59,581 nt of DNA. It comes from a virus. Each line of letters begins with the position of its first letter. Position 1 is the first letter of the stretch. The stretch lies in IMG/VR virus record IMGVR_UViG_3300044845_000879, positions 1-59,581 of that record; one strand, given 5' to 3'. The notes under the pieces were generated by a model. It was not told the origin of the DNA, made no database searches, and saw only the letters and a program-made list of their open reading frames with translations. Positions 1-59,581 of the stretch are shown piece by piece. A program made the position numbers and the translations under genes.

Positions 1-30
1 CTATTGAAAGAACAATTGAAGAATAAATAA
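1..30 (+). CDS. 3' end of an upstream gene (partial)
   Basis: Frame 1 is open from the window edge to a TAA at 28-30, giving a short Lys-rich tail (LLKEQLKNK). The 40 bases after it are non-coding and hold a promoter-like octamer. It is probably the end of a gene that starts left of the window, but nine codons are too few to be sure or to suggest a function. Confidence 0.35.
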   Translation, partial: LLKEQLKNK

Positions 31-49
31 ATTATTCCTATAAACCGCA

Positions 50-57
50 TATTTATA
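50..57 (+). promoter_or_regulatory. TATTTATA octamer before the first Pro-Thr protein
   Basis: TATTTATA lies 13 bases before the ATG at 71. It belongs to a recurrent sense-oriented motif seen before many genes here and is read as a late-promoter candidate. Confidence 0.5.
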
Positions 58-70
58 AAGAAAAAATTAA

Positions 71-907
71 ATGGCATTAGTAACTTATTTAGTAGCACCT
101 TGTGTTGGGGGTTCATCTCTCAATATAGATTTCAGTGGTTCCTCTCTCCCTGCGGTTGGGGGTAATTATTATTTAACATTTACTGGAGTAACAACTCAAG
201 GATGTTACGAAATTGTTGATTCTGCTGAACCAGGAACTGGTAGTGATGTGGTAATTTCTATAGGGACAAACTATGGAGATTGTTCTACTTGTTTAAATGC
301 AAACCCAACCCCTACACCTACACCTACTCAAACAATAACACCAACAATAACACCAACGCCAAGTGTTACGCCAACAAATACCGTAACGCCAAGTGTTACA
401 CCAACAAGAACTGTAACACCGACAGTAACTAGAACACCAACAGTAACTCCAACAAGTACTATAACACCAACGGTAACTACAACACCAACAGTAACCCCAA
501 CAACAAGTGTTACACCAACAGTAACCCCAACAACAAGTGTTACACCAACAAGAACTGTAACACCAACAGTTACTAGAACACCAACAGTAACTCCAACAAA
601 TACTACAACACCAACAATAACACCAACAATAACACCGACAAAAACTACAACACCAACAATAACACCGACTAATACACCAACACCGACTAATACACCAACA
701 CCGTCTCCTTCACCATATCCTGTGACAGGTTTTAGTGTGAACGTACAATATGCTTACACATTAGAAATATTAGGTAGTTTTAGTGGTGGAAGTGCAGATT
801 TTTCAGGAGCATACGCACCTCATCCAATATTCACAGATGCAAACGGAGTACCGTATGCACAATTAAACGCAATAACCTTAGGTGGTTTTAACGGATTAAA
901 TAATTAA
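71..907 (+). CDS. Pro-Thr-repeat virion or fibre-like protein
   Basis: This 278-residue protein has a small N-terminal domain (about residues 1-78, with several Cys), a long Pro-Thr repeat linker (about 79-215, TPTITPT/TPTVTPT type) and a short C-terminal domain of about 60 residues rich in Gly, Phe and Ala. No signal peptide is evident. The layout matches four proteins at 46066-53300: a globular domain plus a Thr-rich linker, as in phage fibres and adhesins. Thr-rich extended linkers of this kind are often O-glycosylated in other systems; whether these are is inference. I do not recognise the globular ends. Confidence 0.6.
   Translation: MALVTYLVAPCVGGSSLNIDFSGSSLPAVGGNYYLTFTGVTTQGCYEIVDSAEPGTGSDVVISIGTNYGDCSTCLNANPTPTPTPTQTITPTITPTPSVTPTNTVTPSVTPTRTVTPTVTRTPTVTPTSTITPTVTTTPTVTPTTSVTPTVTPTTSVTPTRTVTPTVTRTPTVTPTNTTTPTITPTITPTKTTTPTITPTNTPTPTNTPTPSPSPYPVTGFSVNVQYAYTLEILGSFSGGSADFSGAYAPHPIFTDANGVPYAQLNAITLGGFNGLNN
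300..717 (+). repeat. Pro-Thr codon repeat array
   Basis: The array has a degenerate six-base period (ACA/ACT plus CCA/CCG codons) encoding Thr-Pro with Val, Ile, Ser, Asn and Arg substitutions. Short exact sub-repeats such as the one around 484-546 suggest growth by slippage or recombination. Confidence 0.85.
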
Positions 908-925
908 AATATAAAATAAAAAGAT

Positions 926-2158
926 ATGGCAGATTTAAAACCAATTGGTAGTGAAAAACTAAAAGGCCAAGACAAACTAAATAGAATTATGGAAATTGCT
1001 CGTTTTAACGAAGTAATGCCAAAAGCAATTAACGAAACTGCAAAATCTGAATATTCAGTAGCTCTTGCCGACGGAAACAAATATGAAATTGTTAGAGAAA
1101 GACAAGGGTATATTATTAAGAAAACTATTTCAGAATCTGAAACTGAATATATTGAACCTATGAAAAATAGGAAATATTATTCATCGTATTCACAAGCGTT
1201 TAAAAGGTTAAATCTTGTTGCTGGTGAATTAAATAGACTTAATGAAAATGATGAAGGTATTTCTTTATATGGTGAACAAAAAAAATTCACATTAAAAACA
1301 CCAAAACCAGCACCATCACCTGAAATGGAGGCTCCTATGGCTCCTCCAGCAGCACCACCATCAGTACCTTCACCTGAATTACCACCATCACCGATGGGAG
1401 GAGAAGAAGACATGGGAATGGAAGACATGGGAATGGAAGACATGGGAATGGAAGACATGGCACCTGAGACTGATGTTGAAGATATTGATGTTGATACTGA
1501 AGAAGGTGGAGAAGACCAAGTTACTTTTAAATCAATCCAAAAACTTACAGGTAAATTAACTCAAAAAATTAGAACACTTGATAGTCAAGAAGGAATGACT
1601 TCTGAAGACATCAAATATGTAATTAATATGGTATTATCTTCATTAGATTTAAAATCATTATCTGAGGAAGATATGGAAGACATTATGTCCAAATTTGAAG
1701 AAGATGAAACTGAAGATTTTGGAGCTGAAGATGATATGGACGGTGAAGATATGACTGACGATACTGAAGTTGAAGATATTCAAACTGATATGGATGTTCC
1801 TGTTGAGGGTTATGAAATGGAAGAAGAAGATTATGGTAATGGAGCAATCTTTGATAGTATCTTTGGTGAATCAAAAGTAGATAAAGTAATTTCAAAATAT
1901 TTTGAGGTTTCTAAAAAAGAAATCAGAGAAGGTAAAGAAAAACAAATTCAAGAAACTGCTAAGAAAAAAGCTGTAGTTAATCAGATTATGGAATCAGTTG
2001 TTAAAATGACTGAAACTATTGAACAAGAATTAGCTGCGAAAAAATTTATAAAAGAAAATTTAAATTCTAAGTTTGTTGGAATTACAAACAAAAAGAATTT
2101 AGTTTTTGAAACTAAAGCAGGTCAAGTAAGAATTACACCAAACGGAGATTTAATATGA
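926..2158 (+). CDS. Acidic phage protein with Met-Glu-Asp repeats
   Basis: I do not recognise this 410-residue protein. About residues 1-120 look globular. Residues 130-160 are Pro-rich, and 160-300 are strongly acidic and contain a tandem GMEDM repeat. The C-terminal 100 residues are Lys/Glu-rich and probably helical. It lies just upstream of the packaging genes and overlaps the next gene by four bases (ATGA), so the two are probably translated together. Acidic low-complexity proteins are common among T4-like scaffold and core proteins, and the gp22-like protein downstream has a similar composition; a head-assembly role is only an inference. Confidence 0.6.
   Translation: MADLKPIGSEKLKGQDKLNRIMEIARFNEVMPKAINETAKSEYSVALADGNKYEIVRERQGYIIKKTISESETEYIEPMKNRKYYSSYSQAFKRLNLVAGELNRLNENDEGISLYGEQKKFTLKTPKPAPSPEMEAPMAPPAAPPSVPSPELPPSPMGGEEDMGMEDMGMEDMGMEDMAPETDVEDIDVDTEEGGEDQVTFKSIQKLTGKLTQKIRTLDSQEGMTSEDIKYVINMVLSSLDLKSLSEEDMEDIMSKFEEDETEDFGAEDDMDGEDMTDDTEVEDIQTDMDVPVEGYEMEEEDYGNGAIFDSIFGESKVDKVISKYFEVSKKEIREGKEKQIQETAKKKAVVNQIMESVVKMTETIEQELAAKKFIKENLNSKFVGITNKKNLVFETKAGQVRITPNGDLI
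1406..1460 (+). repeat. 15-base tandem repeat, three full copies plus a partial one
   Basis: The unit GAAGACATGGGAATG occurs at 1406, 1421 and 1436, with a ten-base partial copy at 1451. It encodes the pentapeptide EDMGM inside the acidic domain. The copies are identical at the DNA level, so the expansion is recent. Confidence 0.9.
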
Positions 2159-2550
2159 GCTATTTAACTTATGTTAACGGACTAGGTCCTAACTATAAGG
2201 GAGATAATTTATACGAATTTATATTTTCAGATAGTTTGGATGTTTGGGGAGAATCTTGGGAGAGTAAACCTTCCAACGGTTATCCAACTCCACCTGAATT
2301 ACAATACATTAAGAAAGTAGGAGTTCTGAGAAATACTGATTTAAAATTGGAATTGATTCAGAACTCCGATTTTTTTTGTATGATAGACGCAATAGATGAT
2401 GTTGTTGCGTTAGCCTGGGAAACTGAAGAATCTGAAGGACAAAAAAGAATGGTGTTTAGATTTGGAAGTACCGAGCAAGAAATTAAAGATAAACTCTACG
2501 AAAGAGATTTGATTTTAGAATTTGAAAAAAAGTTAATATATGAAAGTTAA
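2155..2550 (+). CDS. Hypothetical phage protein (131 residues)
   Basis: This is a compact, mixed-composition protein rich in Trp, Tyr and acidic residues, with no repeats or membrane segments. It overlaps the preceding gene by four bases and the next by eleven, so it sits in a tightly coupled series leading into the terminase gene. I do not recognise the family. The overlaps and the ordinary codon use support a real gene. Confidence 0.65.
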   Translation: MSYLTYVNGLGPNYKGDNLYEFIFSDSLDVWGESWESKPSNGYPTPPELQYIKKVGVLRNTDLKLELIQNSDFFCMIDAIDDVVALAWETEESEGQKRMVFRFGSTEQEIKDKLYERDLILEFEKKLIYES

Positions 2551-3421
2551 TAAAAAAGCCCTTGAATTGATTGATAAAGGTTTATCATCTAAAACAGTTA
2601 GTAAATTAACTGAATCACAGATTAATGTATTACATAAAAAATTATTTGTTGAAGAAACAATGGTATCAAAAACAGATGCTGAGACAATTAGTAAATTAAA
2701 AAGTGAAAAAAAACCATTTCAAGTTTATGAAAAAGAACTGGATGAAGAAGAAGAAGTAACTTTAGACCCAAATAAAGATACTGAGACTCAAGACCCTCAT
2801 CAAGTAGGTCCTTCATCAGATGATGGATTTGGTGATGAAACGGATGGTATGGGAATGATGGAAGAAAAAGATGGTCCAAATCCTTGGGCTATTTGTCATT
2901 CACAAGTTGGACCTAAAAAATCAAGAAAATGGGAAAGATGTGTTAGAGAAGTAAAAAAACAATTGAAAGAAGGGAAAAATCCTGTATCTTTGTTCTTGGA
3001 AACTCAAATAGAAAGAATAGTGGAAAAACATATACCCCCAAGAATTACAAAAGGAGATTTAATGAAGGTTCTTTCAGAATCAGAACCAACAACTGCTCCA
3101 ACAAAACCAAAAACAAAACCTGGTACAAAACCTGATACAAGACCAAGACCATCTCATCCTGGTAAAAATCCAAACCCTGGTGAGAATCCTGCTCCAAAGG
3201 CTAAAAAGAGTGAAACAAAGGAACAACAAACCTCACCTGCACCAACAACAAAACCAGCACCAACAAAACCTGGTACAAAACCTGATACAAGACCAAGACC
3301 ATCTCATCCTGGTAAAAATCCAAACCCTGGTGAGAATCCTGCTCCAAAGGCAAAAAAAGTTTCTCCTGAACAGGCTAAAGATAAAGTGATTGATGTGATA
3401 ATGAACTTATTAAAGAAATAA
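2540..3421 (+). CDS. Lys/Pro-repeat phage protein
   Basis: The N-terminal half of this 293-residue protein is acidic and helical and includes a Trp/Cys patch around residues 113-135. The C-terminal half is a basic, Pro-rich region built from two copies of a TKPGTKPDTRPRP...PGKNPNPGENPAPKAKK element. The last 20 residues look helical. It ends three bases before the next start codon. The basic repeats could bind nucleic acid or act as a flexible linker; neither is shown. The family is not recognised. Confidence 0.6.
   Translation: MKVNKKALELIDKGLSSKTVSKLTESQINVLHKKLFVEETMVSKTDAETISKLKSEKKPFQVYEKELDEEEEVTLDPNKDTETQDPHQVGPSSDDGFGDETDGMGMMEEKDGPNPWAICHSQVGPKKSRKWERCVREVKKQLKEGKNPVSLFLETQIERIVEKHIPPRITKGDLMKVLSESEPTTAPTKPKTKPGTKPDTRPRPSHPGKNPNPGENPAPKAKKSETKEQQTSPAPTTKPAPTKPGTKPDTRPRPSHPGKNPNPGENPAPKAKKVSPEQAKDKVIDVIMNLLKK
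3113..3351 (+). repeat. 89-base exact direct repeat, 150-base spacing
   Basis: Bases 3113-3201 are identical to 3263-3351 and are separated by 61 bases of Pro/Thr/Lys codons. Both copies are in frame and encode the same 29-residue Pro-rich peptide. Perfect identity over 89 bases at synonymous sites points to a recent duplication or ongoing gene conversion. Confidence 0.92.
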
Positions 3422-3424
3422 TTT

Positions 3425-4711
3425 ATGGCAAAGAAAATTAACGAACAAATTGATTACGGGAATACACCTGAAAGAATGGACCCAAACTTAGAAAGAAAGT
3501 TAGCAAGTCCTGAAGGACTTTATGCAACAAATCCTGCAATGACAAAAGGTCCTCAGGATGTTCAAAGATTGGTTAGTAAAAGATTTCAAAAAGTTGCTGA
3601 TAAATTAAGAGAGGTTACAGGTATTCAAGACCTTAGTTCAAGACAAGTTCAAGGAATGGTTTATCAAGAAATGATGAGAAAACTTCCTAATATTATGAGA
3701 ATTGAGAGCGCTCACAAGGATGAACTCATAGAGTTGGCAATAGAGGCGTCTTTAGATGAGGCCGAAGTTCCTGCAGATTGGTACCAAATCGAGGCGACTT
3801 TAGGTATGCCAGATACTGGTAATTTTAGATTTGAACCTGAAGATGAAGAAGAAGATGAGGAAGAAAAAGAACAACCTTTAGAATTTCCATCTTTTGATGT
3901 TGAAGATTTAACTGACGAAGAAATTTTAGAGTTAGAGAAACACAAAAGAAACATTATCAACGCAATTATTCAAGGTGCTGCAAAAAAAGGACATTACCTT
4001 TTCCAAAAACCTGAAATTAAATCGAGATTAGATGCAATTGACCCGTCTTTATATAGAGATTATTTGGGTATCATGGCAATCAATGATTTCATGTATTTTA
4101 GTATGGAGCAAATGATTGAAATGATGAGTCAAACAGGTCAAGGTGTTGCAGGTAAAGTTGAATTAGGTGACGCCGATGAAGATGAAGATGGTGAAGAAGG
4201 TGAATCACAATCCGACACAAAAATCATGGCCACAGGTATGATTTTCCCAATTCTTTGTCATGAAATTATTAAAGGATTAGAAGAAGCTAAAGGTAGACAC
4301 GGACTACCAAAAGAGCCAGGTCTTCGTCAAAAAGTACAAGGTCAAACAGACATTTTATCTAACGAACCAATGCAATTAAGAATCGGTCCTGAAATAGTTG
4401 AAAAAATTAGATTTGCATTACCCGATAAAATGTACGACCAAGATAATAAAGGACTAATAAACTGGTTCCATATATTGTTATACCAAATACCAGCACAAGA
4501 GTTTTTAGAAATTATTGGAAATGCCATCTCTGAAGATTCTTCAAAAGTTAGAAAAGCAACTTCAAGATTTGAAGAAATTATGAAAGAAGCTATTCAAATG
4601 AAAGAAGAATTTGAAAACTACAAAGAAGAGGAAAATATTGATTCAGATGAGGATGAAGATGATGGTTTAGATGACTTTTTAGGTGGTTTAGGTATATCAT
4701 TACCTAAATAA
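3425..4711 (+). CDS. Hypothetical protein just upstream of the terminase
   Basis: This 428-residue acidic protein has acidic runs at about residues 138-160, 250-265 and near the C-terminus, with helical segments between. It ends six bases before the terminase start. T4 places the small terminase gp16 (about 164 residues) here, but this protein is more than twice that length and I see no clear likeness. It could be an unrelated packaging or head protein that has taken that position. Function unknown. Confidence 0.6.
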   Translation: MAKKINEQIDYGNTPERMDPNLERKLASPEGLYATNPAMTKGPQDVQRLVSKRFQKVADKLREVTGIQDLSSRQVQGMVYQEMMRKLPNIMRIESAHKDELIELAIEASLDEAEVPADWYQIEATLGMPDTGNFRFEPEDEEEDEEEKEQPLEFPSFDVEDLTDEEILELEKHKRNIINAIIQGAAKKGHYLFQKPEIKSRLDAIDPSLYRDYLGIMAINDFMYFSMEQMIEMMSQTGQGVAGKVELGDADEDEDGEEGESQSDTKIMATGMIFPILCHEIIKGLEEAKGRHGLPKEPGLRQKVQGQTDILSNEPMQLRIGPEIVEKIRFALPDKMYDQDNKGLINWFHILLYQIPAQEFLEIIGNAISEDSSKVRKATSRFEEIMKEAIQMKEEFENYKEEENIDSDEDEDDGLDDFLGGLGISLPK

Positions 4712-4717
4712 CATTTT

Positions 4718-6481
4718 GTGAATAGAGAACAACTTATTATAGAATTAACGAAGTGCATGAGGAATACTCCTTACGCACTTCGAACTTATTTACAGACATA
4801 CGATAATACCGTATCAAAATACGTCCCATTAGATTTATTCCCAGACCAAGTTAGTTTAATTGAAGATTACGACAAATACAATGAGAACATTGCATTAAAG
4901 TATCGTCAGGCAGGTGTATCAACAGTAACCGCCGCTTGGATATCAAAAAAATTGGCATTTGCCCAAAAGAACAAACCTGAAAAAATCCTTATTATTGCCA
5001 ACAAGTTAGACACATCAATGGAGATGGCTAACAAGGTTAGAGGGTTTACTGAACAATGGCCCGCGTGGGTTGGTATTTCATTCTCAAAAGAAAAAAACTC
5101 CCAAAGACACTTTAAACTTAATAATAATTGTGAAGTTAAGGCTGTTGCAACATCAAAAGATGCTTTGAGGGGTTATACTCCAACAATTCTTGTTTTTGAC
5201 GAGGCGGCGTTTATTGAAGCGGACTCAGATTTTTGGTCTGCGTGTATGGCATCCCTATCAACAGGGGGTAAAGTAATTGTAGTATCTACTCCAAACGGAT
5301 ATGACCAAATTTACTATGAGATTTACGACCAATCATTAAGGAATATGAATGATTTCAAAATATCTGAGATGTTTTGGTATCGTGACCCAAGATATACAAA
5401 AGATTTGTATATGGTTAAAACAAACGATTTGGTTCATTTTTTATTAAATAGAGAAGAATATACTGATAAGGATATTATTAACTTGTCAATGGAAAATCCA
5501 TATGACAGAGACCATTCAATCGTAACTGATTACATTAGTCAGGGATATAAACCATGTTCATCATGGTTTGAAAGTATGGTTAAGAAGTTAAAGTTTGACC
5601 GAAGAAAAGTTGCTCAGGAATTGGAATGTAACTTCTTGGGTTCAGGTGATAATGTATTTGAATCAGAATTGATGCAAGGTATTGCCAAAAATACTTTACG
5701 TGAGCCTCAAGCTAAACTTATGGGTGGTTCATTATGGATATTTAAAGAACCCGTAAACGGTCACAAATATGTAATGGGTGTGGATGTATCAAGAGGTGAC
5801 TCTGAAGACTTCTCGTGTATTCAAATCATTGATTTTGATGAAAGAGAACAAGTGTTAGAATACGTTGCAAAAATCCCACCTGATGTATTAGCAGAAATTG
5901 CATATAAATGGGGAACAATGTATAATGCTTATTGTGTTATTGACATCACAGGTGGTATGGGTATTTCTACTGCAAGAAAGTTACAAGAGTTAAATTATCA
6001 AGCTGGATTATATGTTGATAATGTTGATACAAGTAATAAGTGGAAATGGGACCCAAAAATAAATGATAAAATACCAGGGATTAATTTTAATTCAAAAAGA
6101 GTTCAAATTATTGCAGCGTTTGAAGAGGGTGTAAGGCATGGGTTTAAAGTATATTCAAATAGATTATACAATGAAATGAATACATTTATTTATATCAATG
6201 GAAGACCTGACCATCAAAAAGGACATCACGATGACTGTATTATGGGTGTTTCTATGGCATTATATGTTGCAGAAAAATCATTCCAATCTTTAGAAAAAGT
6301 TACGAATCATACAAAGGCGATGATAAATTCATGGGCAACAACTGTGAATGAAAATAAAAACTCTTCCGACTTTTTTAATCCAATGGTTCCACAAATGGGA
6401 AGAGACAATAATTTAAATAATAATGGGGCTGCAACTAAGGCCGACTATCAAAAATACGGTTGGTTATTTGGATCTCGTTAA
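4718..6481 (+). CDS. gp17: Terminase large subunit
   Basis: This is the packaging motor ATPase and headful nuclease, which cuts concatemeric DNA and pumps it into the prohead through the portal. The 587-residue length is near that of T4 gp17 (610). The ATPase half shows a Walker A-like RQAGVST (63-69), Walker B ILVFDEAAF (157-165, with D161 and E162) and a coupling motif STPNG (190-194). The RNase H-like nuclease half shows VDVSRGDSEDF near 354-364 and a late HHDD near 503-506. The start is GTG; the first internal ATG (residue 14) would cut into the N-terminus. The portal gene follows after 37 bases. Confidence 0.95.
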   Translation: MNREQLIIELTKCMRNTPYALRTYLQTYDNTVSKYVPLDLFPDQVSLIEDYDKYNENIALKYRQAGVSTVTAAWISKKLAFAQKNKPEKILIIANKLDTSMEMANKVRGFTEQWPAWVGISFSKEKNSQRHFKLNNNCEVKAVATSKDALRGYTPTILVFDEAAFIEADSDFWSACMASLSTGGKVIVVSTPNGYDQIYYEIYDQSLRNMNDFKISEMFWYRDPRYTKDLYMVKTNDLVHFLLNREEYTDKDIINLSMENPYDRDHSIVTDYISQGYKPCSSWFESMVKKLKFDRRKVAQELECNFLGSGDNVFESELMQGIAKNTLREPQAKLMGGSLWIFKEPVNGHKYVMGVDVSRGDSEDFSCIQIIDFDEREQVLEYVAKIPPDVLAEIAYKWGTMYNAYCVIDITGGMGISTARKLQELNYQAGLYVDNVDTSNKWKWDPKINDKIPGINFNSKRVQIIAAFEEGVRHGFKVYSNRLYNEMNTFIYINGRPDHQKGHHDDCIMGVSMALYVAEKSFQSLEKVTNHTKAMINSWATTVNENKNSSDFFNPMVPQMGRDNNLNNNGAATKADYQKYGWLFGSR

Positions 6482-6482
6482 C

Positions 6483-6490
6483 TATTTATA
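6483..6490 (+). promoter_or_regulatory. TATTTATA octamer before the portal gene
   Basis: TATTTATA lies in the short gap between the terminase and portal genes, 28 bases before the portal ATG at 6519. Confidence 0.5.
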
Positions 6491-6518
6491 TTATCAAGGT
6501 AATTAGTAAATTTAACAT

Positions 6519-8387
6519 ATGAGCGATAATAATCTTACGGTATGGCAGAGGCTGTCAAAAACATTTGGACCTAATTCATTATTAAAACAAGATTATCCAA
6601 CTTTTAAGTTTGATAAGAAAGAACTTTTGCGTACTCCAAATCGTGATGATTATGAAAGAGAAAAACTTCAAGCGCAACAAACATTTTATTTAACAAACCA
6701 ATGGGCTAAGGTTGAAAACAACCTATATTCTCAAGCCATTTACTATGAACCATCAAGATTATCTGCTCAGTACGATTACGAATCAATGGAGTACACTCCT
6801 GAGATTTCAGCCGCATTAGACATATATTCTGAAGAATCTACAACAACAAATGAAGATGGTTTTATCCTTCAAATTTATTCTGAATCAAAACGTATTAAAT
6901 CTGTATTAGCCGATTTATTCAACAACGCACTTGATATTAACACCAACTTACCAATGTGGACAAGAAACACTTGTAAGTATGGTGATAACTTTGTTTATCT
7001 TAAATTAGACCCTGAAAAGGGTATTATTGGTTGTCAACAATTACCAACAATTGAAATTGAACGTCATGAGGTTGGAGTTAGCGCAAAAATTACTGTGGAT
7101 ATTACACAAGAAAAAGATGAGAATAAAAAGGCTCTTCATTTTACTTGGAAAAACAGAAATATGGAATTCCAATCATGGGAAGTTGCTCACTTTAGATTAT
7201 TAGGTGATGACCGAAAACTTCCTTATGGCACTTCCATGTTAGAAAAGGCAAGACGTATATGGAAACAATTATTGTTATCTGAAGATGCAATGTTAATCTA
7301 TCGTACATCAAGAGCACCTGAAAGAAGAATGTTTAAAGTCTTTGTCGGTAACATGAATGATGATGATGTTGAAGCATACGTAAACCGTGTTGCAAACAAA
7401 TTCAAAAGAGAACAAATTGTTGACGCTAAAACAGGAAATGTTGATATGAGGTTTAACCAAATGGCTGTAGATCAAGATTATTTTATCCCTGTTCGTGACC
7501 CAGCCGCGCCAGACCCAATTACAACATTACCAGGAGCAACTAACTTATCAGAGATTGCCGATATAGAATATATCCAAAAGAAATTATTAACAGCTCTTCG
7601 TGTTCCTAAAGCATTTTTAGGTTTTGAAGAAGTTGTAGGTGATGGTAAAAATTTATCATTACAAGATATTCGTTTTGCTCGTACAATCAACAGAATTCAA
7701 AAAAGTATGATTGCCGAGTTAAATAAAATTGCAATTGTTCATTTATTCTTATTAGGGTTTGAGGACGAGTTACAAAACTTTACATTAGGTTTGTCTAACC
7801 CATCTACACAAGCAGACTTATTAAAAATTGATGTATGGAAAGAAAAAGTTTTATTGTATAAAGATTTAGTTTCAGATCCAGGAAACGGTATTCAACCTAC
7901 ATCTTCTACTTGGGCTAAGAAACACATCTTTAATTGGTCTGACGAAGAAATTAGATTAGATTTACAACAACAAAGAATTGAAAGAGCTGTTGGTGAAGAA
8001 CTTAAAGCAACTCCTACAGTTATCACTAAGACAGGTTTATTTGATAATATAGATAAACTTTATGGTAATACCACAGGAGGTACCGCAACAACCGCAGCAA
8101 CAACTACAGGTGGTGAAGAATCATTTGGAGGTGGAGCAGGATTTGAAACCGCACCACCACCTGCGGGAGGTGGAGAAGAAGTTGCACCACCAGCTGAAGG
8201 TGGGGCACCTGAAGGTGGGGCACCTGAAGGTGGAGAAGCCGCAGTTACTCCAGAATCAAGAATGAAAAACATGAATTTATTGATTGAAAGTAACTTATTA
8301 GAGGGGTCAACATTTTTAGATTTAGGTCAAGGTCAACAATCTTTAGGAGAAATTTCAAAAGAATTGGATAAGTTACTAAACTCCTAA
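6519..8387 (+). CDS. gp20: Portal vertex protein
   Basis: This is the dodecameric head portal that docks the terminase and later the tail. The body (about residues 1-500) reads as T4 gp20-type portal, with the early YEPSRLSAQYDYESMEYTPEI stretch and the conserved RTSRAPERR and FKREQIVD segments. At 622 residues it is about 100 longer than T4 gp20. The extra length is a Gly/Ala/Pro/Glu low-complexity stretch near residues 515-582 with tandem EGGAP units (a 15-base DNA repeat near 8207-8235), followed by a short helical tail. It lies between gp17 and a small protein that leads to the gp21 protease; gp18 and gp19, which separate 17 from 20 in T4, are absent here. Confidence 0.93.
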   Translation: MSDNNLTVWQRLSKTFGPNSLLKQDYPTFKFDKKELLRTPNRDDYEREKLQAQQTFYLTNQWAKVENNLYSQAIYYEPSRLSAQYDYESMEYTPEISAALDIYSEESTTTNEDGFILQIYSESKRIKSVLADLFNNALDINTNLPMWTRNTCKYGDNFVYLKLDPEKGIIGCQQLPTIEIERHEVGVSAKITVDITQEKDENKKALHFTWKNRNMEFQSWEVAHFRLLGDDRKLPYGTSMLEKARRIWKQLLLSEDAMLIYRTSRAPERRMFKVFVGNMNDDDVEAYVNRVANKFKREQIVDAKTGNVDMRFNQMAVDQDYFIPVRDPAAPDPITTLPGATNLSEIADIEYIQKKLLTALRVPKAFLGFEEVVGDGKNLSLQDIRFARTINRIQKSMIAELNKIAIVHLFLLGFEDELQNFTLGLSNPSTQADLLKIDVWKEKVLLYKDLVSDPGNGIQPTSSTWAKKHIFNWSDEEIRLDLQQQRIERAVGEELKATPTVITKTGLFDNIDKLYGNTTGGTATTAATTTGGEESFGGGAGFETAPPPAGGGEEVAPPAEGGAPEGGAPEGGEAAVTPESRMKNMNLLIESNLLEGSTFLDLGQGQQSLGEISKELDKLLNS

Positions 8388-8395
8388 TATTTATA
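8388..8395 (+). promoter_or_regulatory. TATTTATA octamer after the portal gene
   Basis: TATTTATA lies directly after the portal stop codon and 16 bases before the ATG at 8412. Confidence 0.5.
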
Positions 8396-8411
8396 TTGAA
8401 AACACACCATA

Positions 8412-9110
8412 ATGACTTTCGGAAAAATCAAATCCATAATTGAAAACAATCTAATTGAATCCTACAAAGATGAAAAGGAATTCAAGAAATCGCTAAAAGA
8501 ATTCAAACATAATGTTTTGAACAACAAAACCATGTCTAAATTGTATTCTTTATACGAACAATTGAGCACACCTCAAGGACTAAACGAATCTGACGCTAAA
8601 GACTTTTTAGAAGAAGGTATTAGTTTAATCCAACAATTACTGCCAAGTATTAAATTACCAAAACCTTTATCAGAGAATGTTAAGAACAAATATTCTGACA
8701 TTGATGCTCTTGTCTATACAAATAAATTAAATTTGTTAGAGAGAGTAAATTCTAAAAAAAATATTACAAGTGTGTTAACCTCAACAAATGATATTGTTAA
8801 AGAATCTATTAATATTCCATTGAAATCAATGGTTAGTATTGCAAATCAAACTTTAAACAAATATGTCGATAATCTTGATGAGTCATCTAAAAAAGAATTC
8901 CTTCAATTAATCTCTGAAGATTCTAAATCTCTTGAAGACAAATTTGAAACTATTCGTGAAAGTGCTATTGGCAAACTTAATATCATCTTAGAAAAAGAAG
9001 AGGAGTTTGAATTAAAGACAAAATTGTCTGAAACCATAGATAGGTTAAAAACTGAAAAGTTTGACCAATTGAATTTCCTTAAGTTAAAGAACTTGGAAGA
9101 ATCAATTTAA
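8412..9110 (+). CDS. Hypothetical head-region protein, possible prohead core
   Basis: This 232-residue protein is rich in Lys, Glu, Leu and Ser and appears almost entirely helical. It has no recognised motif. Its position between portal and protease is where T4 encodes the small prohead core proteins gp67 and gp68, so a core or scaffold role fits by position only. Its last nine bases overlap the end of the bS21 gene on the opposite strand. Confidence 0.6.
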   Translation: MTFGKIKSIIENNLIESYKDEKEFKKSLKEFKHNVLNNKTMSKLYSLYEQLSTPQGLNESDAKDFLEEGISLIQQLLPSIKLPKPLSENVKNKYSDIDALVYTNKLNLLERVNSKKNITSVLTSTNDIVKESINIPLKSMVSIANQTLNKYVDNLDESSKKEFLQLISEDSKSLEDKFETIRESAIGKLNIILEKEEEFELKTKLSETIDRLKTEKFDQLNFLKLKNLEESI

Positions 9111-9290
9111 AGAATTTTTTACTTTTTGAACATACGACGCTTTTAATATTTGAGATCGTCTTACCACAGATTTTTTAACAAATTCTTTTTTTTCAAATAG
9201 AATTTGATTTTGTTTAGTTTTAATAACTTTAGATTTTAAAGTTTTTAAGGCCTTTTCTATTCCGTCTTTTTTTATTTTTACTATTAGCAT
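9102..9290 (-). CDS. rpsU: Ribosomal protein bS21 of Bacteroidota type
   Basis: This 62-residue basic protein matches small-subunit protein bS21, which sits near the 3' end of 16S rRNA. The layout is typical: MLIVKIKKDGIEKALK at the N-terminus, a basic middle, then FVKKSVVRRSQILKASYVQ, closest to bacteroidete forms. Tyr53 falls where work on the Flavobacterium johnsoniae ribosome places a bS21 tyrosine in the pocket that hides the anti-Shine-Dalgarno sequence (recalled, not checked). The ATG at 9290 gives the family's normal start; an upstream in-frame TTG at 9359 would add 23 atypical residues. There is no Shine-Dalgarno sequence before it. It is the only minus-strand gene inside the head block and is divergent from 9389. 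Confidence 0.88.
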   Translation of the reverse strand: MLIVKIKKDGIEKALKTLKSKVIKTKQNQILFEKKEFVKKSVVRRSQILKASYVQKVKNSLN

Positions 9291-9388
9291 ATTATTACAA
9301 ATATCACAATTTTTTAAAAATTTTTGACAATGGGTATAATTTGTGTTATGTTTTAACAAACAATAAACATTGACATCAATGAAATTTA

Positions 9389-9820
9389 ATGAAAAAAGGA
9401 AAAAGTGTAAAGTTAAATCTATTCAGTCCGATAAAATCGGTGTATGGTACTGTAGATTCTAAAAATTTAAAATCATTATACATAAACATTCAATCATGGG
9501 TATCTCCCAAATTTGACCACGACAATTGGAATAGGGTCGTGTGTAATTTAAACCGAGAAATCAAACATTCCGTATTTAATTCAATTGATACAAGTCTTTT
9601 TAAAGAAAATAGTATTGTTGATTTGGATTTAAGAACAAGTGGGATATCCCACGGAAAAAAATCATTTTTTAATTTAGAAGTTAATTTATATACCAACCAA
9701 GAATTTGATTTTAAATCTATCGAATTAAAAGAATCGGTTAAAAAAATAGTAAGAAGTATTATAAGGGATAATGTTATTGAAAACAAATACTTTGATTTTT
9801 CAGTGTCAAAAACTAAATAA
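9389..9820 (+). CDS. Hypothetical phage protein (143 residues)
   Basis: This soluble protein has alternating beta-type and helical segments, for example a pattern SIVDLDLRTSG near residue 80. No family is recognised. It starts 98 bases from the divergent bS21 start, so the gap 9291-9388 must hold the start signals of both. It ends 45 bases before the protease gene. Its place between portal and protease suggests a head-morphogenesis or late role, with no motif to confirm it. Confidence 0.55.
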   Translation: MKKGKSVKLNLFSPIKSVYGTVDSKNLKSLYINIQSWVSPKFDHDNWNRVVCNLNREIKHSVFNSIDTSLFKENSIVDLDLRTSGISHGKKSFFNLEVNLYTNQEFDFKSIELKESVKKIVRSIIRDNVIENKYFDFSVSKTK

Positions 9821-9844
9821 AAACAATAAATAACTCCTTTGATA

Positions 9845-9852
9845 TATTTATC
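9845..9852 (+). promoter_or_regulatory. TATTTATC octamer before the protease gene
   Basis: TATTTATC is a one-base variant of the recurrent octamer, 13 bases before the ATG at 9866. Confidence 0.4.
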
Positions 9853-9865
9853 TTAAAAACTATTA

Positions 9866-10588
9866 ATGAAACAATTAAGAATTTTAGAAGCAAGTGAAGT
9901 CGGTCATGGCATATTAATTGAGACGGATGCGGGTTGGGTTTCTCCAAAAGACATACGTAATTCCGAAATGTTAAAGGAAGCAACTAACTTAGATTATAGA
10001 AATCCATTTGAATTTTATGCCGTATTACAAAAGTACGATACTCCAAATAGAAACGGAAGATTTTATCCTGAAAGAATATTAAAAAGAGAAGCTGAAAACT
10101 ATAAGAAGGCAATAGCCAAGGGACTATCAACTTCAGAACTTAACCACCCTGAATCATCTTTAATTGATTTAGATAGAGTAGCACATATCATTACTGATAT
10201 ATGGTGGGATAAAAATATCCTAATGGGTAAACTTAAATTATTAACATCACCAGGATTCCATGAAAGAGGTATTGTTTCAACAAAAGGAGACCAAGCAGCT
10301 AACTTAATGAGACAAGGTGTAACCATGGGAGTTTCTTCAAGAGGAGTCGGTTCCTTAAAAAAGGTTGGAGAAAGAAATGAAGTACAAGAGGATTTTGAAT
10401 TAATTTGTTTTGACTTAGTGTCTTCACCATCTACACCAGGAGCTTATTTATTTACTAATCCTGAAGATAGAAACAAGTATGAAGAAAACTTAGAAGAAGA
10501 AAAAAGACATAAAACACCAGAAAATTCAGAATTCCAATCCAAAGGAGTTGACTTAATGAGAAAATTAACCGATTATTTGGGAAAATAA
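9866..10588 (+). CDS. gp21: Prohead core protease
   Basis: This is the maturation protease that digests the scaffold and trims the capsid protein inside the prohead. It is a serine protease of the T4 gp21 family (240 residues; T4 gp21 is 212). Visible motifs are the catalytic His in ELNHPES (His94), the Ser in GVTMGVSSRGVG (157/158) and a late Asp in ELICFDLVSSPS (Asp183). It sits directly upstream of a gp22-like scaffold and gp23, as in T4. A fitting cleavage site (I-N-E before Ala) is present in the capsid protein near residue 60. Confidence 0.92.
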   Translation: MKQLRILEASEVGHGILIETDAGWVSPKDIRNSEMLKEATNLDYRNPFEFYAVLQKYDTPNRNGRFYPERILKREAENYKKAIAKGLSTSELNHPESSLIDLDRVAHIITDIWWDKNILMGKLKLLTSPGFHERGIVSTKGDQAANLMRQGVTMGVSSRGVGSLKKVGERNEVQEDFELICFDLVSSPSTPGAYLFTNPEDRNKYEENLEEEKRHKTPENSEFQSKGVDLMRKLTDYLGK

Positions 10589-10596
10589 AAATAATT

Positions 10597-10806
10597 ATGG
10601 AAGAAAAATTTTTTGTAGCGAAAGTTCAGTACGATTTACCTGATGAAAACAGCGGTAAAATTAAAAAAATCAGAGAAGAAAAACTTGTAAGAGGATATTC
10701 TGTTACCGATGTAGAAGCAAAGGTTACGGCAAAATATGAAGGTTTTACTCATGATTGGAGAATTACTTCAGTATCCGAAAGTAAAATAGATGAAGTTATT
10801 AAATAA
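10597..10806 (+). CDS. Small protein resembling DUF4494
   Basis: This 69-residue protein starts eight bases after the protease. The opening FFVAKVQYDLPDENSGKIKK, then REEKLVRGYSVTDVEAKV and the closing DWRITSVSESKIDEVI, follow the pattern of DUF4494, a family of unknown function found mainly in Bacteroidota and their phages. The likeness is by eye only. It ends 24 bases before a strong terminator. Confidence 0.6.
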   Translation: MEEKFFVAKVQYDLPDENSGKIKKIREEKLVRGYSVTDVEAKVTAKYEGFTHDWRITSVSESKIDEVIK

Positions 10807-10830
10807 TTGATTTAAATTCAATTTATCTAA

Positions 10831-10858
10831 AGTGGTCAATTTTGACCACTTTTTTTTT
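10831..10858 (+). terminator. Rho-independent terminator
   Basis: A perfect nine-base-pair stem (AGTGGTCAA / TTGACCACT) with a two-base loop is followed by eight T. It closes the protease transcription unit before the scaffold gene. Confidence 0.9.
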
Positions 10859-10867
10859 GCTCGAACA

Positions 10868-10875
10868 TATTTATA
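10868..10875 (+). promoter_or_regulatory. TATTTATA octamer, distal, upstream of the scaffold gene
   Basis: TATTTATA lies ten bases after the terminator and 131 bases before the ATG at 11007. A second variant copy lies closer to the gene. The intervening 100 bases are very AT-rich and show nothing else I can name. Confidence 0.35.
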
Positions 10876-10974
10876 TGTTGATATAATATTGTATTTCCAC
10901 AAAATTATTAATCATAAAACATTAAAAAATAAAAGATATATAATTAAAAAACGATATTTTTTGTTTTTTGGTAA

Positions 10975-10982
10975 TATTTATT
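10975..10982 (+). promoter_or_regulatory. TATTTATT octamer before the scaffold gene
   Basis: TATTTATT is a one-base variant 24 bases before the ATG at 11007. Confidence 0.4.
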
Positions 10983-11006
10983 AGTTAAAATAAATAGATT
11001 TTCTAT

Positions 11007-12584
11007 ATGAAAGAAAACAAATTAGTTCAAGAGGCTCTTATTCAAATGAAACAAGTTGAAGAAGCTATAGCCGCAAATGCAAAAGGAATACTTGCTTCTA
11101 CTATGAAGGAAGAAATCAATCAACTAGTAAAAGAATCTCTTTCCGAGCAATCTGACGAAGATGAGGTTGAATTAGATGCTGACATGGATATGTCCGCTGA
11201 TAATGATGAAGTAGACATGGATATGGACATGGAATTGGATGATGAATCTGACGATATGGAAATGGACTTTGGTATGGATTCAGACGAAAGTCCAATTGAT
11301 TTAACTGATGCTTCTGACGAAGAAATTTTAAAAGTATTCAAAGCTATGGGTGAAAATGACGGAATCATCGTTAAAAAAGACGGTGAAAATGTTCATTTAA
11401 CTGATAATGATGCTGATGTAGAATATCTTGTTAAGCTTGGTGAATCTGAAGACGACATGATGGAAGATGATATGATGTCTGATGATATGATGGAAGATGA
11501 TATGATGTCGGATGATGGAGAATTTGATGAATCAGTTGATGATGTTATTGATGCTATTTTTAGTGGAAATATGTCAAAAGTAGATTCTAAAGATATGTCT
11601 GAAGAGGATGAAGAAGTTGTTTACGAAATCACATTAGATGACGATTCTGAAATGATGGAAGAAGATGACATGGAAGATTCTGAAATGATGGAAGAAGATG
11701 ACATGGAGGATTCTGAAATGATGGAAGAAGATGACATGGAGGAAGATGACAACATGATGGAATCTAAAAACACAATTAAACCTAAAGGTGTTGGTATGGG
11801 TAAACCTAAATTTAGTTACAAGAAAACAACAGGTGGATTTAAAGAAGACATGAAACAAGGTCCTAAATCTGTTGGTACTGGTAAAGCTAAATTTGATTAC
11901 AAAAAAGGTGCTAACATGGAAGGTAAATCTAAAGTTGTTAAAGCTGAAACTAAGGAAGGTAATTACGGAATGAATAAGGGTGAAAAATCTAAAACCATGA
12001 AAGGTAAAGAAGATTACACCACTAAAAAAGGTATGACAAATTCTAAAGGAGAAAAGGCTTTTGAAAAAGAAGAGACCAAAGAAGCTGCAAGAACTTATGG
12101 TATGGGTTCTAAAGAAGGTCGAGGTTTAAGAAAGGGCATCACTAATAACAGAAACTATGTTTATGGTAAAAATGGTGTTAAAGTTGAATCCACACAAGAA
12201 GAAGTTAGAATGTTGAGAGAAAAGAATGAAGAATACAGAAAAGCATTAAATGTTTTCAGAGAAAAACTTAATGAAGTTGCGATCTTTAATTCAAACTTAG
12301 CTTACGCTACAAGATTGTTCACAGAACACTCAACTACTAAAAAAGAAAAAATAAACATCCTAAGAAGATTTGACAATGTTCAAACTTTAAAAGAATCTAA
12401 AAGTCTTTATAAGTCAGTCAAAGACGAATTATCTAAGGTAGATACAAAATCAATTAATGAATCAGTAGGTGCAAAATTAAATAAAACAGTAACTACAGGT
12501 TCATCAACTACTCTAATTGAATCAAAAACTTATGAAAATCCTCAGTTCTTAAGAATGAAAGATTTAATGGGTAAATTAGGGTAA
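11007..12584 (+). CDS. gp22: Prohead scaffold-like protein
   Basis: This 525-residue protein lies between protease and capsid genes, the position of the T4 scaffold gp22. Residues about 45-105 and 145-255 are extremely acidic, with tandem MEDD and DSEMMEEDDME repeats. Residues 255-390 are Lys/Gly-rich with repeated GVGMGKPKFSYKK-like elements. The C-terminal 130 residues look like a gp22-type core: a coiled coil starting REKNEEYRKALNVFREKL, then FNSNLAYATRLF. It is about twice the length of T4 gp22 (269), the excess being repeats. Scaffold is normally cut up by gp21 and lost, which would tolerate such repeats. Confidence 0.75.
   Translation: MKENKLVQEALIQMKQVEEAIAANAKGILASTMKEEINQLVKESLSEQSDEDEVELDADMDMSADNDEVDMDMDMELDDESDDMEMDFGMDSDESPIDLTDASDEEILKVFKAMGENDGIIVKKDGENVHLTDNDADVEYLVKLGESEDDMMEDDMMSDDMMEDDMMSDDGEFDESVDDVIDAIFSGNMSKVDSKDMSEEDEEVVYEITLDDDSEMMEEDDMEDSEMMEEDDMEDSEMMEEDDMEEDDNMMESKNTIKPKGVGMGKPKFSYKKTTGGFKEDMKQGPKSVGTGKAKFDYKKGANMEGKSKVVKAETKEGNYGMNKGEKSKTMKGKEDYTTKKGMTNSKGEKAFEKEETKEAARTYGMGSKEGRGLRKGITNNRNYVYGKNGVKVESTQEEVRMLREKNEEYRKALNVFREKLNEVAIFNSNLAYATRLFTEHSTTKKEKINILRRFDNVQTLKESKSLYKSVKDELSKVDTKSINESVGAKLNKTVTTGSSTTLIESKTYENPQFLRMKDLMGKLG
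11643..11741 (+). repeat. 33-base tandem repeat in the scaffold gene
   Basis: Three consecutive 33-base units start at 11643, 11676 and 11709, each encoding DSEMMEEDDME. They are almost identical at the DNA level. A shorter related acidic repeat lies at about 11455-11515. Confidence 0.88.
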
Positions 12585-12628
12585 CAAATAAAAATTTTAA
12601 ATAAACTAAAAACAAAACAAAAACTAAA

Positions 12629-14434
12629 ATGGGAGCATTATTAGAATCAGGTCTTGTTGGTAATATCGGGTTAAAACACCTTAAAGTTATCAAGGAAGAC
12701 ACAATCAACAAATGGGACAAATTAGGCTTTTTAGAAGGTCTTAAAGGTCACATGAGAGAAAACGTAGCTCAATTATACGAAAACCAAGCATCATTTTTAA
12801 TTAATGAAGCATCATCTACATCTGATACAGGTGCATTTGAAACAGTGGTTTTCCCAATTGTTAGACGTGTATTCTCTAAATTATTAGCAAACGACATCGT
12901 TTCAGTACAAGCTATGAACTTACCTATCGGTAAATTATTCTACTTTGTACCTAACATTCAAGCGTACACTGACCCTGCAAACTTGGCAACAACGGGTATT
13001 CACTACGCACCGTATGGTTCACCAAACGCGGCTGCTGACCAAACACCTAACAGTGGTTACGACTACAACAACACTAAAGACCTTTACGATAGATTCTACG
13101 AAGGTAACGAACCAGCATTAGACCCACCAGGTTTATTTGACTATTCTAAAGGACAATATTCTGCAATTACAGCTAGCGTTGCTACTGTAGCTTGGGATGC
13201 TGACCAATTAGTTGGTTCGGCTTATACTGAATCTGATTACAGAAAAGTATTAATCGCTATGTCAGGTTTCGCATCTGATGGAGCAGGTAAATTAATCGGT
13301 CCTGATGGTCAACCAATGGATAACGAAGCTTTCTTATCTGATTTGACAATCTACGGAGCTGCTGGAAACGTTTATACTTCAGCAAACACTGCAAACCCTT
13401 ATTTATTCAGAGTTGTAACTCAAAGATATGGTAAAGGTATTGTACAATATGGTAACAACAATTCTACGTTAGTATTCCCTAACAGTAAAACTGATGGTGG
13501 TCAATATGACAACTTGTGTGATGCTGCGGGTGTTATCTACTTAGAAGTTGATTTACAAGTACCAGTATGTATCACTTGTGGTGGTTCTATGGACGGTTAC
13601 ACAGGTTCAACATTCTCTTCATCAACTGCAACTAATAACGCGTTTACATCTACTTACAGAATCTACAAAAACTTAGAATTTGAAGATAGAATTGGTGAGG
13701 TATCGTTTGACCTTATGTCAGTAACAGTTTCTGTAACTGAAAGAAAATTAAGAGCTCAATGGTCTCCAGAAATGGCACAAGACGTTGCAGCGTTCCACAA
13801 CATTGATGCTGAAGCTGAATTAACAGCTTTATTATCTGAACAAGTTGCGGCTGAAATTGACCGTGAAATCTTAAGAGATTTACGTAAAGGTGCAGCTTGG
13901 AACTTAAGATGGGACTACAATGGTTGGAAGCGTCTGGGTTCAAGTGCAGTTCCTTACACTCAAAAAGACTGGAACCAAACTTTAATCACAGCAATCAACC
14001 AAATTTCAGCACAAATCCACAAATCTACATTAAGAGGTGGAGCAAACTGGATTGTTGTTTCTTCTGAAATCAGTGCAATCTTTGATGACTTGGAATATTT
14101 CCACGTATCAAACGCGGCTCCTGAGCAAGACCAATACAACATGGGTATTGAAAGAGTTGGTACATTAGCTGGTCGTTACCAAGTTTACCGTGACCCTTAC
14201 TTCCCACCAAACCAAGTGTTAATGGGACACAAAGGAACATCATTGTTAGACACAGGTTACATCTACGCACCTTACGTACCTCTACAATTAACTCCAACTA
14301 TGTACAATCCGTTCAACTTTACACCAATCAAAGGTATCATGACTAGATACGCTAAGAAAATGGTGAATAACAGATTCTACGGACGTATCACAGTTGATGG
14401 TGTTAGAACATTTGACTTAAGAGAATTGAGATAA
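12629..14434 (+). CDS. gp23: Major capsid protein
   Basis: This is the T4-type hexameric shell protein. The N-terminal region (INKWDKLGFLEGL, ENVAQLYENQ, then FPIVRRVFSKL near residues 75-85) is characteristic of gp23. Ile58-Asn-Glu60 before Ala61 fits the gp21 cleavage rule (I/L-x-E before Ala/Gly), so about 60 residues should be removed on maturation. The total of 601 residues exceeds T4 gp23 (521). The leader is A-rich (AAAACAAAACAAAAACTAAA before ATG) with no Shine-Dalgarno sequence, typical of strongly translated Bacteroidota genes. No TATTTATA octamer precedes it, so it may be read from the scaffold promoter. Codon use is more biased than in neighbours, in line with high expression. Confidence 0.96.
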   Translation: MGALLESGLVGNIGLKHLKVIKEDTINKWDKLGFLEGLKGHMRENVAQLYENQASFLINEASSTSDTGAFETVVFPIVRRVFSKLLANDIVSVQAMNLPIGKLFYFVPNIQAYTDPANLATTGIHYAPYGSPNAAADQTPNSGYDYNNTKDLYDRFYEGNEPALDPPGLFDYSKGQYSAITASVATVAWDADQLVGSAYTESDYRKVLIAMSGFASDGAGKLIGPDGQPMDNEAFLSDLTIYGAAGNVYTSANTANPYLFRVVTQRYGKGIVQYGNNNSTLVFPNSKTDGGQYDNLCDAAGVIYLEVDLQVPVCITCGGSMDGYTGSTFSSSTATNNAFTSTYRIYKNLEFEDRIGEVSFDLMSVTVSVTERKLRAQWSPEMAQDVAAFHNIDAEAELTALLSEQVAAEIDREILRDLRKGAAWNLRWDYNGWKRLGSSAVPYTQKDWNQTLITAINQISAQIHKSTLRGGANWIVVSSEISAIFDDLEYFHVSNAAPEQDQYNMGIERVGTLAGRYQVYRDPYFPPNQVLMGHKGTSLLDTGYIYAPYVPLQLTPTMYNPFNFTPIKGIMTRYAKKMVNNRFYGRITVDGVRTFDLRELR

Positions 14435-14465
14435 TCAATATCTTATATTAGATACCAAAGAAAAG

Positions 14466-14492
14466 GGAGACAAGAAATTGTCTCCTTTTTTT
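14466..14492 (+). terminator. Rho-independent terminator after the capsid gene
   Basis: The stem GGAGACAA / TTGTCTCC (eight pairs) has a four-base loop and is followed by a run of T. It ends the capsid transcript. Confidence 0.9.
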
Positions 14493-14517
14493 ATTTACAG
14501 AAAATTCAAATTGTTTA

Positions 14518-14525
14518 TATTTATT
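14518..14525 (+). promoter_or_regulatory. TATTTATT octamer with a long leader
   Basis: TATTTATT lies 104 bases before the ATG at 14630, an unusually long gap for this genome. The leader 14526-14629 contains a visibly less AT-rich patch (about 14543-14595) with short inverted repeats (CAGC/GCTG). No gene with a start codon was found in it. Confidence 0.35.
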
Positions 14526-14629
14526 TTTAGATTTTAGTTTATCAGTCCCCAGCCATAACAAGCTGTTGAGTATTCACGGACACGAAGGTATTGGTAACAT
14601 AGTCATTAACTATTATAAAATTAAAGAAA

Positions 14630-15358
14630 ATGTATTACACAACAACAAGCGTGGGCAAACCGACAGCTCACATCACAAAGAAAAAGTCGCGTCTTAAAGT
14701 CTACAACGGTAACACCGTTTTCCTTGGAGATAAGGATAATTTTGAATTTGAAATTCATAACCCGACACAAAAATCAGTTCTCTGTAAAATTAAATTGAAT
14801 GGTGAATACATCTCCACAGGTGGTGTTGTTATTAAACCAGGTCAAAGAGTGTTTTTAGAACGTTTCCTTGACACTAACAACAAGTTTGAGTTCAGTACCT
14901 ACGAAGTAAAAGATACGTCGGCAAACAGGACGGCAATCGATTTAAATGGGGACGTAAGGATTGAGTTCTATAATGAACAAACATATCAACCAAGTTATGG
15001 GTCAACATTATTTGTTGGTGGTAGTTTAAATACTACTATTAGTAGAGGTGTTCCCAATTATGGTGATATGACATTTACAACATCAACTTCCGCTCCAATG
15101 GCGTATTATTCTAACACGTTATCCGTTAGTAATAACATTGAAACGGGAAGAGTTGAAAAAGGTGAAAAATCAAAACAAGAATTTACTAATTCGTATCAAA
15201 ATTTTGAATATAACGCATCTCGTCAAATTATTTTCAAGATATTACCATTGGGGGTTAAAAATAAAACTACAGAAGATATTAAACACTATTGTACCGAGTG
15301 TGGTACCAAGACGAAATCAAAATATAAATTTTGTCCGTCTTGTGGAAATAAGTTATAA
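14630..15358 (+). CDS. Virion-type protein with C-terminal zinc ribbon
   Basis: This 242-residue protein is mostly beta-type (residues 15-150), with a Ser/Thr-rich middle. It ends in a compact zinc ribbon: Cys221-x2-Cys224 and Cys235-x2-Cys238. The position after the capsid gene, between two terminators, suggests an abundant, separately transcribed product such as a head decoration protein, but I cannot name the family. The first 30 codons are less AT-rich than the neighbours. An in-frame stop at 14600 rules out a longer N-terminus. Confidence 0.65.
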   Translation: MYYTTTSVGKPTAHITKKKSRLKVYNGNTVFLGDKDNFEFEIHNPTQKSVLCKIKLNGEYISTGGVVIKPGQRVFLERFLDTNNKFEFSTYEVKDTSANRTAIDLNGDVRIEFYNEQTYQPSYGSTLFVGGSLNTTISRGVPNYGDMTFTTSTSAPMAYYSNTLSVSNNIETGRVEKGEKSKQEFTNSYQNFEYNASRQIIFKILPLGVKNKTTEDIKHYCTECGTKTKSKYKFCPSCGNKL

Positions 15359-15364
15359 ATAAAA

Positions 15365-15390
15365 AGGAGTCCCGTGAGACTCCTTTTTTT
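15365..15390. terminator. Bidirectional terminator between convergent genes
   Basis: The stem AGGAGTC / GACTCCT has a six-base loop, with T after it on the plus strand and A before it. It therefore serves both the zinc-ribbon gene (+) and the small gene ending at 15389 (-). Confidence 0.88.
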
Positions 15391-15595
15391 ATTTTAACGT
15401 TCTAAGTGATTTAGAAATAATTTCTGATTCAGTTAAAGAATACAAACCATTTCTGTATGCCATTTGAACTGCTCTAATTAACATAAATTTTGATTGGTCT
15501 TCACTTAAATTATCAATCAAATTATCAATGTCTTCAGGTTTGTATATTGCTACTTCTTCAAATAGATGTAAAATTGGTTGCTTCTGTTGTTCCAT
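15389..15595 (-). CDS. Small hypothetical phage protein (68 residues)
   Basis: This acidic helical protein has a C-terminal pattern (RNGLYSLTESEIISKSLRTL) of a type I associate with small conserved proteins of T4-like phages, without a known role. It is divergent from the gene at 15629, with a 33-base gap, and converges on a shared terminator. Confidence 0.6.
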   Translation of the reverse strand: MEQQKQPILHLFEEVAIYKPEDIDNLIDNLSEDQSKFMLIRAVQMAYRNGLYSLTESEIISKSLRTLK

Positions 15596-15610
15596 AATCT
15601 GTTATCCGTA

Positions 15611-15618
15611 TATTTATA
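15611..15618 (+). promoter_or_regulatory. TATTTATA octamer before 15629
   Basis: TATTTATA lies ten bases before the ATG, in the 33-base divergent gap. Its orientation fits the plus-strand gene. Confidence 0.5.
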
Positions 15619-15628
15619 GTATAAGTAT

Positions 15629-16321
15629 ATGAAAAAAAATAGAATAAGTGAAGCAACTGGTTCATCAAATGCGGGAGCGTTTAAAGTACCAATAGTTTTA
15701 TCTCCACAACCTTGGAAAGAAAATCAAATTGCGCCATTCACAGATTCTGTATATAATTACGATAATGCCGAATTAGCTTATCAAGAAGCTGATGGTGATT
15801 TTAAAGAAACTCCTGAAGAAAGATCAAGGATTGAAAAGAAAACGGATATTATGGCTAAAGTTAATGAGTATTTAAAAAGTTTTTATACTGGTCAAAATGA
15901 TGAGGATGGAGGTGTTCTTGGTGACATTGAAGACCCTGAAAAAATTATACAACAAGCTGTGGGTCCACTAAAAGAAGATTTGGCTGTTTGGTTTGGAACA
16001 AAGAAAAAACCAAAAGGTAGTAAACAACCTAGTGGTCCTTGGGTTAATATTTGTAGAAAAAAAGAAGGTGGTGGTCATCCACCGTGTGGTAGACCTGAGG
16101 CAGATTCTAAAGGTTATCCTAAATGTAGAGCCGCAGGTGTTGCTTCCAAAATGACAGACGCTCAAAAAAAATCAGCATGCTCTCAAAAAAGAAGAGAAGA
16201 GAAAAAAGACCCTAAAGTTGGTAAAGGTAATAAACCAACCATGGTCTCATACAAACCAAAAAATGAATCTTTAAGAGAAACTATCACAACAATACTTAAC
16301 GAATACAAAAAATCTATTTAA
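15629..16321 (+). CDS. DUF5872-like phage protein
   Basis: In this 230-residue protein, residues about 128-195 carry a basic, Cys-containing region (PSGPWVNICRKKEGGGHPPC, then GYPKCRAAGVASKMTDAQKK). The region resembles DUF5872, a family of unknown function found in phages and large eukaryotic viruses. The N-terminal 120 residues are acidic and unrecognised. The C-terminus is helical and resembles the TITTILNEY-type ends seen on other proteins in this genome. The last eight bases overlap the end of the opposite-strand gene at 16314. Confidence 0.6.
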   Translation: MKKNRISEATGSSNAGAFKVPIVLSPQPWKENQIAPFTDSVYNYDNAELAYQEADGDFKETPEERSRIEKKTDIMAKVNEYLKSFYTGQNDEDGGVLGDIEDPEKIIQQAVGPLKEDLAVWFGTKKKPKGSKQPSGPWVNICRKKEGGGHPPCGRPEADSKGYPKCRAAGVASKMTDAQKKSACSQKRREEKKDPKVGKGNKPTMVSYKPKNESLRETITTILNEYKKSI

Positions 16322-16643
16322 TAGAATCTGTTGTATTTTTTGTCGCTGAAATTACCGTATCTTTCTCAGTTAAAACTTTTGGTGATATTTTTGGTTTTAT
16401 CACACTAATATTTTTAGGACTTTCGTTATTTTTAATGACAGGTCTGTCAATATAAACAGTATCGTGAATAATTTGTTTTTCAGGTTTAATCTCATGGGTG
16501 ATAATTTCGATCTTATCATTTTTAAATTTCGGGGATACATAACGATATAGATTAATAAACACTAATGTTATTACTGAAATGGTTAAGGTTAGAACTATCA
16601 ATCCCAAATAAAAAGTTTTATTGAATGAGTTATTATTTTTCAT
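16314..16643 (-). CDS. Small membrane-anchored protein
   Basis: In this 109-residue protein, residues 10-32 form one strong hydrophobic segment after a short polar N-terminus. A Lys/Ile/Asp-rich tail with no motif follows, so the topology is probably N-in with the tail outside the inner membrane. It overlaps the preceding gene's stop by one base. An envelope-directed role (for example lysis accessory or superinfection exclusion) is possible, but nothing specific supports it. Confidence 0.55.
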   Translation of the reverse strand: MKNNNSFNKTFYLGLIVLTLTISVITLVFINLYRYVSPKFKNDKIEIITHEIKPEKQIIHDTVYIDRPVIKNNESPKNISVIKPKISPKVLTEKDTVISATKNTTDSIK

Positions 16644-17044
16644 TAAATATTTTTTAAAATGTTTTGTAATGAGTGTTTTATGTTTGAAGTAATCTCTTTT
16701 TCAAATGATTCTCTACGTTTTTCAACCTCAGTGTCAAACACTAAAGTAATACTATTCCAAAGTTTTTGTTCTAAAAACACAGTATAGGAATATACATGAT
16801 TAATAACTTTTACTGAACTATTCTCAAGAATTACGAATATTTGTAATTCCTCATTTCTAATGTATCTTTTATTTGAAATTGGAGTTAATAAAAGCACTGT
16901 GTCTTCTTTTGATATTAATTTTTTACAAATTGCAATACAATCTCTTTCATATTCAGATTTTTCAACAGTTGGGGTTGAGTATCTGACTAATGAGATAAAC
17001 CATTTTTGAACTAGTCGTCTTAATTTATGTAGATGTGAATTCAT
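16643..17044 (-). CDS. Hypothetical protein downstream of the HNH gene
   Basis: This is a basic to mixed soluble protein of 133 residues from the ATG at 17044. That start is preferred because it has an A-rich leader and lies after the HNH stop codon. ATGs at 17092 and 17140 are in frame and would overlap the HNH gene, so the start is uncertain. No recognised family. Confidence 0.5.
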   Translation of the reverse strand: MNSHLHKLRRLVQKWFISLVRYSTPTVEKSEYERDCIAICKKLISKEDTVLLLTPISNKRYIRNEELQIFVILENSSVKVINHVYSYTVFLEQKLWNSITLVFDTEVEKRRESFEKEITSNIKHSLQNILKNI

Positions 17045-17081
17045 TGTTGTTGGATTAATATAACACAACAAAGATAGTAAA

Positions 17082-17570
17082 TTACTTCTCATTAAACAAT
17101 AACAATAAAAAATTTTTCCATGTCTCAACGTCATTTTCATTTCTACCTATATTTGCAGAATAACAAGTTAAAACTACATTATTTTTTGTATACCCTTTAT
17201 TTCTATCTATTCTGTCTAATGATGGTTGTTGTGGATGTTTTGAACAATTTGAGGGTATTAATGGGACATTAAACCAATAACATAGTCCATTTTGTTTTTC
17301 ATACATTTCATTAATATCTTTAACAGTTAAAGTATGTTCTTCATTTCTTTTACTATCGTTTATTAATGTATTTTGCCATAATCTAACTCGTCTTTCTTTT
17401 TGTTTAATCCCTTCAGATTTTCTGAAATCTAAATTTTTTCTTTTTTCTCTTTTATATTCTCTAGTTATGTTTAAAGTACATTCTTTACATTTTAATGCTC
17501 TTTGTGATTTATAAAAATCTTCCTCAGTTTTTGTTTCTCCGCAAATTTTACATGTTTTTTGTATTCCCAT
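17082..17570 (-). CDS. HNH endonuclease, free-standing homing type
   Basis: This 162-residue protein opens with a zinc knuckle (Cys7-x2-Cys10, Cys28-x2-Cys31). The HNH core at about 100-145 includes GLCYWFNVPLIPSN, PSLDRIDRNKGYTKNNVVLTC and NIGR. Such genes usually move by cutting uninfected alleles. The ATG at 17570 was chosen because the TATTTATA octamer lies three bases before it; the in-frame ATG at 17603 would put the octamer inside the gene. It sits alone after a terminator, which fits an insertion. Confidence 0.85.
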   Translation of the reverse strand: MGIQKTCKICGETKTEEDFYKSQRALKCKECTLNITREYKREKRKNLDFRKSEGIKQKERRVRLWQNTLINDSKRNEEHTLTVKDINEMYEKQNGLCYWFNVPLIPSNCSKHPQQPSLDRIDRNKGYTKNNVVLTCYSANIGRNENDVETWKNFLLLLFNEK

Positions 17571-17573
17571 AGA

Positions 17574-17581
17574 TATAAATA
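17574..17581 (-). promoter_or_regulatory. TATTTATA octamer before the HNH gene
   Basis: TATAAATA on the plus strand reads TATTTATA in the sense of the HNH gene, with only three bases before its ATG. If it is a -10 element, the transcript would have almost no leader. Confidence 0.45.
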
Positions 17582-17603
17582 TATGGATATAATTAAAGTG
17601 CAT

Positions 17604-17633
17604 AAAAAAAGGTTAAATATTTAACCTTTTTTT
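17604..17633 (-). terminator. Rho-independent terminator
   Basis: The symmetrical hairpin GGTTAAATATTTAACC is flanked by A and T runs of seven. It lies just after the stop codon of the gene at 17639 (read on the minus strand) and separates it from the HNH gene. Confidence 0.85.
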
Positions 17634-17638
17634 ATGTA

Positions 17639-18106
17639 TTAACAATAAGCTCCTGAACAATGTTTTTTACCGTCCAACCCTTTAATTTTTCCTTTACAAA
17701 CTTGAACGGCGTGACCATTACTATATGCACTAGGGTAGACATCGTACTTAGCCTTTGCGGACGCTTTACCTCTAGCACATAAAGGTGTACCTGTTTTTTT
17801 TCTACCTTCAGTCATTTCTTCATAATCCACATATTGTGATTCCTTATCCATTTCATTTTTTAAGAAATCAAATACTTGGTCCATATTTGTTTTTGCTTCT
17901 GAGATGTGGTCATCAGCCCAATCATGACCATTTTGAATAATATCATCAATCATGTTAGGGTCCATTTCCATAATCATTTCAATTTGTCTTTTCATTTGCT
18001 TTAAATTAGAAAAGAACATATAGTTTGCATTTTCAACTTCTTGTTCAGATAATACTCTTGTAACTAATCTTGTGATATCTGATTCTGTTAATTTAACTGT
18101 TTTCAT
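17639..18106 (-). CDS. Phage protein with conserved Cys/Tyr C-terminal domain
   Basis: In this 155-residue protein, the first 100 residues are acidic and helical, opening MKTVKLTESDITRLVTRVL. The last 50 residues carry a basic motif with LCARGKASAKAKYDVYPSAY and paired Cys. This RxKAxxKYDVYPSAY type of segment recurs in proteins of T4-like and jumbo phages, with no role I can state. It overlaps the preceding gene by one base. Confidence 0.6.
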   Translation of the reverse strand: MKTVKLTESDITRLVTRVLSEQEVENANYMFFSNLKQMKRQIEMIMEMDPNMIDDIIQNGHDWADDHISEAKTNMDQVFDFLKNEMDKESQYVDYEEMTEGRKKTGTPLCARGKASAKAKYDVYPSAYSNGHAVQVCKGKIKGLDGKKHCSGAYC

Positions 18107-19626
18107 TATATTGTAGGATAATTTTGTTTTTTATTTACTATGTTAAAGGTTAATTGTTTCTTATAAGTATCTTTCTCACCAGAAGTATTCACTTGAATAT
18201 CAACATAATATTGATTAGGTATTTTATCTCTCATATCAAATATAAAGTAATACTCGTTTGGTGTTCTATTAATTGGAGTCCAATCTTGAACTAATACTTC
18301 AGTTGTTCCTTCTCTAACATAAACTCTATAGAATGCTGAAATATCTTGTAATAAAACTTGACCAGTGTATGCCTTTTTAATTGTAACCCCAACTTTTCTG
18401 ATATCTGAATTTAGTATTTTTTCATCTTGTAATATACCGTAAAAATTAAATCCATATATCTCAGGTTCTTTTGAAGTTGAACCTATGTGAATGCCAGCAC
18501 TATACTGTTGTAATGTAAATTGATTTGTAACATTTGGTAATGGCTGTCCATTAATTGTTAAACCTGACCATATATCGTAATATTGACATGGTGTTGGTGA
18601 ACCTGAAAACCCATTTGGAACGATTACCTCATAGATTCCCTTTGTTCTTAAACAAGTTGATAATGTTGCCATACCCGCAACCGCATCACCGTTTCGGTCT
18701 TCAATTCTAACAACAGGGTTTGAATCTAAGTTTTTATAGTCACCATTTTGATAAACATACAAATAGAGTTTGTTTTCTTGACTCTTCAAAAATAAAGTTC
18801 TATTGTCTTTAATTAAATCGTCATATGTTGTTTGAAGGAATGGTTGATAAAATGTTTGAGTATGTCTTGAAAAGAATGCAACACTATAACTGTCAGTTAA
18901 ACCTGTAATGTTTTCAATTTGTGGTAGATATGCAACACCCCAACCTGTAACTCCAGTTATTGTACCATTTAATATACCATTTATTTCATTGGTCATGTCC
19001 ATGTTAATATTTTCATTTCCAAGTTCAAAATGTTGTCTTGCAACAATAGTCAGACCTGAGAAATTTACGGAACCTTCATTTTTGTTATCATATACACCTG
19101 GTTGAGACCAAGTGTCAAGAGTAGTAGTTTGGTACCAATTTGATGGTCGAGTTGAGAACGCTCTACTATCAACATAAGTAATTGGTGTAGAACCACCATT
19201 AGGACTATTTTGATTAAGATTAGAATCGTTATAATCAAATCCAACACCTTCATCCCAATCTTGTGGGTTTCCTGTACTACCTGATGTTTTTGGTATTCTA
19301 AATAATATTAAATCAAATGAAGTTGCTCTTCTTCTTTCATTTGACATGAATGTGTTTAACAGTTCATTATCAAATGATGACGTATTTGTCATACTAAGAA
19401 CGTGAGTCATTCCTGTTGTACATCCTGTTGATATTACGCCTGACGTAATGTTTTCCCTCAATAATTCTAAATCCAAATTAAATAGTAATCTACTATAACC
19501 ATAATTTGGAACAATGAAATCAGATGAACCAAAATTTAACTCAATAATGGGGTTTCTACCAGTATTGACGTATGAGTTTGATTGAATGGTATTATTCTTA
19601 TCTACGTATGACCTTAAAATTGACAT
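18106..19626 (-). CDS. Large virion-type protein, likely tail or baseplate
   Basis: This 506-residue protein is rich in Asn, Thr, Ser, Tyr and beta-prone segments. It opens with a module containing DFIVPNYGYSRLLFNLDL and ends in Ig-like strands (VREGTTEVLVQDWTPINRTP, YYVDIQVNTSG). No enzymatic motif is seen. The composition, size and neighbours (a gp5-like OB-fold protein next door) suggest a structural tail or baseplate component; the family is not identified. Confidence 0.6.
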   Translation of the reverse strand: MSILRSYVDKNNTIQSNSYVNTGRNPIIELNFGSSDFIVPNYGYSRLLFNLDLELLRENITSGVISTGCTTGMTHVLSMTNTSSFDNELLNTFMSNERRRATSFDLILFRIPKTSGSTGNPQDWDEGVGFDYNDSNLNQNSPNGGSTPITYVDSRAFSTRPSNWYQTTTLDTWSQPGVYDNKNEGSVNFSGLTIVARQHFELGNENINMDMTNEINGILNGTITGVTGWGVAYLPQIENITGLTDSYSVAFFSRHTQTFYQPFLQTTYDDLIKDNRTLFLKSQENKLYLYVYQNGDYKNLDSNPVVRIEDRNGDAVAGMATLSTCLRTKGIYEVIVPNGFSGSPTPCQYYDIWSGLTINGQPLPNVTNQFTLQQYSAGIHIGSTSKEPEIYGFNFYGILQDEKILNSDIRKVGVTIKKAYTGQVLLQDISAFYRVYVREGTTEVLVQDWTPINRTPNEYYFIFDMRDKIPNQYYVDIQVNTSGEKDTYKKQLTFNIVNKKQNYPTI

Positions 19627-19637
19627 TAATTTTTATT

Positions 19638-19645
19638 TATAAATA
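19638..19645 (-). promoter_or_regulatory. TATTTATA octamer before 19626
   Basis: It reads TATTTATA in the sense of the minus-strand gene, 11 bases before its ATG. The overlapping sequence also contains the motif on the plus strand (19634-19641), making a near-palindrome. Confidence 0.45.
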
Positions 19646-21184
19646 TCAATTAAGTCGGATATTGTTATTAAGAATTTTTGTATACGCATTTTGAAGTTCA
19701 GTTAACATATCTGGAATGTTTGACCCATCTTGAGTTACCGATACTGGAGGTAATCCTGGATACGCGTGAGTGTGTGTGGTTAAGAATCTAACAATCATAT
19801 TAATTAACTCTAATAACTCTTCACCTCTAACTAAACTTGAAGTTTTTGGGGTTATTTCGTCAACAAATTGATCTAACGAAATACCATATAATGTATTATC
19901 AAAATTAATCTTACCTTTTCCAGGTATTGATGAGTTATGGGATAACAAGAATAAATAATCACTAGCTATTGCACCATAAGTTGTTGGGTCCGCATAATAT
20001 GCTGATTGAGGTACGGTAGTTGATGTTGTATTTAATGGAGTACCAACCATATCTTTGGCGTAAATTAAACCATAACCACCAACCCTAAGTGCTGGTTTTA
20101 ATTTTATTTGGTTGTAAATATCGGTTACGTTTTTTATTGACGCATCTGAATTTTCGGTTGTACCTGAAGTAGGTACAGATGATTTCATGATTGAGTAAGT
20201 TAAATTATTTGGTCTATAAAAAATTGGAAACTTATTGTTAGAATCTGTGAATAATTGAATTCCTGATTTTGTAACATTTGAATTATTACAAGTTTGAATA
20301 AAATTATTAATAAATGCTATAACTTCAGTTTTAGATAATAAACTAAATGATTCTGAGGCAATTAATGATTTTAAATTTTCTTTTACAACAGTATCGACTG
20401 TTAAGTTTTTAGAATTTGTAGATAAATCACTTTTTAATTTATACAGATAAACAGCACCTGCAAATTTTTCTTGAGTATTTTCAGGATTAGTTATAACCCA
20501 TTCAATTAAATAATTAACTTGAACCACAACTTCATTAAGTTGAGTTATTATTTTATCAGGTTGTTTTTGTTTTCTTAATCCAAATCTTGATAGTTGTAAA
20601 AATCCTCTTTTAGGGTTACCTACTGGTGGTATATTTGGTTCAAGAGATGAACCCCTAAATTTACCCGCCCTTAATAATACTTCATCTTGTTTTATAATTA
20701 AATCGGCACTACCACGGCCTAAAATACCATTATCCCCTGGTTCAGGGAATACTCCTCTGTGAACCGCTTGGTCTGTAAAAGTACCGTCTTGATTTTTTAA
20801 TGGTTTTGGTGCGGTTAATTGACTACCTGTTCCTGTAAATTTATTTCCACCAACATAGTACTCAAACTTTGTTGTTGTCGGACTTGAAAAAGTACTTTGT
20901 ATGTAATATTGATTTAAAAATTTAAAATCTTTATTAACATAAATTATCTGTGTTAATTCATCTATTAACGGAACTTGATACATAAAATACGGCATCAAAG
21001 GATTAAATACAAATGGGTCTCTTGCTGTCCATTTATCTTTTTCTTCGTTCCATATTGGGTCATTAATACTTTTTATAATATCATTGTAGTTGTCAATTAG
21101 TAACTTGGCTCTAATACGGCCCAACATCATCGGGTCTACATTATCAATTACTTGAGCTTGAAAAAATATTGAGTTATCTTCCAT
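19646..21184 (-). CDS. Baseplate hub/spike-like protein with OB-fold start
   Basis: This 512-residue protein begins QAQVIDNVDPMMLGRIRAKL, the pattern of the OB-fold at the N-terminus of T4 gp5 and VgrG-type spikes. Near the C-terminus THTHAYPGLPPVSV, followed by polar residues, resembles the spike neck of such proteins. No lysozyme domain is evident, unlike T4 gp5. The middle is long and unrecognised. It overlaps the small gene upstream by eleven bases. Assignment to the baseplate is moderately supported; the gp5 equivalence is tentative. Confidence 0.5.
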   Translation of the reverse strand: MEDNSIFFQAQVIDNVDPMMLGRIRAKLLIDNYNDIIKSINDPIWNEEKDKWTARDPFVFNPLMPYFMYQVPLIDELTQIIYVNKDFKFLNQYYIQSTFSSPTTTKFEYYVGGNKFTGTGSQLTAPKPLKNQDGTFTDQAVHRGVFPEPGDNGILGRGSADLIIKQDEVLLRAGKFRGSSLEPNIPPVGNPKRGFLQLSRFGLRKQKQPDKIITQLNEVVVQVNYLIEWVITNPENTQEKFAGAVYLYKLKSDLSTNSKNLTVDTVVKENLKSLIASESFSLLSKTEVIAFINNFIQTCNNSNVTKSGIQLFTDSNNKFPIFYRPNNLTYSIMKSSVPTSGTTENSDASIKNVTDIYNQIKLKPALRVGGYGLIYAKDMVGTPLNTTSTTVPQSAYYADPTTYGAIASDYLFLLSHNSSIPGKGKINFDNTLYGISLDQFVDEITPKTSSLVRGEELLELINMIVRFLTTHTHAYPGLPPVSVTQDGSNIPDMLTELQNAYTKILNNNIRLN

Positions 21185-21386
21185 TGGTTCTTGATTGATA
21201 TTCGTCTAATATTTTATTGTATAATTCTTCAACATTATCCAAATAAACGGTTAAATTAATTATGTTATTTTTAGTTAATTCAAAATCTGTGGTTAATTTA
21301 TCCATATCATCAATTAACTTACTATTAGGGACATTTTTTATATCACCTAAATCTTTTAGTATTTCGTCAAATTCTTCTTTTTTCAT
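21174..21386 (-). CDS. Small coiled-coil protein (70 residues)
   Basis: This is an acidic, fully helical protein with heptad-like Leu/Ile spacing. It is wedged between two large structural genes with overlaps at both ends (one base upstream, eleven downstream). The overlaps support translation. It may be a chaperone or minor component of the neighbouring structural proteins; no family recognised. Confidence 0.55.
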   Translation of the reverse strand: MKKEEFDEILKDLGDIKNVPNSKLIDDMDKLTTDFELTKNNIINLTVYLDNVEELYNKILDEYQSRTNGR

Positions 21387-23482
21387 TATCTATTTTTTAC
21401 AAAAACTCTAAATATACCAGGACCTGTAGTTATTACAACACCTTCTCCTTTACTGTTTTCTGCGGCTTCTTTATCCGCACCTTTATGTGTCATTAAATTA
21501 TAAATACCCATTAAATTTGGTGAACCATCAGGTAAAGTTCCTGTTGGAATACCAACCGACTGTAATAATTCAATTGTATTTATTGTCGATCTTTCAGGTG
21601 AAGTACCTGGTAAGAATTGTGTTAATAATAGTAAGGGCATTGGAATTGAACCATCTGACCTACCAAATATTGTTTTTAACAATAATAATATATCAGTTAT
21701 TAATGACTTACATTTTCTATAATCGTCGACTAATTGAGCTAATATTAAAAGAATATTAACTAATCTTAATATTATTGCGTATTTTTTTAATCTCGCAGAT
21801 TTTGAGATATCTGCAATTACTGAAGTAACAAGATTTAAAATATCTCTTTTTAAAATATCATACAAAGTTTTTAAAAAAATCGCACCTATTTTAGAAATAA
21901 CTTCAATATTAAAACTTCTAAACGCAACCAAAAAATCTGTTGAATTATTAACAATATTATTAACGCCACCAAGTGATGTATTACCTGATTGAACTATGTT
22001 ATTCGCCGAAGTTATATTTTGATTATAGTTGTTTTTAGCGTCACCCTCAACAACCTGTAATAAAGTAAAAATTGGTAATAACACTTTTGGACTAAGTATA
22101 GATGATGCAACCGCCAAAGGTATTTGATTTAATATTTCTTTATTTACCGCAACCTCTAAATTAAAGTTTGTTGGTAAAAAGGCTTGCCAATCAGGGTTTT
22201 GATATATGGTATCTAAAATACTACTCATAGCATTTACCTGTCCATCTAAATTTAATGTGTCTGATACATCTCTAAATCTACCCAATTCATCGATTAATGT
22301 CTCATAATCAACAGGTAATTTAACGTTTTCACAATCTTCAAATTCCATAACACCATTTTGAATGTTAGAGATCCTTATATCTATAGTTCTTAAATCAACT
22401 TCAGTTAATTCAAAGAAACTATCATCAACACCATCTAATTCCGCGACTTTTGAAATGCCACTAACATCTATTTCTCTTCTACTATCAAAACAAAGACCTA
22501 AAATCCTTTGAATAATTAATGAAAATTTAGTACCTTGTGATATTTCTTGAGCACTTAAATTAGAATTAATGCTTATAGCTCCCGAAATAATATTCACTAA
22601 AGATTCCGCAACATCAACACTATCTATTAATTTTATCGTGGAATAATAATCTTTTAAAAACTCACCTACTTTATTTACAGGCTCACCTTCCGTTACACCA
22701 GCAGTTGTTAAACTGTTCGCTGGTTTATTAATTAGAGCCACTCTGTAACAATCTTGATTAACACCATACTGATTTGTTGGAGAATAAGCAAAATCAAATA
22801 AATCTAATCCAGAAGTTCCTTGGTAATATTTACCATATTCTTGGTAGTATGAACGATTTAAATTTGAGTCCTCCATTCTAAGATTTAATTCCTTATTCAT
22901 CGGGTATGGTAATGGACCTGAATAAGGTCTAAAAACACCAGATGTAACATTAGGTTCTGGCTTTTCATACGAAATTTTACCTAACTTACTATCGACAGGT
23001 GTTTTTAATAATGAACCTAAATCTATAGATTGTACGGGTACATATATCCCTTCACCCGCAGGAAGTGTAGTTAGGGGATTTACCTGTAAATTTAGTTTAT
23101 CGTAACCATTAAATGTTTGTTCTTGAGAGCAACCTAATGCCTTTATTGCTGCATCACCGATTATTTGTTGAATTTGAGGCTCTATCTTTACAACGACTTC
23201 TAAAAGTTTTCTTTTTAAATAAACAAGAGAACTCAATCCGCTACCATTTGTAATATTAATTAATTCTAAAAGTTGGTTAAAAGAAGTTGGTTGGTCCCTT
23301 AAATATCTTTTTTGTTGATTTGATATCTTATCTAAAGATGTGTTTAAGCTTGCGGTAGATTGTGCAAATGAATTTCCTGCAGAACGTTTTAATTGTTTTT
23401 CTCCAGCAGAAATCTCCTTATAAGTTTTGATTGAGTTTATTTGGCTTTTAGCACTATCAAAACTCTGATTTAAATCCGCCAT
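21386..23482 (-). CDS. Large structural protein of the tail/baseplate region
   Basis: This 698-residue protein has a Ser/Gln-rich helical N-terminus (1-60), a long mixed centre and a hydrophobic helical region at about 540-625 (SARLKKYAIILRLVNILLIL is part of it). A short Gly/Pro-rich tail ends in a beta strand. The hydrophobic part may be buried in an oligomer or be membrane-active. It sits with the OB-fold protein in one transcription unit. No enzyme motif or named family seen. Confidence 0.55.
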   Translation of the reverse strand: MADLNQSFDSAKSQINSIKTYKEISAGEKQLKRSAGNSFAQSTASLNTSLDKISNQQKRYLRDQPTSFNQLLELINITNGSGLSSLVYLKRKLLEVVVKIEPQIQQIIGDAAIKALGCSQEQTFNGYDKLNLQVNPLTTLPAGEGIYVPVQSIDLGSLLKTPVDSKLGKISYEKPEPNVTSGVFRPYSGPLPYPMNKELNLRMEDSNLNRSYYQEYGKYYQGTSGLDLFDFAYSPTNQYGVNQDCYRVALINKPANSLTTAGVTEGEPVNKVGEFLKDYYSTIKLIDSVDVAESLVNIISGAISINSNLSAQEISQGTKFSLIIQRILGLCFDSRREIDVSGISKVAELDGVDDSFFELTEVDLRTIDIRISNIQNGVMEFEDCENVKLPVDYETLIDELGRFRDVSDTLNLDGQVNAMSSILDTIYQNPDWQAFLPTNFNLEVAVNKEILNQIPLAVASSILSPKVLLPIFTLLQVVEGDAKNNYNQNITSANNIVQSGNTSLGGVNNIVNNSTDFLVAFRSFNIEVISKIGAIFLKTLYDILKRDILNLVTSVIADISKSARLKKYAIILRLVNILLILAQLVDDYRKCKSLITDILLLLKTIFGRSDGSIPMPLLLLTQFLPGTSPERSTINTIELLQSVGIPTGTLPDGSPNLMGIYNLMTHKGADKEAAENSKGEGVVITTGPGIFRVFVKNR

Positions 23483-23487
23483 TATTA

Positions 23488-23856
23488 TTACCTCATTTTA
23501 TAAGTTTCTTCATCATTAGAAACATCCTTATCAATTAAATTTTGAATAAGGTCATCATCTAAATCTGCAAGAGAAAACGATTCGTTATTGTTGTTATTAG
23601 ATTTTTCCCAAATACTTGATTGTAATTTAGATAGACTAATTTTTTTCTCAACGCAATCATTTACAATTTTTTGTTGTTTTTCAATTACTGGACCAATAGT
23701 CATCATGTCATTAGGGTCTTTTAACATTGAAAGCATTTTATTTTGAATCCTAATTGCAGTTTGTCTTTGTTCTACAAGTTCATTATAGATTTCTTGCATT
23801 AAAGACAATATTGAATCTTTACTAAAATTAATTTCTTTACGTTGTGGTCTAGGCAT
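23488..23856 (-). CDS. Hypothetical helical protein next to gp55
   Basis: This 122-residue, mostly helical protein has an Asn run near residue 90 and an acidic C-terminus. It has its own octamer three bases before the ATG. It lies beside the gp55 sigma gene; the T4 late co-activator gp33 is of similar size, but I see no sequence likeness and do not make that assignment. Confidence 0.55.
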   Translation of the reverse strand: MPRPQRKEINFSKDSILSLMQEIYNELVEQRQTAIRIQNKMLSMLKDPNDMMTIGPVIEKQQKIVNDCVEKKISLSKLQSSIWEKSNNNNNESFSLADLDDDLIQNLIDKDVSNDEETYKMR

Positions 23857-23859
23857 ATC

Positions 23860-23867
23860 TATAAATA
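23860..23867 (-). promoter_or_regulatory. TATTTATA octamer before 23856
   Basis: It reads GTATTTATAGATATG in the sense direction: the octamer is three bases before the start codon. It lies in the 15-base gap after the gp55 gene. Confidence 0.45.
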
Positions 23868-23871
23868 CTTT

Positions 23872-24621
23872 TTAATCGGTTTTCATTTTACTTTGAATGA
23901 AAATATACAACTTTTTGAATCTTTTCATTGAGCTACGAATTTCTTTTGTACTTAAATTTGTCATTTCTCTTAAAGACAAAAGAATAATATTTTTATTAAA
24001 CTTATTATTATTAGCACCTGAGAATATGGATTCGTAATTATCGAATAAATCAATTAATGCGTATCCTAATTTTTTTTCATTATCATTTAAATTTTCCCCC
24101 TCAATAAAATCCTTTAATTCTTTTAGATATTCTGTAATTATAATACTAGTGTCAACTACGTCGTCATCAATACGATACATCATATCAGGTCTTTCCTCAA
24201 TACTTTCTGACATATCCTCATAAGAAACTTTTCTGTTAGTTTCTTTTTGGTCTTTTATTATTTGACCCATTAAGTAATTTTTACAAATAGTTCCAAAATA
24301 AGAATATGCTTTTTTTTCCTTTGAAGGTTTAAATTTGTCAACCTTGGTCATTAAGAATGAATGAGTATCACAATGGATTTCAGTAAAATCCATATCTTTA
24401 CGATATAACTTATATCGTCTAATAATAGATGATATCATCTTATCTAAAGGACCTCTTAAGAATTCGTTATATATTTTGTTCTTCTCTTCTGAAGTTTCTG
24501 CCAATAAAAAATTTCTTACTGCGGTCTCTTCTCTAACATCAAAATAATTTATATTTACCGTTTTCCTACCCCTTTTTTTAGATGAAACATCTTCTGTTGT
24601 TGCAGATAGAGTTTCTTGCAT
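23872..24621 (-). CDS. gp55: Late transcription sigma factor
   Basis: This 249-residue protein resembles T4/cyanophage gp55, the small sigma factor that redirects host RNA polymerase to late promoters. Diagnostic stretches are RRYKLYRKDMDFTEIH (68-83) and KAYSYFGTICKNYLMGQIIK (104-123), the conserved core-binding region. The C-terminal helical part with MTNLSTKEIRSSMKRFKK resembles a DNA-binding helix-turn-helix. It overlaps the upstream glycosyltransferase stop by one base. Its probable target is the sense-oriented TATTTATA octamer found before many virion genes. Confidence 0.82.
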   Translation of the reverse strand: MQETLSATTEDVSSKKRGRKTVNINYFDVREETAVRNFLLAETSEEKNKIYNEFLRGPLDKMISSIIRRYKLYRKDMDFTEIHCDTHSFLMTKVDKFKPSKEKKAYSYFGTICKNYLMGQIIKDQKETNRKVSYEDMSESIEERPDMMYRIDDDVVDTSIIITEYLKELKDFIEGENLNDNEKKLGYALIDLFDNYESIFSGANNNKFNKNIILLSLREMTNLSTKEIRSSMKRFKKLYIFIQSKMKTD

Positions 24622-25427
24622 TATCCATTTTCTGATTGATATTTTATGACCCTATCGTCAACAAAGAAAAATTCTTTTTTTGCAGTTTGAACCCAAAATT
24701 TAACTTCGTCTTCTAACATTTTGTTTTCACCAAACTTATAATTCCAAAAAATTGAACCTTCTCTCATGTTGGTGTGTTTATACCCAAGTCTAGGTATTGT
24801 CATAATTGATACAGAATTGTAGGTTAATCTTAATAAAAACTCATAAACAAACGTTAACTTGATTGAGGGTTTAAAACCTCCAAAGTCTTCAATAACTTGT
24901 TTTTTAATAACAGCGCCTGCTGTTTGGAAATTTTGATAGTCTTGTAAAGTTTCATTAGTTAAAAATCCCATTTCTTGACTAAAGTTTGCCGCAAAGGTTG
25001 CTTCATTGGTAAAACCGGCAAATAAACCTTTTTCGTCCGTTTCAACAACCACAGGTAAAAATACTTGAGTTTCAGGATATGAACCAATGTATTTTTTAAC
25101 ATTTTTAAACCATATTGACGAGTATTCATCATCAAATTCAAATAATGAAACCCAAATACCTTTTGCGTTTTTAACCCCAAAATTAACTTGTTCTGCATAA
25201 CTAGGTTCTTTATCCCATAATAATTTTGTAACATTTATATCTCCAAAATCATAACCATTTAAATGGTTAACTAATGATTCTTCAGATGTGTGTACAATTA
25301 TTAACTCTTCAATATCAACAGTTTGTGATTTAATTGAGGTTATTGCCTTTTCAAAATAGTCATTAAAATCTCTAGATTTTGATGATTTGATAGGTAGTAT
25401 GATTGATAGTGATAATTTTTCGTTCAT
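24621..25427 (-). CDS. Family 2 glycosyltransferase
   Basis: This 268-residue GT-A type protein has LSLSIILPIKSS at the N-terminus, an acidic metal-site region in SLFEFDDEYSS near residues 100-110, and a later GAVIKKQVIEDFGGF acceptor-side pattern. It transfers a sugar from a nucleotide donor to an unknown acceptor. The ATG at 25427, one base after the upstream stop, is preferred to the in-frame start at 25460, which overlaps the previous gene. Confidence 0.8.
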   Translation of the reverse strand: MNEKLSLSIILPIKSSKSRDFNDYFEKAITSIKSQTVDIEELIIVHTSEESLVNHLNGYDFGDINVTKLLWDKEPSYAEQVNFGVKNAKGIWVSLFEFDDEYSSIWFKNVKKYIGSYPETQVFLPVVVETDEKGLFAGFTNEATFAANFSQEMGFLTNETLQDYQNFQTAGAVIKKQVIEDFGGFKPSIKLTFVYEFLLRLTYNSVSIMTIPRLGYKHTNMREGSIFWNYKFGENKMLEDEVKFWVQTAKKEFFFVDDRVIKYQSENG

Positions 25428-25428
25428 A

Positions 25429-26481
25429 TTATTCTTCTGTTTTAGATATTTGTTGTTCAAACGACTCTGATCTTACGTTTAGGTAGTTTTCAAATAACGA
25501 AATTACCGTAGAGTCAAATTCTTGTTTATTAGTATAGTTTTCAACCGTTTTCTTCATGTTTTCATAAAGATCAGTCTTGATGTTATCTTCTAACCAATTT
25601 TGAATATAGTCAGCAATAAAATCACAAATCATTGTTTTGTTTGTTAACCAAACACCATTATCATCATTCATCCATTCAGGTTGAATATTTGGAGTTTTAC
25701 CAATAACAGGTACTCCTGATGCCATAGATTCTAATGGGAAGGTACCAAAACCACTCTCGTCATCAATCCAAACACTAACAAAACAATCTCTTAATGAGTT
25801 CGCAAATTCTTTTTCAGAAAGTCCTCTTAAGTCTCTAAATGTAAACCATCTATATTGTGGAAATTTTAAATAAAAAGTCTTGATAATGTTAATAGTATCT
25901 TCTTGATTTTTAGTGTGAACTCCAATGATTGGCATTGGTGGGACATTTTTCGGGTAAAAACTATCTGTAATTAAAGGTTTAATAATATCAAAACTTGATT
26001 GTCTCATAACCGTTTCAATATACTCCTGTTGTTTTGTTGTTGTTGTTAAACATTTAAAGAAACCATATTGAGCCCAATTTTGACCAGGTTGTAATGTTTC
26101 CACAATGTGATTATAGTTTTGGGTAAAAACTATTTTACCACAAGGTAAATTTTTAATTTGGTCCATCACGTACCCAAACAATTCAGGAACAACAATAAAA
26201 TCTTCAGGCGCAATTTCTAAATTTTGACCTTCAATTGCTCTGTGAGGAATTGACATGTATTCTTCATCAAGCCACGCAACAACACCAGCATATTCTTTTT
26301 TCTCGTGAAGAATTATAGGATTAAATCCCGCATCTAATAGCGATTTTGCCATTTGATAAATTAATCTAACAGAAGCTTTTGCATTACCTTTAGTATCTTG
26401 AATAAGAAAATAAATTCTTGATTTTCTATCTTTTAGGTTTTGAATCGACTGTTTTACTTTTTCGTTTAACGATGTATCCAT
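25429..26481 (-). CDS. GT-B glycosyltransferase
   Basis: This 350-residue protein resembles GT4-type retaining enzymes. The C-terminal donor domain carries DDESGFGTFPLESMASGVPVIG (from about 240), with the E-x(7-8)-E-type pair and the Gly-Val-Pro-Val motif. The N-terminal domain (RIYFLIQDTKGNAKASVRLI) is a Rossmann-like acceptor domain. It is transcribed with the following GT2 gene. Sugar and acceptor are unknown. Confidence 0.8.
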   Translation of the reverse strand: MDTSLNEKVKQSIQNLKDRKSRIYFLIQDTKGNAKASVRLIYQMAKSLLDAGFNPIILHEKKEYAGVVAWLDEEYMSIPHRAIEGQNLEIAPEDFIVVPELFGYVMDQIKNLPCGKIVFTQNYNHIVETLQPGQNWAQYGFFKCLTTTTKQQEYIETVMRQSSFDIIKPLITDSFYPKNVPPMPIIGVHTKNQEDTINIIKTFYLKFPQYRWFTFRDLRGLSEKEFANSLRDCFVSVWIDDESGFGTFPLESMASGVPVIGKTPNIQPEWMNDDNGVWLTNKTMICDFIADYIQNWLEDNIKTDLYENMKKTVENYTNKQEFDSTVISLFENYLNVRSESFEQQISKTEE

Positions 26482-26482
26482 A

Positions 26483-26764
26483 TTAATAATGATTTATAAG
26501 TTTTTTATTTAATAAGCTATTAAAAGCTAACCTGAAAGGTATACTTGTATTTGAACTTGATTTCATTCCTAACTGCTCATCAATTTCTTCATGCTCAGTT
26601 AAAATGGTGTCCACCAACATTTTTACCATTTCAAATTTTATGATGTTAATCCTTGTTTCTGTGTTACCTGAAGTTTCACCTTCAGTATATTGGTTAGACA
26701 TGTCCAAATATTCTTCAATTTTGTCTAAATCAATATAGTAGTTTTCTCCTAATACTTTAATCAT
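26483..26764 (-). CDS. Small hypothetical phage protein (93 residues)
   Basis: This is an acidic protein with a helical C-terminal half (FEMVKMLVDTILTEHEEIDE). It is linked to its neighbours by an eight-base overlap upstream and a one-base gap downstream. The family is not recognised. Its position between a HAD-like gene and a glycosyltransferase tells little about function. Confidence 0.55.
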   Translation of the reverse strand: MIKVLGENYYIDLDKIEEYLDMSNQYTEGETSGNTETRINIIKFEMVKMLVDTILTEHEEIDEQLGMKSSSNTSIPFRLAFNSLLNKKLINHY

Positions 26765-27353
26765 ATAGCTCTTTTATTTTTGTTTGTAATTCTTTTATTT
26801 TTGTTATCGAATGTTCTGTTTCAACATCCTTGTTATATAATGTTTCATATTTTATAACAATTTTTCCTTCAGGATGATTTAATAATAAGTTAGGATTTGC
26901 TGTAAGTAAAACGTCTATTGAATTCCACATTGAATTAATTGTTGGTTCACTATAAAATTTAACCATTTCAACAAGACAACCAAATTTTGAAATGAAGAAT
27001 AGAGACGCTGGTTTTGATTTACCAATTTCATCGGAAACGATTAAAATATCATGATTATCTCTCATATCTAAATAAAAGTCGTTGAAATCCATCATACTTG
27101 ATACCTCAACTGAACCCGCATGACCGAAGATTTCCATGGTATGTTCTTTGTATAAAAAATTATACAGTTCATCTTCATCTTTAAATTTCAAGTGTTTACC
27201 AATATCTAAACTACTCAAGTCAGAAATTACCTCATATTCAGATTTTTCCTCGTCTTCTTTGAATGGATTATCCAAATACCATTTTTCGTATTCCTGTTGT
27301 ATTTTTTTTAAAGTATCTCGTAAAACACCATTTAACTCTATTGCAATTCTCAT
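26757..27353 (-). CDS. HAD-fold, 5'-nucleotidase-like protein with altered active site
   Basis: The 198-residue protein opens MRIAIELNGVLRDT, which aligns with HAD motif I (hhhDxDGVLxD) of deoxyribonucleotidase-like phage enzymes. The first Asp (nucleophile) reads Glu and the second reads Asn. Later segments (HDILIVSDEIGKSKPASLFF) resemble motifs II and III. With the nucleophile gone, phosphatase activity is unlikely; it may bind a ligand or be a structural leftover. It overlaps the PhoH gene by four bases. Confidence 0.5.
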   Translation of the reverse strand: MRIAIELNGVLRDTLKKIQQEYEKWYLDNPFKEDEEKSEYEVISDLSSLDIGKHLKFKDEDELYNFLYKEHTMEIFGHAGSVEVSSMMDFNDFYLDMRDNHDILIVSDEIGKSKPASLFFISKFGCLVEMVKFYSEPTINSMWNSIDVLLTANPNLLLNHPEGKIVIKYETLYNKDVETEHSITKIKELQTKIKELYD

Positions 27354-28099
27354 TCTGTTTCGTTATCGTATTTTTGTAATATTTTACTAATTAAAGGATT
27401 TCTAACAATATCGTTTTTATCTTTAAATTCAAATGTTGAAATATATTTGTCGTCTCTAAATTTTTCAATTGCATCCCATAATCCACTGTGAGTTTTATTT
27501 TTGTATCTATCTGATTGCTCAACATCGCCAGATATAAAGAATTTACTATTAAACCCAATTCTTGTCAATAGTAATTTCATTTGACTTGGTGTTGCGTTTT
27601 GACCCTCTTCAAAAATTAAAATTGAGTTATCAATATTCATACCTCTCATAAACGCCAATGCAAACACCTCAACAATTTCAAGTTCTTTTAATTTTTCTCT
27701 AATTTCTTTTCCTACAATTTTATTTAACAAATAATAAGACGGGAAAATATAAGGGTCTAATTTTTCTTCAACATTACCAGGTAAACTACCTAATTTTTCT
27801 TCAGCCTCAACTGCAGGTCTTACTATAATAATCTTTTCATAAGGTGTGTTTGGATCAGCAAGTAAATCAATTGCTGCTTTCATAGTAATATAACTTTTAC
27901 CTACCCCTGCTGGACCTGAACATACCGTAACTTCACTTGAGGTTAATGTATCGTAGTATCTTTTTTGTGTTTGAGTTAGAAATTTTTCTTTGGTTTTCTT
28001 TTTTAATATTGAACAGATTACTTCTTTTCTTGTTTTATTGTGACCTTCTTCCATTGAAGGAGTGGGTACTGGTGATTTTTTTTGTCTTGTATTTGCCAT
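27350..28099 (-). CDS. phoH: PhoH-like ATPase
   Basis: This 249-residue P-loop ATPase of the PhoH family is a very common phage auxiliary gene of uncertain role (proposed RNA/phosphate-stress functions). Walker A is GPAGVGKS (62-69); RPAVEAEEKLGSLPG (94-108) is the typical PhoH signature; Walker B-like LIFEEGQNAT (161-170) replaces the usual DEAQN with EEGQN. The length fits the short, PhoH-domain-only phage type. The N-terminal 40 residues are basic. Confidence 0.93.
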   Translation of the reverse strand: MANTRQKKSPVPTPSMEEGHNKTRKEVICSILKKKTKEKFLTQTQKRYYDTLTSSEVTVCSGPAGVGKSYITMKAAIDLLADPNTPYEKIIIVRPAVEAEEKLGSLPGNVEEKLDPYIFPSYYLLNKIVGKEIREKLKELEIVEVFALAFMRGMNIDNSILIFEEGQNATPSQMKLLLTRIGFNSKFFISGDVEQSDRYKNKTHSGLWDAIEKFRDDKYISTFEFKDKNDIVRNPLISKILQKYDNETE

Positions 28100-28114
28100 T
28101 TAAATTTGTTTTTT

Positions 28115-29179
28115 TTATAAGTTATCAACTTGAGATTTAATCCATTCATATGTTTTTTTAAGACCGATGGACAAGGGTTGATTTACTTCCCAACCAATTG
28201 CACTTTTATATAATCTATTATCTGAATTTCTTCCTTTAACGCCTAAAGGGCATTTAAATCCGTATTTATTAAAAAATTCTTCTCCTTCTATATTTTTAAT
28301 TTTTATGTCTTTACCTGAAATAGCAATTGCCATACTTGCAAGTTGATTGATTGTCACCATTTCTTCACTACCAATATTAACTGGTTTTGATAATTCTGAA
28401 TCCATTAATCTTAACACCGCTTCAACGCACTCATCAACGTATAAGAATGAACGTGTTTGCACACCACTACCCCAAACTTCAATCTCACCACCATCAGGTG
28501 TTTCGGCAGCTTTTCTACACATCGCTGCTGGCGATTTTTCTTTACCACCCTTCCAAGTTCCCATTGGTCCAAAAATGTTATGAAATCTTGCAATTCTAAC
28601 ATTTAATCCATAGTTTCTATGAAATGATAAAAATAATCTTTCCGAAAATAATTTTTCCCATCCATATTCGGAATCTGGGTTTGCGGGATAAGCAGAATAT
28701 TCTTCACAATTTGGATTGTTAGGGTCTAACTGATTATGTTCAGGATACATACATGCCGATGACGAGTAAAATACTTTTTTAACTCCTTGTTCGACACATT
28801 CTTTAGCAACATTTAAGTTAATCATCGCCGAGTTATGCATAACATCCGCATCGTGTTCTCCTGTAAAAATATATCCTGCACCACCCATATCTGCTGCAAG
28901 TTGATAAACTTCGTCAAACGAAGTTACTTCGGAATAAGGTTGTTTGAGATATGAAAATGGTATAATTTTATTTTCGTAAGTTTCTACTCTAATAACTGCT
29001 TCCACATTTTTTGGGTCACGTAAATCGTAAGTTAAAAATTCATTACACATTTCTTCAGGTGTAAAATATTCGTGACTTTTTATGTCGACTACTCTTACGT
29101 AGTTACCTTCATCTTTTAATTTTTTTGCCAAGTGACCACCTATAAATCCGCCGCCACCAAGAATTAATATTTTTTTCAT
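28115..29179 (-). CDS. GDP-mannose 3,5-epimerase
   Basis: This 354-residue short-chain dehydrogenase/epimerase converts GDP-D-mannose to GDP-L-galactose (and L-gulose). It carries the NAD-binding GGGGFIGG (8-15), then LAADMGGAGYIF, YSSSACMYPE, Tyr172-x3-Lys176 and RFHNIFGPMGTWKGGKEK. These segments match plant GDP-mannose 3,5-epimerase closely, including Cys143 and Lys215 at the positions of the catalytic Cys and Lys. It supplies a nucleotide sugar to the neighbouring glycosyltransferases. The GDP-mannose source is presumably the host, since no mannose pathway gene is in the window. Confidence 0.9.
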   Translation of the reverse strand: MKKILILGGGGFIGGHLAKKLKDEGNYVRVVDIKSHEYFTPEEMCNEFLTYDLRDPKNVEAVIRVETYENKIIPFSYLKQPYSEVTSFDEVYQLAADMGGAGYIFTGEHDADVMHNSAMINLNVAKECVEQGVKKVFYSSSACMYPEHNQLDPNNPNCEEYSAYPANPDSEYGWEKLFSERLFLSFHRNYGLNVRIARFHNIFGPMGTWKGGKEKSPAAMCRKAAETPDGGEIEVWGSGVQTRSFLYVDECVEAVLRLMDSELSKPVNIGSEEMVTINQLASMAIAISGKDIKIKNIEGEEFFNKYGFKCPLGVKGRNSDNRLYKSAIGWEVNQPLSIGLKKTYEWIKSQVDNL

Positions 29180-29181
29180 AA

Positions 29182-29562
29182 TTAATATTCTACGTATTCT
29201 TTAACTTCTCTAATTTCAGAAGAAGTTCTTTCGTTTATTTCATTTTTTAATTTGAATCTTTTATCATTTGTGTGATATACATTTCTTGAAAGTTCAATAA
29301 ACTTTGAATTAAAAATTTTTTCAGTTTCAATAATTCTTAACATATCTTCAATCTCCCATAGTTTTGAATTAGTATCAACTAACTCGTGGTATAATTTTGT
29401 TATTTCTTCATCGTTTAAATAATCTGAAGAGAAGTTATATAATAATTCAAATTCTTTATTAACGTACACCAATTTTTCAAGGTTAGTTATTTTTATTTTT
29501 TTAACGTGAAGGATTGATAATTTGTCAATTAATTCTCCAACACTAACAGGTATTGTAATCAT
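29182..29562 (-). CDS. DUF6165-like protein
   Basis: This 126-residue helical protein begins ITIPVSVGELIDKLSILHVK and contains NSKLWEIEDMLRIIE and FIELSRNVYHTNDKRFKLK. The pattern matches DUF6165, a family of unknown function that commonly travels with glycosyltransferase and polysaccharide genes. Here too it sits between an epimerase and a methyltransferase. Confidence 0.75.
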   Translation of the reverse strand: MITIPVSVGELIDKLSILHVKKIKITNLEKLVYVNKEFELLYNFSSDYLNDEEITKLYHELVDTNSKLWEIEDMLRIIETEKIFNSKFIELSRNVYHTNDKRFKLKNEINERTSSEIREVKEYVEY

Positions 29563-29564
29563 AG

Positions 29565-30149
29565 TTATTTTTTTTTAAAAATCATTATGGTTTTTAGAAA
29601 CCAAGATGCAATTGCAGGTGAAACTGAATTACGTGCACTCATACTATCATTTTCCAAGTAGTCAAAACCTAAATCATTCATTTTTAAAATAACTTCATCA
29701 TTATTCATACAATTAACATGACCATCACCTAATTGACCAATGATGGCCCAAGACAATATTATTTTATTTGTAGTGAGTGATGTAATGTTATCTAAAAAAA
29801 TTGATTCATATTGCTTTGGTATATGTTCACCAACTTCTAAACAAATTGTGTTGTATGCGTTATTTTTTAAATTGTCATAATTTTTATAGTTTTTTATTGG
29901 GTTTGACAAATCCCAATTTTTAATAAATTTTAGACTTCCCTTTCTAACCTCACCTTCAAATCCGTGTAAGTTTGTGAATCCATTGTTATGTAAATTTTTA
30001 AGATAATCCCCAAAACCACATCCAAAATCAATTAATTGTTTATCCTTATCATCCTGTAGGTAATTTAAAATCCAATTTGCTAAGCTTGGGTCATGCACAT
30101 GGATTGCTTCTGTGTCATCTGATGTCCAATATCCTGTTTCTGTTATCAT
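29565..30149 (-). CDS. Class I SAM methyltransferase
   Basis: The 194-residue protein has the SAM-binding motif I QLIDFGCGFGDYL (38-50), an acidic residue after the second strand (HGFEGEV) and motif IV-like CLEVGEHIPKQY. It probably methylates a sugar or sugar-linked acceptor given its neighbours; the substrate is not shown by sequence. One base separates it from the upstream gene. Confidence 0.8.
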   Translation of the reverse strand: MITETGYWTSDDTEAIHVHDPSLANWILNYLQDDKDKQLIDFGCGFGDYLKNLHNNGFTNLHGFEGEVRKGSLKFIKNWDLSNPIKNYKNYDNLKNNAYNTICLEVGEHIPKQYESIFLDNITSLTTNKIILSWAIIGQLGDGHVNCMNNDEVILKMNDLGFDYLENDSMSARNSVSPAIASWFLKTIMIFKKK

Positions 30150-30150
30150 T

Positions 30151-31911
30151 TTATTTTTTATAAAAAAGTTTATCGTTTTCTAAAGTTTCTCTCACTTCAA
30201 AATTATTCTCAATAAGAATAGTTTCCATGTCACCTAAAGAATTCCCATTATTTTCTGTTAAGTTTTTATCCCATTCAAGATAAATGTAAACATCGTTACA
30301 ATTTTTAAGAAATCCTGTCATGCCCTCCAACACTTCTTTTTCAAATCCTTGAACGTCAATTTTAATAAATCCAATATTAAGATTTTTATTTTTTTTAATC
30401 CAATCATCAAACGTGGTGCAATTAACTGTTTCTTCAATATAATTTTTACTAAATGACATATTACTTATTGCAACATCTTTATTAAAAGATGTGTTGTCTG
30501 AACAATATGGTATGTAGATTGTTTCTTTTTTTGTTTTATTAGAAACTCCCATATTTACAATATTAAAATTATTACATTTGTTTTCTTCTCTTCCTAATTC
30601 TAACAATTTTATATTCATTCGTACAGGTTCAAAACCGTATACTTCATATCCGTTTAGTGAGGATGGAATACTAAATAAACCACAATTTGCACCAATATCA
30701 ATAATAATTTTTGATTTATCTACCAAACTTATTAACTCTTGTAATTTACTATATTCTTTATATTCCTCATTTACAACATTAGTTTTTTGGTAATAAAGAT
30801 TTGTAAAATAATCGTAGTTATATATTACGTAATTTAGATTATAACTATTTTTAAATTCATATCTGTTTATACTTGTTGATATCTTATTATTTATTTTTTC
30901 AAAATATTTGTCGTAGTCAAAATCATCTTGTTTAATTTTTGTTTTATCAAAAATTTTAGATTTAATTTTTTTAGAATCTCTTTCTGAAATATATTTTTCA
31001 AAATATTTTTCATAATCAAAATCTTTAAGGTTATTCACGTAATAGTGTTCACCAACAATTAATTTAAATTCGTTAGGGTCTTTATTACTACCATCAATAT
31101 CGCTATGACTAACCCTTTGGTTTGCCATTCCTGGAGTAAAAGAATAACAATTTAACTTACTTTCAATTTTGGAGCAATACACATGGTCAATTGCATAAGT
31201 GTCGGCAATGTTTTCATCAATCAATTTTAAAATTTTATCAATTGATTTTGGGTTAACCAAATAAGCATGTGTTGTAAATGCGCCATAAACTCTGTGGATA
31301 TATTTTGTATCAGTTAATTCAAAATCACCTGAAGGGTTCCATCTATCTTTATGTTCATTCAAATGGTAGTACGATGATAAAAAGAATATATCCCAATCTA
31401 AATTAAAGTTGTCTTCAATATACTTAAACCTGTCCAAAAAATCTTCACATAATTCAACATCATCTTCAAATATACCTAAAATTTTATTACTGTCATGTGT
31501 TTTAAGTAATTTATAGTGTGAAAGAAAACAACCCTTTTGACCTTTACTGTAAGCCTTTGGAAAATTAACATCATATTCATTATCATCAACAATTGCGTCA
31601 AAAAATTCATAGTTTATATTAAACTTTGGTAAATGAGAGTTAATCCAATCCCTTCTATCATTTCTTTTTTTTAGATTAATACATTTAAAATCTATATCAT
31701 CTAATTTAATTTTATTAAATTTAGTCTTACTTGGGGGTAAATTTTCTAAAGAATCTATTTTTTTATTTAAAAACCAAGAAGCTTTTTTTAATTCTTCCAA
31801 ATCATTAAAATCTTTATTTTTTGAATTTAAAATGTGAAACAATGAATTACCAACAGTGTATGACAAATTCCAATTCTCAATAACATCTATTATATTTTTA
31901 TCTAAATTCAT
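30151..31911 (-). CDS. DUF3310-like / GT25 / FkbM methyltransferase fusion
   Basis: This 586-residue protein has three parts. Residues 1-55 are a degenerate DUF3310 domain (IIDVIENWNLSYTVGNSLF, LEELKKASWFLNKKI) lacking the usual NHPxHYGG head. Residues about 75-270 are a GT25 glycosyltransferase (CINLKKRNDRRDW, GCFLSHYKLL, FEDDVEL at 148-154). Residues about 395-586 are an FkbM-type methyltransferase (IIDIGANCGLFSI, IGFIKIDVQGFEKEVLEG). Two repeats of a FDYDKYFEK element lie in the linker. One polypeptide could thus add a sugar and O-methylate it. The ATG at 31911 overlaps the previous stop as ATGA; an in-frame start at 31938 is less likely. Confidence 0.82.
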   Translation of the reverse strand: MNLDKNIIDVIENWNLSYTVGNSLFHILNSKNKDFNDLEELKKASWFLNKKIDSLENLPPSKTKFNKIKLDDIDFKCINLKKRNDRRDWINSHLPKFNINYEFFDAIVDDNEYDVNFPKAYSKGQKGCFLSHYKLLKTHDSNKILGIFEDDVELCEDFLDRFKYIEDNFNLDWDIFFLSSYYHLNEHKDRWNPSGDFELTDTKYIHRVYGAFTTHAYLVNPKSIDKILKLIDENIADTYAIDHVYCSKIESKLNCYSFTPGMANQRVSHSDIDGSNKDPNEFKLIVGEHYYVNNLKDFDYEKYFEKYISERDSKKIKSKIFDKTKIKQDDFDYDKYFEKINNKISTSINRYEFKNSYNLNYVIYNYDYFTNLYYQKTNVVNEEYKEYSKLQELISLVDKSKIIIDIGANCGLFSIPSSLNGYEVYGFEPVRMNIKLLELGREENKCNNFNIVNMGVSNKTKKETIYIPYCSDNTSFNKDVAISNMSFSKNYIEETVNCTTFDDWIKKNKNLNIGFIKIDVQGFEKEVLEGMTGFLKNCNDVYIYLEWDKNLTENNGNSLGDMETILIENNFEVRETLENDKLFYKK

Positions 31912-32525
31912 ATATTTTTGTTTACCCAAGACTCCCAAACAAAGTCATATTTATAATTGATTTCAAATCCATTTCCTTTTAATCCCTCAAATATTTTTTC
32001 ATAGTTTTCTTCATAATTTTCACAAAAGGTATGAAATTGTATTTGTAGGTATTTTACATTTTTTAAAAATCCTGTCTCAATCCAATTTAAAAGTAATGGA
32101 TATTCTTCACATTCAATGTTAATTTGAATTAAGTCAATTTTATTTAAATTATATTTGGATATAAAATAACCAATGTCGTACGAATCAACACTAATTTTTC
32201 TTTTTGAAACTTCAATTGTTTCTGAAGTTGCACACCCATTAACATACAAGTTTATTTTTTTATTTGATGTTGATATTGCAACTCCTTCAATGTTAACTTT
32301 TGGATTTTCACCAAAATTACGTGTTAACTCATAAACAAAATTAGGGACTGGTTCCACAATAATTAAGTTTGGATTAAACTTATCAATAATTTTTTTAGAC
32401 CATACTCCAGTAAATCCACCAAGTTCAATTACTTGGGAATTAGAATCTAACGGATAATCAATAATTTTAATTTCATCTCCTCTATCTCTTTCCCACATTT
32501 CTTGTGGGGTTAAAACATTTTCCAT
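31908..32525 (-). CDS. FkbM-family methyltransferase
   Basis: This 205-residue SAM methyltransferase has QVIELGGFTGVWSKKI (31-46) as motif I, LIIVEPVPNFVYEL as motif II, and LIQINIECEEYPLL replacing the usual IKIDVEGxE. FkbM enzymes usually O-methylate sugars or polyketides; a sugar hydroxyl is likely here. It is coupled to the GT25-FkbM fusion by an ATGA overlap. Confidence 0.78.
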   Translation of the reverse strand: MENVLTPQEMWERDRGDEIKIIDYPLDSNSQVIELGGFTGVWSKKIIDKFNPNLIIVEPVPNFVYELTRNFGENPKVNIEGVAISTSNKKINLYVNGCATSETIEVSKRKISVDSYDIGYFISKYNLNKIDLIQINIECEEYPLLLNWIETGFLKNVKYLQIQFHTFCENYEENYEKIFEGLKGNGFEINYKYDFVWESWVNKNI

Positions 32526-32530
32526 ATTTC

Positions 32531-33370
32531 TTATTGATTAATTCTTTTCCAAGTTATTGGTAATAACGCACTCCTATCGTGTTGAGTGTATGCCGAACCA
32601 AACCAATCTTCTTCTTTAGGACAACAAACTATCTTATTTTTATTTTTACTTAAAAATGATGACCACCAAGAAAATGTACTATTTGCAATAACAAAATGTT
32701 GACATAAACTTTGTGATACGAAATCTGTTATATAGTCGCTGTCGTAATCAAAATAGACAACTGTAACTCCAAATTTTTCAAACTTACCAAAAATAAAATC
32801 TTTGGTGTCTTCGTTATCTGTAAAAATTAAAATTTCATCAATTTTAGTTTCATTTAAAATAAAATTTATTGCATTTTCATAATAGTTAAGTGACATTGTT
32901 GGGTGCCACTTTTCAAAACCCTTATGACCACCACCAGTTTTTCTATCATATACATCTCCCCACCTAACATGAACACATAATTTTATTGTGTCTTTGGACA
33001 TTTTAGATAATGCTTTATCAATCCTTTCTTTAGAAAAAGATAATTCTTCAATTACCTCATTTTCAAATCCCTCAAGATATTTCCACGATTGGAAAAATCC
33101 ATTTATTTCCAAAAGACCTGAATTGCTAGGTATGTCGTGATATGCAAATGATGGTTCTTGGTGTGTTGATGATACATTATGTTTAATATCATTTACTGAT
33201 ATTTTATTTTTTAAATTGGGAAACAAATCGCAGTGATCCCATTCTTTTGGGATGTAATATTCAACATTACGTTTCATTGATTCTCCAACTACCGCACCAA
33301 TTCTAAAAAGTTGATTTCCAAATCTACCTTTTTCATGGTGTAATATTTCGGTATTAGTTAGTCCTATCAT
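32531..33370 (-). CDS. GT11 family glycosyltransferase (alpha-1,2-fucosyltransferase type)
   Basis: This 279-residue protein carries GRFGNQLF (15-22), the donor-binding HVRWGDVYD (134-142) and NSTFSWWSSFLS (230-241). These are the three signatures of GT11, which moves L-fucose (or a related 6-deoxy- or L-sugar) from a GDP donor to galactose. GDP-L-galactose made by the encoded epimerase is structurally close to GDP-L-fucose, so that donor should be considered. Confidence 0.88.
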   Translation of the reverse strand: MIGLTNTEILHHEKGRFGNQLFRIGAVVGESMKRNVEYYIPKEWDHCDLFPNLKNKISVNDIKHNVSSTHQEPSFAYHDIPSNSGLLEINGFFQSWKYLEGFENEVIEELSFSKERIDKALSKMSKDTIKLCVHVRWGDVYDRKTGGGHKGFEKWHPTMSLNYYENAINFILNETKIDEILIFTDNEDTKDFIFGKFEKFGVTVVYFDYDSDYITDFVSQSLCQHFVIANSTFSWWSSFLSKNKNKIVCCPKEEDWFGSAYTQHDRSALLPITWKRINQ

Positions 33371-33384
33371 AATTTTGATATGTT

Positions 33385-34440
33385 TTAATTAAATTTATCG
33401 TATTTCTCTCTATATTCAATATTGTTATAATAATCTAACATTGATTTATAGTCCATAGCCAATAATTTATCACACAATTTATGATTTTTGTCGTAATATT
33501 TATTATCCCCGTTACTAAATGGTGTTCTTGAATGTTCAAAATGATACACAAGATTATCTACTCTTGATACATTATATTTTAAAGTTATAAACCTATTTTC
33601 TCTTTCTTGGTCTTCAGGTCCATATCCAATAAAATTTTCATTTTCTCCACCACATTTTCTATATTTTTTTGTATTTGCAAAAACACAATGACCATATTTT
33701 GACGTAAAAGTTTTTAGTAAATTAGTATCAATTGAATTTATATCAAAATTTATATTAAACTCATCCCTGTTAAAACTTAAAGAAATTTCCCTTTGAAATT
33801 CACCATCACCGTAAGGATAAACAAAATCTGAATTACCATTAAGTATTAAATTTTGTGACTCAACGTAAGAGTCAACAGGTAAAATAACGTCAATATCATA
33901 ATTAACAACTACAGGTGTTTTTACAATATTTAACATTTCGTTTAATTGTTTTGTTCTGTGGTAGTAATCCAAATTATCTTTTTGAAGAATGTGATTTATT
34001 TTTAAGTTTTTTAATGAACTAATAAAATCTAATTTACTTTCTTCTTTAGTTAATTCATGTATAATAACATTTGTTTTAAAATTTTTATTTAAAAACCCAA
34101 GTACACTTACAGCGTTATTATATCTGTCCTTGGATTCAACACAAACTGGAATAATAAATGTTGTTTTTGTTAAGTCTTTTACGTCAATATCTAACTCATC
34201 AGTTTCGTCTTGTAAAGTAAAATCATTATCTTCTAATTTTTGTATTTTTCTTTCAATATACCATAAAGATTTTTTTAAATCTTCTAACTCAGTATCAATA
34301 CTTTTTTTACCCGCTCTTGAAATGTATTTTATTGCATTGCCAAGATGAAATCCTAAATCCCAAGATTCAATCACTTTAATGGCTTCATATGGATTATCTT
34401 CTCCACCATAATGTTCAGGATGATTTATTTGATTTTCCAT
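33385..34440 (-). CDS. DUF3310-glycosyltransferase fusion
   Basis: Residues 4-69 of this 351-residue protein are a complete DUF3310 domain (INHPEHYGG, IKVIESWDLGFHLGNAIKYI, SRAGKK, LEDLKKSLWYIERKI). This is a short phage domain of unknown function, normally found alone. After an acidic linker, residues 92-345 form a GT-A glycosyltransferase with a DxD (VNYDIDV, 179-185) and a GT7-C-like GYGPEDQERENR (272-283). The reading frame is continuous with no internal restart, so the fusion is real. A degenerate relative of the same head domain lies in the gene at 30151. Confidence 0.85.
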   Translation of the reverse strand: MENQINHPEHYGGEDNPYEAIKVIESWDLGFHLGNAIKYISRAGKKSIDTELEDLKKSLWYIERKIQKLEDNDFTLQDETDELDIDVKDLTKTTFIIPVCVESKDRYNNAVSVLGFLNKNFKTNVIIHELTKEESKLDFISSLKNLKINHILQKDNLDYYHRTKQLNEMLNIVKTPVVVNYDIDVILPVDSYVESQNLILNGNSDFVYPYGDGEFQREISLSFNRDEFNINFDINSIDTNLLKTFTSKYGHCVFANTKKYRKCGGENENFIGYGPEDQERENRFITLKYNVSRVDNLVYHFEHSRTPFSNGDNKYYDKNHKLCDKLLAMDYKSMLDYYNNIEYREKYDKFN

Positions 34441-34445
34441 TATGT

Positions 34446-35267
34446 TTATAATTTTATCATATTTTCTGTATATAAATCATCGGTAATGTATGTTGAATAC
34501 CCTGTACCGAGCCATTTGATTGGAGCGATGATTTTTTTATTTTTATTTTTTGATAAGTAACTACTCCACCAACTGAATGAACTATTTGAGATTATGTGGT
34601 GGTCACATAGTGACATAACACATAAATCAACATAAGGTGATTTTGAATTAACAACAGTAAAGTTTTCGTCATTTCCCCAAACATTATTGCACCATTCGTA
34701 ATCGTCAGAGCAAACTACAAAATGGTACTCATCTTTATTAAAATGTTCTATTGCGGGATTAAAGAAATCTAAACCTGTTAATGGATGATACGGATTAGGT
34801 ACTGCGGCATCAGTTCTTCTAACATGAATTGACACTAATGTCTTATCTGTCTTTGGTAGGTATGATTTTGCTGATGTTATAATAGAATCTTTAAATTTTA
34901 AAATGTCCATTATTTTATCTGAACAATGTTTAAAATATTTTTCTGATTGTAGATAACCATTAACATCCGTGTTGTCTAAAATATTAAACAAGTTTTCATC
35001 AAAATGAAAAAATCTTTCACTAACTCTTTTCTCAATTATTAAATCATCAGTGAAAAATTTTTGGTCAATATCAAAACATTCATTTATTTCAAAATATGCG
35101 ACAAAAGTCTTGTTTTCTCTTGTTGATGATATGTTTATTTGTTTTAGATTTTTTTTAGGAAATAAAACTTCATAGTTTAATTTATCCCCAATTCCGATTA
35201 AAGATGCGAATTGGAATAGTTGATTACCAAATCTTCCATTGTCACCTATGTTACTACATGTTATCAT
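34446..35267 (-). CDS. Second GT11 family glycosyltransferase
   Basis: This 273-residue protein has GRFGNQLF (11-18), HVRRTD (148-153) and NSSFSWWSSYLS near 229-240, the full set of GT11 motifs. It differs substantially from the GT11 at 32531 outside the motifs, so the pair probably has different acceptors or donors rather than being a recent duplication. Confidence 0.88.
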   Translation of the reverse strand: MITCSNIGDNGRFGNQLFQFASLIGIGDKLNYEVLFPKKNLKQINISSTRENKTFVAYFEINECFDIDQKFFTDDLIIEKRVSERFFHFDENLFNILDNTDVNGYLQSEKYFKHCSDKIMDILKFKDSIITSAKSYLPKTDKTLVSIHVRRTDAAVPNPYHPLTGLDFFNPAIEHFNKDEYHFVVCSDDYEWCNNVWGNDENFTVVNSKSPYVDLCVMSLCDHHIISNSSFSWWSSYLSKNKNKKIIAPIKWLGTGYSTYITDDLYTENMIKL

Positions 35268-35270
35268 AAT

Positions 35271-36089
35271 TTATTTTTTAAATGTTATCAACCAATGCCA
35301 ACCAAGTATAGATTCTAAATAACTAAAAATGGATTTTGGTATAAGTTTAATTATAGTTTTTTTATTATAGTTATGTTTTATATAATCCTTAATTACATAG
35401 GGAAAAATATGGTCTTTTCTAACAGATGTAATTTTAAAATTATTATCTAATTCCAACAAGTTTATTAATTCTTTTTTAGTGTATGTAAATGCTACAGGAC
35501 AATCTAATTGAGCTTCAGCGTAATATTGTATTGTTTTATTAAGGTTGAAATTAAATTTATACCCATTTCTAATGAAAAACTCAAATGTTTTCCATGAGTG
35601 TTTTGCATACATCATTATACGAACTTCAGTGTTTTCGTTCATATATTTTTTAATTTCGTCAAATACATTTTGTGGTGTTGGGGTATGATGAATAACTCCA
35701 AAAGAATATATTAAATCGTATTCTTCAATTGGAACAACTTTGGATAGTTCTTCAGCGTTTGCACAATAAAAATCGGCATTTAAACCAAAAATTTCAAACC
35801 TTTTTTTACACAATTCTAAAGACTTTTCAGATAACTCAACACATGTTAATTTAGCACCCGCTTTTGCAAAATTTATTGAATCGGTACCTATACCACATCC
35901 AATTTCTAAAACTTTTTTTCCTTTCCACTTTTCAAATTCTGCAAATTCTGGTATGTGTGGTTCTACAAAATATTTACGATGTTCTACGTCGTTAAAGTAT
36001 TCTTTACTACCAATTTCTTTTTTTGAATGTCTAATATTACATGGTCTACTATTCCAATAATTTTTAACATCTTTTACTGTTTTTGTCAT
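35271..36089 (-). CDS. SAM methyltransferase, Methyltransf_11-like
   Basis: In this 272-residue protein, motif I is [20 protein letters not shown] (59-78), with [15 protein letters not shown] and [17 protein letters not shown] following in the usual order. The C-terminal 90 residues are basic and aromatic and may hold the acceptor site. A sugar-modifying role is inferred from neighbours. The start overlaps the upstream gene by four bases. Confidence 0.82.
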
Positions 36090-36796
36090 ATTTTATTGTA
36101 AGGTGTTTTATTTCTAATTATGTTTACAATTGAATTTACCATTGGCATATTAACCTTATGGTCATTCAAAGGATTATTTTCGTTATAAATGTAAGTTATT
36201 GTTGAAATATGTCTATAATGTTTTTCACCTGACATTTCAAACATTGGAAACATAAACGCCAAATCGCCTGCTACACTCCAATAGTTTCCTTCAGAATCTT
36301 GTAAATCTTCTTCTTTAATTTTTTTCCATAACCAAGATTTCCATGTTCGTAAATGTGATAGAGTAAACCCTTGCTGTCTAATGTTATTAAAACTTGTGGG
36401 TGGTGTTGAAAATCCTTGAGAGCCATTACTATACTTAAATGAACCACTTGTCATCCAGACATTTTCATCTTGGTAAGTTTCATTAATTAATCCTAACACA
36501 TTTGAATTTGGTAACCAATCATCCCCATCAATTTCAACACAAATTTCATCATCAGGAACATTAAGACCACGAATGACTTGGTCATAATTCCCTGGTTGAT
36601 ACATCTTTGTTTTGTTTTCAATTAAAACAAATCTGTCATCCCCTTGTATTGTTTTTTTAATTATTTCAACCGTATTATCAGTAGATAAATCATCTGTTAT
36701 ATAACAAGTAAAATCTTTAAATCTTTGAGTCATAATTGTCATCAAAGATTTTTCAATAAAGTTTTCGCAGTTATATGATGTTGTTAAGATTATCAT
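36086..36796 (-). CDS. Family 2 glycosyltransferase
   Basis: This 236-residue GT-A enzyme has [20 protein letters not shown] at the start, [13 protein letters not shown], and a clear DGDDW metal-binding motif (near residue 90). It shares the stop/start junction with the UDP-sugar dehydrogenase gene upstream. Donor and acceptor are unknown. Confidence 0.87.
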
Positions 36797-37953
36797 TATA
36801 GGGTAATTTTGTATCCTTGAGGGTTAGTCCCTGGTTTAAAGAATTTTAATCTGTTATTATAAGATTCACTCATTTGTTGTAACTTATTTGTAATTGCATC
36901 AATTTCAATAACATGTAAGGTATAACCTTCATTTAACAAATCAACACACAATTGGAATTGTTGTGACTCCTCTATAATATCAGTACCTTTTTTATAGGTA
37001 ATATAATCCATTACAAATGGTACCATTCTATCAGGATTTTTTTGAATAAAATAGTCCTTAATGAAATTAGCGTGTTCTTTATTAAAATTGTCTACAGTTA
37101 AAGGTAAATTCAACTCCATTCCAAGATTTTTTGCAAAATGACCTAACGCTCGGTTATCTCTTGGTAAACAAGGACCACCAAATCCAAATCCATATTTTAA
37201 GTATTTTTTACCAACTCTTGAGTCTCCACCAATTGCACTTAAAACCATATCAATTTCACTTTGAATACCAGCCTTAATCATAATTTGTCCCATCATGTTT
37301 GCATAACTAATCTTTGTTGTTAAAAAGCAGTTAATGCCAATTTTGGTTATTTCTGCAGCTTTTGGTGACATTACATAAGCATTAACAGGTGTGGTTTGAA
37401 TCTTATTATAAATTTCAATTAATTGATTTGATAGTTCAGTATAGTCAGTCCCAATTAAAACAATGTCTGATTGTTCAAGACCTTTTACTATTTCACCTTG
37501 AGCAATGAATTCAGGGTTATATGCAACCTGAATGTTAAACATGTTTAATCTTGTTTGGATTTGTTCTACATCACCAGGGTTAGTTGTACATCCGACAATG
37601 AATTTCTTTTCGTATAAAGGGATGTTTAATGACGATGCGGTATAAAAATCTGCAACAACTTCAAATACTCTTGTTGTGTCGTAATTACCGTCTAATGTTG
37701 ATGGGGTTGCAACGAATGTAAAAATAACATCAGAGTTTTCAATAACCTCAATATTTTTAGTTGTTGCACTAAAATTTTTTGAATCCAACAACATTGATTG
37801 GATTAATGGTTCGTTTGTTAAACAAATTTTTTGGTTTAAGTTAAAGACATAATCTTCTCTAACATCAGATACAATTACTTCGTATCCGTTTTTTTCACAT
37901 AATAGAGCAAAAGTTAATCCTAATCTGCCTGCTCCGATAATTCCTATTTTCAT
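36796..37953 (-). CDS. UDP-glucose/GDP-mannose 6-dehydrogenase family enzyme
   Basis: The 385-residue protein oxidises a nucleotide sugar to the uronic acid with two NAD+. It has GIIGAGRLGLTFA (4-16), NPEF (146-149), KIGINCFLTTKISYAN (204-219) and the catalytic Cys262 in GFGGPCLPRD. UDP-glucose to UDP-glucuronate is the commonest reaction in the family; the sequence alone does not fix the sugar. The adjoining NAD synthase gene (four-base overlap) could support its cofactor demand. Confidence 0.88.
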   Translation of the reverse strand: MKIGIIGAGRLGLTFALLCEKNGYEVIVSDVREDYVFNLNQKICLTNEPLIQSMLLDSKNFSATTKNIEVIENSDVIFTFVATPSTLDGNYDTTRVFEVVADFYTASSLNIPLYEKKFIVGCTTNPGDVEQIQTRLNMFNIQVAYNPEFIAQGEIVKGLEQSDIVLIGTDYTELSNQLIEIYNKIQTTPVNAYVMSPKAAEITKIGINCFLTTKISYANMMGQIMIKAGIQSEIDMVLSAIGGDSRVGKKYLKYGFGFGGPCLPRDNRALGHFAKNLGMELNLPLTVDNFNKEHANFIKDYFIQKNPDRMVPFVMDYITYKKGTDIIEESQQFQLCVDLLNEGYTLHVIEIDAITNKLQQMSESYNNRLKFFKPGTNPQGYKITL

Positions 37954-38729
37954 ATTATTTCGTTTTGTTTTAAATCAAAGATTGGTATTGAAACCATTTT
38001 ATGTTTATTTTTTTCATTAAAGTTTTGGTACGTTTGGAGAACTTTAAATTCTTTTTCGGTGTGTGATATTTTATTAATACCATATTCCATAACCCATTCT
38101 AACTCTTCATAAGTAGCACCAATTTGAGATTCATCGTTTCTATCATCATCCCATAAACCGTCTGTTGGTGTTGCATCAATAATTTCTTGAGGAACTCCCA
38201 AATAACGACCAAGTTCTCTAACCTCTGTTTTATATAAATCGGCAATTGGAGAAATATCAACACCACCATCACCATACTTGGTAAAAAACCCAACACCAAA
38301 ATCCTCAACTTTATTTCCTGTTCCTATAACAATACCACTTGTAACTGTTGCTATATGGTATAATGTCATCATTCTTAATCTTGATTTGCTATTCGCATTA
38401 GCCAATTCAGATTTAAACGTTTGAGACATAAGGGTTTCAAAGGATTTAAATGTCTCACTTAATTCAATTTCAACCGTCTTAACATTTAATTTGGATAAAA
38501 ACTCTAATTGAAGGTTTGATAATGTTGTATTATTAAGTTTTGAATTCAACGGCATTCCAACAGCGATTGTTGGAATCCCCGTTTTTGCACATAAAGTAGA
38601 GACAACTGCGGAATCAATTCCACCTGAAACACCAATTACTAAAGTTTTGATGTTGTTGTTTAATACATAATTTTCAATCCAACGTTGTATTTCGTTTGAT
38701 AAATTTTCGTAATCTATAATTCTATTCAT
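37950..38729 (-). CDS. nadE: NH3-dependent NAD+ synthase
   Basis: This 259-residue protein catalyses the last step of NAD+ synthesis: deamido-NAD plus ammonia and ATP. The PP-loop is SGGIDSA (35-41); IGTGNKVEDFGVGFFTKYGD (135-154) and SPIADLYKTEVRELGRYLG are standard NadE stretches, followed by TPTDGLWDDDRNDE. All core motifs are intact and no glutaminase domain is present. It overlaps the sugar dehydrogenase gene. Roles could be cofactor supply for sugar oxidation, general NAD+ restoration in infected cells, or resistance to NAD-depleting defences. Confidence 0.92.
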   Translation of the reverse strand: MNRIIDYENLSNEIQRWIENYVLNNNIKTLVIGVSGGIDSAVVSTLCAKTGIPTIAVGMPLNSKLNNTTLSNLQLEFLSKLNVKTVEIELSETFKSFETLMSQTFKSELANANSKSRLRMMTLYHIATVTSGIVIGTGNKVEDFGVGFFTKYGDGGVDISPIADLYKTEVRELGRYLGVPQEIIDATPTDGLWDDDRNDESQIGATYEELEWVMEYGINKISHTEKEFKVLQTYQNFNEKNKHKMVSIPIFDLKQNEII

Positions 38730-40366
38730 TATAAAATTTTTATATACTCGTTTTTTATTTGTTGAGCAACTTTTAAAGTATTGTATTTTTCAATATCTAC
38801 AGGAGGGTCAAATTTTTCTTTAGATAAGATAAACCCACCAGCATCTACTTTGTATATCCAACTTGGTTTACCACACATCCATCCTTCAATAGTTGTTCTA
38901 CCTAATTGAATTCCTGCTGTCTCATAAGATTTAAAAATATAATTTTCAATATTCCATGTTGATGGGAAATGTTTTACGTGAGATTCTAATAAAACGTTTT
39001 CCAAATAATTTCCATTGTTTTCACCTACTAACCACAATTCTTTACCAATTTCTCTGGTGTATTCAATTAAATCTAAAATTGACTCTTTTCTTAAATAATC
39101 TATAGTACCAACAAATAACACATAATTTTCTGATGGTATATTTTTTGGTTGGAATTTTTCATTGTCAACTGGATTATATATAACCTCAATCATTTCTTCA
39201 GGTACATCAAAATTTTGAATTAAATGAGATTTAATCTCAGGTCTAATTGCGATGAATTTTTTTATACTTTCGTGTATTACTGGATTTTCTAACTCTTTAG
39301 ACATAACCTCAGAATGTATTGTACAAATTTTATCTAATTCGGGGTACATACTAAGTATTCTTTCCGCAACAGGTTTGTGTTGGATATGAATAATATCATA
39401 ATCAACTTCAGATATACGATATAATGCGTTTGGTGTAGATGGTGTAAAACCTTCAGGTGTGTTCATTCCCCATTGACCATCGCCAAGTTTAAACCCTGGT
39501 GCGTTTTCAAATGAAATACATTTAATACCTAATTTTTTTGCCATATCTGTAAGTGGACCTCCAATTTGAGAAAGAATGGTAACACTACAATTTAATTTCA
39601 TTAAACTTTTGGCTAACTCATAAACATATAATTCTGAACCAGTAAACCCTCTAAAAAATAAACAAGATATTAATACTTTTAATCTTTTGTTTGGGTCAAA
39701 AGGAATTTTACTTGGTAAATTTTTACCGTACTTTTGAACAAAAAATTCTCTGTTTTGCTCCCATTGTTCATTAGTTTGTCCAATAGATTTGTGAGTAATT
39801 CTAATATTAGTAATTACACCAACCTTGACACCTTCTAAATGATTTTTAAAACAAAATGCTATATCATAAAAGTGAAACCCTTTAAAATCTTCATCAAAAT
39901 TATGTTTAATCTTTGATTTACTTAACGCAATAAAAAGACCATCAACAATTGCAGTCTGTCTAATTGATTTACCAAAATCTTCAGAATATTTTGATGTCCA
40001 TTTTTTTCCACCATTTTCGTGGTTAACAATACCAATCATATTTTTTCTACGATTGGTTTCCCACCATTTACCAGTTTCTGACATATGTGTGGTTCCAGCA
40101 ACACCTAAAATACCATACTCACTACTTTCAAAATGAGTCTTCAATTTGTAGTACCAACTATTGGTATCAAAGTAAATGTCGTCATGACACAATACAACTA
40201 TGTCAGTTTTTGATTCTTCAAGTATTTCATTATAAACTTGAGAAAGGGATTTCTCCCCATTATTAATTTTTTCTATCACTTCAATTTTCTTGAAACCTGA
40301 ACTTTTTTTCAAGTATTCAATAAATTTTGGATTATGTTCTCTTGTTGAGTATCCTACTGTTATCAT
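38729..40366 (-). CDS. Two-domain glycosyltransferase (GT2 StrF-like plus GT4-like)
   Basis: In this 545-residue protein, residues 1-225 match the GT2 subgroup named after StrF (MITVGYSTREHNPKFIEYLK, VVLCHDDIYF, GVAGTTHMSETGKW). Residues 235-545 are a GT-B domain (SCLFFRGFTGSELYVYELAK, VIYNPVDNEKFQPKN, VLFVGTIDYLRKESILDLI, QLGRTTIEGWMCGKPSW). Two transfer steps in one chain suggest a disaccharide unit. The start overlaps the HAD gene by four bases. Confidence 0.82.
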   Translation of the reverse strand: MITVGYSTREHNPKFIEYLKKSSGFKKIEVIEKINNGEKSLSQVYNEILEESKTDIVVLCHDDIYFDTNSWYYKLKTHFESSEYGILGVAGTTHMSETGKWWETNRRKNMIGIVNHENGGKKWTSKYSEDFGKSIRQTAIVDGLFIALSKSKIKHNFDEDFKGFHFYDIAFCFKNHLEGVKVGVITNIRITHKSIGQTNEQWEQNREFFVQKYGKNLPSKIPFDPNKRLKVLISCLFFRGFTGSELYVYELAKSLMKLNCSVTILSQIGGPLTDMAKKLGIKCISFENAPGFKLGDGQWGMNTPEGFTPSTPNALYRISEVDYDIIHIQHKPVAERILSMYPELDKICTIHSEVMSKELENPVIHESIKKFIAIRPEIKSHLIQNFDVPEEMIEVIYNPVDNEKFQPKNIPSENYVLFVGTIDYLRKESILDLIEYTREIGKELWLVGENNGNYLENVLLESHVKHFPSTWNIENYIFKSYETAGIQLGRTTIEGWMCGKPSWIYKVDAGGFILSKEKFDPPVDIEKYNTLKVAQQIKNEYIKIL

Positions 40367-40749
40367 TTAAAAACTTCTATTTTGTGTTCTACTTTTATTA
40401 ATTCTCCCCATCTACCATCATACCTTGTTGCTCTAACAATATGATTATCAATCCAATGGTAGTTACCACCCCTTGGCTTGTTAAACAAGATGTTATGGTA
40501 TTTAAAACCATGTTTATCTAACCATTGTTTGGTGACAATTTCGTGTTCATCTGTTCTTGATGTAAAGAAAGTAATGATATGACCATCATCAAACCAAGAA
40601 TTAATTATTTCAACAGAACCATCATATGGTAATGATGTTTCCATTCTCCAAGGTTCTTCGTTTGGAATATCATCGGTGATTGTTCCATCAATGTCAATTA
40701 AATAATTTTTAACACCATCAGGTAATGCGGGACTAATATTATTTTCCAT
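40363..40749 (-). CDS. HAD-superfamily phosphatase-like protein
   Basis: This short 128-residue HAD protein has an intact motif I DIDGTITDD (19-27), motif II TFFTSRTDEH and a basic motif III region (FNKPRGGNYHWIDNHIV). There is no cap domain, as in phage polynucleotide or sugar-phosphate phosphatases. A role in end repair or in dephosphorylating a sugar phosphate is possible. It overlaps the dUTPase stop by one base. Confidence 0.75.
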   Translation of the reverse strand: MENNISPALPDGVKNYLIDIDGTITDDIPNEEPWRMETSLPYDGSVEIINSWFDDGHIITFFTSRTDEHEIVTKQWLDKHGFKYHNILFNKPRGGNYHWIDNHIVRATRYDGRWGELIKVEHKIEVFK

Positions 40750-41369
40750 TATATTCCTGTACTACCAAAACCGTTGTTACCTCTATCTTTATCCTCAACT
40801 TGACCAACTTGTTCAATGCTAACATATTTACCTTGAACTACGGGGCATAAAACACCTTGACCCACTTTCATTCCTTTTGGAATTGTTACTGTTGTGTTGT
40901 TGGTGTTAAACACAATAACTTGTATTTCGCCAGTATATCCTTGGTCTACTGTTCCTGGAGTGTTAAGAACTGTTAATCCTTGTTTAATAGCTAAACCACT
41001 TTTTGGTCTAACTTGTATTTCATAACCTTCTTCAAAAGAAACTTTTAGACCTGTTGGAATTAAAGCTCTGCCAAATGGCCCAATAATAACCTCTTCAGTT
41101 GCATGTAAATCAAACCCTGAATCTGAAGGGTATGCGTATTTTGGAAGAACCGCGTCTTCATGTACTAATTCAACTTTAATTGTTCTTAATTTAGCAATAT
41201 TGTTAATTTCTTTTTCCATATCTTCAAATGAAAGACCTAACATGTCTTCTAATTCTTTTTGATATTCTTCGTCGGGTTGAATACCCATTTCAGATTGAAT
41301 TTTTTTAAATTGTTTTTCAATCTCTTCTCTAATTTTTGGGTCAAAATGACCAAGTTGTCCTAAATCCAT
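40749..41369 (-). CDS. dut: dUTPase with N-terminal extension
   Basis: This trimeric dUTP diphosphatase keeps uracil out of phage DNA. All main motifs are visible: PSDSGFDLHA (81-90), RPKSGLAI (121-128), NTPGTVDQGYTGEI (136-149) and RGNNGFGSTG (196-205). At 206 residues it exceeds the usual 140-150 because of about 60 extra acidic, helical residues at the N-terminus, which I do not recognise. Confidence 0.93.
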   Translation of the reverse strand: MDLGQLGHFDPKIREEIEKQFKKIQSEMGIQPDEEYQKELEDMLGLSFEDMEKEINNIAKLRTIKVELVHEDAVLPKYAYPSDSGFDLHATEEVIIGPFGRALIPTGLKVSFEEGYEIQVRPKSGLAIKQGLTVLNTPGTVDQGYTGEIQVIVFNTNNTTVTIPKGMKVGQGVLCPVVQGKYVSIEQVGQVEDKDRGNNGFGSTGI

Positions 41370-42070
41370 TATTTTAATTCGTTTAATTTTTTTATTACAT
41401 CAATTAATACTGACACATCTTTTTCACAATATTTTACAATACCTTTAATATCTTTTTTAATCCAAAAAGCATCGTGAACTTTATTACCTGTAATTTCCAT
41501 TGTTTTAGATGACTCAACACCTAAACAAACACACATAAGTTCTAATGAAGCAATTGAACCATATCCACCATATTGCCATACTTCTTTGGTATCTAACGCT
41601 TTAATTTCCCATGGTTTTGTGTCGTGACCTGGTAAAATTTTAGGTGGCATGATACCATTCATAATCATTCTTTTTGCCATCATTGGAATATCAAATCCTT
41701 TTACATTGTGACCACATAAGTAAAACCCAAGTTCACCAACTCTATATAGAAGTTTTTGAACATCTTGTAATAGTTTCTTTTCATCAGGATCGCTAAATGA
41801 TTGCATTTTAACATCACCTTTATCTGTTACGAATGCAACGCTAACACATGCAATTCTTGCGAATTCAGGAACCAATGCCGATCTATTTACAAACATCTGA
41901 CCAACACCTTTATCGGCGTCTTCAGGAAATCTTTTTTGAAACCAATCAAAATAGTTTTCAAATTGAAATGAGAGAGCTTCGTTATATTTGACCAAAGAAT
42001 CCCAATCAGGTTGAACACCTACAGTTTCAATGTCTAAGAATAATAATTTTGTAATTGGTATGTTTATCAT
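41369..42070 (-). CDS. DnaQ/PolB-like 3'-5' exonuclease
   Basis: The 233-residue RNase H-fold exonuclease has Exo I FLDIETVG (11-18), Exo II GHNVKGFDIPMM and Exo III YCEKDV, supplying the four metal-binding acidic residues. It lacks polymerase domains. It may proofread or process DNA or RNA ends in replication or recombination. It overlaps the glycosyltransferase upstream by four bases. Confidence 0.85.
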   Translation of the reverse strand: MINIPITKLLFLDIETVGVQPDWDSLVKYNEALSFQFENYFDWFQKRFPEDADKGVGQMFVNRSALVPEFARIACVSVAFVTDKGDVKMQSFSDPDEKKLLQDVQKLLYRVGELGFYLCGHNVKGFDIPMMAKRMIMNGIMPPKILPGHDTKPWEIKALDTKEVWQYGGYGSIASLELMCVCLGVESSKTMEITGNKVHDAFWIKKDIKGIVKYCEKDVSVLIDVIKKLNELK

Positions 42071-43275
42071 TTGATTATTGATTTATAAAATTGTGCCCTA
42101 TCTTTTGTTACGTTATTTAAATCGTATTTGTCTTTAACCGTTTCATATAATCTTTCACCCATGTCTTTTGCCATATTTGGGTTTTTAAGTAATTTTTCAA
42201 TGTATTTAGACCAATCAGAATGATTTCTTTTCTCATCTACTAACATTGCATTTCCGTCAACATATTCACCATTTTTTAAACAATGTTTTAAATCAATAGT
42301 GTAAGGTCCAATATCAGAGGCAATAATCGCTTTTTTATAGAAACCAGCCTCAATAACTTTTAATTGTGATTTAACTCTATTAAAAAGATGGTTTTTAATT
42401 GGTGCCAAAGATACATCAAATTTTGAATAATTCTTAGCATAAGATGTAACAGGTTTTGTCCACACTCGTAAATAAGGTTCATTCATTTCGTTTGGAAATG
42501 ATTCTTGAGTGTAATTTAATAAGAATTTTTTATAATCTTCAGAAACAGTTGTTAGATTTTGTGTAAAGATTTTTTCATATTGTGCCCAAACAGTTTCATG
42601 AGGTAAGATGTTTCTTTGTTTTTGTTCTTTTGTTTGTTGATTTATTTCAGTAACCGTACCTCTAGTGTCAAATCCACATAAAACAAATTGTAACTTGTCT
42701 TTATACTGAGATAATCTTCCTAAATCTAATAATTGTAAGTCATGTAAGTGAGATGAACCACCTAACCAACCAACTCTTAATCGGTCTGATTCAGGGGTGG
42801 GCTCTTTAAATTGTGGTTCGTTTGGATTAATTGCGTTAGGAAATACGACAACATTCTTGTTTAATTTTTTAATTTCATCCGCAAAAATTGTTGTGGTTGT
42901 TGTAACATATTTTGAAACCTTAAGATTTGCCATGATTTTTTCGTTAATCTTATTAACTCTAATAATATCATGAATTGGATGTTCTTTTCCTGGCATCCAA
43001 TAGTCATCAATATCACAAACCGTTATAATCTCTAATGAGTTTAACATTTGGATTAATCTGTTAGCCCTATCAAAATCAGAACCAATACTTCTATGGAATA
43101 CAACAATTTGATACCCTTTCCAAAAATTCATATCATCGTATGATGGTTCGTAAATAATATCTACGTGGAAATCGTCACCGTAAAGATTTTGTAAAAAGAC
43201 GTGAGGGTCTACTGACCTAAATTTACCCACACCTGTTCTATCAGAGGGGACAACTAATACTTTGATTTTAGACAT
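42067..43275 (-). CDS. GT4-like glycosyltransferase
   Basis: This 402-residue GT-B enzyme has an N-terminal domain beginning IKVLVVPSDRTGVGKFRSVD. The C-terminal domain includes LRVGWLGGSSHLHDL and FDVSLAPIKNHLFNRVKSQLKVIEAGFYKKAIIASDIG, where an E-containing donor-phosphate motif is expected. It begins the long overlapping series that runs down to 24621 and has a 56-base leader with its own octamer. Confidence 0.83.
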   Translation of the reverse strand: MSKIKVLVVPSDRTGVGKFRSVDPHVFLQNLYGDDFHVDIIYEPSYDDMNFWKGYQIVVFHRSIGSDFDRANRLIQMLNSLEIITVCDIDDYWMPGKEHPIHDIIRVNKINEKIMANLKVSKYVTTTTTIFADEIKKLNKNVVVFPNAINPNEPQFKEPTPESDRLRVGWLGGSSHLHDLQLLDLGRLSQYKDKLQFVLCGFDTRGTVTEINQQTKEQKQRNILPHETVWAQYEKIFTQNLTTVSEDYKKFLLNYTQESFPNEMNEPYLRVWTKPVTSYAKNYSKFDVSLAPIKNHLFNRVKSQLKVIEAGFYKKAIIASDIGPYTIDLKHCLKNGEYVDGNAMLVDEKRNHSDWSKYIEKLLKNPNMAKDMGERLYETVKDKYDLNNVTKDRAQFYKSIIK

Positions 43276-43317
43276 AATAAATTAATATATTTTATCAAAA
43301 TATAGTAATTCACGACT

Positions 43318-43325
43318 AATAAATA
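43318..43325 (-). promoter_or_regulatory. TATTTATT octamer before the glycosyltransferase series
   Basis: AATAAATA on the plus strand reads TATTTATT in the sense of the gene starting at 43275, 42 bases upstream. It sits in the only real gap ahead of the long glycan gene series. Confidence 0.35.
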
Positions 43326-43331
43326 AAGCGG

Positions 43332-43967
43332 TTAGGATAATTTTTTAATTTTGGTAACTTTACCCTCAAAGATGTGTTTACCAACTTTAAAACTAAAAAC
43401 TTCGTTTGATTTTTCAGAACTTTCGGTTATTAAACCATTTTCATGTAATGCATCATTAACCGCTTCATTAATCATTTTTTTGATTAATTTATAGTCAATT
43501 CCTCCTACAGATGGTTGTGTTTGTTGAACTTGTTGTTTTGGTTTTGCCGATTCAGGAATATATCCTTCTTTGTTTGTATTCATTAATCTTGACGCTCTTT
43601 CAATCAAATCATTAGATATTGTTGTATTTTGTTGTTGGGGTTGTCCAATAGGATGTTCCATCATTAACCTTTTAATTTCATCAGGTAATTTAGAATTTTT
43701 AATTGCGTCTACTGTAGGAACTCCAACTGGCTTGGTGTTTTCTCTTGGTACATTTGAAAGGTAAGGTTGTTGTGTTTGTTGTGTTTCCTGTAAAAATTCT
43801 GCAGGAATATTGTATTTTGCGTTTGGAATGTCAAATGTTTCAGGTGAATTTAGTTGTTGTAATGATGTCGGTGGTAATCCTCCGTTCATAGAATTTGAAC
43901 TTTTAATTCCATCTGATTTATCCATAATTGCTTTAGACAAAGCTAATTTTTCCATTAATCTATCCAT
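43332..43967 (-). CDS. Hypothetical Gln/Pro-rich phage protein
   Basis: This 211-residue protein has a disordered, Gln-, Asn- and Pro-rich central part with QQTQQP and QVQQTQP segments. A C-terminal helical and beta part follows (LIKKMINEAVNDALHENG, then VFSFKVGKHIFEGKVTKIKK), of the type seen at the ends of many small phage structural proteins. No family named. It is separated from the glycosyltransferase series by 56 bases. Confidence 0.55.
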   Translation of the reverse strand: MDRLMEKLALSKAIMDKSDGIKSSNSMNGGLPPTSLQQLNSPETFDIPNAKYNIPAEFLQETQQTQQPYLSNVPRENTKPVGVPTVDAIKNSKLPDEIKRLMMEHPIGQPQQQNTTISNDLIERASRLMNTNKEGYIPESAKPKQQVQQTQPSVGGIDYKLIKKMINEAVNDALHENGLITESSEKSNEVFSFKVGKHIFEGKVTKIKKLS

Positions 43968-43968
43968 A

Positions 43969-44424
43969 TTATGTTATATTTTCTTCTTCGGGTGTTTGAG
44001 GTTGAGTTGGTGGTGTTTGAGGTTGTGGTGTTTGAGGATTATTATCAAACTTAGCATTTATTATAACACTGACCATACTTTTATCACCGTTAAAATTATA
44101 ACCTGGTTTAGGTTCATTGTAAACCTCACCTGTAGGTTTGTTTGATAGTATTTTATCTAATCTAAAAAGTCTCCAACCAGGCAATGGTTGTTCACCCTTA
44201 TATCCTGTATGAGACGCTCCTTCACTATCCCACGCCCTTAAAACTTTATTACCCGCTTTACTAACTCCTAAGCATACAGGTTCAATTTGACGTATACCTC
44301 TACCACCTGGTTCGTCACCATCATAGTAAATAATAACGACTTTTCGTCCTTTAATAGCATCAATAATACTATCTAAAGAAGCAATTTCGCAAATTAAACC
44401 TTTTAACGCTCCTTGTAGTTTCAT
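43969..44424 (-). CDS. WYL-like domain protein
   Basis: Residues about 18-95 of this 151-residue protein (AIKGRKVVIIYYDGD, IRQIEPVCLGVSKAGNKVLR, GWRLFRLDKI) follow the WYL domain pattern. It is a ligand-binding, SH3-like fold that in bacteria usually regulates transcription or defence genes. No DNA-binding helix-turn-helix is present. The C-terminus is a Pro/Gln/Thr tail. In phages such lone WYL-like proteins have no settled role. Confidence 0.6.
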   Translation of the reverse strand: MKLQGALKGLICEIASLDSIIDAIKGRKVVIIYYDGDEPGGRGIRQIEPVCLGVSKAGNKVLRAWDSEGASHTGYKGEQPLPGWRLFRLDKILSNKPTGEVYNEPKPGYNFNGDKSMVSVIINAKFDNNPQTPQPQTPPTQPQTPEEENIT

Positions 44425-44717
44425 TAGAAATTAGGGTATACTTTTGACGAGTTAAATTTATTGATTTTTATTTCACTTTTTCTTTCAACAACGTCTTCAA
44501 TTGTTCCTGCTCCCGTGTTATATACGTCTAAGAACTCTCCAGTTCCTCTACCTAAAGAGTCTCCGTCAGCGATAGCGTCTTTATTAACTACTGAGTATTC
44601 ATTACCAACTTTATTGTAGTCGTTTTTTGGAATTAATTTAGCTCTTTCTTGGTCGGCGACAGCGGAAAGTGTGTTTGGTTCCGTTTGATTTAAATCAACA
44701 GGTGTTTGTTGTGCCAT
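44424..44717 (-). CDS. Small hypothetical protein (97 residues)
   Basis: This polar, Asn/Asp-rich, probably partly disordered protein is coupled to the WYL-like gene by a one-base overlap and starts four bases after the preceding stop. Family not recognised. Confidence 0.5.
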   Translation of the reverse strand: MAQQTPVDLNQTEPNTLSAVADQERAKLIPKNDYNKVGNEYSVVNKDAIADGDSLGRGTGEFLDVYNTGAGTIEDVVERKSEIKINKFNSSKVYPNF

Positions 44718-44721
44718 ATTA

Positions 44722-45189
44722 TTATATTTTTGATATTAGTTCGTTTATTCTTTTAACACTTTCATTAACAGATGGATTATATTTGTCCACAGTTTTTGAA
44801 TGTTCTTGAGATGGTCTTACATTTGTAAAATCTTTTTTCTCGTGAGAGTCAATAAATTGGTTCATCATACCACCATTCATTTTGTTTGTCTTGGTATTCT
44901 TAACATAATCCCTCATTTTTCTTAATTCATCGTTAACCCAATTTTTTATTTCAGCGCCACCATTTAAAATAAATGAAGGTTCTTTATGGTTACCTTTAAA
45001 GTTATCAAAAAAGTTTTTAATTCTTTTTAATTGTTTATAATTGATAAATTTTTGAGATTGAAGTTCTTTATTTCTATTATAACCTTCAGTATTTTCATCC
45101 GCATTTTTTACCATATGAAAACATTTTTTCATATGTTCCCTTTTGTCGGATGGGAATTCTATTTCGTTATCGTATAAACTTTTATTCAC
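44722..45189 (-). CDS. Hypothetical basic protein (155 residues)
   Basis: This Lys/Asn-rich, largely helical protein has several Met-rich turns (KMNGGMMNQF). The end, NESVKRINELISKI, resembles the C-terminal helices of several other proteins in this genome. It overlaps the gene upstream by eight bases. No enzyme motif or named family. Confidence 0.52.
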   Translation of the reverse strand: MNKSLYDNEIEFPSDKREHMKKCFHMVKNADENTEGYNRNKELQSQKFINYKQLKRIKNFFDNFKGNHKEPSFILNGGAEIKNWVNDELRKMRDYVKNTKTNKMNGGMMNQFIDSHEKKDFTNVRPSQEHSKTVDKYNPSVNESVKRINELISKI

Positions 45190-46012
45190 CTTTTTTTATG
45201 AGTTTAATTAAATCTTCTTTTGAGTAACCATTTTTTTCAACATGATTTAAAAGAGACTTTAAATTTTTTCTAATTAATAATGGTAATTCATCAATGCTTT
45301 TACCCATTTCTTTTTTACTAACTTCAGAATTATCTGAATTTTTTTTATTCATCAACATATCTTCCACAACTTTAATCATTTTTTGTTTTTGAATTTCTGA
45401 TAGAGTTGCTCTTGTTACAAAATTTTTGTCTTTATAATATTTTGATTTTTTATCTTTGTTTCCTGTTGGGTCTTGTCCTTTTTGTTTTGTTCTTTCTTTA
45501 GCTTCGTCAGGGTCCATACCCATCTTCTTTACTAAATATTTGTAAGTTTGAGCTCCGTCCATATCTTCAGTTTCTTCGTAACCAAAAGCGCCTGACATAT
45601 CAATTTCACTAACTTCTTCAACTGACTCACCATAATATGTTCTATAACCACGAGAAATAGGGTCATTTGTAATTCTTGCTGCAGCAACAGTTTGGTCCAT
45701 GGTTTTCATTGGGTGAAGTTTCGGGTCAAGAATTGGAATTTTAGAATTGGATAATGCTCCATCTAAATTGACTAATTCTTCTAAATCTTTCTTAAGACCT
45801 TTAGTTGTTTTAATTTTTTTCTCTTTGGCAACTTTCTTAAGATGGTTTTTAACCTTAACACCTTTACTTTTTTCAAAATGAATTACCTCGTCTTTTTTAC
45901 GAGCTTCTGTTAAATTTTCCTCCACAGAGTAGTATAAAGAGTATTTTTCTCCCTTATCTCTTAAAAGAAAATAGTATGGTGATGAATAAAATTCTGTATC
46001 TGTTGTAATCAT
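45182..46012 (-). CDS. Hypothetical Lys-rich phage protein (276 residues)
   Basis: The N-terminal 30 residues form beta strands ([20 protein letters not shown]). A Lys-rich helical part (residues 35-70), an acidic patch and a C-terminal helical part follow. It has its own octamer and is divergent from the giant adhesin gene, with 53 bases between. No family recognised; the genomic setting suggests a late or virion-associated role. Confidence 0.55.
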
Positions 46013-46028
46013 CTCTTCTTTTTTATCT

Positions 46029-46036
46029 TATAAATA
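46029..46036 (-). promoter_or_regulatory. TATTTATA octamer before 46012
   Basis: It reads TATTTATA in the sense of the minus-strand gene, 16 bases before its ATG, inside the 53-base divergent gap. Confidence 0.5.
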
Positions 46037-46049
46037 CTAGCACACAAGG

Positions 46050-46057
46050 TATTTATC
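46050..46057 (+). promoter_or_regulatory. TATTTATC octamer before the giant adhesin
   Basis: TATTTATC lies eight bases before the ATG at 46066. The divergent gap holds one octamer per gene, each in the sense orientation, which argues that the direction is meaningful. Confidence 0.45.
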
Positions 46058-46065
46058 ATTGTAAT

Positions 46066-49000
46066 ATGGCATATCAAAATATTAATCAATATAATTTTAG
46101 AAGATTTGGTCTAAAACCTGTCAATGAAGTGACCGACTTATGTCTTGCATCAGATGAAAAAGATTATGACCAAGAAGTGATCTTTTCACCGTTATTAATT
46201 GGTGAAGACGATGGTAATAGAATGCCATTCAAATTTAATTTTAATAGTAGCGGTACCACATTATGTCAGGTTTCACCTTGTGTTTTTAGTAGTGATACAA
46301 TCGTTTCTGAAAATTATTGGAATCCAACAGATACTGACCCAAATTTTTGTCCTATTGTTACTAATTTATGTGATGTTGGTCTGACAGGTATTGACAACGG
46401 GTTAGTTCAGAATATGTCAGGAGAAACTATTCAAGTAACAACAGGGTTATATACAAATATTTCTGATAAATTTAGCAGATACAAATATGATAGGAGAATG
46501 AAACTTCATCCTATTACTGGTTTTACAACAACACAAAATAGATTATGGAATGATGGTTCATACAATTATGATTTATCTTACACAAACGCTGGTGGAGATA
46601 TTGGATATGTTGCAACTTTAAATGGTGGTTTCTATCAAGGGTTTTACAAACTTGCAGGATATGATTATCAAGTTTTCCCTGAAAGAGTTAGTTTAGGTTG
46701 GACGGCAGAGTTCATGTTAAAATATAGATGGACAGGTAATACTTCAGTTGGATTAAATGTTAGATACCCTGAAAATAAAGGAACCTTCTTTTATATGGGG
46801 GCAAGATCCGAAAATAAATTTTATCATTATGCCGATGGTAGTCCAAAACAAGATACAGGATATACAAGAGTTACCTCAGGTTTAACTTGTATGCATACTT
46901 GTGGTTGTGCTAGTAGTGCAAACACATCTTCAGAATGCCTTCAAGTATATCAACCATCAGGAGGAACAATAACAACATGTACTTGTGGATGTGCGTGTGA
47001 TTGTACGACCACAGCACAATACCCTGAAAAAGACCCATTATATGATGAGGTTTCAAACGCGCTGTCATTAAGATTAAGTGGGGATACTGGTAGTCCAAGA
47101 TTATGTGTTAAAACATATAGAATAACTGGCGGATGTGAAAGTACTGGAACTTGTCTTACAGGATTAACATATGTTACAGGAACTTCAGTGACTGAATGGT
47201 GTTCAACAAGAGGTATCTTTGATGATTGTTCAGGTACAACATATCAAAATGTTGAACATTGGGCTCAAATTGATGCCGTATTCCAAAGATATGAATGGTT
47301 TGACACTTGTGACCTTTACGATAAAGGTGGGTTAGGGTTATTAGTTAAAGATGTGTATTTTGCAACAATTGAAGGTAGGAGTGTTTCGTTAATTGAACCG
47401 CCAATTACCCGTGAACAACCTTATGACCCAGCGTCGACTGAAGTTGTAACATTTAATGACATGTGGACTGAAGAACAAAAGTACAGATTAGGTACACTTA
47501 AGTTCTATGTTAATGGTAAGTTATTCATGGTTGCCGAAAACTTTGAAGAAATTATTCCAAGATTATTAAATGTTGAAAAAGAAAAACAAATTGGTGTTGG
47601 GTACAACATTTCAATTGGTGGTGGTACCCAAGGTCTTCACGATAACTTAACTTTTTCAGGTGGATGTCCCACTGATTTAAGTGGTTTACAATATCAACAG
47701 GACCCTGAATGTTTAACAACTTATGATTTAGACAATACAATTTATTCAGGTTTAACAACCCAAATTAGATTAGAAGAACTTTTTGGCGGTAGTATGATTG
47801 GTGATATTAGTGCATTTAGAATGTACACCGAACCATTAAATCCTGCTCAAATAAAACACAACTTTAGAATATTAAAAAACACATATAATTTATTAAATCC
47901 TGATTGTCCTAATTGTAGAATTGTAATACCATCAAACGATTTATATTACATAATAATACCTGATAATGATTTATCATATATTAGTATACCTGCGAATGAT
48001 TTGTATTATGAACTAATTCAACCTAGTCCAACACCAACAAATACACCAACAGTAACTCAAACCCCGACAAATACACCAACACCAACGGTAACTCAAACCC
48101 CGACAAATACACCAACGGTAACTCAAACTCCGACAAATACAGAAACGCCAACAAACACACCAACGGTAACTCAAACCCCAACAAATACAGAAACGCCAAC
48201 AAATACACCAACGGTAACTCAAACTCCGACAAATACAGAAACGCCAACAAACACACCAACTACAACCGAAACACCTACACCAACAAATGCTTTGGATGTT
48301 TTTAATATAACTTCAGGTTCAACCGCAAATATTGCTTGTGATAGTGGTGTTATTGGAGTAATATATGCAGAAAATTTATCTTTTGATACTAATACACAAT
48401 TCTATAATAATCCAAATGGAGCCGTTATTGGTGATATGTCAGGATATTATAGTTATAGTGGGTTAGTTGTTGAATTAGACTCAAATGGTTTTGAGATAGG
48501 TGGATTTAGTTCTTGTGCTGTGGTTCCTTCGGTTACACCAACTAACACTCCAACTGAGACACCAACACCAACTAACACACCAACACCAACTGAGACTCCT
48601 ACTAATACACCAACCGAAACCTCAACACCAACTAATACATTAACACCAACTGAAACACAAATCATTACTCCAACACCAACAAACACTAATACTCCAACCA
48701 ATACACCATCCTCAACACCAAGTATTGTAACTTCAGGTTTGGTTATTCAACTTGACGCATATGAAAGCTCAAGTTACCCTGGCACAGGAACAACTGTTTT
48801 TGATATTACAGGTGGGTATGACCATACATTAATTGGTGCAACTTACACAGTTCTTAATGGTATAAAATGTTTTGATTGTACAACAGGAAATAATAGAGTT
48901 GATTACAACTTAACAGGACCTTTATTACCAAATTCAGGATACACATATATCACTTGGGCAAGATTGATACCTAGTAATGCTGGATTTAGAACAGTACTTT

Positions 49001-50262
49001 ATACAAAGGGTCCTCCTAAAATCACACCAATTACAATACCTAATGGAACAAGTACATTAGGATATTGGGCAACAGGATTTGTAAGCTCAGGATATGATGT
49101 AGCATCTTCAGCTGGCGTTTGGGTTCAGTTTGCGGTAGTTGGAACAAACACATCTCAAACATTCTACATAAATGGTTCACAGGTGGGAAGCACAATTAAT
49201 GAGGGTGCTGGTGGAACTACACATTGGGGGTGGGGTAATAATGATACTGCTTCTCAGCCTTGGGGACATGTTGCCAACATGTACTTTTACAACAGACAAT
49301 TAAGTCTTGATGAGATAACACAACAATACGATTATTTGGCTCCAAGATTTGTGGAACCAACACCGACCCCAACTCCAACAGTAACACCAACTAACACTCC
49401 AACACCCACTGAAACACCAATAACAGAACTAATTAATCCCGTTTTAATAAGTGGTATTAATGAATATATTTCAGTTGGTAATGGTGAGTATTTGGAATTT
49501 TTTGAACCAGAACCAACACCAAGTCCAACAGTAACTAAAACACCAACTAATACACCAACTCCAACTTCAACACCTGTAGTTCCCGTAACTACTAATCTTA
49601 GGTTATATTATGACCCAAGTAATTTATCAAGTTACCCTGGAACAGGTACGACAATTAATGATTTATCGGGTAATGGATTAAATGGAACAATGTCCAATAT
49701 CACATATACATCACCATACTTCACATATAATGGAACCTCATCACAAGTTAGTGTTGCGGATAATGTGTTATTAGAACCAGGAAGTGGGGATTGGACTATG
49801 GAAGTATGGGTTAATCAATCAGTTTTAGGTAATGATGTTGTACTTGGAAAGTTTGATGATGGGGGTCTTACTGTAGATGTAAGTTATAGTATCAGAACAA
49901 CTAATACTACATACTACGCTCAATTAGGTTCAGGTAGTGGTAGTGGTTCATCATTGTTTGTCAATAGTACAAACTACGTTGGAACGATTGGTACTTGGTA
50001 CCAAATAGTTTATGTGTTTACCAATGTCGCATCTAATACACTTGAAACATTTGTAAATGGTGTAAGTATAGGAAGTGTGGGTCATAGTTTGGCAAGTATA
50101 TTAAACTCAACTAACCCACTTTATATTGGTAGTTACAATGGTGGAGAGTTTCCTCAATGGTTTGATGGAAAAATTGGTATAACTCGTTTATACGACGCAT
50201 CACTTACCTCTTCCCAAGTATTACAAAACTTCAATGCGGATAAATCAAAATATGGATTATAA
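46066..50262 (+). CDS. Giant LamG/Pro-Thr-repeat adhesin or tail fibre
   Basis: This 1,398-residue modular protein is the largest in the window. Residues 1-650 are a large beta-rich domain with a Cys-dense insert at about 275-320 ([16 protein letters not shown]). Pro-Thr linker 1 is at 653-740, module M at 742-822, linker 2 at 823-885, LamG-like domain 1 at 886-1095, linkers 3 and 4 at about 1096-1180, and LamG-like domain 2 at 1185-1398. LamG/ConA-like folds bind sugars, so host recognition is likely. Three near-repeats of an I(I/S)IPxNDLxY element precede linker 1. The glycosylation cluster begins about 3 kb downstream. Confidence 0.72.
48025..48290 (+). repeat. Pro-Thr repeat array, adhesin linker 1
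   Basis: Repeated ACAAATACACCAACGGTAAC-type units alternate with CAAACCCCGACAAATAC units, encoding [10 protein letters not shown] and TETPTNTP blocks. Several stretches of over 20 bases recur exactly, so length polymorphism is expected. Confidence 0.88.
48289..48530 (+). repeat. Module M, copy 1 (shared with 52393-52640)
   Basis: This domain of about 80 residues ([47 protein letters not shown]) recurs in the gene at 51969 with clear DNA-level similarity. It is flanked by Pro-Thr arrays in both genes. Confidence 0.88.
48527..48720 (+). repeat. Pro-Thr repeat array, adhesin linker 2
   Basis: Thr-Pro-Thr-Asn and Thr-Glu-Thr-Pro codon blocks, more degenerate than linker 1, join module M to the first LamG-like domain. 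Confidence 0.8.
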
Positions 50263-50267
50263 ACAAA

Positions 50268-50275
50268 TATTTATA
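50268..50275 (+). promoter_or_regulatory. TATTTATA octamer before 50287
   Basis: TATTTATA lies 11 bases before the ATG and directly after the adhesin stop codon. Confidence 0.5.
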
Positions 50276-50286
50276 AAATAAAAAAT

Positions 50287-50781
50287 ATGTCATTAACAGG
50301 TAAAACAATCGGAGAATTAACTTTTTTAGCGGAACCAACCAATAACACTCTTATTCCAGTAGAACTGAGTGGTGTAACCTATCATATTGCTTACTCAGGC
50401 ATCACAAATAATCTTGGTAATACAGGTTCTTGGACAGTAACACCAGGAACTAACAATTACAGTTTTACAGTTGATATTAATAATACATATAACTTATGGG
50501 TTCTTGCAAATATACCAAATGGTATAATAGTTTATAATGCAACAGTAAGTGTTAGTAATTCTAATGTACCTGTAATTGGTGTTCAGTATGCATGGAATTA
50601 TACTGGTGGGGGTAGTCCAATATTGTTTACAAGTATCCCTGTACAGATTATAGGAACCGCGGGTGCAATATCCACAACGTCACCAGATGTAGGTACATCA
50701 ACAAATACATTTGTATTCGGTATTCAAAACAATACGGTATCAGGTCTTACGGTTAATTACGGATATGTTAAAGTAAGTTAA
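50287..50781 (+). CDS. Beta-rich fibre-associated protein
   Basis: This 164-residue protein is rich in Thr, Asn, Val, Gly and short beta strands, with no Cys, no repeats and no signal peptide. It is the only gene in this group without a Pro-Thr array. Its opening MSLTGKTIGELTFLAEPTNN is of a type seen at the start of phage fibre proteins. Likely a tail-fibre or head-fibre component; family not named. Confidence 0.6.
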   Translation: MSLTGKTIGELTFLAEPTNNTLIPVELSGVTYHIAYSGITNNLGNTGSWTVTPGTNNYSFTVDINNTYNLWVLANIPNGIIVYNATVSVSNSNVPVIGVQYAWNYTGGGSPILFTSIPVQIIGTAGAISTTSPDVGTSTNTFVFGIQNNTVSGLTVNYGYVKVS

Positions 50782-50782
50782 A

Positions 50783-51352
50783 ATGTACACTACAGACTGT
50801 AATTACTATAGAATAACAAATTATAATAATGTCCAAGAAGGATATTATAGTTGGACTGGTTGTACTGATATAATTGGCGTTAACCCTGTTGACCCACTTC
50901 AGACAAGTTATTTTTGTGCTAAAGACATTTCTGTTGAAGAATATGGTGCACCGCTTGATGTGGTCTTTATTGGTTTATGTCCGTCAAATACACCAACACC
51001 AACATTAACTCCAACACCAACACAAACTCCTGTAACACCAACACCTACACCAACACCTGTTACTCCAACTCAAACACCAACTCCAAGTGCAACGCCAACC
51101 GTTATTTATATGTATAACTTATGGTCAGGTGGGTATTATCAAAACGCTTGTGAAGCTGCGGGTATGTTCGCAAATCCTGCTAACGTAACAATCTATACAA
51201 CAAAACCATTTAATCTTTTAGTTCCTGGTGATAATGCCTTTGGTAATCAATCATTAACAATACCTCCAGTAAACGCTAATTTTACAATTTCAAATGGTAA
51301 TAGATTTATTCAATTAAGTGGAACGTTAGTAATTAATGTCGGATTGTGTTAA
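50783..51352 (+). CDS. Pro-Thr-linker virion protein
   Basis: This 189-residue protein has an N-terminal domain (1-70) with Tyr and paired Cys, then a Pro-Thr linker (71-112). The C-terminal beta-rich domain of about 75 residues ends in Cys. It starts one base after the preceding stop. The domain order (cap, linker, cap) copies the protein at 71-907 in miniature, suggesting that the set arose by shuffling around the linker. Confidence 0.6.
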   Translation: MYTTDCNYYRITNYNNVQEGYYSWTGCTDIIGVNPVDPLQTSYFCAKDISVEEYGAPLDVVFIGLCPSNTPTPTLTPTPTQTPVTPTPTPTPVTPTQTPTPSATPTVIYMYNLWSGGYYQNACEAAGMFANPANVTIYTTKPFNLLVPGDNAFGNQSLTIPPVNANFTISNGNRFIQLSGTLVINVGLC

Positions 51353-51367
51353 TTTAAAATAATTAAG

Positions 51368-51379
51368 TATTTATTTATA
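51368..51379 (+). promoter_or_regulatory. Overlapping octamers touching the start of 51379
   Basis: The run TATTTATTTATA contains TATTTATT (51368-51375) and TATTTATA (51372-51379), the latter sharing its last base with the ATG. With the motif this close, any transcript would be nearly leaderless, or the motif acts at the RNA level. Confidence 0.4.
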
Positions 51380-51906
51380 TGGCAATTGGAGTAAGAATTT
51401 TAAGTGATAATTTAAGTGGTCAGACCACAAATGTTACGTATTTTCCAAACACTGGAGGTACAATTGATTTGGGGGTACAAGTATTCCCATTTAATTATAT
51501 ATCAAGTTATTTTTATGGTGACTACGATTGTTATGTTCCAACTTATGGATACAATTATGTTGTTAATGTGCCAGGGCCAACGCCAACACCCACACCAACA
51601 TTAACACCAACCCAAACTCCAACTGCGAGTGTAACACCAACCCAAACTCCAACTAATACTGAAACACCAACTAACACTCCAACTGCGAGTGTAACACCAA
51701 CAGTTACAGAAACTCCAACAAATACTCCAACTGAAACTCCTACACCAACAGTTACAGAAACTCCAACTGAAACTCCTACACCAACAGTTACAGAAACACC
51801 AACAAATACTCCGACTGAAACTCCTACACCAACAGTTACAGAAACGCCAACCAATACACCAACAGTTACAGAAACACCAACCAGTACACCGACACCAACA
51901 TCATAA
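51379..51906 (+). CDS. Pro-Thr-tail virion protein
   Basis: In this 175-residue protein, residues 1-63 form a beta-rich, Tyr-rich domain. Residues 64-175 are uninterrupted Pro-Thr repeat (TETPTPTV type) running to the C-terminus with no cap domain. Proteins ending in a bare repeat may present it on the particle surface as an extended Thr-rich tail. The gene lies in the same series as 50287 and 51969. Confidence 0.6.
51573..51905 (+). repeat. Pro-Thr repeat array at the C-terminus of 51379
   Basis: GTTACAGAAACTCCAAC-type units, several exact over 20 bases or more, encode TVTETPT blocks to the stop codon. Confidence 0.88.
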
Positions 51907-51943
51907 TTTTTAAAAAATTTTAAAACAATAAACAATAACGTAG

Positions 51944-51951
51944 TATTTATA
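51944..51951 (+). promoter_or_regulatory. TATTTATA octamer before 51969
   Basis: TATTTATA lies 17 bases before the ATG, in a 62-base intergenic gap. Confidence 0.5.
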
Positions 51952-51968
51952 TTTAAACAGAATTTAAA

Positions 51969-53300
51969 ATGGCATGTAGCAAATATACTCTAACAAATAC
52001 GGGTACAACCGCAGTGAACTTCAACTATAGAAGATGCGATGACTCTATGTGGGAATATCAAGTAAATCTTGACCCAAATCAAACTAAAAATATTTGGTTA
52101 ATTGACGGAACCTATGATGCCGCTCAATTTTTTGAGGCGAGCATTGTTTTGGTTAATAACGGAGTATTTCCGTTATCTCCAACACCAACAAGAACTCCAA
52201 CTCAAACCCCAACGCCAACTCAAACTCAAACACCAACTGCAAGTGTAACACCAACTGCAAGTGTAACACCAACTCAAACTCCAACTAATACTCAAACTCC
52301 AACTAATACTCAAACTCCAACACCAACTCAAACTCCAACTAATACACAAACTCCAACTAATACACCAACACCGACTGTTACACCAACAAACGCTTTAGAG
52401 GCTTTCAATATAACTTCAGGGTCAACCGCAAATGAAGCATGTGGGGGTGGATTATTAGGAATTATTTATGCTGAAAATTCAATGTTTGACCAAAACACAC
52501 AATTCTATATTAATCCAAATGGTATTGTTTCAAGTGAAGACATATCAGGATTTTATAGTTATAGCGGATTAGTTGTTCAGTTAGAATCAGATGGATTTGA
52601 AACAGGAGGATTTAGTCTTTGTTCTGCATTACCGTCACCAACCCCAACACCAACAACAACACTTACCCCAACACCAACAATAACAAGTACTACAACACCT
52701 ACTCCAACACCTACTATTACACCTACCGCATCACAAACATTCTTTGTTACATATAGTTTAGGTTTTAATTTAACTTCAACCGATGATGCTTGTACGGATT
52801 TTGCAACACCTACCACATACTATAGTGCATATGTTGACAGACCTCAACCAAACATTGGTGAATATCTATATGACGATGATACACTTACAGATCCATCAGC
52901 AGATGGTTATTACTCTAATGGAGTTGCTTGGTGGCAAATTACAGGAGGTGAAGGTGAAGTCACCTCAACTGACCCTAATGGATGTCCAATACCAACTCAA
53001 ACTCCAACTAACACACCAACAAATACACCTACTCCAACAGGAACCCCTACAAATACACCTACTCCAACACCAACAAATACTGAGACCCCAACTAACACTC
53101 CAACTCCAACAATTACTGAGACTCCAACTAACACTCCAACTCCAACAATTACTGAAACCCCAACTAACACTCCAACTCCAACAATTACTGAAACCCCAAC
53201 TAACACTCCAACTCCAACAATTACTGAAACCCCAACTAACACTCCAACTCCAACAATTACTGAAACCCCAACTAATACTCCAACACCAACAACACCATAA
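51969..53300 (+). CDS. Modular Pro-Thr virion protein carrying module M
   Basis: This 443-residue protein has a small N-terminal domain (1-65), Pro-Thr linker 1 (66-140) and module M (142-222), a close relative of the domain in the giant adhesin. A second linker (223-256), a beta domain (257-338) and a terminal Pro-Thr array (339-443) of 12-residue units follow. The sharing of module M with the adhesin indicates exchange of cassettes between fibre genes. No enzyme motif is seen. Confidence 0.65.
52393..52640 (+). repeat. Module M, copy 2
   Basis: Encodes [27 protein letters not shown] and [20 protein letters not shown], matching the copy at 48289-48530 in protein and largely in DNA, including long exact stretches. 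Confidence 0.88.
53079..53290 (+). repeat. 36-base tandem repeat, about six copies
   Basis: Consecutive 36-base units encode a 12-residue [12 protein letters not shown] cycle, nearly identical in DNA (differences mostly at single third positions). The most regular array in the window, it reaches the C-terminus of the 51969 protein. Confidence 0.9.
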
Positions 53301-53331
53301 TTTTTAATAAAAAAATACAAATATATTTTAG

Positions 53332-53365
53332 AAAACCCTTCACCTTCGTGGAGGGTTTTTTATTT
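53332..53365 (+). terminator. Rho-independent terminator after the fibre gene series
   Basis: The stem AAAACCCT / AGGGTTTT has an inner partly paired loop and is followed by T. It separates the fibre genes from the second glycosyltransferase cluster. Confidence 0.85.
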
Positions 53366-53387
53366 TTATGTATAAATTATAACATAC

Positions 53388-54653
53388 ATGAAAATATTCG
53401 TTCAGATAGCATCTTACAGAGACCCTCAGTTGGTTCCAACAATTAAAGACATGTTGGCAAATGCCAAAAAACCAAATAACCTTGTTATCGGTATTGCAAG
53501 ACAATATAGTCCTGAAGACGGGTTTGATAACTTAGATGAATATAAAGACGACAAAAGATTTAGAATCTTAGATATTCCATATCAAGATGCCAAAGGTGTA
53601 TGTTGGGCAAGACACCAAGTTCAACAACTTTACAAAGGTGAAACATATACATTACAAATAGATTCTCACATGAGATTTGTTAAGGATTGGGATGATATCC
53701 TTATCAAGATGATAAAGGGGTTGCAGAAGGACGGGTACAAGAAGCCTCTACTTACGGGCTACGTACCTTCTTTCGACCCCGAAAACGACCCTGCAGGAAG
53801 AGCAACTGATGCTTGGAGAATGGCATTTGACCGTTTTATTCCTGAAGGTGCAGTATTCTTCCTACCTGAAACAATTCCAGGTTGGAGAGAAATGAAAAAA
53901 CCTGTAACTGCAAGATTTTACTCAGCTCACTTCTGTTTTACATTAGGACAATTCTCAACTGAAGTTCAACACAACCCTGAGTATTATTTTCACGGTGAAG
54001 AGATTTCAATTGCAGCAAGAGCTTACACTTGGGGTTATGATTTATTCCACACACATATTCCTGTTGTTTACCATGAATACACTCGTAAAGGTAGAACAAA
54101 ACAATGGGATGATGATAAAACTTGGGGGCAAAAAAATAGTCACTCACACTTAACAAATAGAAAACTGTTTGGTATGGATGGTGAAACTCAAGAAGGTCAT
54201 GATGGTCCTTATGGTTTTGGTCCTGTTAGAACTTTAACAGAATATGAAAAATATGCAGGAATTCTTTTCTCAAAAAGAGCAATTGACAAATATACTTTAG
54301 ATAAAAATTACCCACCAAATCCATATAATTTTGAAACAGAACAAGAATGGAAAGATAGTTTCTGTATGATGTTTAAACACTGTATCGATATTGGTTATTC
54401 TCAAGTCCCTGAAACAGATTACGATTTTTGGGTTGTTGCATTCCATGGTAAAGATGATAAAACATTGTTCCGTAAAGATGCAGATAAAAATGAAATTGCT
54501 GGTTTCATGAGAGACCCTGATAAATATTGTAAAGTGTGGAGAGAATTCCAAACTGACGAATTACCAACACATTGGGTGGTTTGGCCTCACTCAGAATCAA
54601 AAGGATGGTGTGATAGAATAACAGGTCAATTAACACATAATACGGTAAGCTAA
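53388..54653 (+). CDS. GlcNAc-transferase-like glycosyltransferase (GT60 type)
   Basis: This 421-residue protein matches the GT60-type fold known from Skp1 polypeptide GlcNAc transferases. It has VQIASYRDPQLVPTIKDML at the N-terminus, KGVCWARHQVQQLY, LQIDSHMRF (about 89-98, with the DxH metal motif) and HGEEISIAARAYTWGYDLF. GT60 founding members add GlcNAc to a protein hydroxyl, so this is the best candidate here for the first, protein-linked sugar. It directly follows the Pro-Thr proteins. A patch at 53695-53790 uses markedly more G/C-ending codons than the rest. Confidence 0.82.
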   Translation: MKIFVQIASYRDPQLVPTIKDMLANAKKPNNLVIGIARQYSPEDGFDNLDEYKDDKRFRILDIPYQDAKGVCWARHQVQQLYKGETYTLQIDSHMRFVKDWDDILIKMIKGLQKDGYKKPLLTGYVPSFDPENDPAGRATDAWRMAFDRFIPEGAVFFLPETIPGWREMKKPVTARFYSAHFCFTLGQFSTEVQHNPEYYFHGEEISIAARAYTWGYDLFHTHIPVVYHEYTRKGRTKQWDDDKTWGQKNSHSHLTNRKLFGMDGETQEGHDGPYGFGPVRTLTEYEKYAGILFSKRAIDKYTLDKNYPPNPYNFETEQEWKDSFCMMFKHCIDIGYSQVPETDYDFWVVAFHGKDDKTLFRKDADKNEIAGFMRDPDKYCKVWREFQTDELPTHWVVWPHSESKGWCDRITGQLTHNTVS

Positions 54654-54654
54654 C

Positions 54655-54662
54655 TATTTATA
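54655..54662 (+). promoter_or_regulatory. TATTTATA octamer before 54667
   Basis: TATTTATA lies four bases before the ATG. It places part of the second glycosylation cluster under the same signal as the virion genes. Confidence 0.45.
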
Positions 54663-54666
54663 AAAT

Positions 54667-55224
54667 ATGGATTTTTTAACTATTACAAATGAAGAATTGG
54701 ATAACATAAATTTGTTTCCATACTCACAAAGAATTAATTCTTTAGAATATCAACAGTACTTTATGTCCAAGTCAGGACAAGAGCATTACAGACTTTTGGC
54801 GTATATCACCCAAAATAAGAACTTAATAGATATATTGGATATTGGAACTCTTAAAGGTTGTTCCGCACTTGCATTTTCAGTAAATCAAACAAATAAGGTT
54901 CGCTCATTTAATGTGGGTAATGAACTTGATTTAAATTTATTACCAGATAATGCAGAATTTTTTGTTGATGATATTCTTAAGTCTGAATATAAAGACATTA
55001 TTTTAGGTTCACAATATATTATGTTGGACACATACCACGATGGTGTATTTGAAGAGCAATTCATCAATTACTTGGTATCGATTAACTATAAAGGGGTACT
55101 ATTATTAGATGACATTCATTTAAATTTTGAAATGGAAAGATTTTGGGGGTCAATAAATAAAGAAAAATATGATTTAACAAGTATTGGTCATTCAACAGGG
55201 ACTGGTGTTGTTTATTTTAAATAA
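54667..55224 (+). CDS. SAM methyltransferase-like protein
   Basis: This 185-residue class I fold has ILDIGTLKGCSALAFS (56-71) as SAM motif I and a late LLLDDIHLNFEMERFW resembling the Methyltransf_24 / CmcI group. The usual acidic second-strand residue is not clear. Probably modifies a sugar, by context. It ends seven bases before the next start. Confidence 0.7.
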   Translation: MDFLTITNEELDNINLFPYSQRINSLEYQQYFMSKSGQEHYRLLAYITQNKNLIDILDIGTLKGCSALAFSVNQTNKVRSFNVGNELDLNLLPDNAEFFVDDILKSEYKDIILGSQYIMLDTYHDGVFEEQFINYLVSINYKGVLLLDDIHLNFEMERFWGSINKEKYDLTSIGHSTGTGVVYFK

Positions 55225-55231
55225 TAATTTT

Positions 55232-55864
55232 ATGATAAAAAATTGGAATTACAATTACGTTGGAGGTAAAAGAGATGACGTAAAAAAACTTATATCTGAT
55301 AACGGATATAAATCGATTGATATTGGCGCTTCGGCAATGTATTGGTCGTACCCTGAATGTAAATATGTTGCCGACTCTTTGGTTATATCTAAAGAAGGAA
55401 CCACATTTTTTGAGATAAATTTAGAAGATAAATCTACTTGGGAAGACTTGTTATCTTATGTAGAAACAAATGGAAAATTTGATTTCTCAATTTGTTCACA
55501 CACATTAGAAGATGTTTTTAATCCTTTAGATTTACTTCAACTTTTAAAAAACATATCAAAGTCTGGTTTTGTTGCAATACCATCAAAATATGATGAATTT
55601 TTATTTTTATATGAAAACACTTATCGTGGAAATGCTCACCACAAACAATTTTTTGATATTATAAATAACGAATTAGTTATTTTTCCAAAGTTTTCTTGGA
55701 TAGAAAATGACCATAGAAGTGACGAATTATTAATTAATGGTAAAGGAAGAGAACTATCATTTTTTTGGGAAAATGATATACCTGTTAAAATATTTGGACA
55801 AGGTGTTCCATTTAAATCGGATGGTGAGTTAATCAGTACTTTTTATAATCAATTAATTAATTAA
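55232..55864 (+). CDS. Methyltransferase-like protein
   Basis: In this 210-residue protein, SIDIGASAMYWSYPECKYVAD looks like a modified SAM motif I, and FDFSICSHTLEDVFNPLDLL matches the motif IV region of Methyltransf_11 types. The middle has an AHHKQFFD stretch with possible metal-binding residues. The ATG at 55232 was chosen over the in-frame start at 55184, which overlaps the preceding gene. Confidence 0.62.
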   Translation: MIKNWNYNYVGGKRDDVKKLISDNGYKSIDIGASAMYWSYPECKYVADSLVISKEGTTFFEINLEDKSTWEDLLSYVETNGKFDFSICSHTLEDVFNPLDLLQLLKNISKSGFVAIPSKYDEFLFLYENTYRGNAHHKQFFDIINNELVIFPKFSWIENDHRSDELLINGKGRELSFFWENDIPVKIFGQGVPFKSDGELISTFYNQLIN

Positions 55865-55865
55865 T

Positions 55866-56567
55866 ATGGATAAAATTGCAGTTGTTAGTATTTTATTTGA
55901 TTATCCAAATAATTTTAAACCAACTTTTGAAGATAAATTATTAAAAGATTTTGATAATAATGATTATTATGTAATACGTTATAACAGTGAAAATGATTCA
56001 ATTAAAAATGAAAGTTATTATTTTAAATTTACACATTTTAGAATAAAAAAATTTGTAGATTTTGTTAAAACTAATTTATTAAACAAATACGATTATTTTA
56101 TTCTTCTTGATGCAACCGATGTTGGATATGTAGGTAACATTAGTGAAGTACCAACAATACTTAAAGAATATGATTGTAATATTTTATTTGGAGCAGAAAT
56201 GAATCTTTGGCCAAACACAGATTATAGTCACTTACATGATAATAAAACTATTACAACTCCTTTTAAATTTCTAAATGCTGGCGTTTTTTGTGCAAAACCA
56301 CAATATTTTATAAATCATGCTGAAAACATATTAGAACGTGGTTTAGTTGGTTTGTGTGACCAAGGTAATTGGCAGATAGAATATTTGTTAAATACTGATA
56401 TTGAATTGGATTATAATAATAAATTAGTTTTAAATACTTATTTATCCAAAAACAATATTAGTATCACTGAAAATGTTGTTACATTTAATACTAATACTCC
56501 AATTTTTGTACATGACAATGGTGGATATAATGACGATACTATAAAAATTATGGAATTTTTTAAATGA
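55866..56567 (+). CDS. PLOD-like glycosyltransferase
   Basis: This 233-residue GT-A fold protein resembles the glycosyltransferase domain of procollagen lysyl hydroxylases and related viral enzymes. It shows LLDATDVGYVGN (80-91, metal site), LFGAEMNLWP (107-116), FKFLNAGVFCAKP (133-145) and a later DQGNWQIEYL. In animals and giant viruses these domains add glucose to hydroxylysine-linked sugars. The acceptor here is unknown. It overlaps the next gene by four bases. Confidence 0.75.
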   Translation: MDKIAVVSILFDYPNNFKPTFEDKLLKDFDNNDYYVIRYNSENDSIKNESYYFKFTHFRIKKFVDFVKTNLLNKYDYFILLDATDVGYVGNISEVPTILKEYDCNILFGAEMNLWPNTDYSHLHDNKTITTPFKFLNAGVFCAKPQYFINHAENILERGLVGLCDQGNWQIEYLLNTDIELDYNNKLVLNTYLSKNNISITENVVTFNTNTPIFVHDNGGYNDDTIKIMEFFK

Positions 56568-57547
56568 AAACTGTTAGAATAACAAGACAAGGTTTTCCAA
56601 ATCATGGGCAACATAGTTGGATTAACTATTTTAAATTCATTTTGTCTAAAAAATATAATGTAATTGTTGACCCAATTAATCCTGATATTGTAATACACTC
56701 AGATTTAAATTACAATGAAAATAATATTGATACATATACAGGTAGTCTACCTACAAAGTTTAATCAATCAGATAAAAATAAAAAATTTATTTACGTTTCA
56801 GGTGAAGTCGCCAATTTTAAAGACTGTTTAGATTTGAATGAAAATCAGTGGTCAATTGGATATAATAACTTTGAACATCCAAGATTTTTAAGACAACCTT
56901 CAGGTGTTTTTGATGTATGGACATTGTATGATGAATCAAGATTAGTTGATAGCCCACTTAATTGGTTAACAGAAAAAAGAAATTTTGACATTATTTCAAA
57001 AAGAAATAATAGATTTTGTTCAATAACTCAATCATCTCACAATGATTATCGAGAATTAGTTTTTAACAAATTAAATGAGTATAAAGAAGTAACGTCTTCA
57101 GGGCCTTGGAAACAAAACATTAAAAGAGAAGAAGAGTTAAATAAATATCAATGGATGAATCCTGTTTATATTGGTAGAAATGACGGGCTAACTTATAGGG
57201 AAAAAATAAATTTCTTTCAAAAATATAAATTTAACATTTCAATTCATTATACTAACACCGACCATATTTTACAAGAAAAGATATATCACGCCTTTTTTAG
57301 TGGGGCAATACCAATTTTTTTTGGTAACAAATATATTTTGGAGGAAGGGTTTAATCCTGATAGTTTTATTAATTTACATGACTTTACAGATTTGAATGAT
57401 TTTTTATCTTTAGTTAAAGAGATAGATAATAATGAAACCTTATATCGACGTTATATTGAATCACCAATGTTTGTTAATAACAAATTACCTGATTATTATG
57501 ACTTTGATTATACACTTAATTTTTTAGAAAAAATAGTAGAATCTTAA
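56564..57547 (+). CDS. GT10-type fucosyltransferase
   Basis: Residues 219-272 of this 327-residue protein (KYKFNISIHY, LQEKIYHAFFSGAIPIFFG, FNPDSFINLHDF) carry the GT10 donor-site signature of alpha-1,3/4-fucosyltransferases, including the EK(I/L) pair. The N-terminal half is the acceptor domain. With the two GT11 enzymes on the other strand, this makes three probable GDP-fucose-type (or GDP-L-galactose) transferases. Confidence 0.83.
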   Translation: MKTVRITRQGFPNHGQHSWINYFKFILSKKYNVIVDPINPDIVIHSDLNYNENNIDTYTGSLPTKFNQSDKNKKFIYVSGEVANFKDCLDLNENQWSIGYNNFEHPRFLRQPSGVFDVWTLYDESRLVDSPLNWLTEKRNFDIISKRNNRFCSITQSSHNDYRELVFNKLNEYKEVTSSGPWKQNIKREEELNKYQWMNPVYIGRNDGLTYREKINFFQKYKFNISIHYTNTDHILQEKIYHAFFSGAIPIFFGNKYILEEGFNPDSFINLHDFTDLNDFLSLVKEIDNNETLYRRYIESPMFVNNKLPDYYDFDYTLNFLEKIVES

Positions 57548-58260
57548 TGAAATATATTTTTACAACACTAGCCGTTGGCGACTCATACTTCAGCAATGCA
57601 TCTGAATGTTACACAAAATATAGTGAACTTTGTTCTGCAGATTTTAATATAACAACAAATGAAAAATGTGAAGTAGGTCCTAAAGTAAATTTGGATTTAT
57701 TTAATTTAGACAAGTACGATGATGGTAATCCAGGATTTTCATTTTTTTTAAATTTAAAAGTTTTGTCTTTAAAATATTGTTTGGATAAAGACTATGATTA
57801 TATCATATATAATGATGCTGATTGGAGGATGACTGAAAATTTTAGTGAAGATAAATTATTCAATTTATTTAATCACATGGAAACAAACAACATTGATTTT
57901 TTATTTGAAAGACCTGCAAAAATTGGAGACCATAAAAAAAATATGAGTAATTGTTTTTTTGATAGAAAACTATATGATTATCATGTTTTTGAACATACAA
58001 AATGGGATGAGGCTCACGTTGTAAACGAACAATTTATGGTTTTTAAAAACAATTGGAAGTTTAGGTACTTTGTTAGAAGATGGGAAGAATTTTTGTGGTA
58101 TTCAATACACAATAATATTAGAAATTATCCCGATGGATTTGATATTGGGGTATCGGCGTTAGAAGCTGAAATGAAATGGGATTGGAATAGTTTTCGTGGA
58201 TTTCTACCATCTTGTTTTGAATTTAGAGATAAAGCAGGAAATTTACACACAAGATTTTAA
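57547..58260 (+). CDS. GT-A fold glycosyltransferase-like protein
   Basis: The 237-residue protein has LKYCLDKDYDYIIYNDADWR, where NDAD (89-92) is a DxD-type metal site. Opening strands are FTTLAVGDSYFSNASECYTK, and the C-terminus is Trp-rich. This resembles small GT-A enzymes of capsule and virus glycan clusters. The exact family is not identified. It shares one base with the GT10 gene. Confidence 0.68.
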   Translation: MKYIFTTLAVGDSYFSNASECYTKYSELCSADFNITTNEKCEVGPKVNLDLFNLDKYDDGNPGFSFFLNLKVLSLKYCLDKDYDYIIYNDADWRMTENFSEDKLFNLFNHMETNNIDFLFERPAKIGDHKKNMSNCFFDRKLYDYHVFEHTKWDEAHVVNEQFMVFKNNWKFRYFVRRWEEFLWYSIHNNIRNYPDGFDIGVSALEAEMKWDWNSFRGFLPSCFEFRDKAGNLHTRF

Positions 58261-58262
58261 TT

Positions 58263-58889
58263 ATGAACATACAAGAAAATATAACAAAATTTACAGATTT
58301 AACTAAAAATGATAGTTTATCTGCGTTTAGAGGCCATACCGCACAACAAAGTCATAATGCATATCAAGTATTTTATGATTTTATTTCAGAAGTTAAACCT
58401 GTTAGAATATTAGAGATTGGAACTGCTTTGGGTGGTTTTACTGAATTTTTAAAAATTATTACTGACGAATTAAATTTAAATACCAAGATATTATCTTATG
58501 ATATTTCAGAAAGACCTTGGTATAATCAAATGATTGAAAAGGGTATTGATGTTAGAGTAGAAAACATCTTCAATGAAGATTGGACAGGTGTTAAACAAGA
58601 CGTTGTGGATTTTGTACAACAAGATGGTTTAACAATTGTTCTTTGTGACGGAGGATGGAAAATAGGGGAGTTCAAAATTTTTTCAAAACTTATTAAAGAT
58701 AATGACTTTATTTTGGCTCACGATTATTCTTTTAGTAAAGAAATATACGAATTAGAGATTAAAGATAAAATTTGGAATTGGTGTGAAATAACTGAATCTG
58801 ATATTCAAGAATCGGTTATAGAAAACAATCTTAAATCTTACAATCAAGATAAATTTTCTCAATCGGTATGGGTTTGTAAAATTAAATAA
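58263..58889 (+). CDS. SAM methyltransferase, CmcI/Methyltransf_24-like
   Basis: This 208-residue protein has RILEIGTALGGFTEFLK (48-64) as motif I, LSYDISERPWYNQM as the second strand, LTIVLCDGGWKIGEFKIF and FILAHDYSFSK. These follow the cephalosporin-hydroxylase/methyltransferase fold used for sugar O-methylation in several antibiotic and capsule pathways. The substrate is inferred only from context. Confidence 0.75.
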   Translation: MNIQENITKFTDLTKNDSLSAFRGHTAQQSHNAYQVFYDFISEVKPVRILEIGTALGGFTEFLKIITDELNLNTKILSYDISERPWYNQMIEKGIDVRVENIFNEDWTGVKQDVVDFVQQDGLTIVLCDGGWKIGEFKIFSKLIKDNDFILAHDYSFSKEIYELEIKDKIWNWCEITESDIQESVIENNLKSYNQDKFSQSVWVCKIK

Positions 58890-58896
58890 TTTTTTT

Positions 58897-59581
58897 ATGG
58901 GAATAACTTTAGTAACAGGACTTTGGAATATTAAAAGAGATGAATTATCTCAAGGTTGGTCTCGTTCATTTCAACACTATTTAGATAAATTTGAACAACT
59001 TTTAAAAGTTGACAACCCAATGATTATTTTTGGTGATTCCGAATTAGAATCATTTGTCTTTGAAAGACGGGATAAATCAAATACACAGTTTGTTGTTAGA
59101 CAACAGGAATGGTTTAAACAAACGGTTCCATACGATAAAATACAAGAAATAAGAAATAATCCTGAATGGTATAACCGAGCTGGTTGGTTATCAGAATCAA
59201 CACAAGCAAGGTTAGATATGTATAATCCTTTAGTAATGTCAAAAGTATTTTTACTAAATGATGCTAAGATTATGGATACGTTTAATTCTGAAATGATGTT
59301 TTGGATTGATGCAGGATTAACAAACACCGTTCATCCAGGATATTTTACACACGATAAAGTTTTAGAAAAACTACCTAAATACATTTCAAAATTTTCATTT
59401 ATTTGTTTTCCTTATGGGGCTGAAACCGAAATTCACGGGTTTGAGTATAATAAGTTAAATTCAATTGCTGGAGATAAAGTAAATAAAGTTGCCAGAGGTG
59501 GATTTTTTGGTGGACCAAAACATACAATAACCGACATCAACTCAATTTATTACGGATTATTATCATCAACATTAGATGAAG
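58897..59581 (+). CDS. HtrL/YibB-like protein (partial, runs off the window)
   Basis: An ATG at 58897 opens a frame that stays open to the last base (228 codons, no stop). The start GITLVTGLWNIKR, then QHYLDKFEQLLKVDNPMIIF and VFERRDKSNTQF, resembles the HtrL/YibB family. These proteins are found in lipopolysaccharide gene clusters and in viruses and probably have a glycosyltransferase-like fold. Later stretches include LVMSKVFLLNDA and MFWIDAGLTN. It follows the methyltransferase by seven bases, and the cluster evidently continues to the right. Confidence 0.7.
   Translation, partial: MGITLVTGLWNIKRDELSQGWSRSFQHYLDKFEQLLKVDNPMIIFGDSELESFVFERRDKSNTQFVVRQQEWFKQTVPYDKIQEIRNNPEWYNRAGWLSESTQARLDMYNPLVMSKVFLLNDAKIMDTFNSEMMFWIDAGLTNTVHPGYFTHDKVLEKLPKYISKFSFICFPYGAETEIHGFEYNKLNSIAGDKVNKVARGGFFGGPKHTITDINSIYYGLLSSTLDE

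Follow-up and report, generated by a model that had tools for sequence, protein, structure and literature searches.

A DUF3310-glycosyltransferase fusion in a hypervariable phage glycan island and related fusions in other phages

DUF3310 (PF11753) is a widespread phage family whose role has been described only for T7 gp1.7 and SaV. PMC12846349, citing Tran et al. 2010, describes T7 gp1.7 as a dTMP/dGMP kinase, and its phosphorylation of dTMP and dGMP also appears in PMC7693777. In T3 gp1.7 the domain occupies residues 86-150 of 163, in the C-terminal half of the protein. DUF3310 also occurs in lactococcal SaV, which is toxic and is involved in AbiV sensitivity (PMC8306868). Mycobacteriophage DUF3310 proteins are strongly toxic (PMC11373665, PMC10700055, PMC11797047), this toxicity to hosts being seen on over-expression (PMC10700055, PMC11797047), and the domain also figures in a Caudovirales gene-retention table (PMC4981718). 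It is mostly a protein of its own: 91 of 116 distinct viral ORFs carry no extension of at least 60 aa. In cellular genomes, where extensions were judged by eye, 58 of 67 loci carry none over 80 aa and none of the 67 holds a DUF3310-glycosyltransferase fusion. The preliminary description of the DNA studied here had called DUF3310 a usually stand-alone protein of unknown function; the counts bear out the first part of this statement, and the work on gp1.7 and SaV makes the second incomplete. We found no literature on a DUF3310-glycosyltransferase fusion in a search that had most subscription journals outside its reach.

The window analyzed in this work is the whole of a 59,581-base virus record (IMGVR_UViG_3300044845_000879), which lacks end repeats and is therefore probably a fragment of a genome. 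Its terminase, portal phrog_213, protease and major head protein phrog_138 mark it as a T4-like virus. By head protein, Microcystis phage Mel-JY01 and Flavobacterium phage immuto (42-43%) come closest among isolates, and by terminase Flavobacterium phage immuto (26%) does; we infer a possible Bacteroidota host. All features described below lie on the minus strand. The two genes of interest belong to a hypervariable glycan island (28115..37953), delimited by Pfam and by comparison with sister records, which also contains an epimerase, DUF6165, FkbM and other methyltransferases, two GT11, a GT2 and a UDP-glucose dehydrogenase. The sister-record comparison defines conserved anchors on both sides of this island, PhoH on one (27350..28099) and a series comprising a GT2_5-GT4 gene, an isomerase/PNK-like gene, dUTPase, exonuclease and GT1 on the other (38729..43275). 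Indeed, nine sister records share PhoH on one flank and GT1, exonuclease and dUTPase on the other, the GT2_5-GT4 gene is whole in eight of the nine, and the content in between varies. Moreover, neither the DUF3310 nor the GT-A of the gene at 33385..34440 was found in any of 17 sister records with a head protein 80-97% identical, which are possibly incomplete. Given the variability of the island and the absence of both parts from these 17 records, the fusion thus lies in an exchangeable part of the genome.

The gene at 33385..34440 encodes a 351-aa DUF3310-GT-A fusion, recognized by Pfam and phrog matches. As the preliminary description had proposed, a complete DUF3310 is followed in frame by a GT-A enzyme with a DxD motif. 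The domain begins at residue 3-5 of the product and spans residues 5-63 (34252..34428); it passes the curated PF11753 cut-off of 24 over the whole model (54.6 bits, E 1.1e-14, model positions 1-60). It keeps all 14 of the positions that are invariant among 48 intact domains (P8, H10, Y11, I21, G34, N35, K38, Y39, R42, K46, D54, L55, K57 and Y61), and it is 66-80% identical to its closest stand-alone copies, which are found in Flavobacterium phage immuto, Arthrobacter phage Zucker and IMG/VR contigs. Its predicted model (pLDDT 81) is all-helical, with four helices (8-11, 20-26, 30-42 and 48-72) of which the C-terminal one is long, and resembles viral models labelled DUF3310, "SaV-like" or "nucleotide kinase". 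Among solved structures, none resembled the domain by fold (best E 5.4), and sequence searches returned nothing beyond coiled-coil or weak partial matches. The glycosyltransferase is complete and occupies residues 87-351 (33388..34182), where PF02709 (Glyco_transf_7C) scores 29.3 bits against a curated cut-off of 23 and phrog_15655 matches residues 88-348. The D182-x-D184 motif (33889..33897) and N267-E-N-F270 are invariant in an alignment of 39 sequences, and the only PDB match of the GT-A profile is beta-1,4-galactosyltransferase 1 (E 0.0044). Residues 74-86 form the junction between the two halves (34183..34221). Since it contains no ATG, GTG or TTG codon, a separate start of the glycosyltransferase is impossible there, and an internal start was rejected. 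The product recurs in five other IMG/VR contigs, identical or with one residue changed. On the contigs compared, we thereby show a fusion that is real and fixed in its population.

The second gene (30151..31911; 586 aa) was resolved with Pfam and a custom profile into a worn DUF3310, GT25 and FkbM methyltransferase. The GT25 domain (PF01755; 31183..31680) passes its cut-off of 24 with 64.1 bits, and PF05050 identifies the FkbM domain (30196..30699); the preliminary description had not mentioned this C-terminal part. It had proposed that the gene opens with a worn DUF3310 deprived of its NHPxHY head, and had considered that profile searches might reject DUF3310 at both N-termini. Pfam recognizes the intact copy; on 30151..31911 it gave no DUF3310 match even at E<=1, and phrog_5839 matched at E 0.0087. 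A DUF3310 profile built without the worn copy nevertheless detects the worn segment with 33.5 bits (E 1.4e-8 among 7,848 ORFs), and residues 7-57 (31741..31893) scored alone reach 39.5 bits, whereas none of 20,000 shuffles exceeded 12.1. Chance resemblance was rejected on this test, and by the custom profile only, the segment is assigned as a homolog of DUF3310. It keeps six of the 14 invariant residues (I21, G34, N35, K46, L55 and K57); P8, H10, Y11, K38, Y39 and R42 are gone, and D54E and Y61F are substituted. No NHPxHY-like sequence was found in frame upstream of the start, whose ATG overlaps the stop codon of the upstream gene. The gene recurs in six other contigs, including a diverged variant in which 47 codons differ, the frame is still open and the only change in the domain is L38V. 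If the lost residues served catalysis or a nucleotide role, that function is probably gone, and with eight of 14 otherwise invariant residues missing, a catalytic role common to the intact and worn copies appears unlikely.

The preliminary description had also proposed two independent fusions in one cluster, and this is unproven. The worn copy is 38% identical to its intact neighbor, whereas it reaches 45-46% with stand-alone copies, identities that do not support a recent local duplication of the neighbor's domain. Its branch in the domain tree is very long, too long for placement. Recurrence elsewhere nevertheless supports the general idea. A search for the architecture across viral proteins, as had been suggested, revealed DUF3310 N-terminal to an enzyme of about 315 residues in 13 contigs (77-100% identity). 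Five relatives of this enzyme (50-59%) have no DUF3310, and the surroundings of three of them, judged by eye, resemble glycan genes. In an AlphaFold model of the fusion, with a mean pLDDT of 76.9 and values mostly over 80 in the enzyme part, the enzyme matches the GT-B glycosyltransferases MshA, SdgB, WaaG and TarM, and we regard it as a predicted GT-B glycosyltransferase. A Methyltransf_24/RMNT_CmcI-like methyltransferase, SAM-type and resembling sugar O-methyltransferases, carries a C-terminal DUF3310 in 19 contigs. Both fusions lie in a glnA - DUF3310 - DNA-methyltransferase locus, the place of a stand-alone DUF3310 gene in other viruses. The domain tree, which is built on few columns, places the methyltransferase-fused copies within a mostly stand-alone, supported clade (100/97) that leaves out the GT-B- and GT-A-fused copies. 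The tree placement, the different partners and the different loci mean that DUF3310 was fused to glycan-type enzymes repeatedly.

We propose, with a probability of roughly 40%, that the main role of DUF3310 on these enzymes is that of a helical module for assembly or docking. These enzymes would build or decorate a glycan of the virion or of the host surface, and DUF3310 would be a compact helical module that gathers enzymes of the same pathway or brings them to a common partner. The worn copy might retain the scaffold role alone, because most universally conserved residues are gone and the helical core is still recognizable; the intact copy may additionally retain a gp1.7-like nucleotide activity. 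Assembly or docking is preferred because the partners differ in fold and chemistry (GT-A at 33385..34440, GT25 with the worn copy at 30151..31911, GT-B and Methyltransf_24/RMNT_CmcI), because either terminus is used and because the worn copy has been retained. Use at either end of chemically dissimilar enzymes is more in keeping with assembly or docking than with a common substrate. Several observations stand against this proposal: intact fused copies hold 14/14 invariant residues, beyond what a pure scaffold needs, relatives of the GT-A exist without DUF3310, and two of the kinds of fusion take the place of a stand-alone DUF3310. A more ambitious version is doubtful. In this version, a portable assembly or recruitment module would have been attached independently to glycan enzymes in several phage lineages to yield a multi-enzyme glycosylation complex, with the worn GT25-FkbM copy as the scaffold-only partner of the intact GT-A copy. 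If it were true, stand-alone DUF3310 proteins such as SaV and gp1.7 would also act as oligomeric scaffolds.

Both the GT-B and the methyltransferase fusion take up the slot of a stand-alone DUF3310, and a fusion may therefore be two jobs on one chain. Adjacent genes would have been joined by loss of a stop codon, the uncoupled halves each keeping their old job, nucleotide or host-takeover for DUF3310 and glycan for the transferase, and the worn copy would be a decaying passenger. This explanation can be held tentatively, and it is nearly as good as assembly or docking because the usual DUF3310 slot is occupied and the intact copies keep every invariant residue. It is further favored by the worn copy, from which the majority of these residues are gone, and by the GT-A relatives and the bulk of DUF3310 proteins, which exist as separate chains. 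Such uncoupled halves are less easily reconciled with a fusion located in the glycan island when neither part is present in the 17 sister records, or with a worn copy that is still open and in frame. Moreover, the DUF3310-GT-B fusion persists though its enzyme half has diverged to 77% identity, and all identifiable large partners are glycan-type, although these viruses have many enzymes of this type.

DUF3310 might also handle nucleotides in cis, as a gp1.7-like kinase or binder which recycles the nucleotide by-product of the transferase or supplies the nucleotide of the sugar donor. We consider this unlikely. In its favor, T3 gp1.7 has the domain too, T7 gp1.7 phosphorylates dTMP and dGMP according to PMC12846349 and PMC7693777, and the intact copy retains H, K, Y and R at the invariant positions. 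However, the reported gp1.7 substrates are dNMPs, as opposed to the NDPs that are the usual by-product of glycosyltransferases, one fusion partner is a SAM-type methyltransferase, the worn copy is devoid of K38, Y39, R42 and the NHPxHY head, and the product of 33385..34440 has no counterpart of the N-terminal part of T3 gp1.7, of about 85 residues. Binding of a nucleotide-sugar, which the preliminary description had also raised, fits poorly with the existence of a methyltransferase partner and with the loss of residues in the worn copy. Finally, a sequencing, assembly or frameshift artefact joining two adjacent genes, conceivable for a metagenome assembly and a record without end repeats, was rejected and has a negligible probability, since both genes recur in at least five other contigs (the intact fusion identical or with one residue changed in five), a diverged variant exists and the junction offers no start codon.

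Natural fusions to enzymes with known chemistry give a direct handle on the function of DUF3310, with halves that can be separated and swapped, and their recurrence makes its role testable. The intact and worn copies in one cluster are in addition a ready-made test of a catalytic versus a scaffold role.

Compared with known systems, the two genes depart from the usual organization of PF11753, whose members mostly stand alone: the product of 33385..34440 is a glycosyltransferase that begins with the domain, and the copy in 30151..31911 is worn. T3 gp1.7 shares the same conserved residues with the domain of 33385..34440; it differs by its own N-terminal part (residues 1-85), absent here, and by having no glycosyltransferase. 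Relatives of the GT-A are frequent in marine cyanophages and related contigs, and none of those found in viral contigs (39-49% identity) carries DUF3310. The cyanophage-type GT-A (phrog_15655; P-TIM68 AIR93520, S-SCSM1 QFG06386) is 42-44% identical to the enzyme of 33385..34440 and lies in similar glycan clusters with an epimerase and further transferases, but the relatives found lack DUF3310, unlike 33385..34440. The GT25 of cyanophages (ACG-2014f) and of the huge phage LR756508 is 26-38% identical to that of 30151..31911 over the compared part, and these matches stop short of both the worn DUF3310 and the FkbM domain. The GT-B and methyltransferase fusions have the same DUF3310 subfamily as 33385..34440 and glycan-type partners; they differ in enzyme fold and in locus (glnA - DNA methyltransferase), and in the methyltransferase fusion DUF3310 is C-terminal, whereas it is N-terminal in 33385..34440. 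To conclude, all parts belong to known families, and it is their architecture and its recurrence that are new.

DUF3310 was also found beside or fused to other enzymes in other viruses. The gene order glutamine synthetase, DUF3310, DNA methyltransferase recurs in many of them (loci L043, L083, L087 and L088, together with many other IMG/VR loci), and a methyltransferase of the RMNT_CmcI or Methyltransf_24 type carries a C-terminal DUF3310 domain on 19 viral contigs; such fused genes lie at 1877-2710 of L087 and on L208-L226.

Within the window, the gene at 30151-31911 (-) joins, in this order, a worn DUF3310 domain, GT25 and an FkbM methyltransferase in one chain. Two glycosyltransferases, Glyco_tranf_2_5 and Glyco_transf_4, likewise share the single ORF at 38729-40366 (-), whose entire length is conserved (58-74%) in eight sister phages and whose first half alone is matched in a ninth. 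A 1398-aa virion-like protein (46066-50262, +) with a C-terminal Laminin_G_3 lectin domain adjoins the glycan genes, and it might be a glycan-binding or glycosylated tail protein. Three large proteins of 506, 512 and 698 aa (18106-23482, -) had no match in Pfam or PHROG.

An N-terminally extended dUTPase and a PolB-type exonuclease (40749-42070, -) sit within the run of glycan genes, in an order kept by sister phages. The glycan island further holds an NAD-synthetase-like gene (37950-38729, -), which is conserved in several sister phages; as in the window, the glycan cluster of cyanophage P-TIM68 (L031) also includes an NAD-synthetase-like gene.
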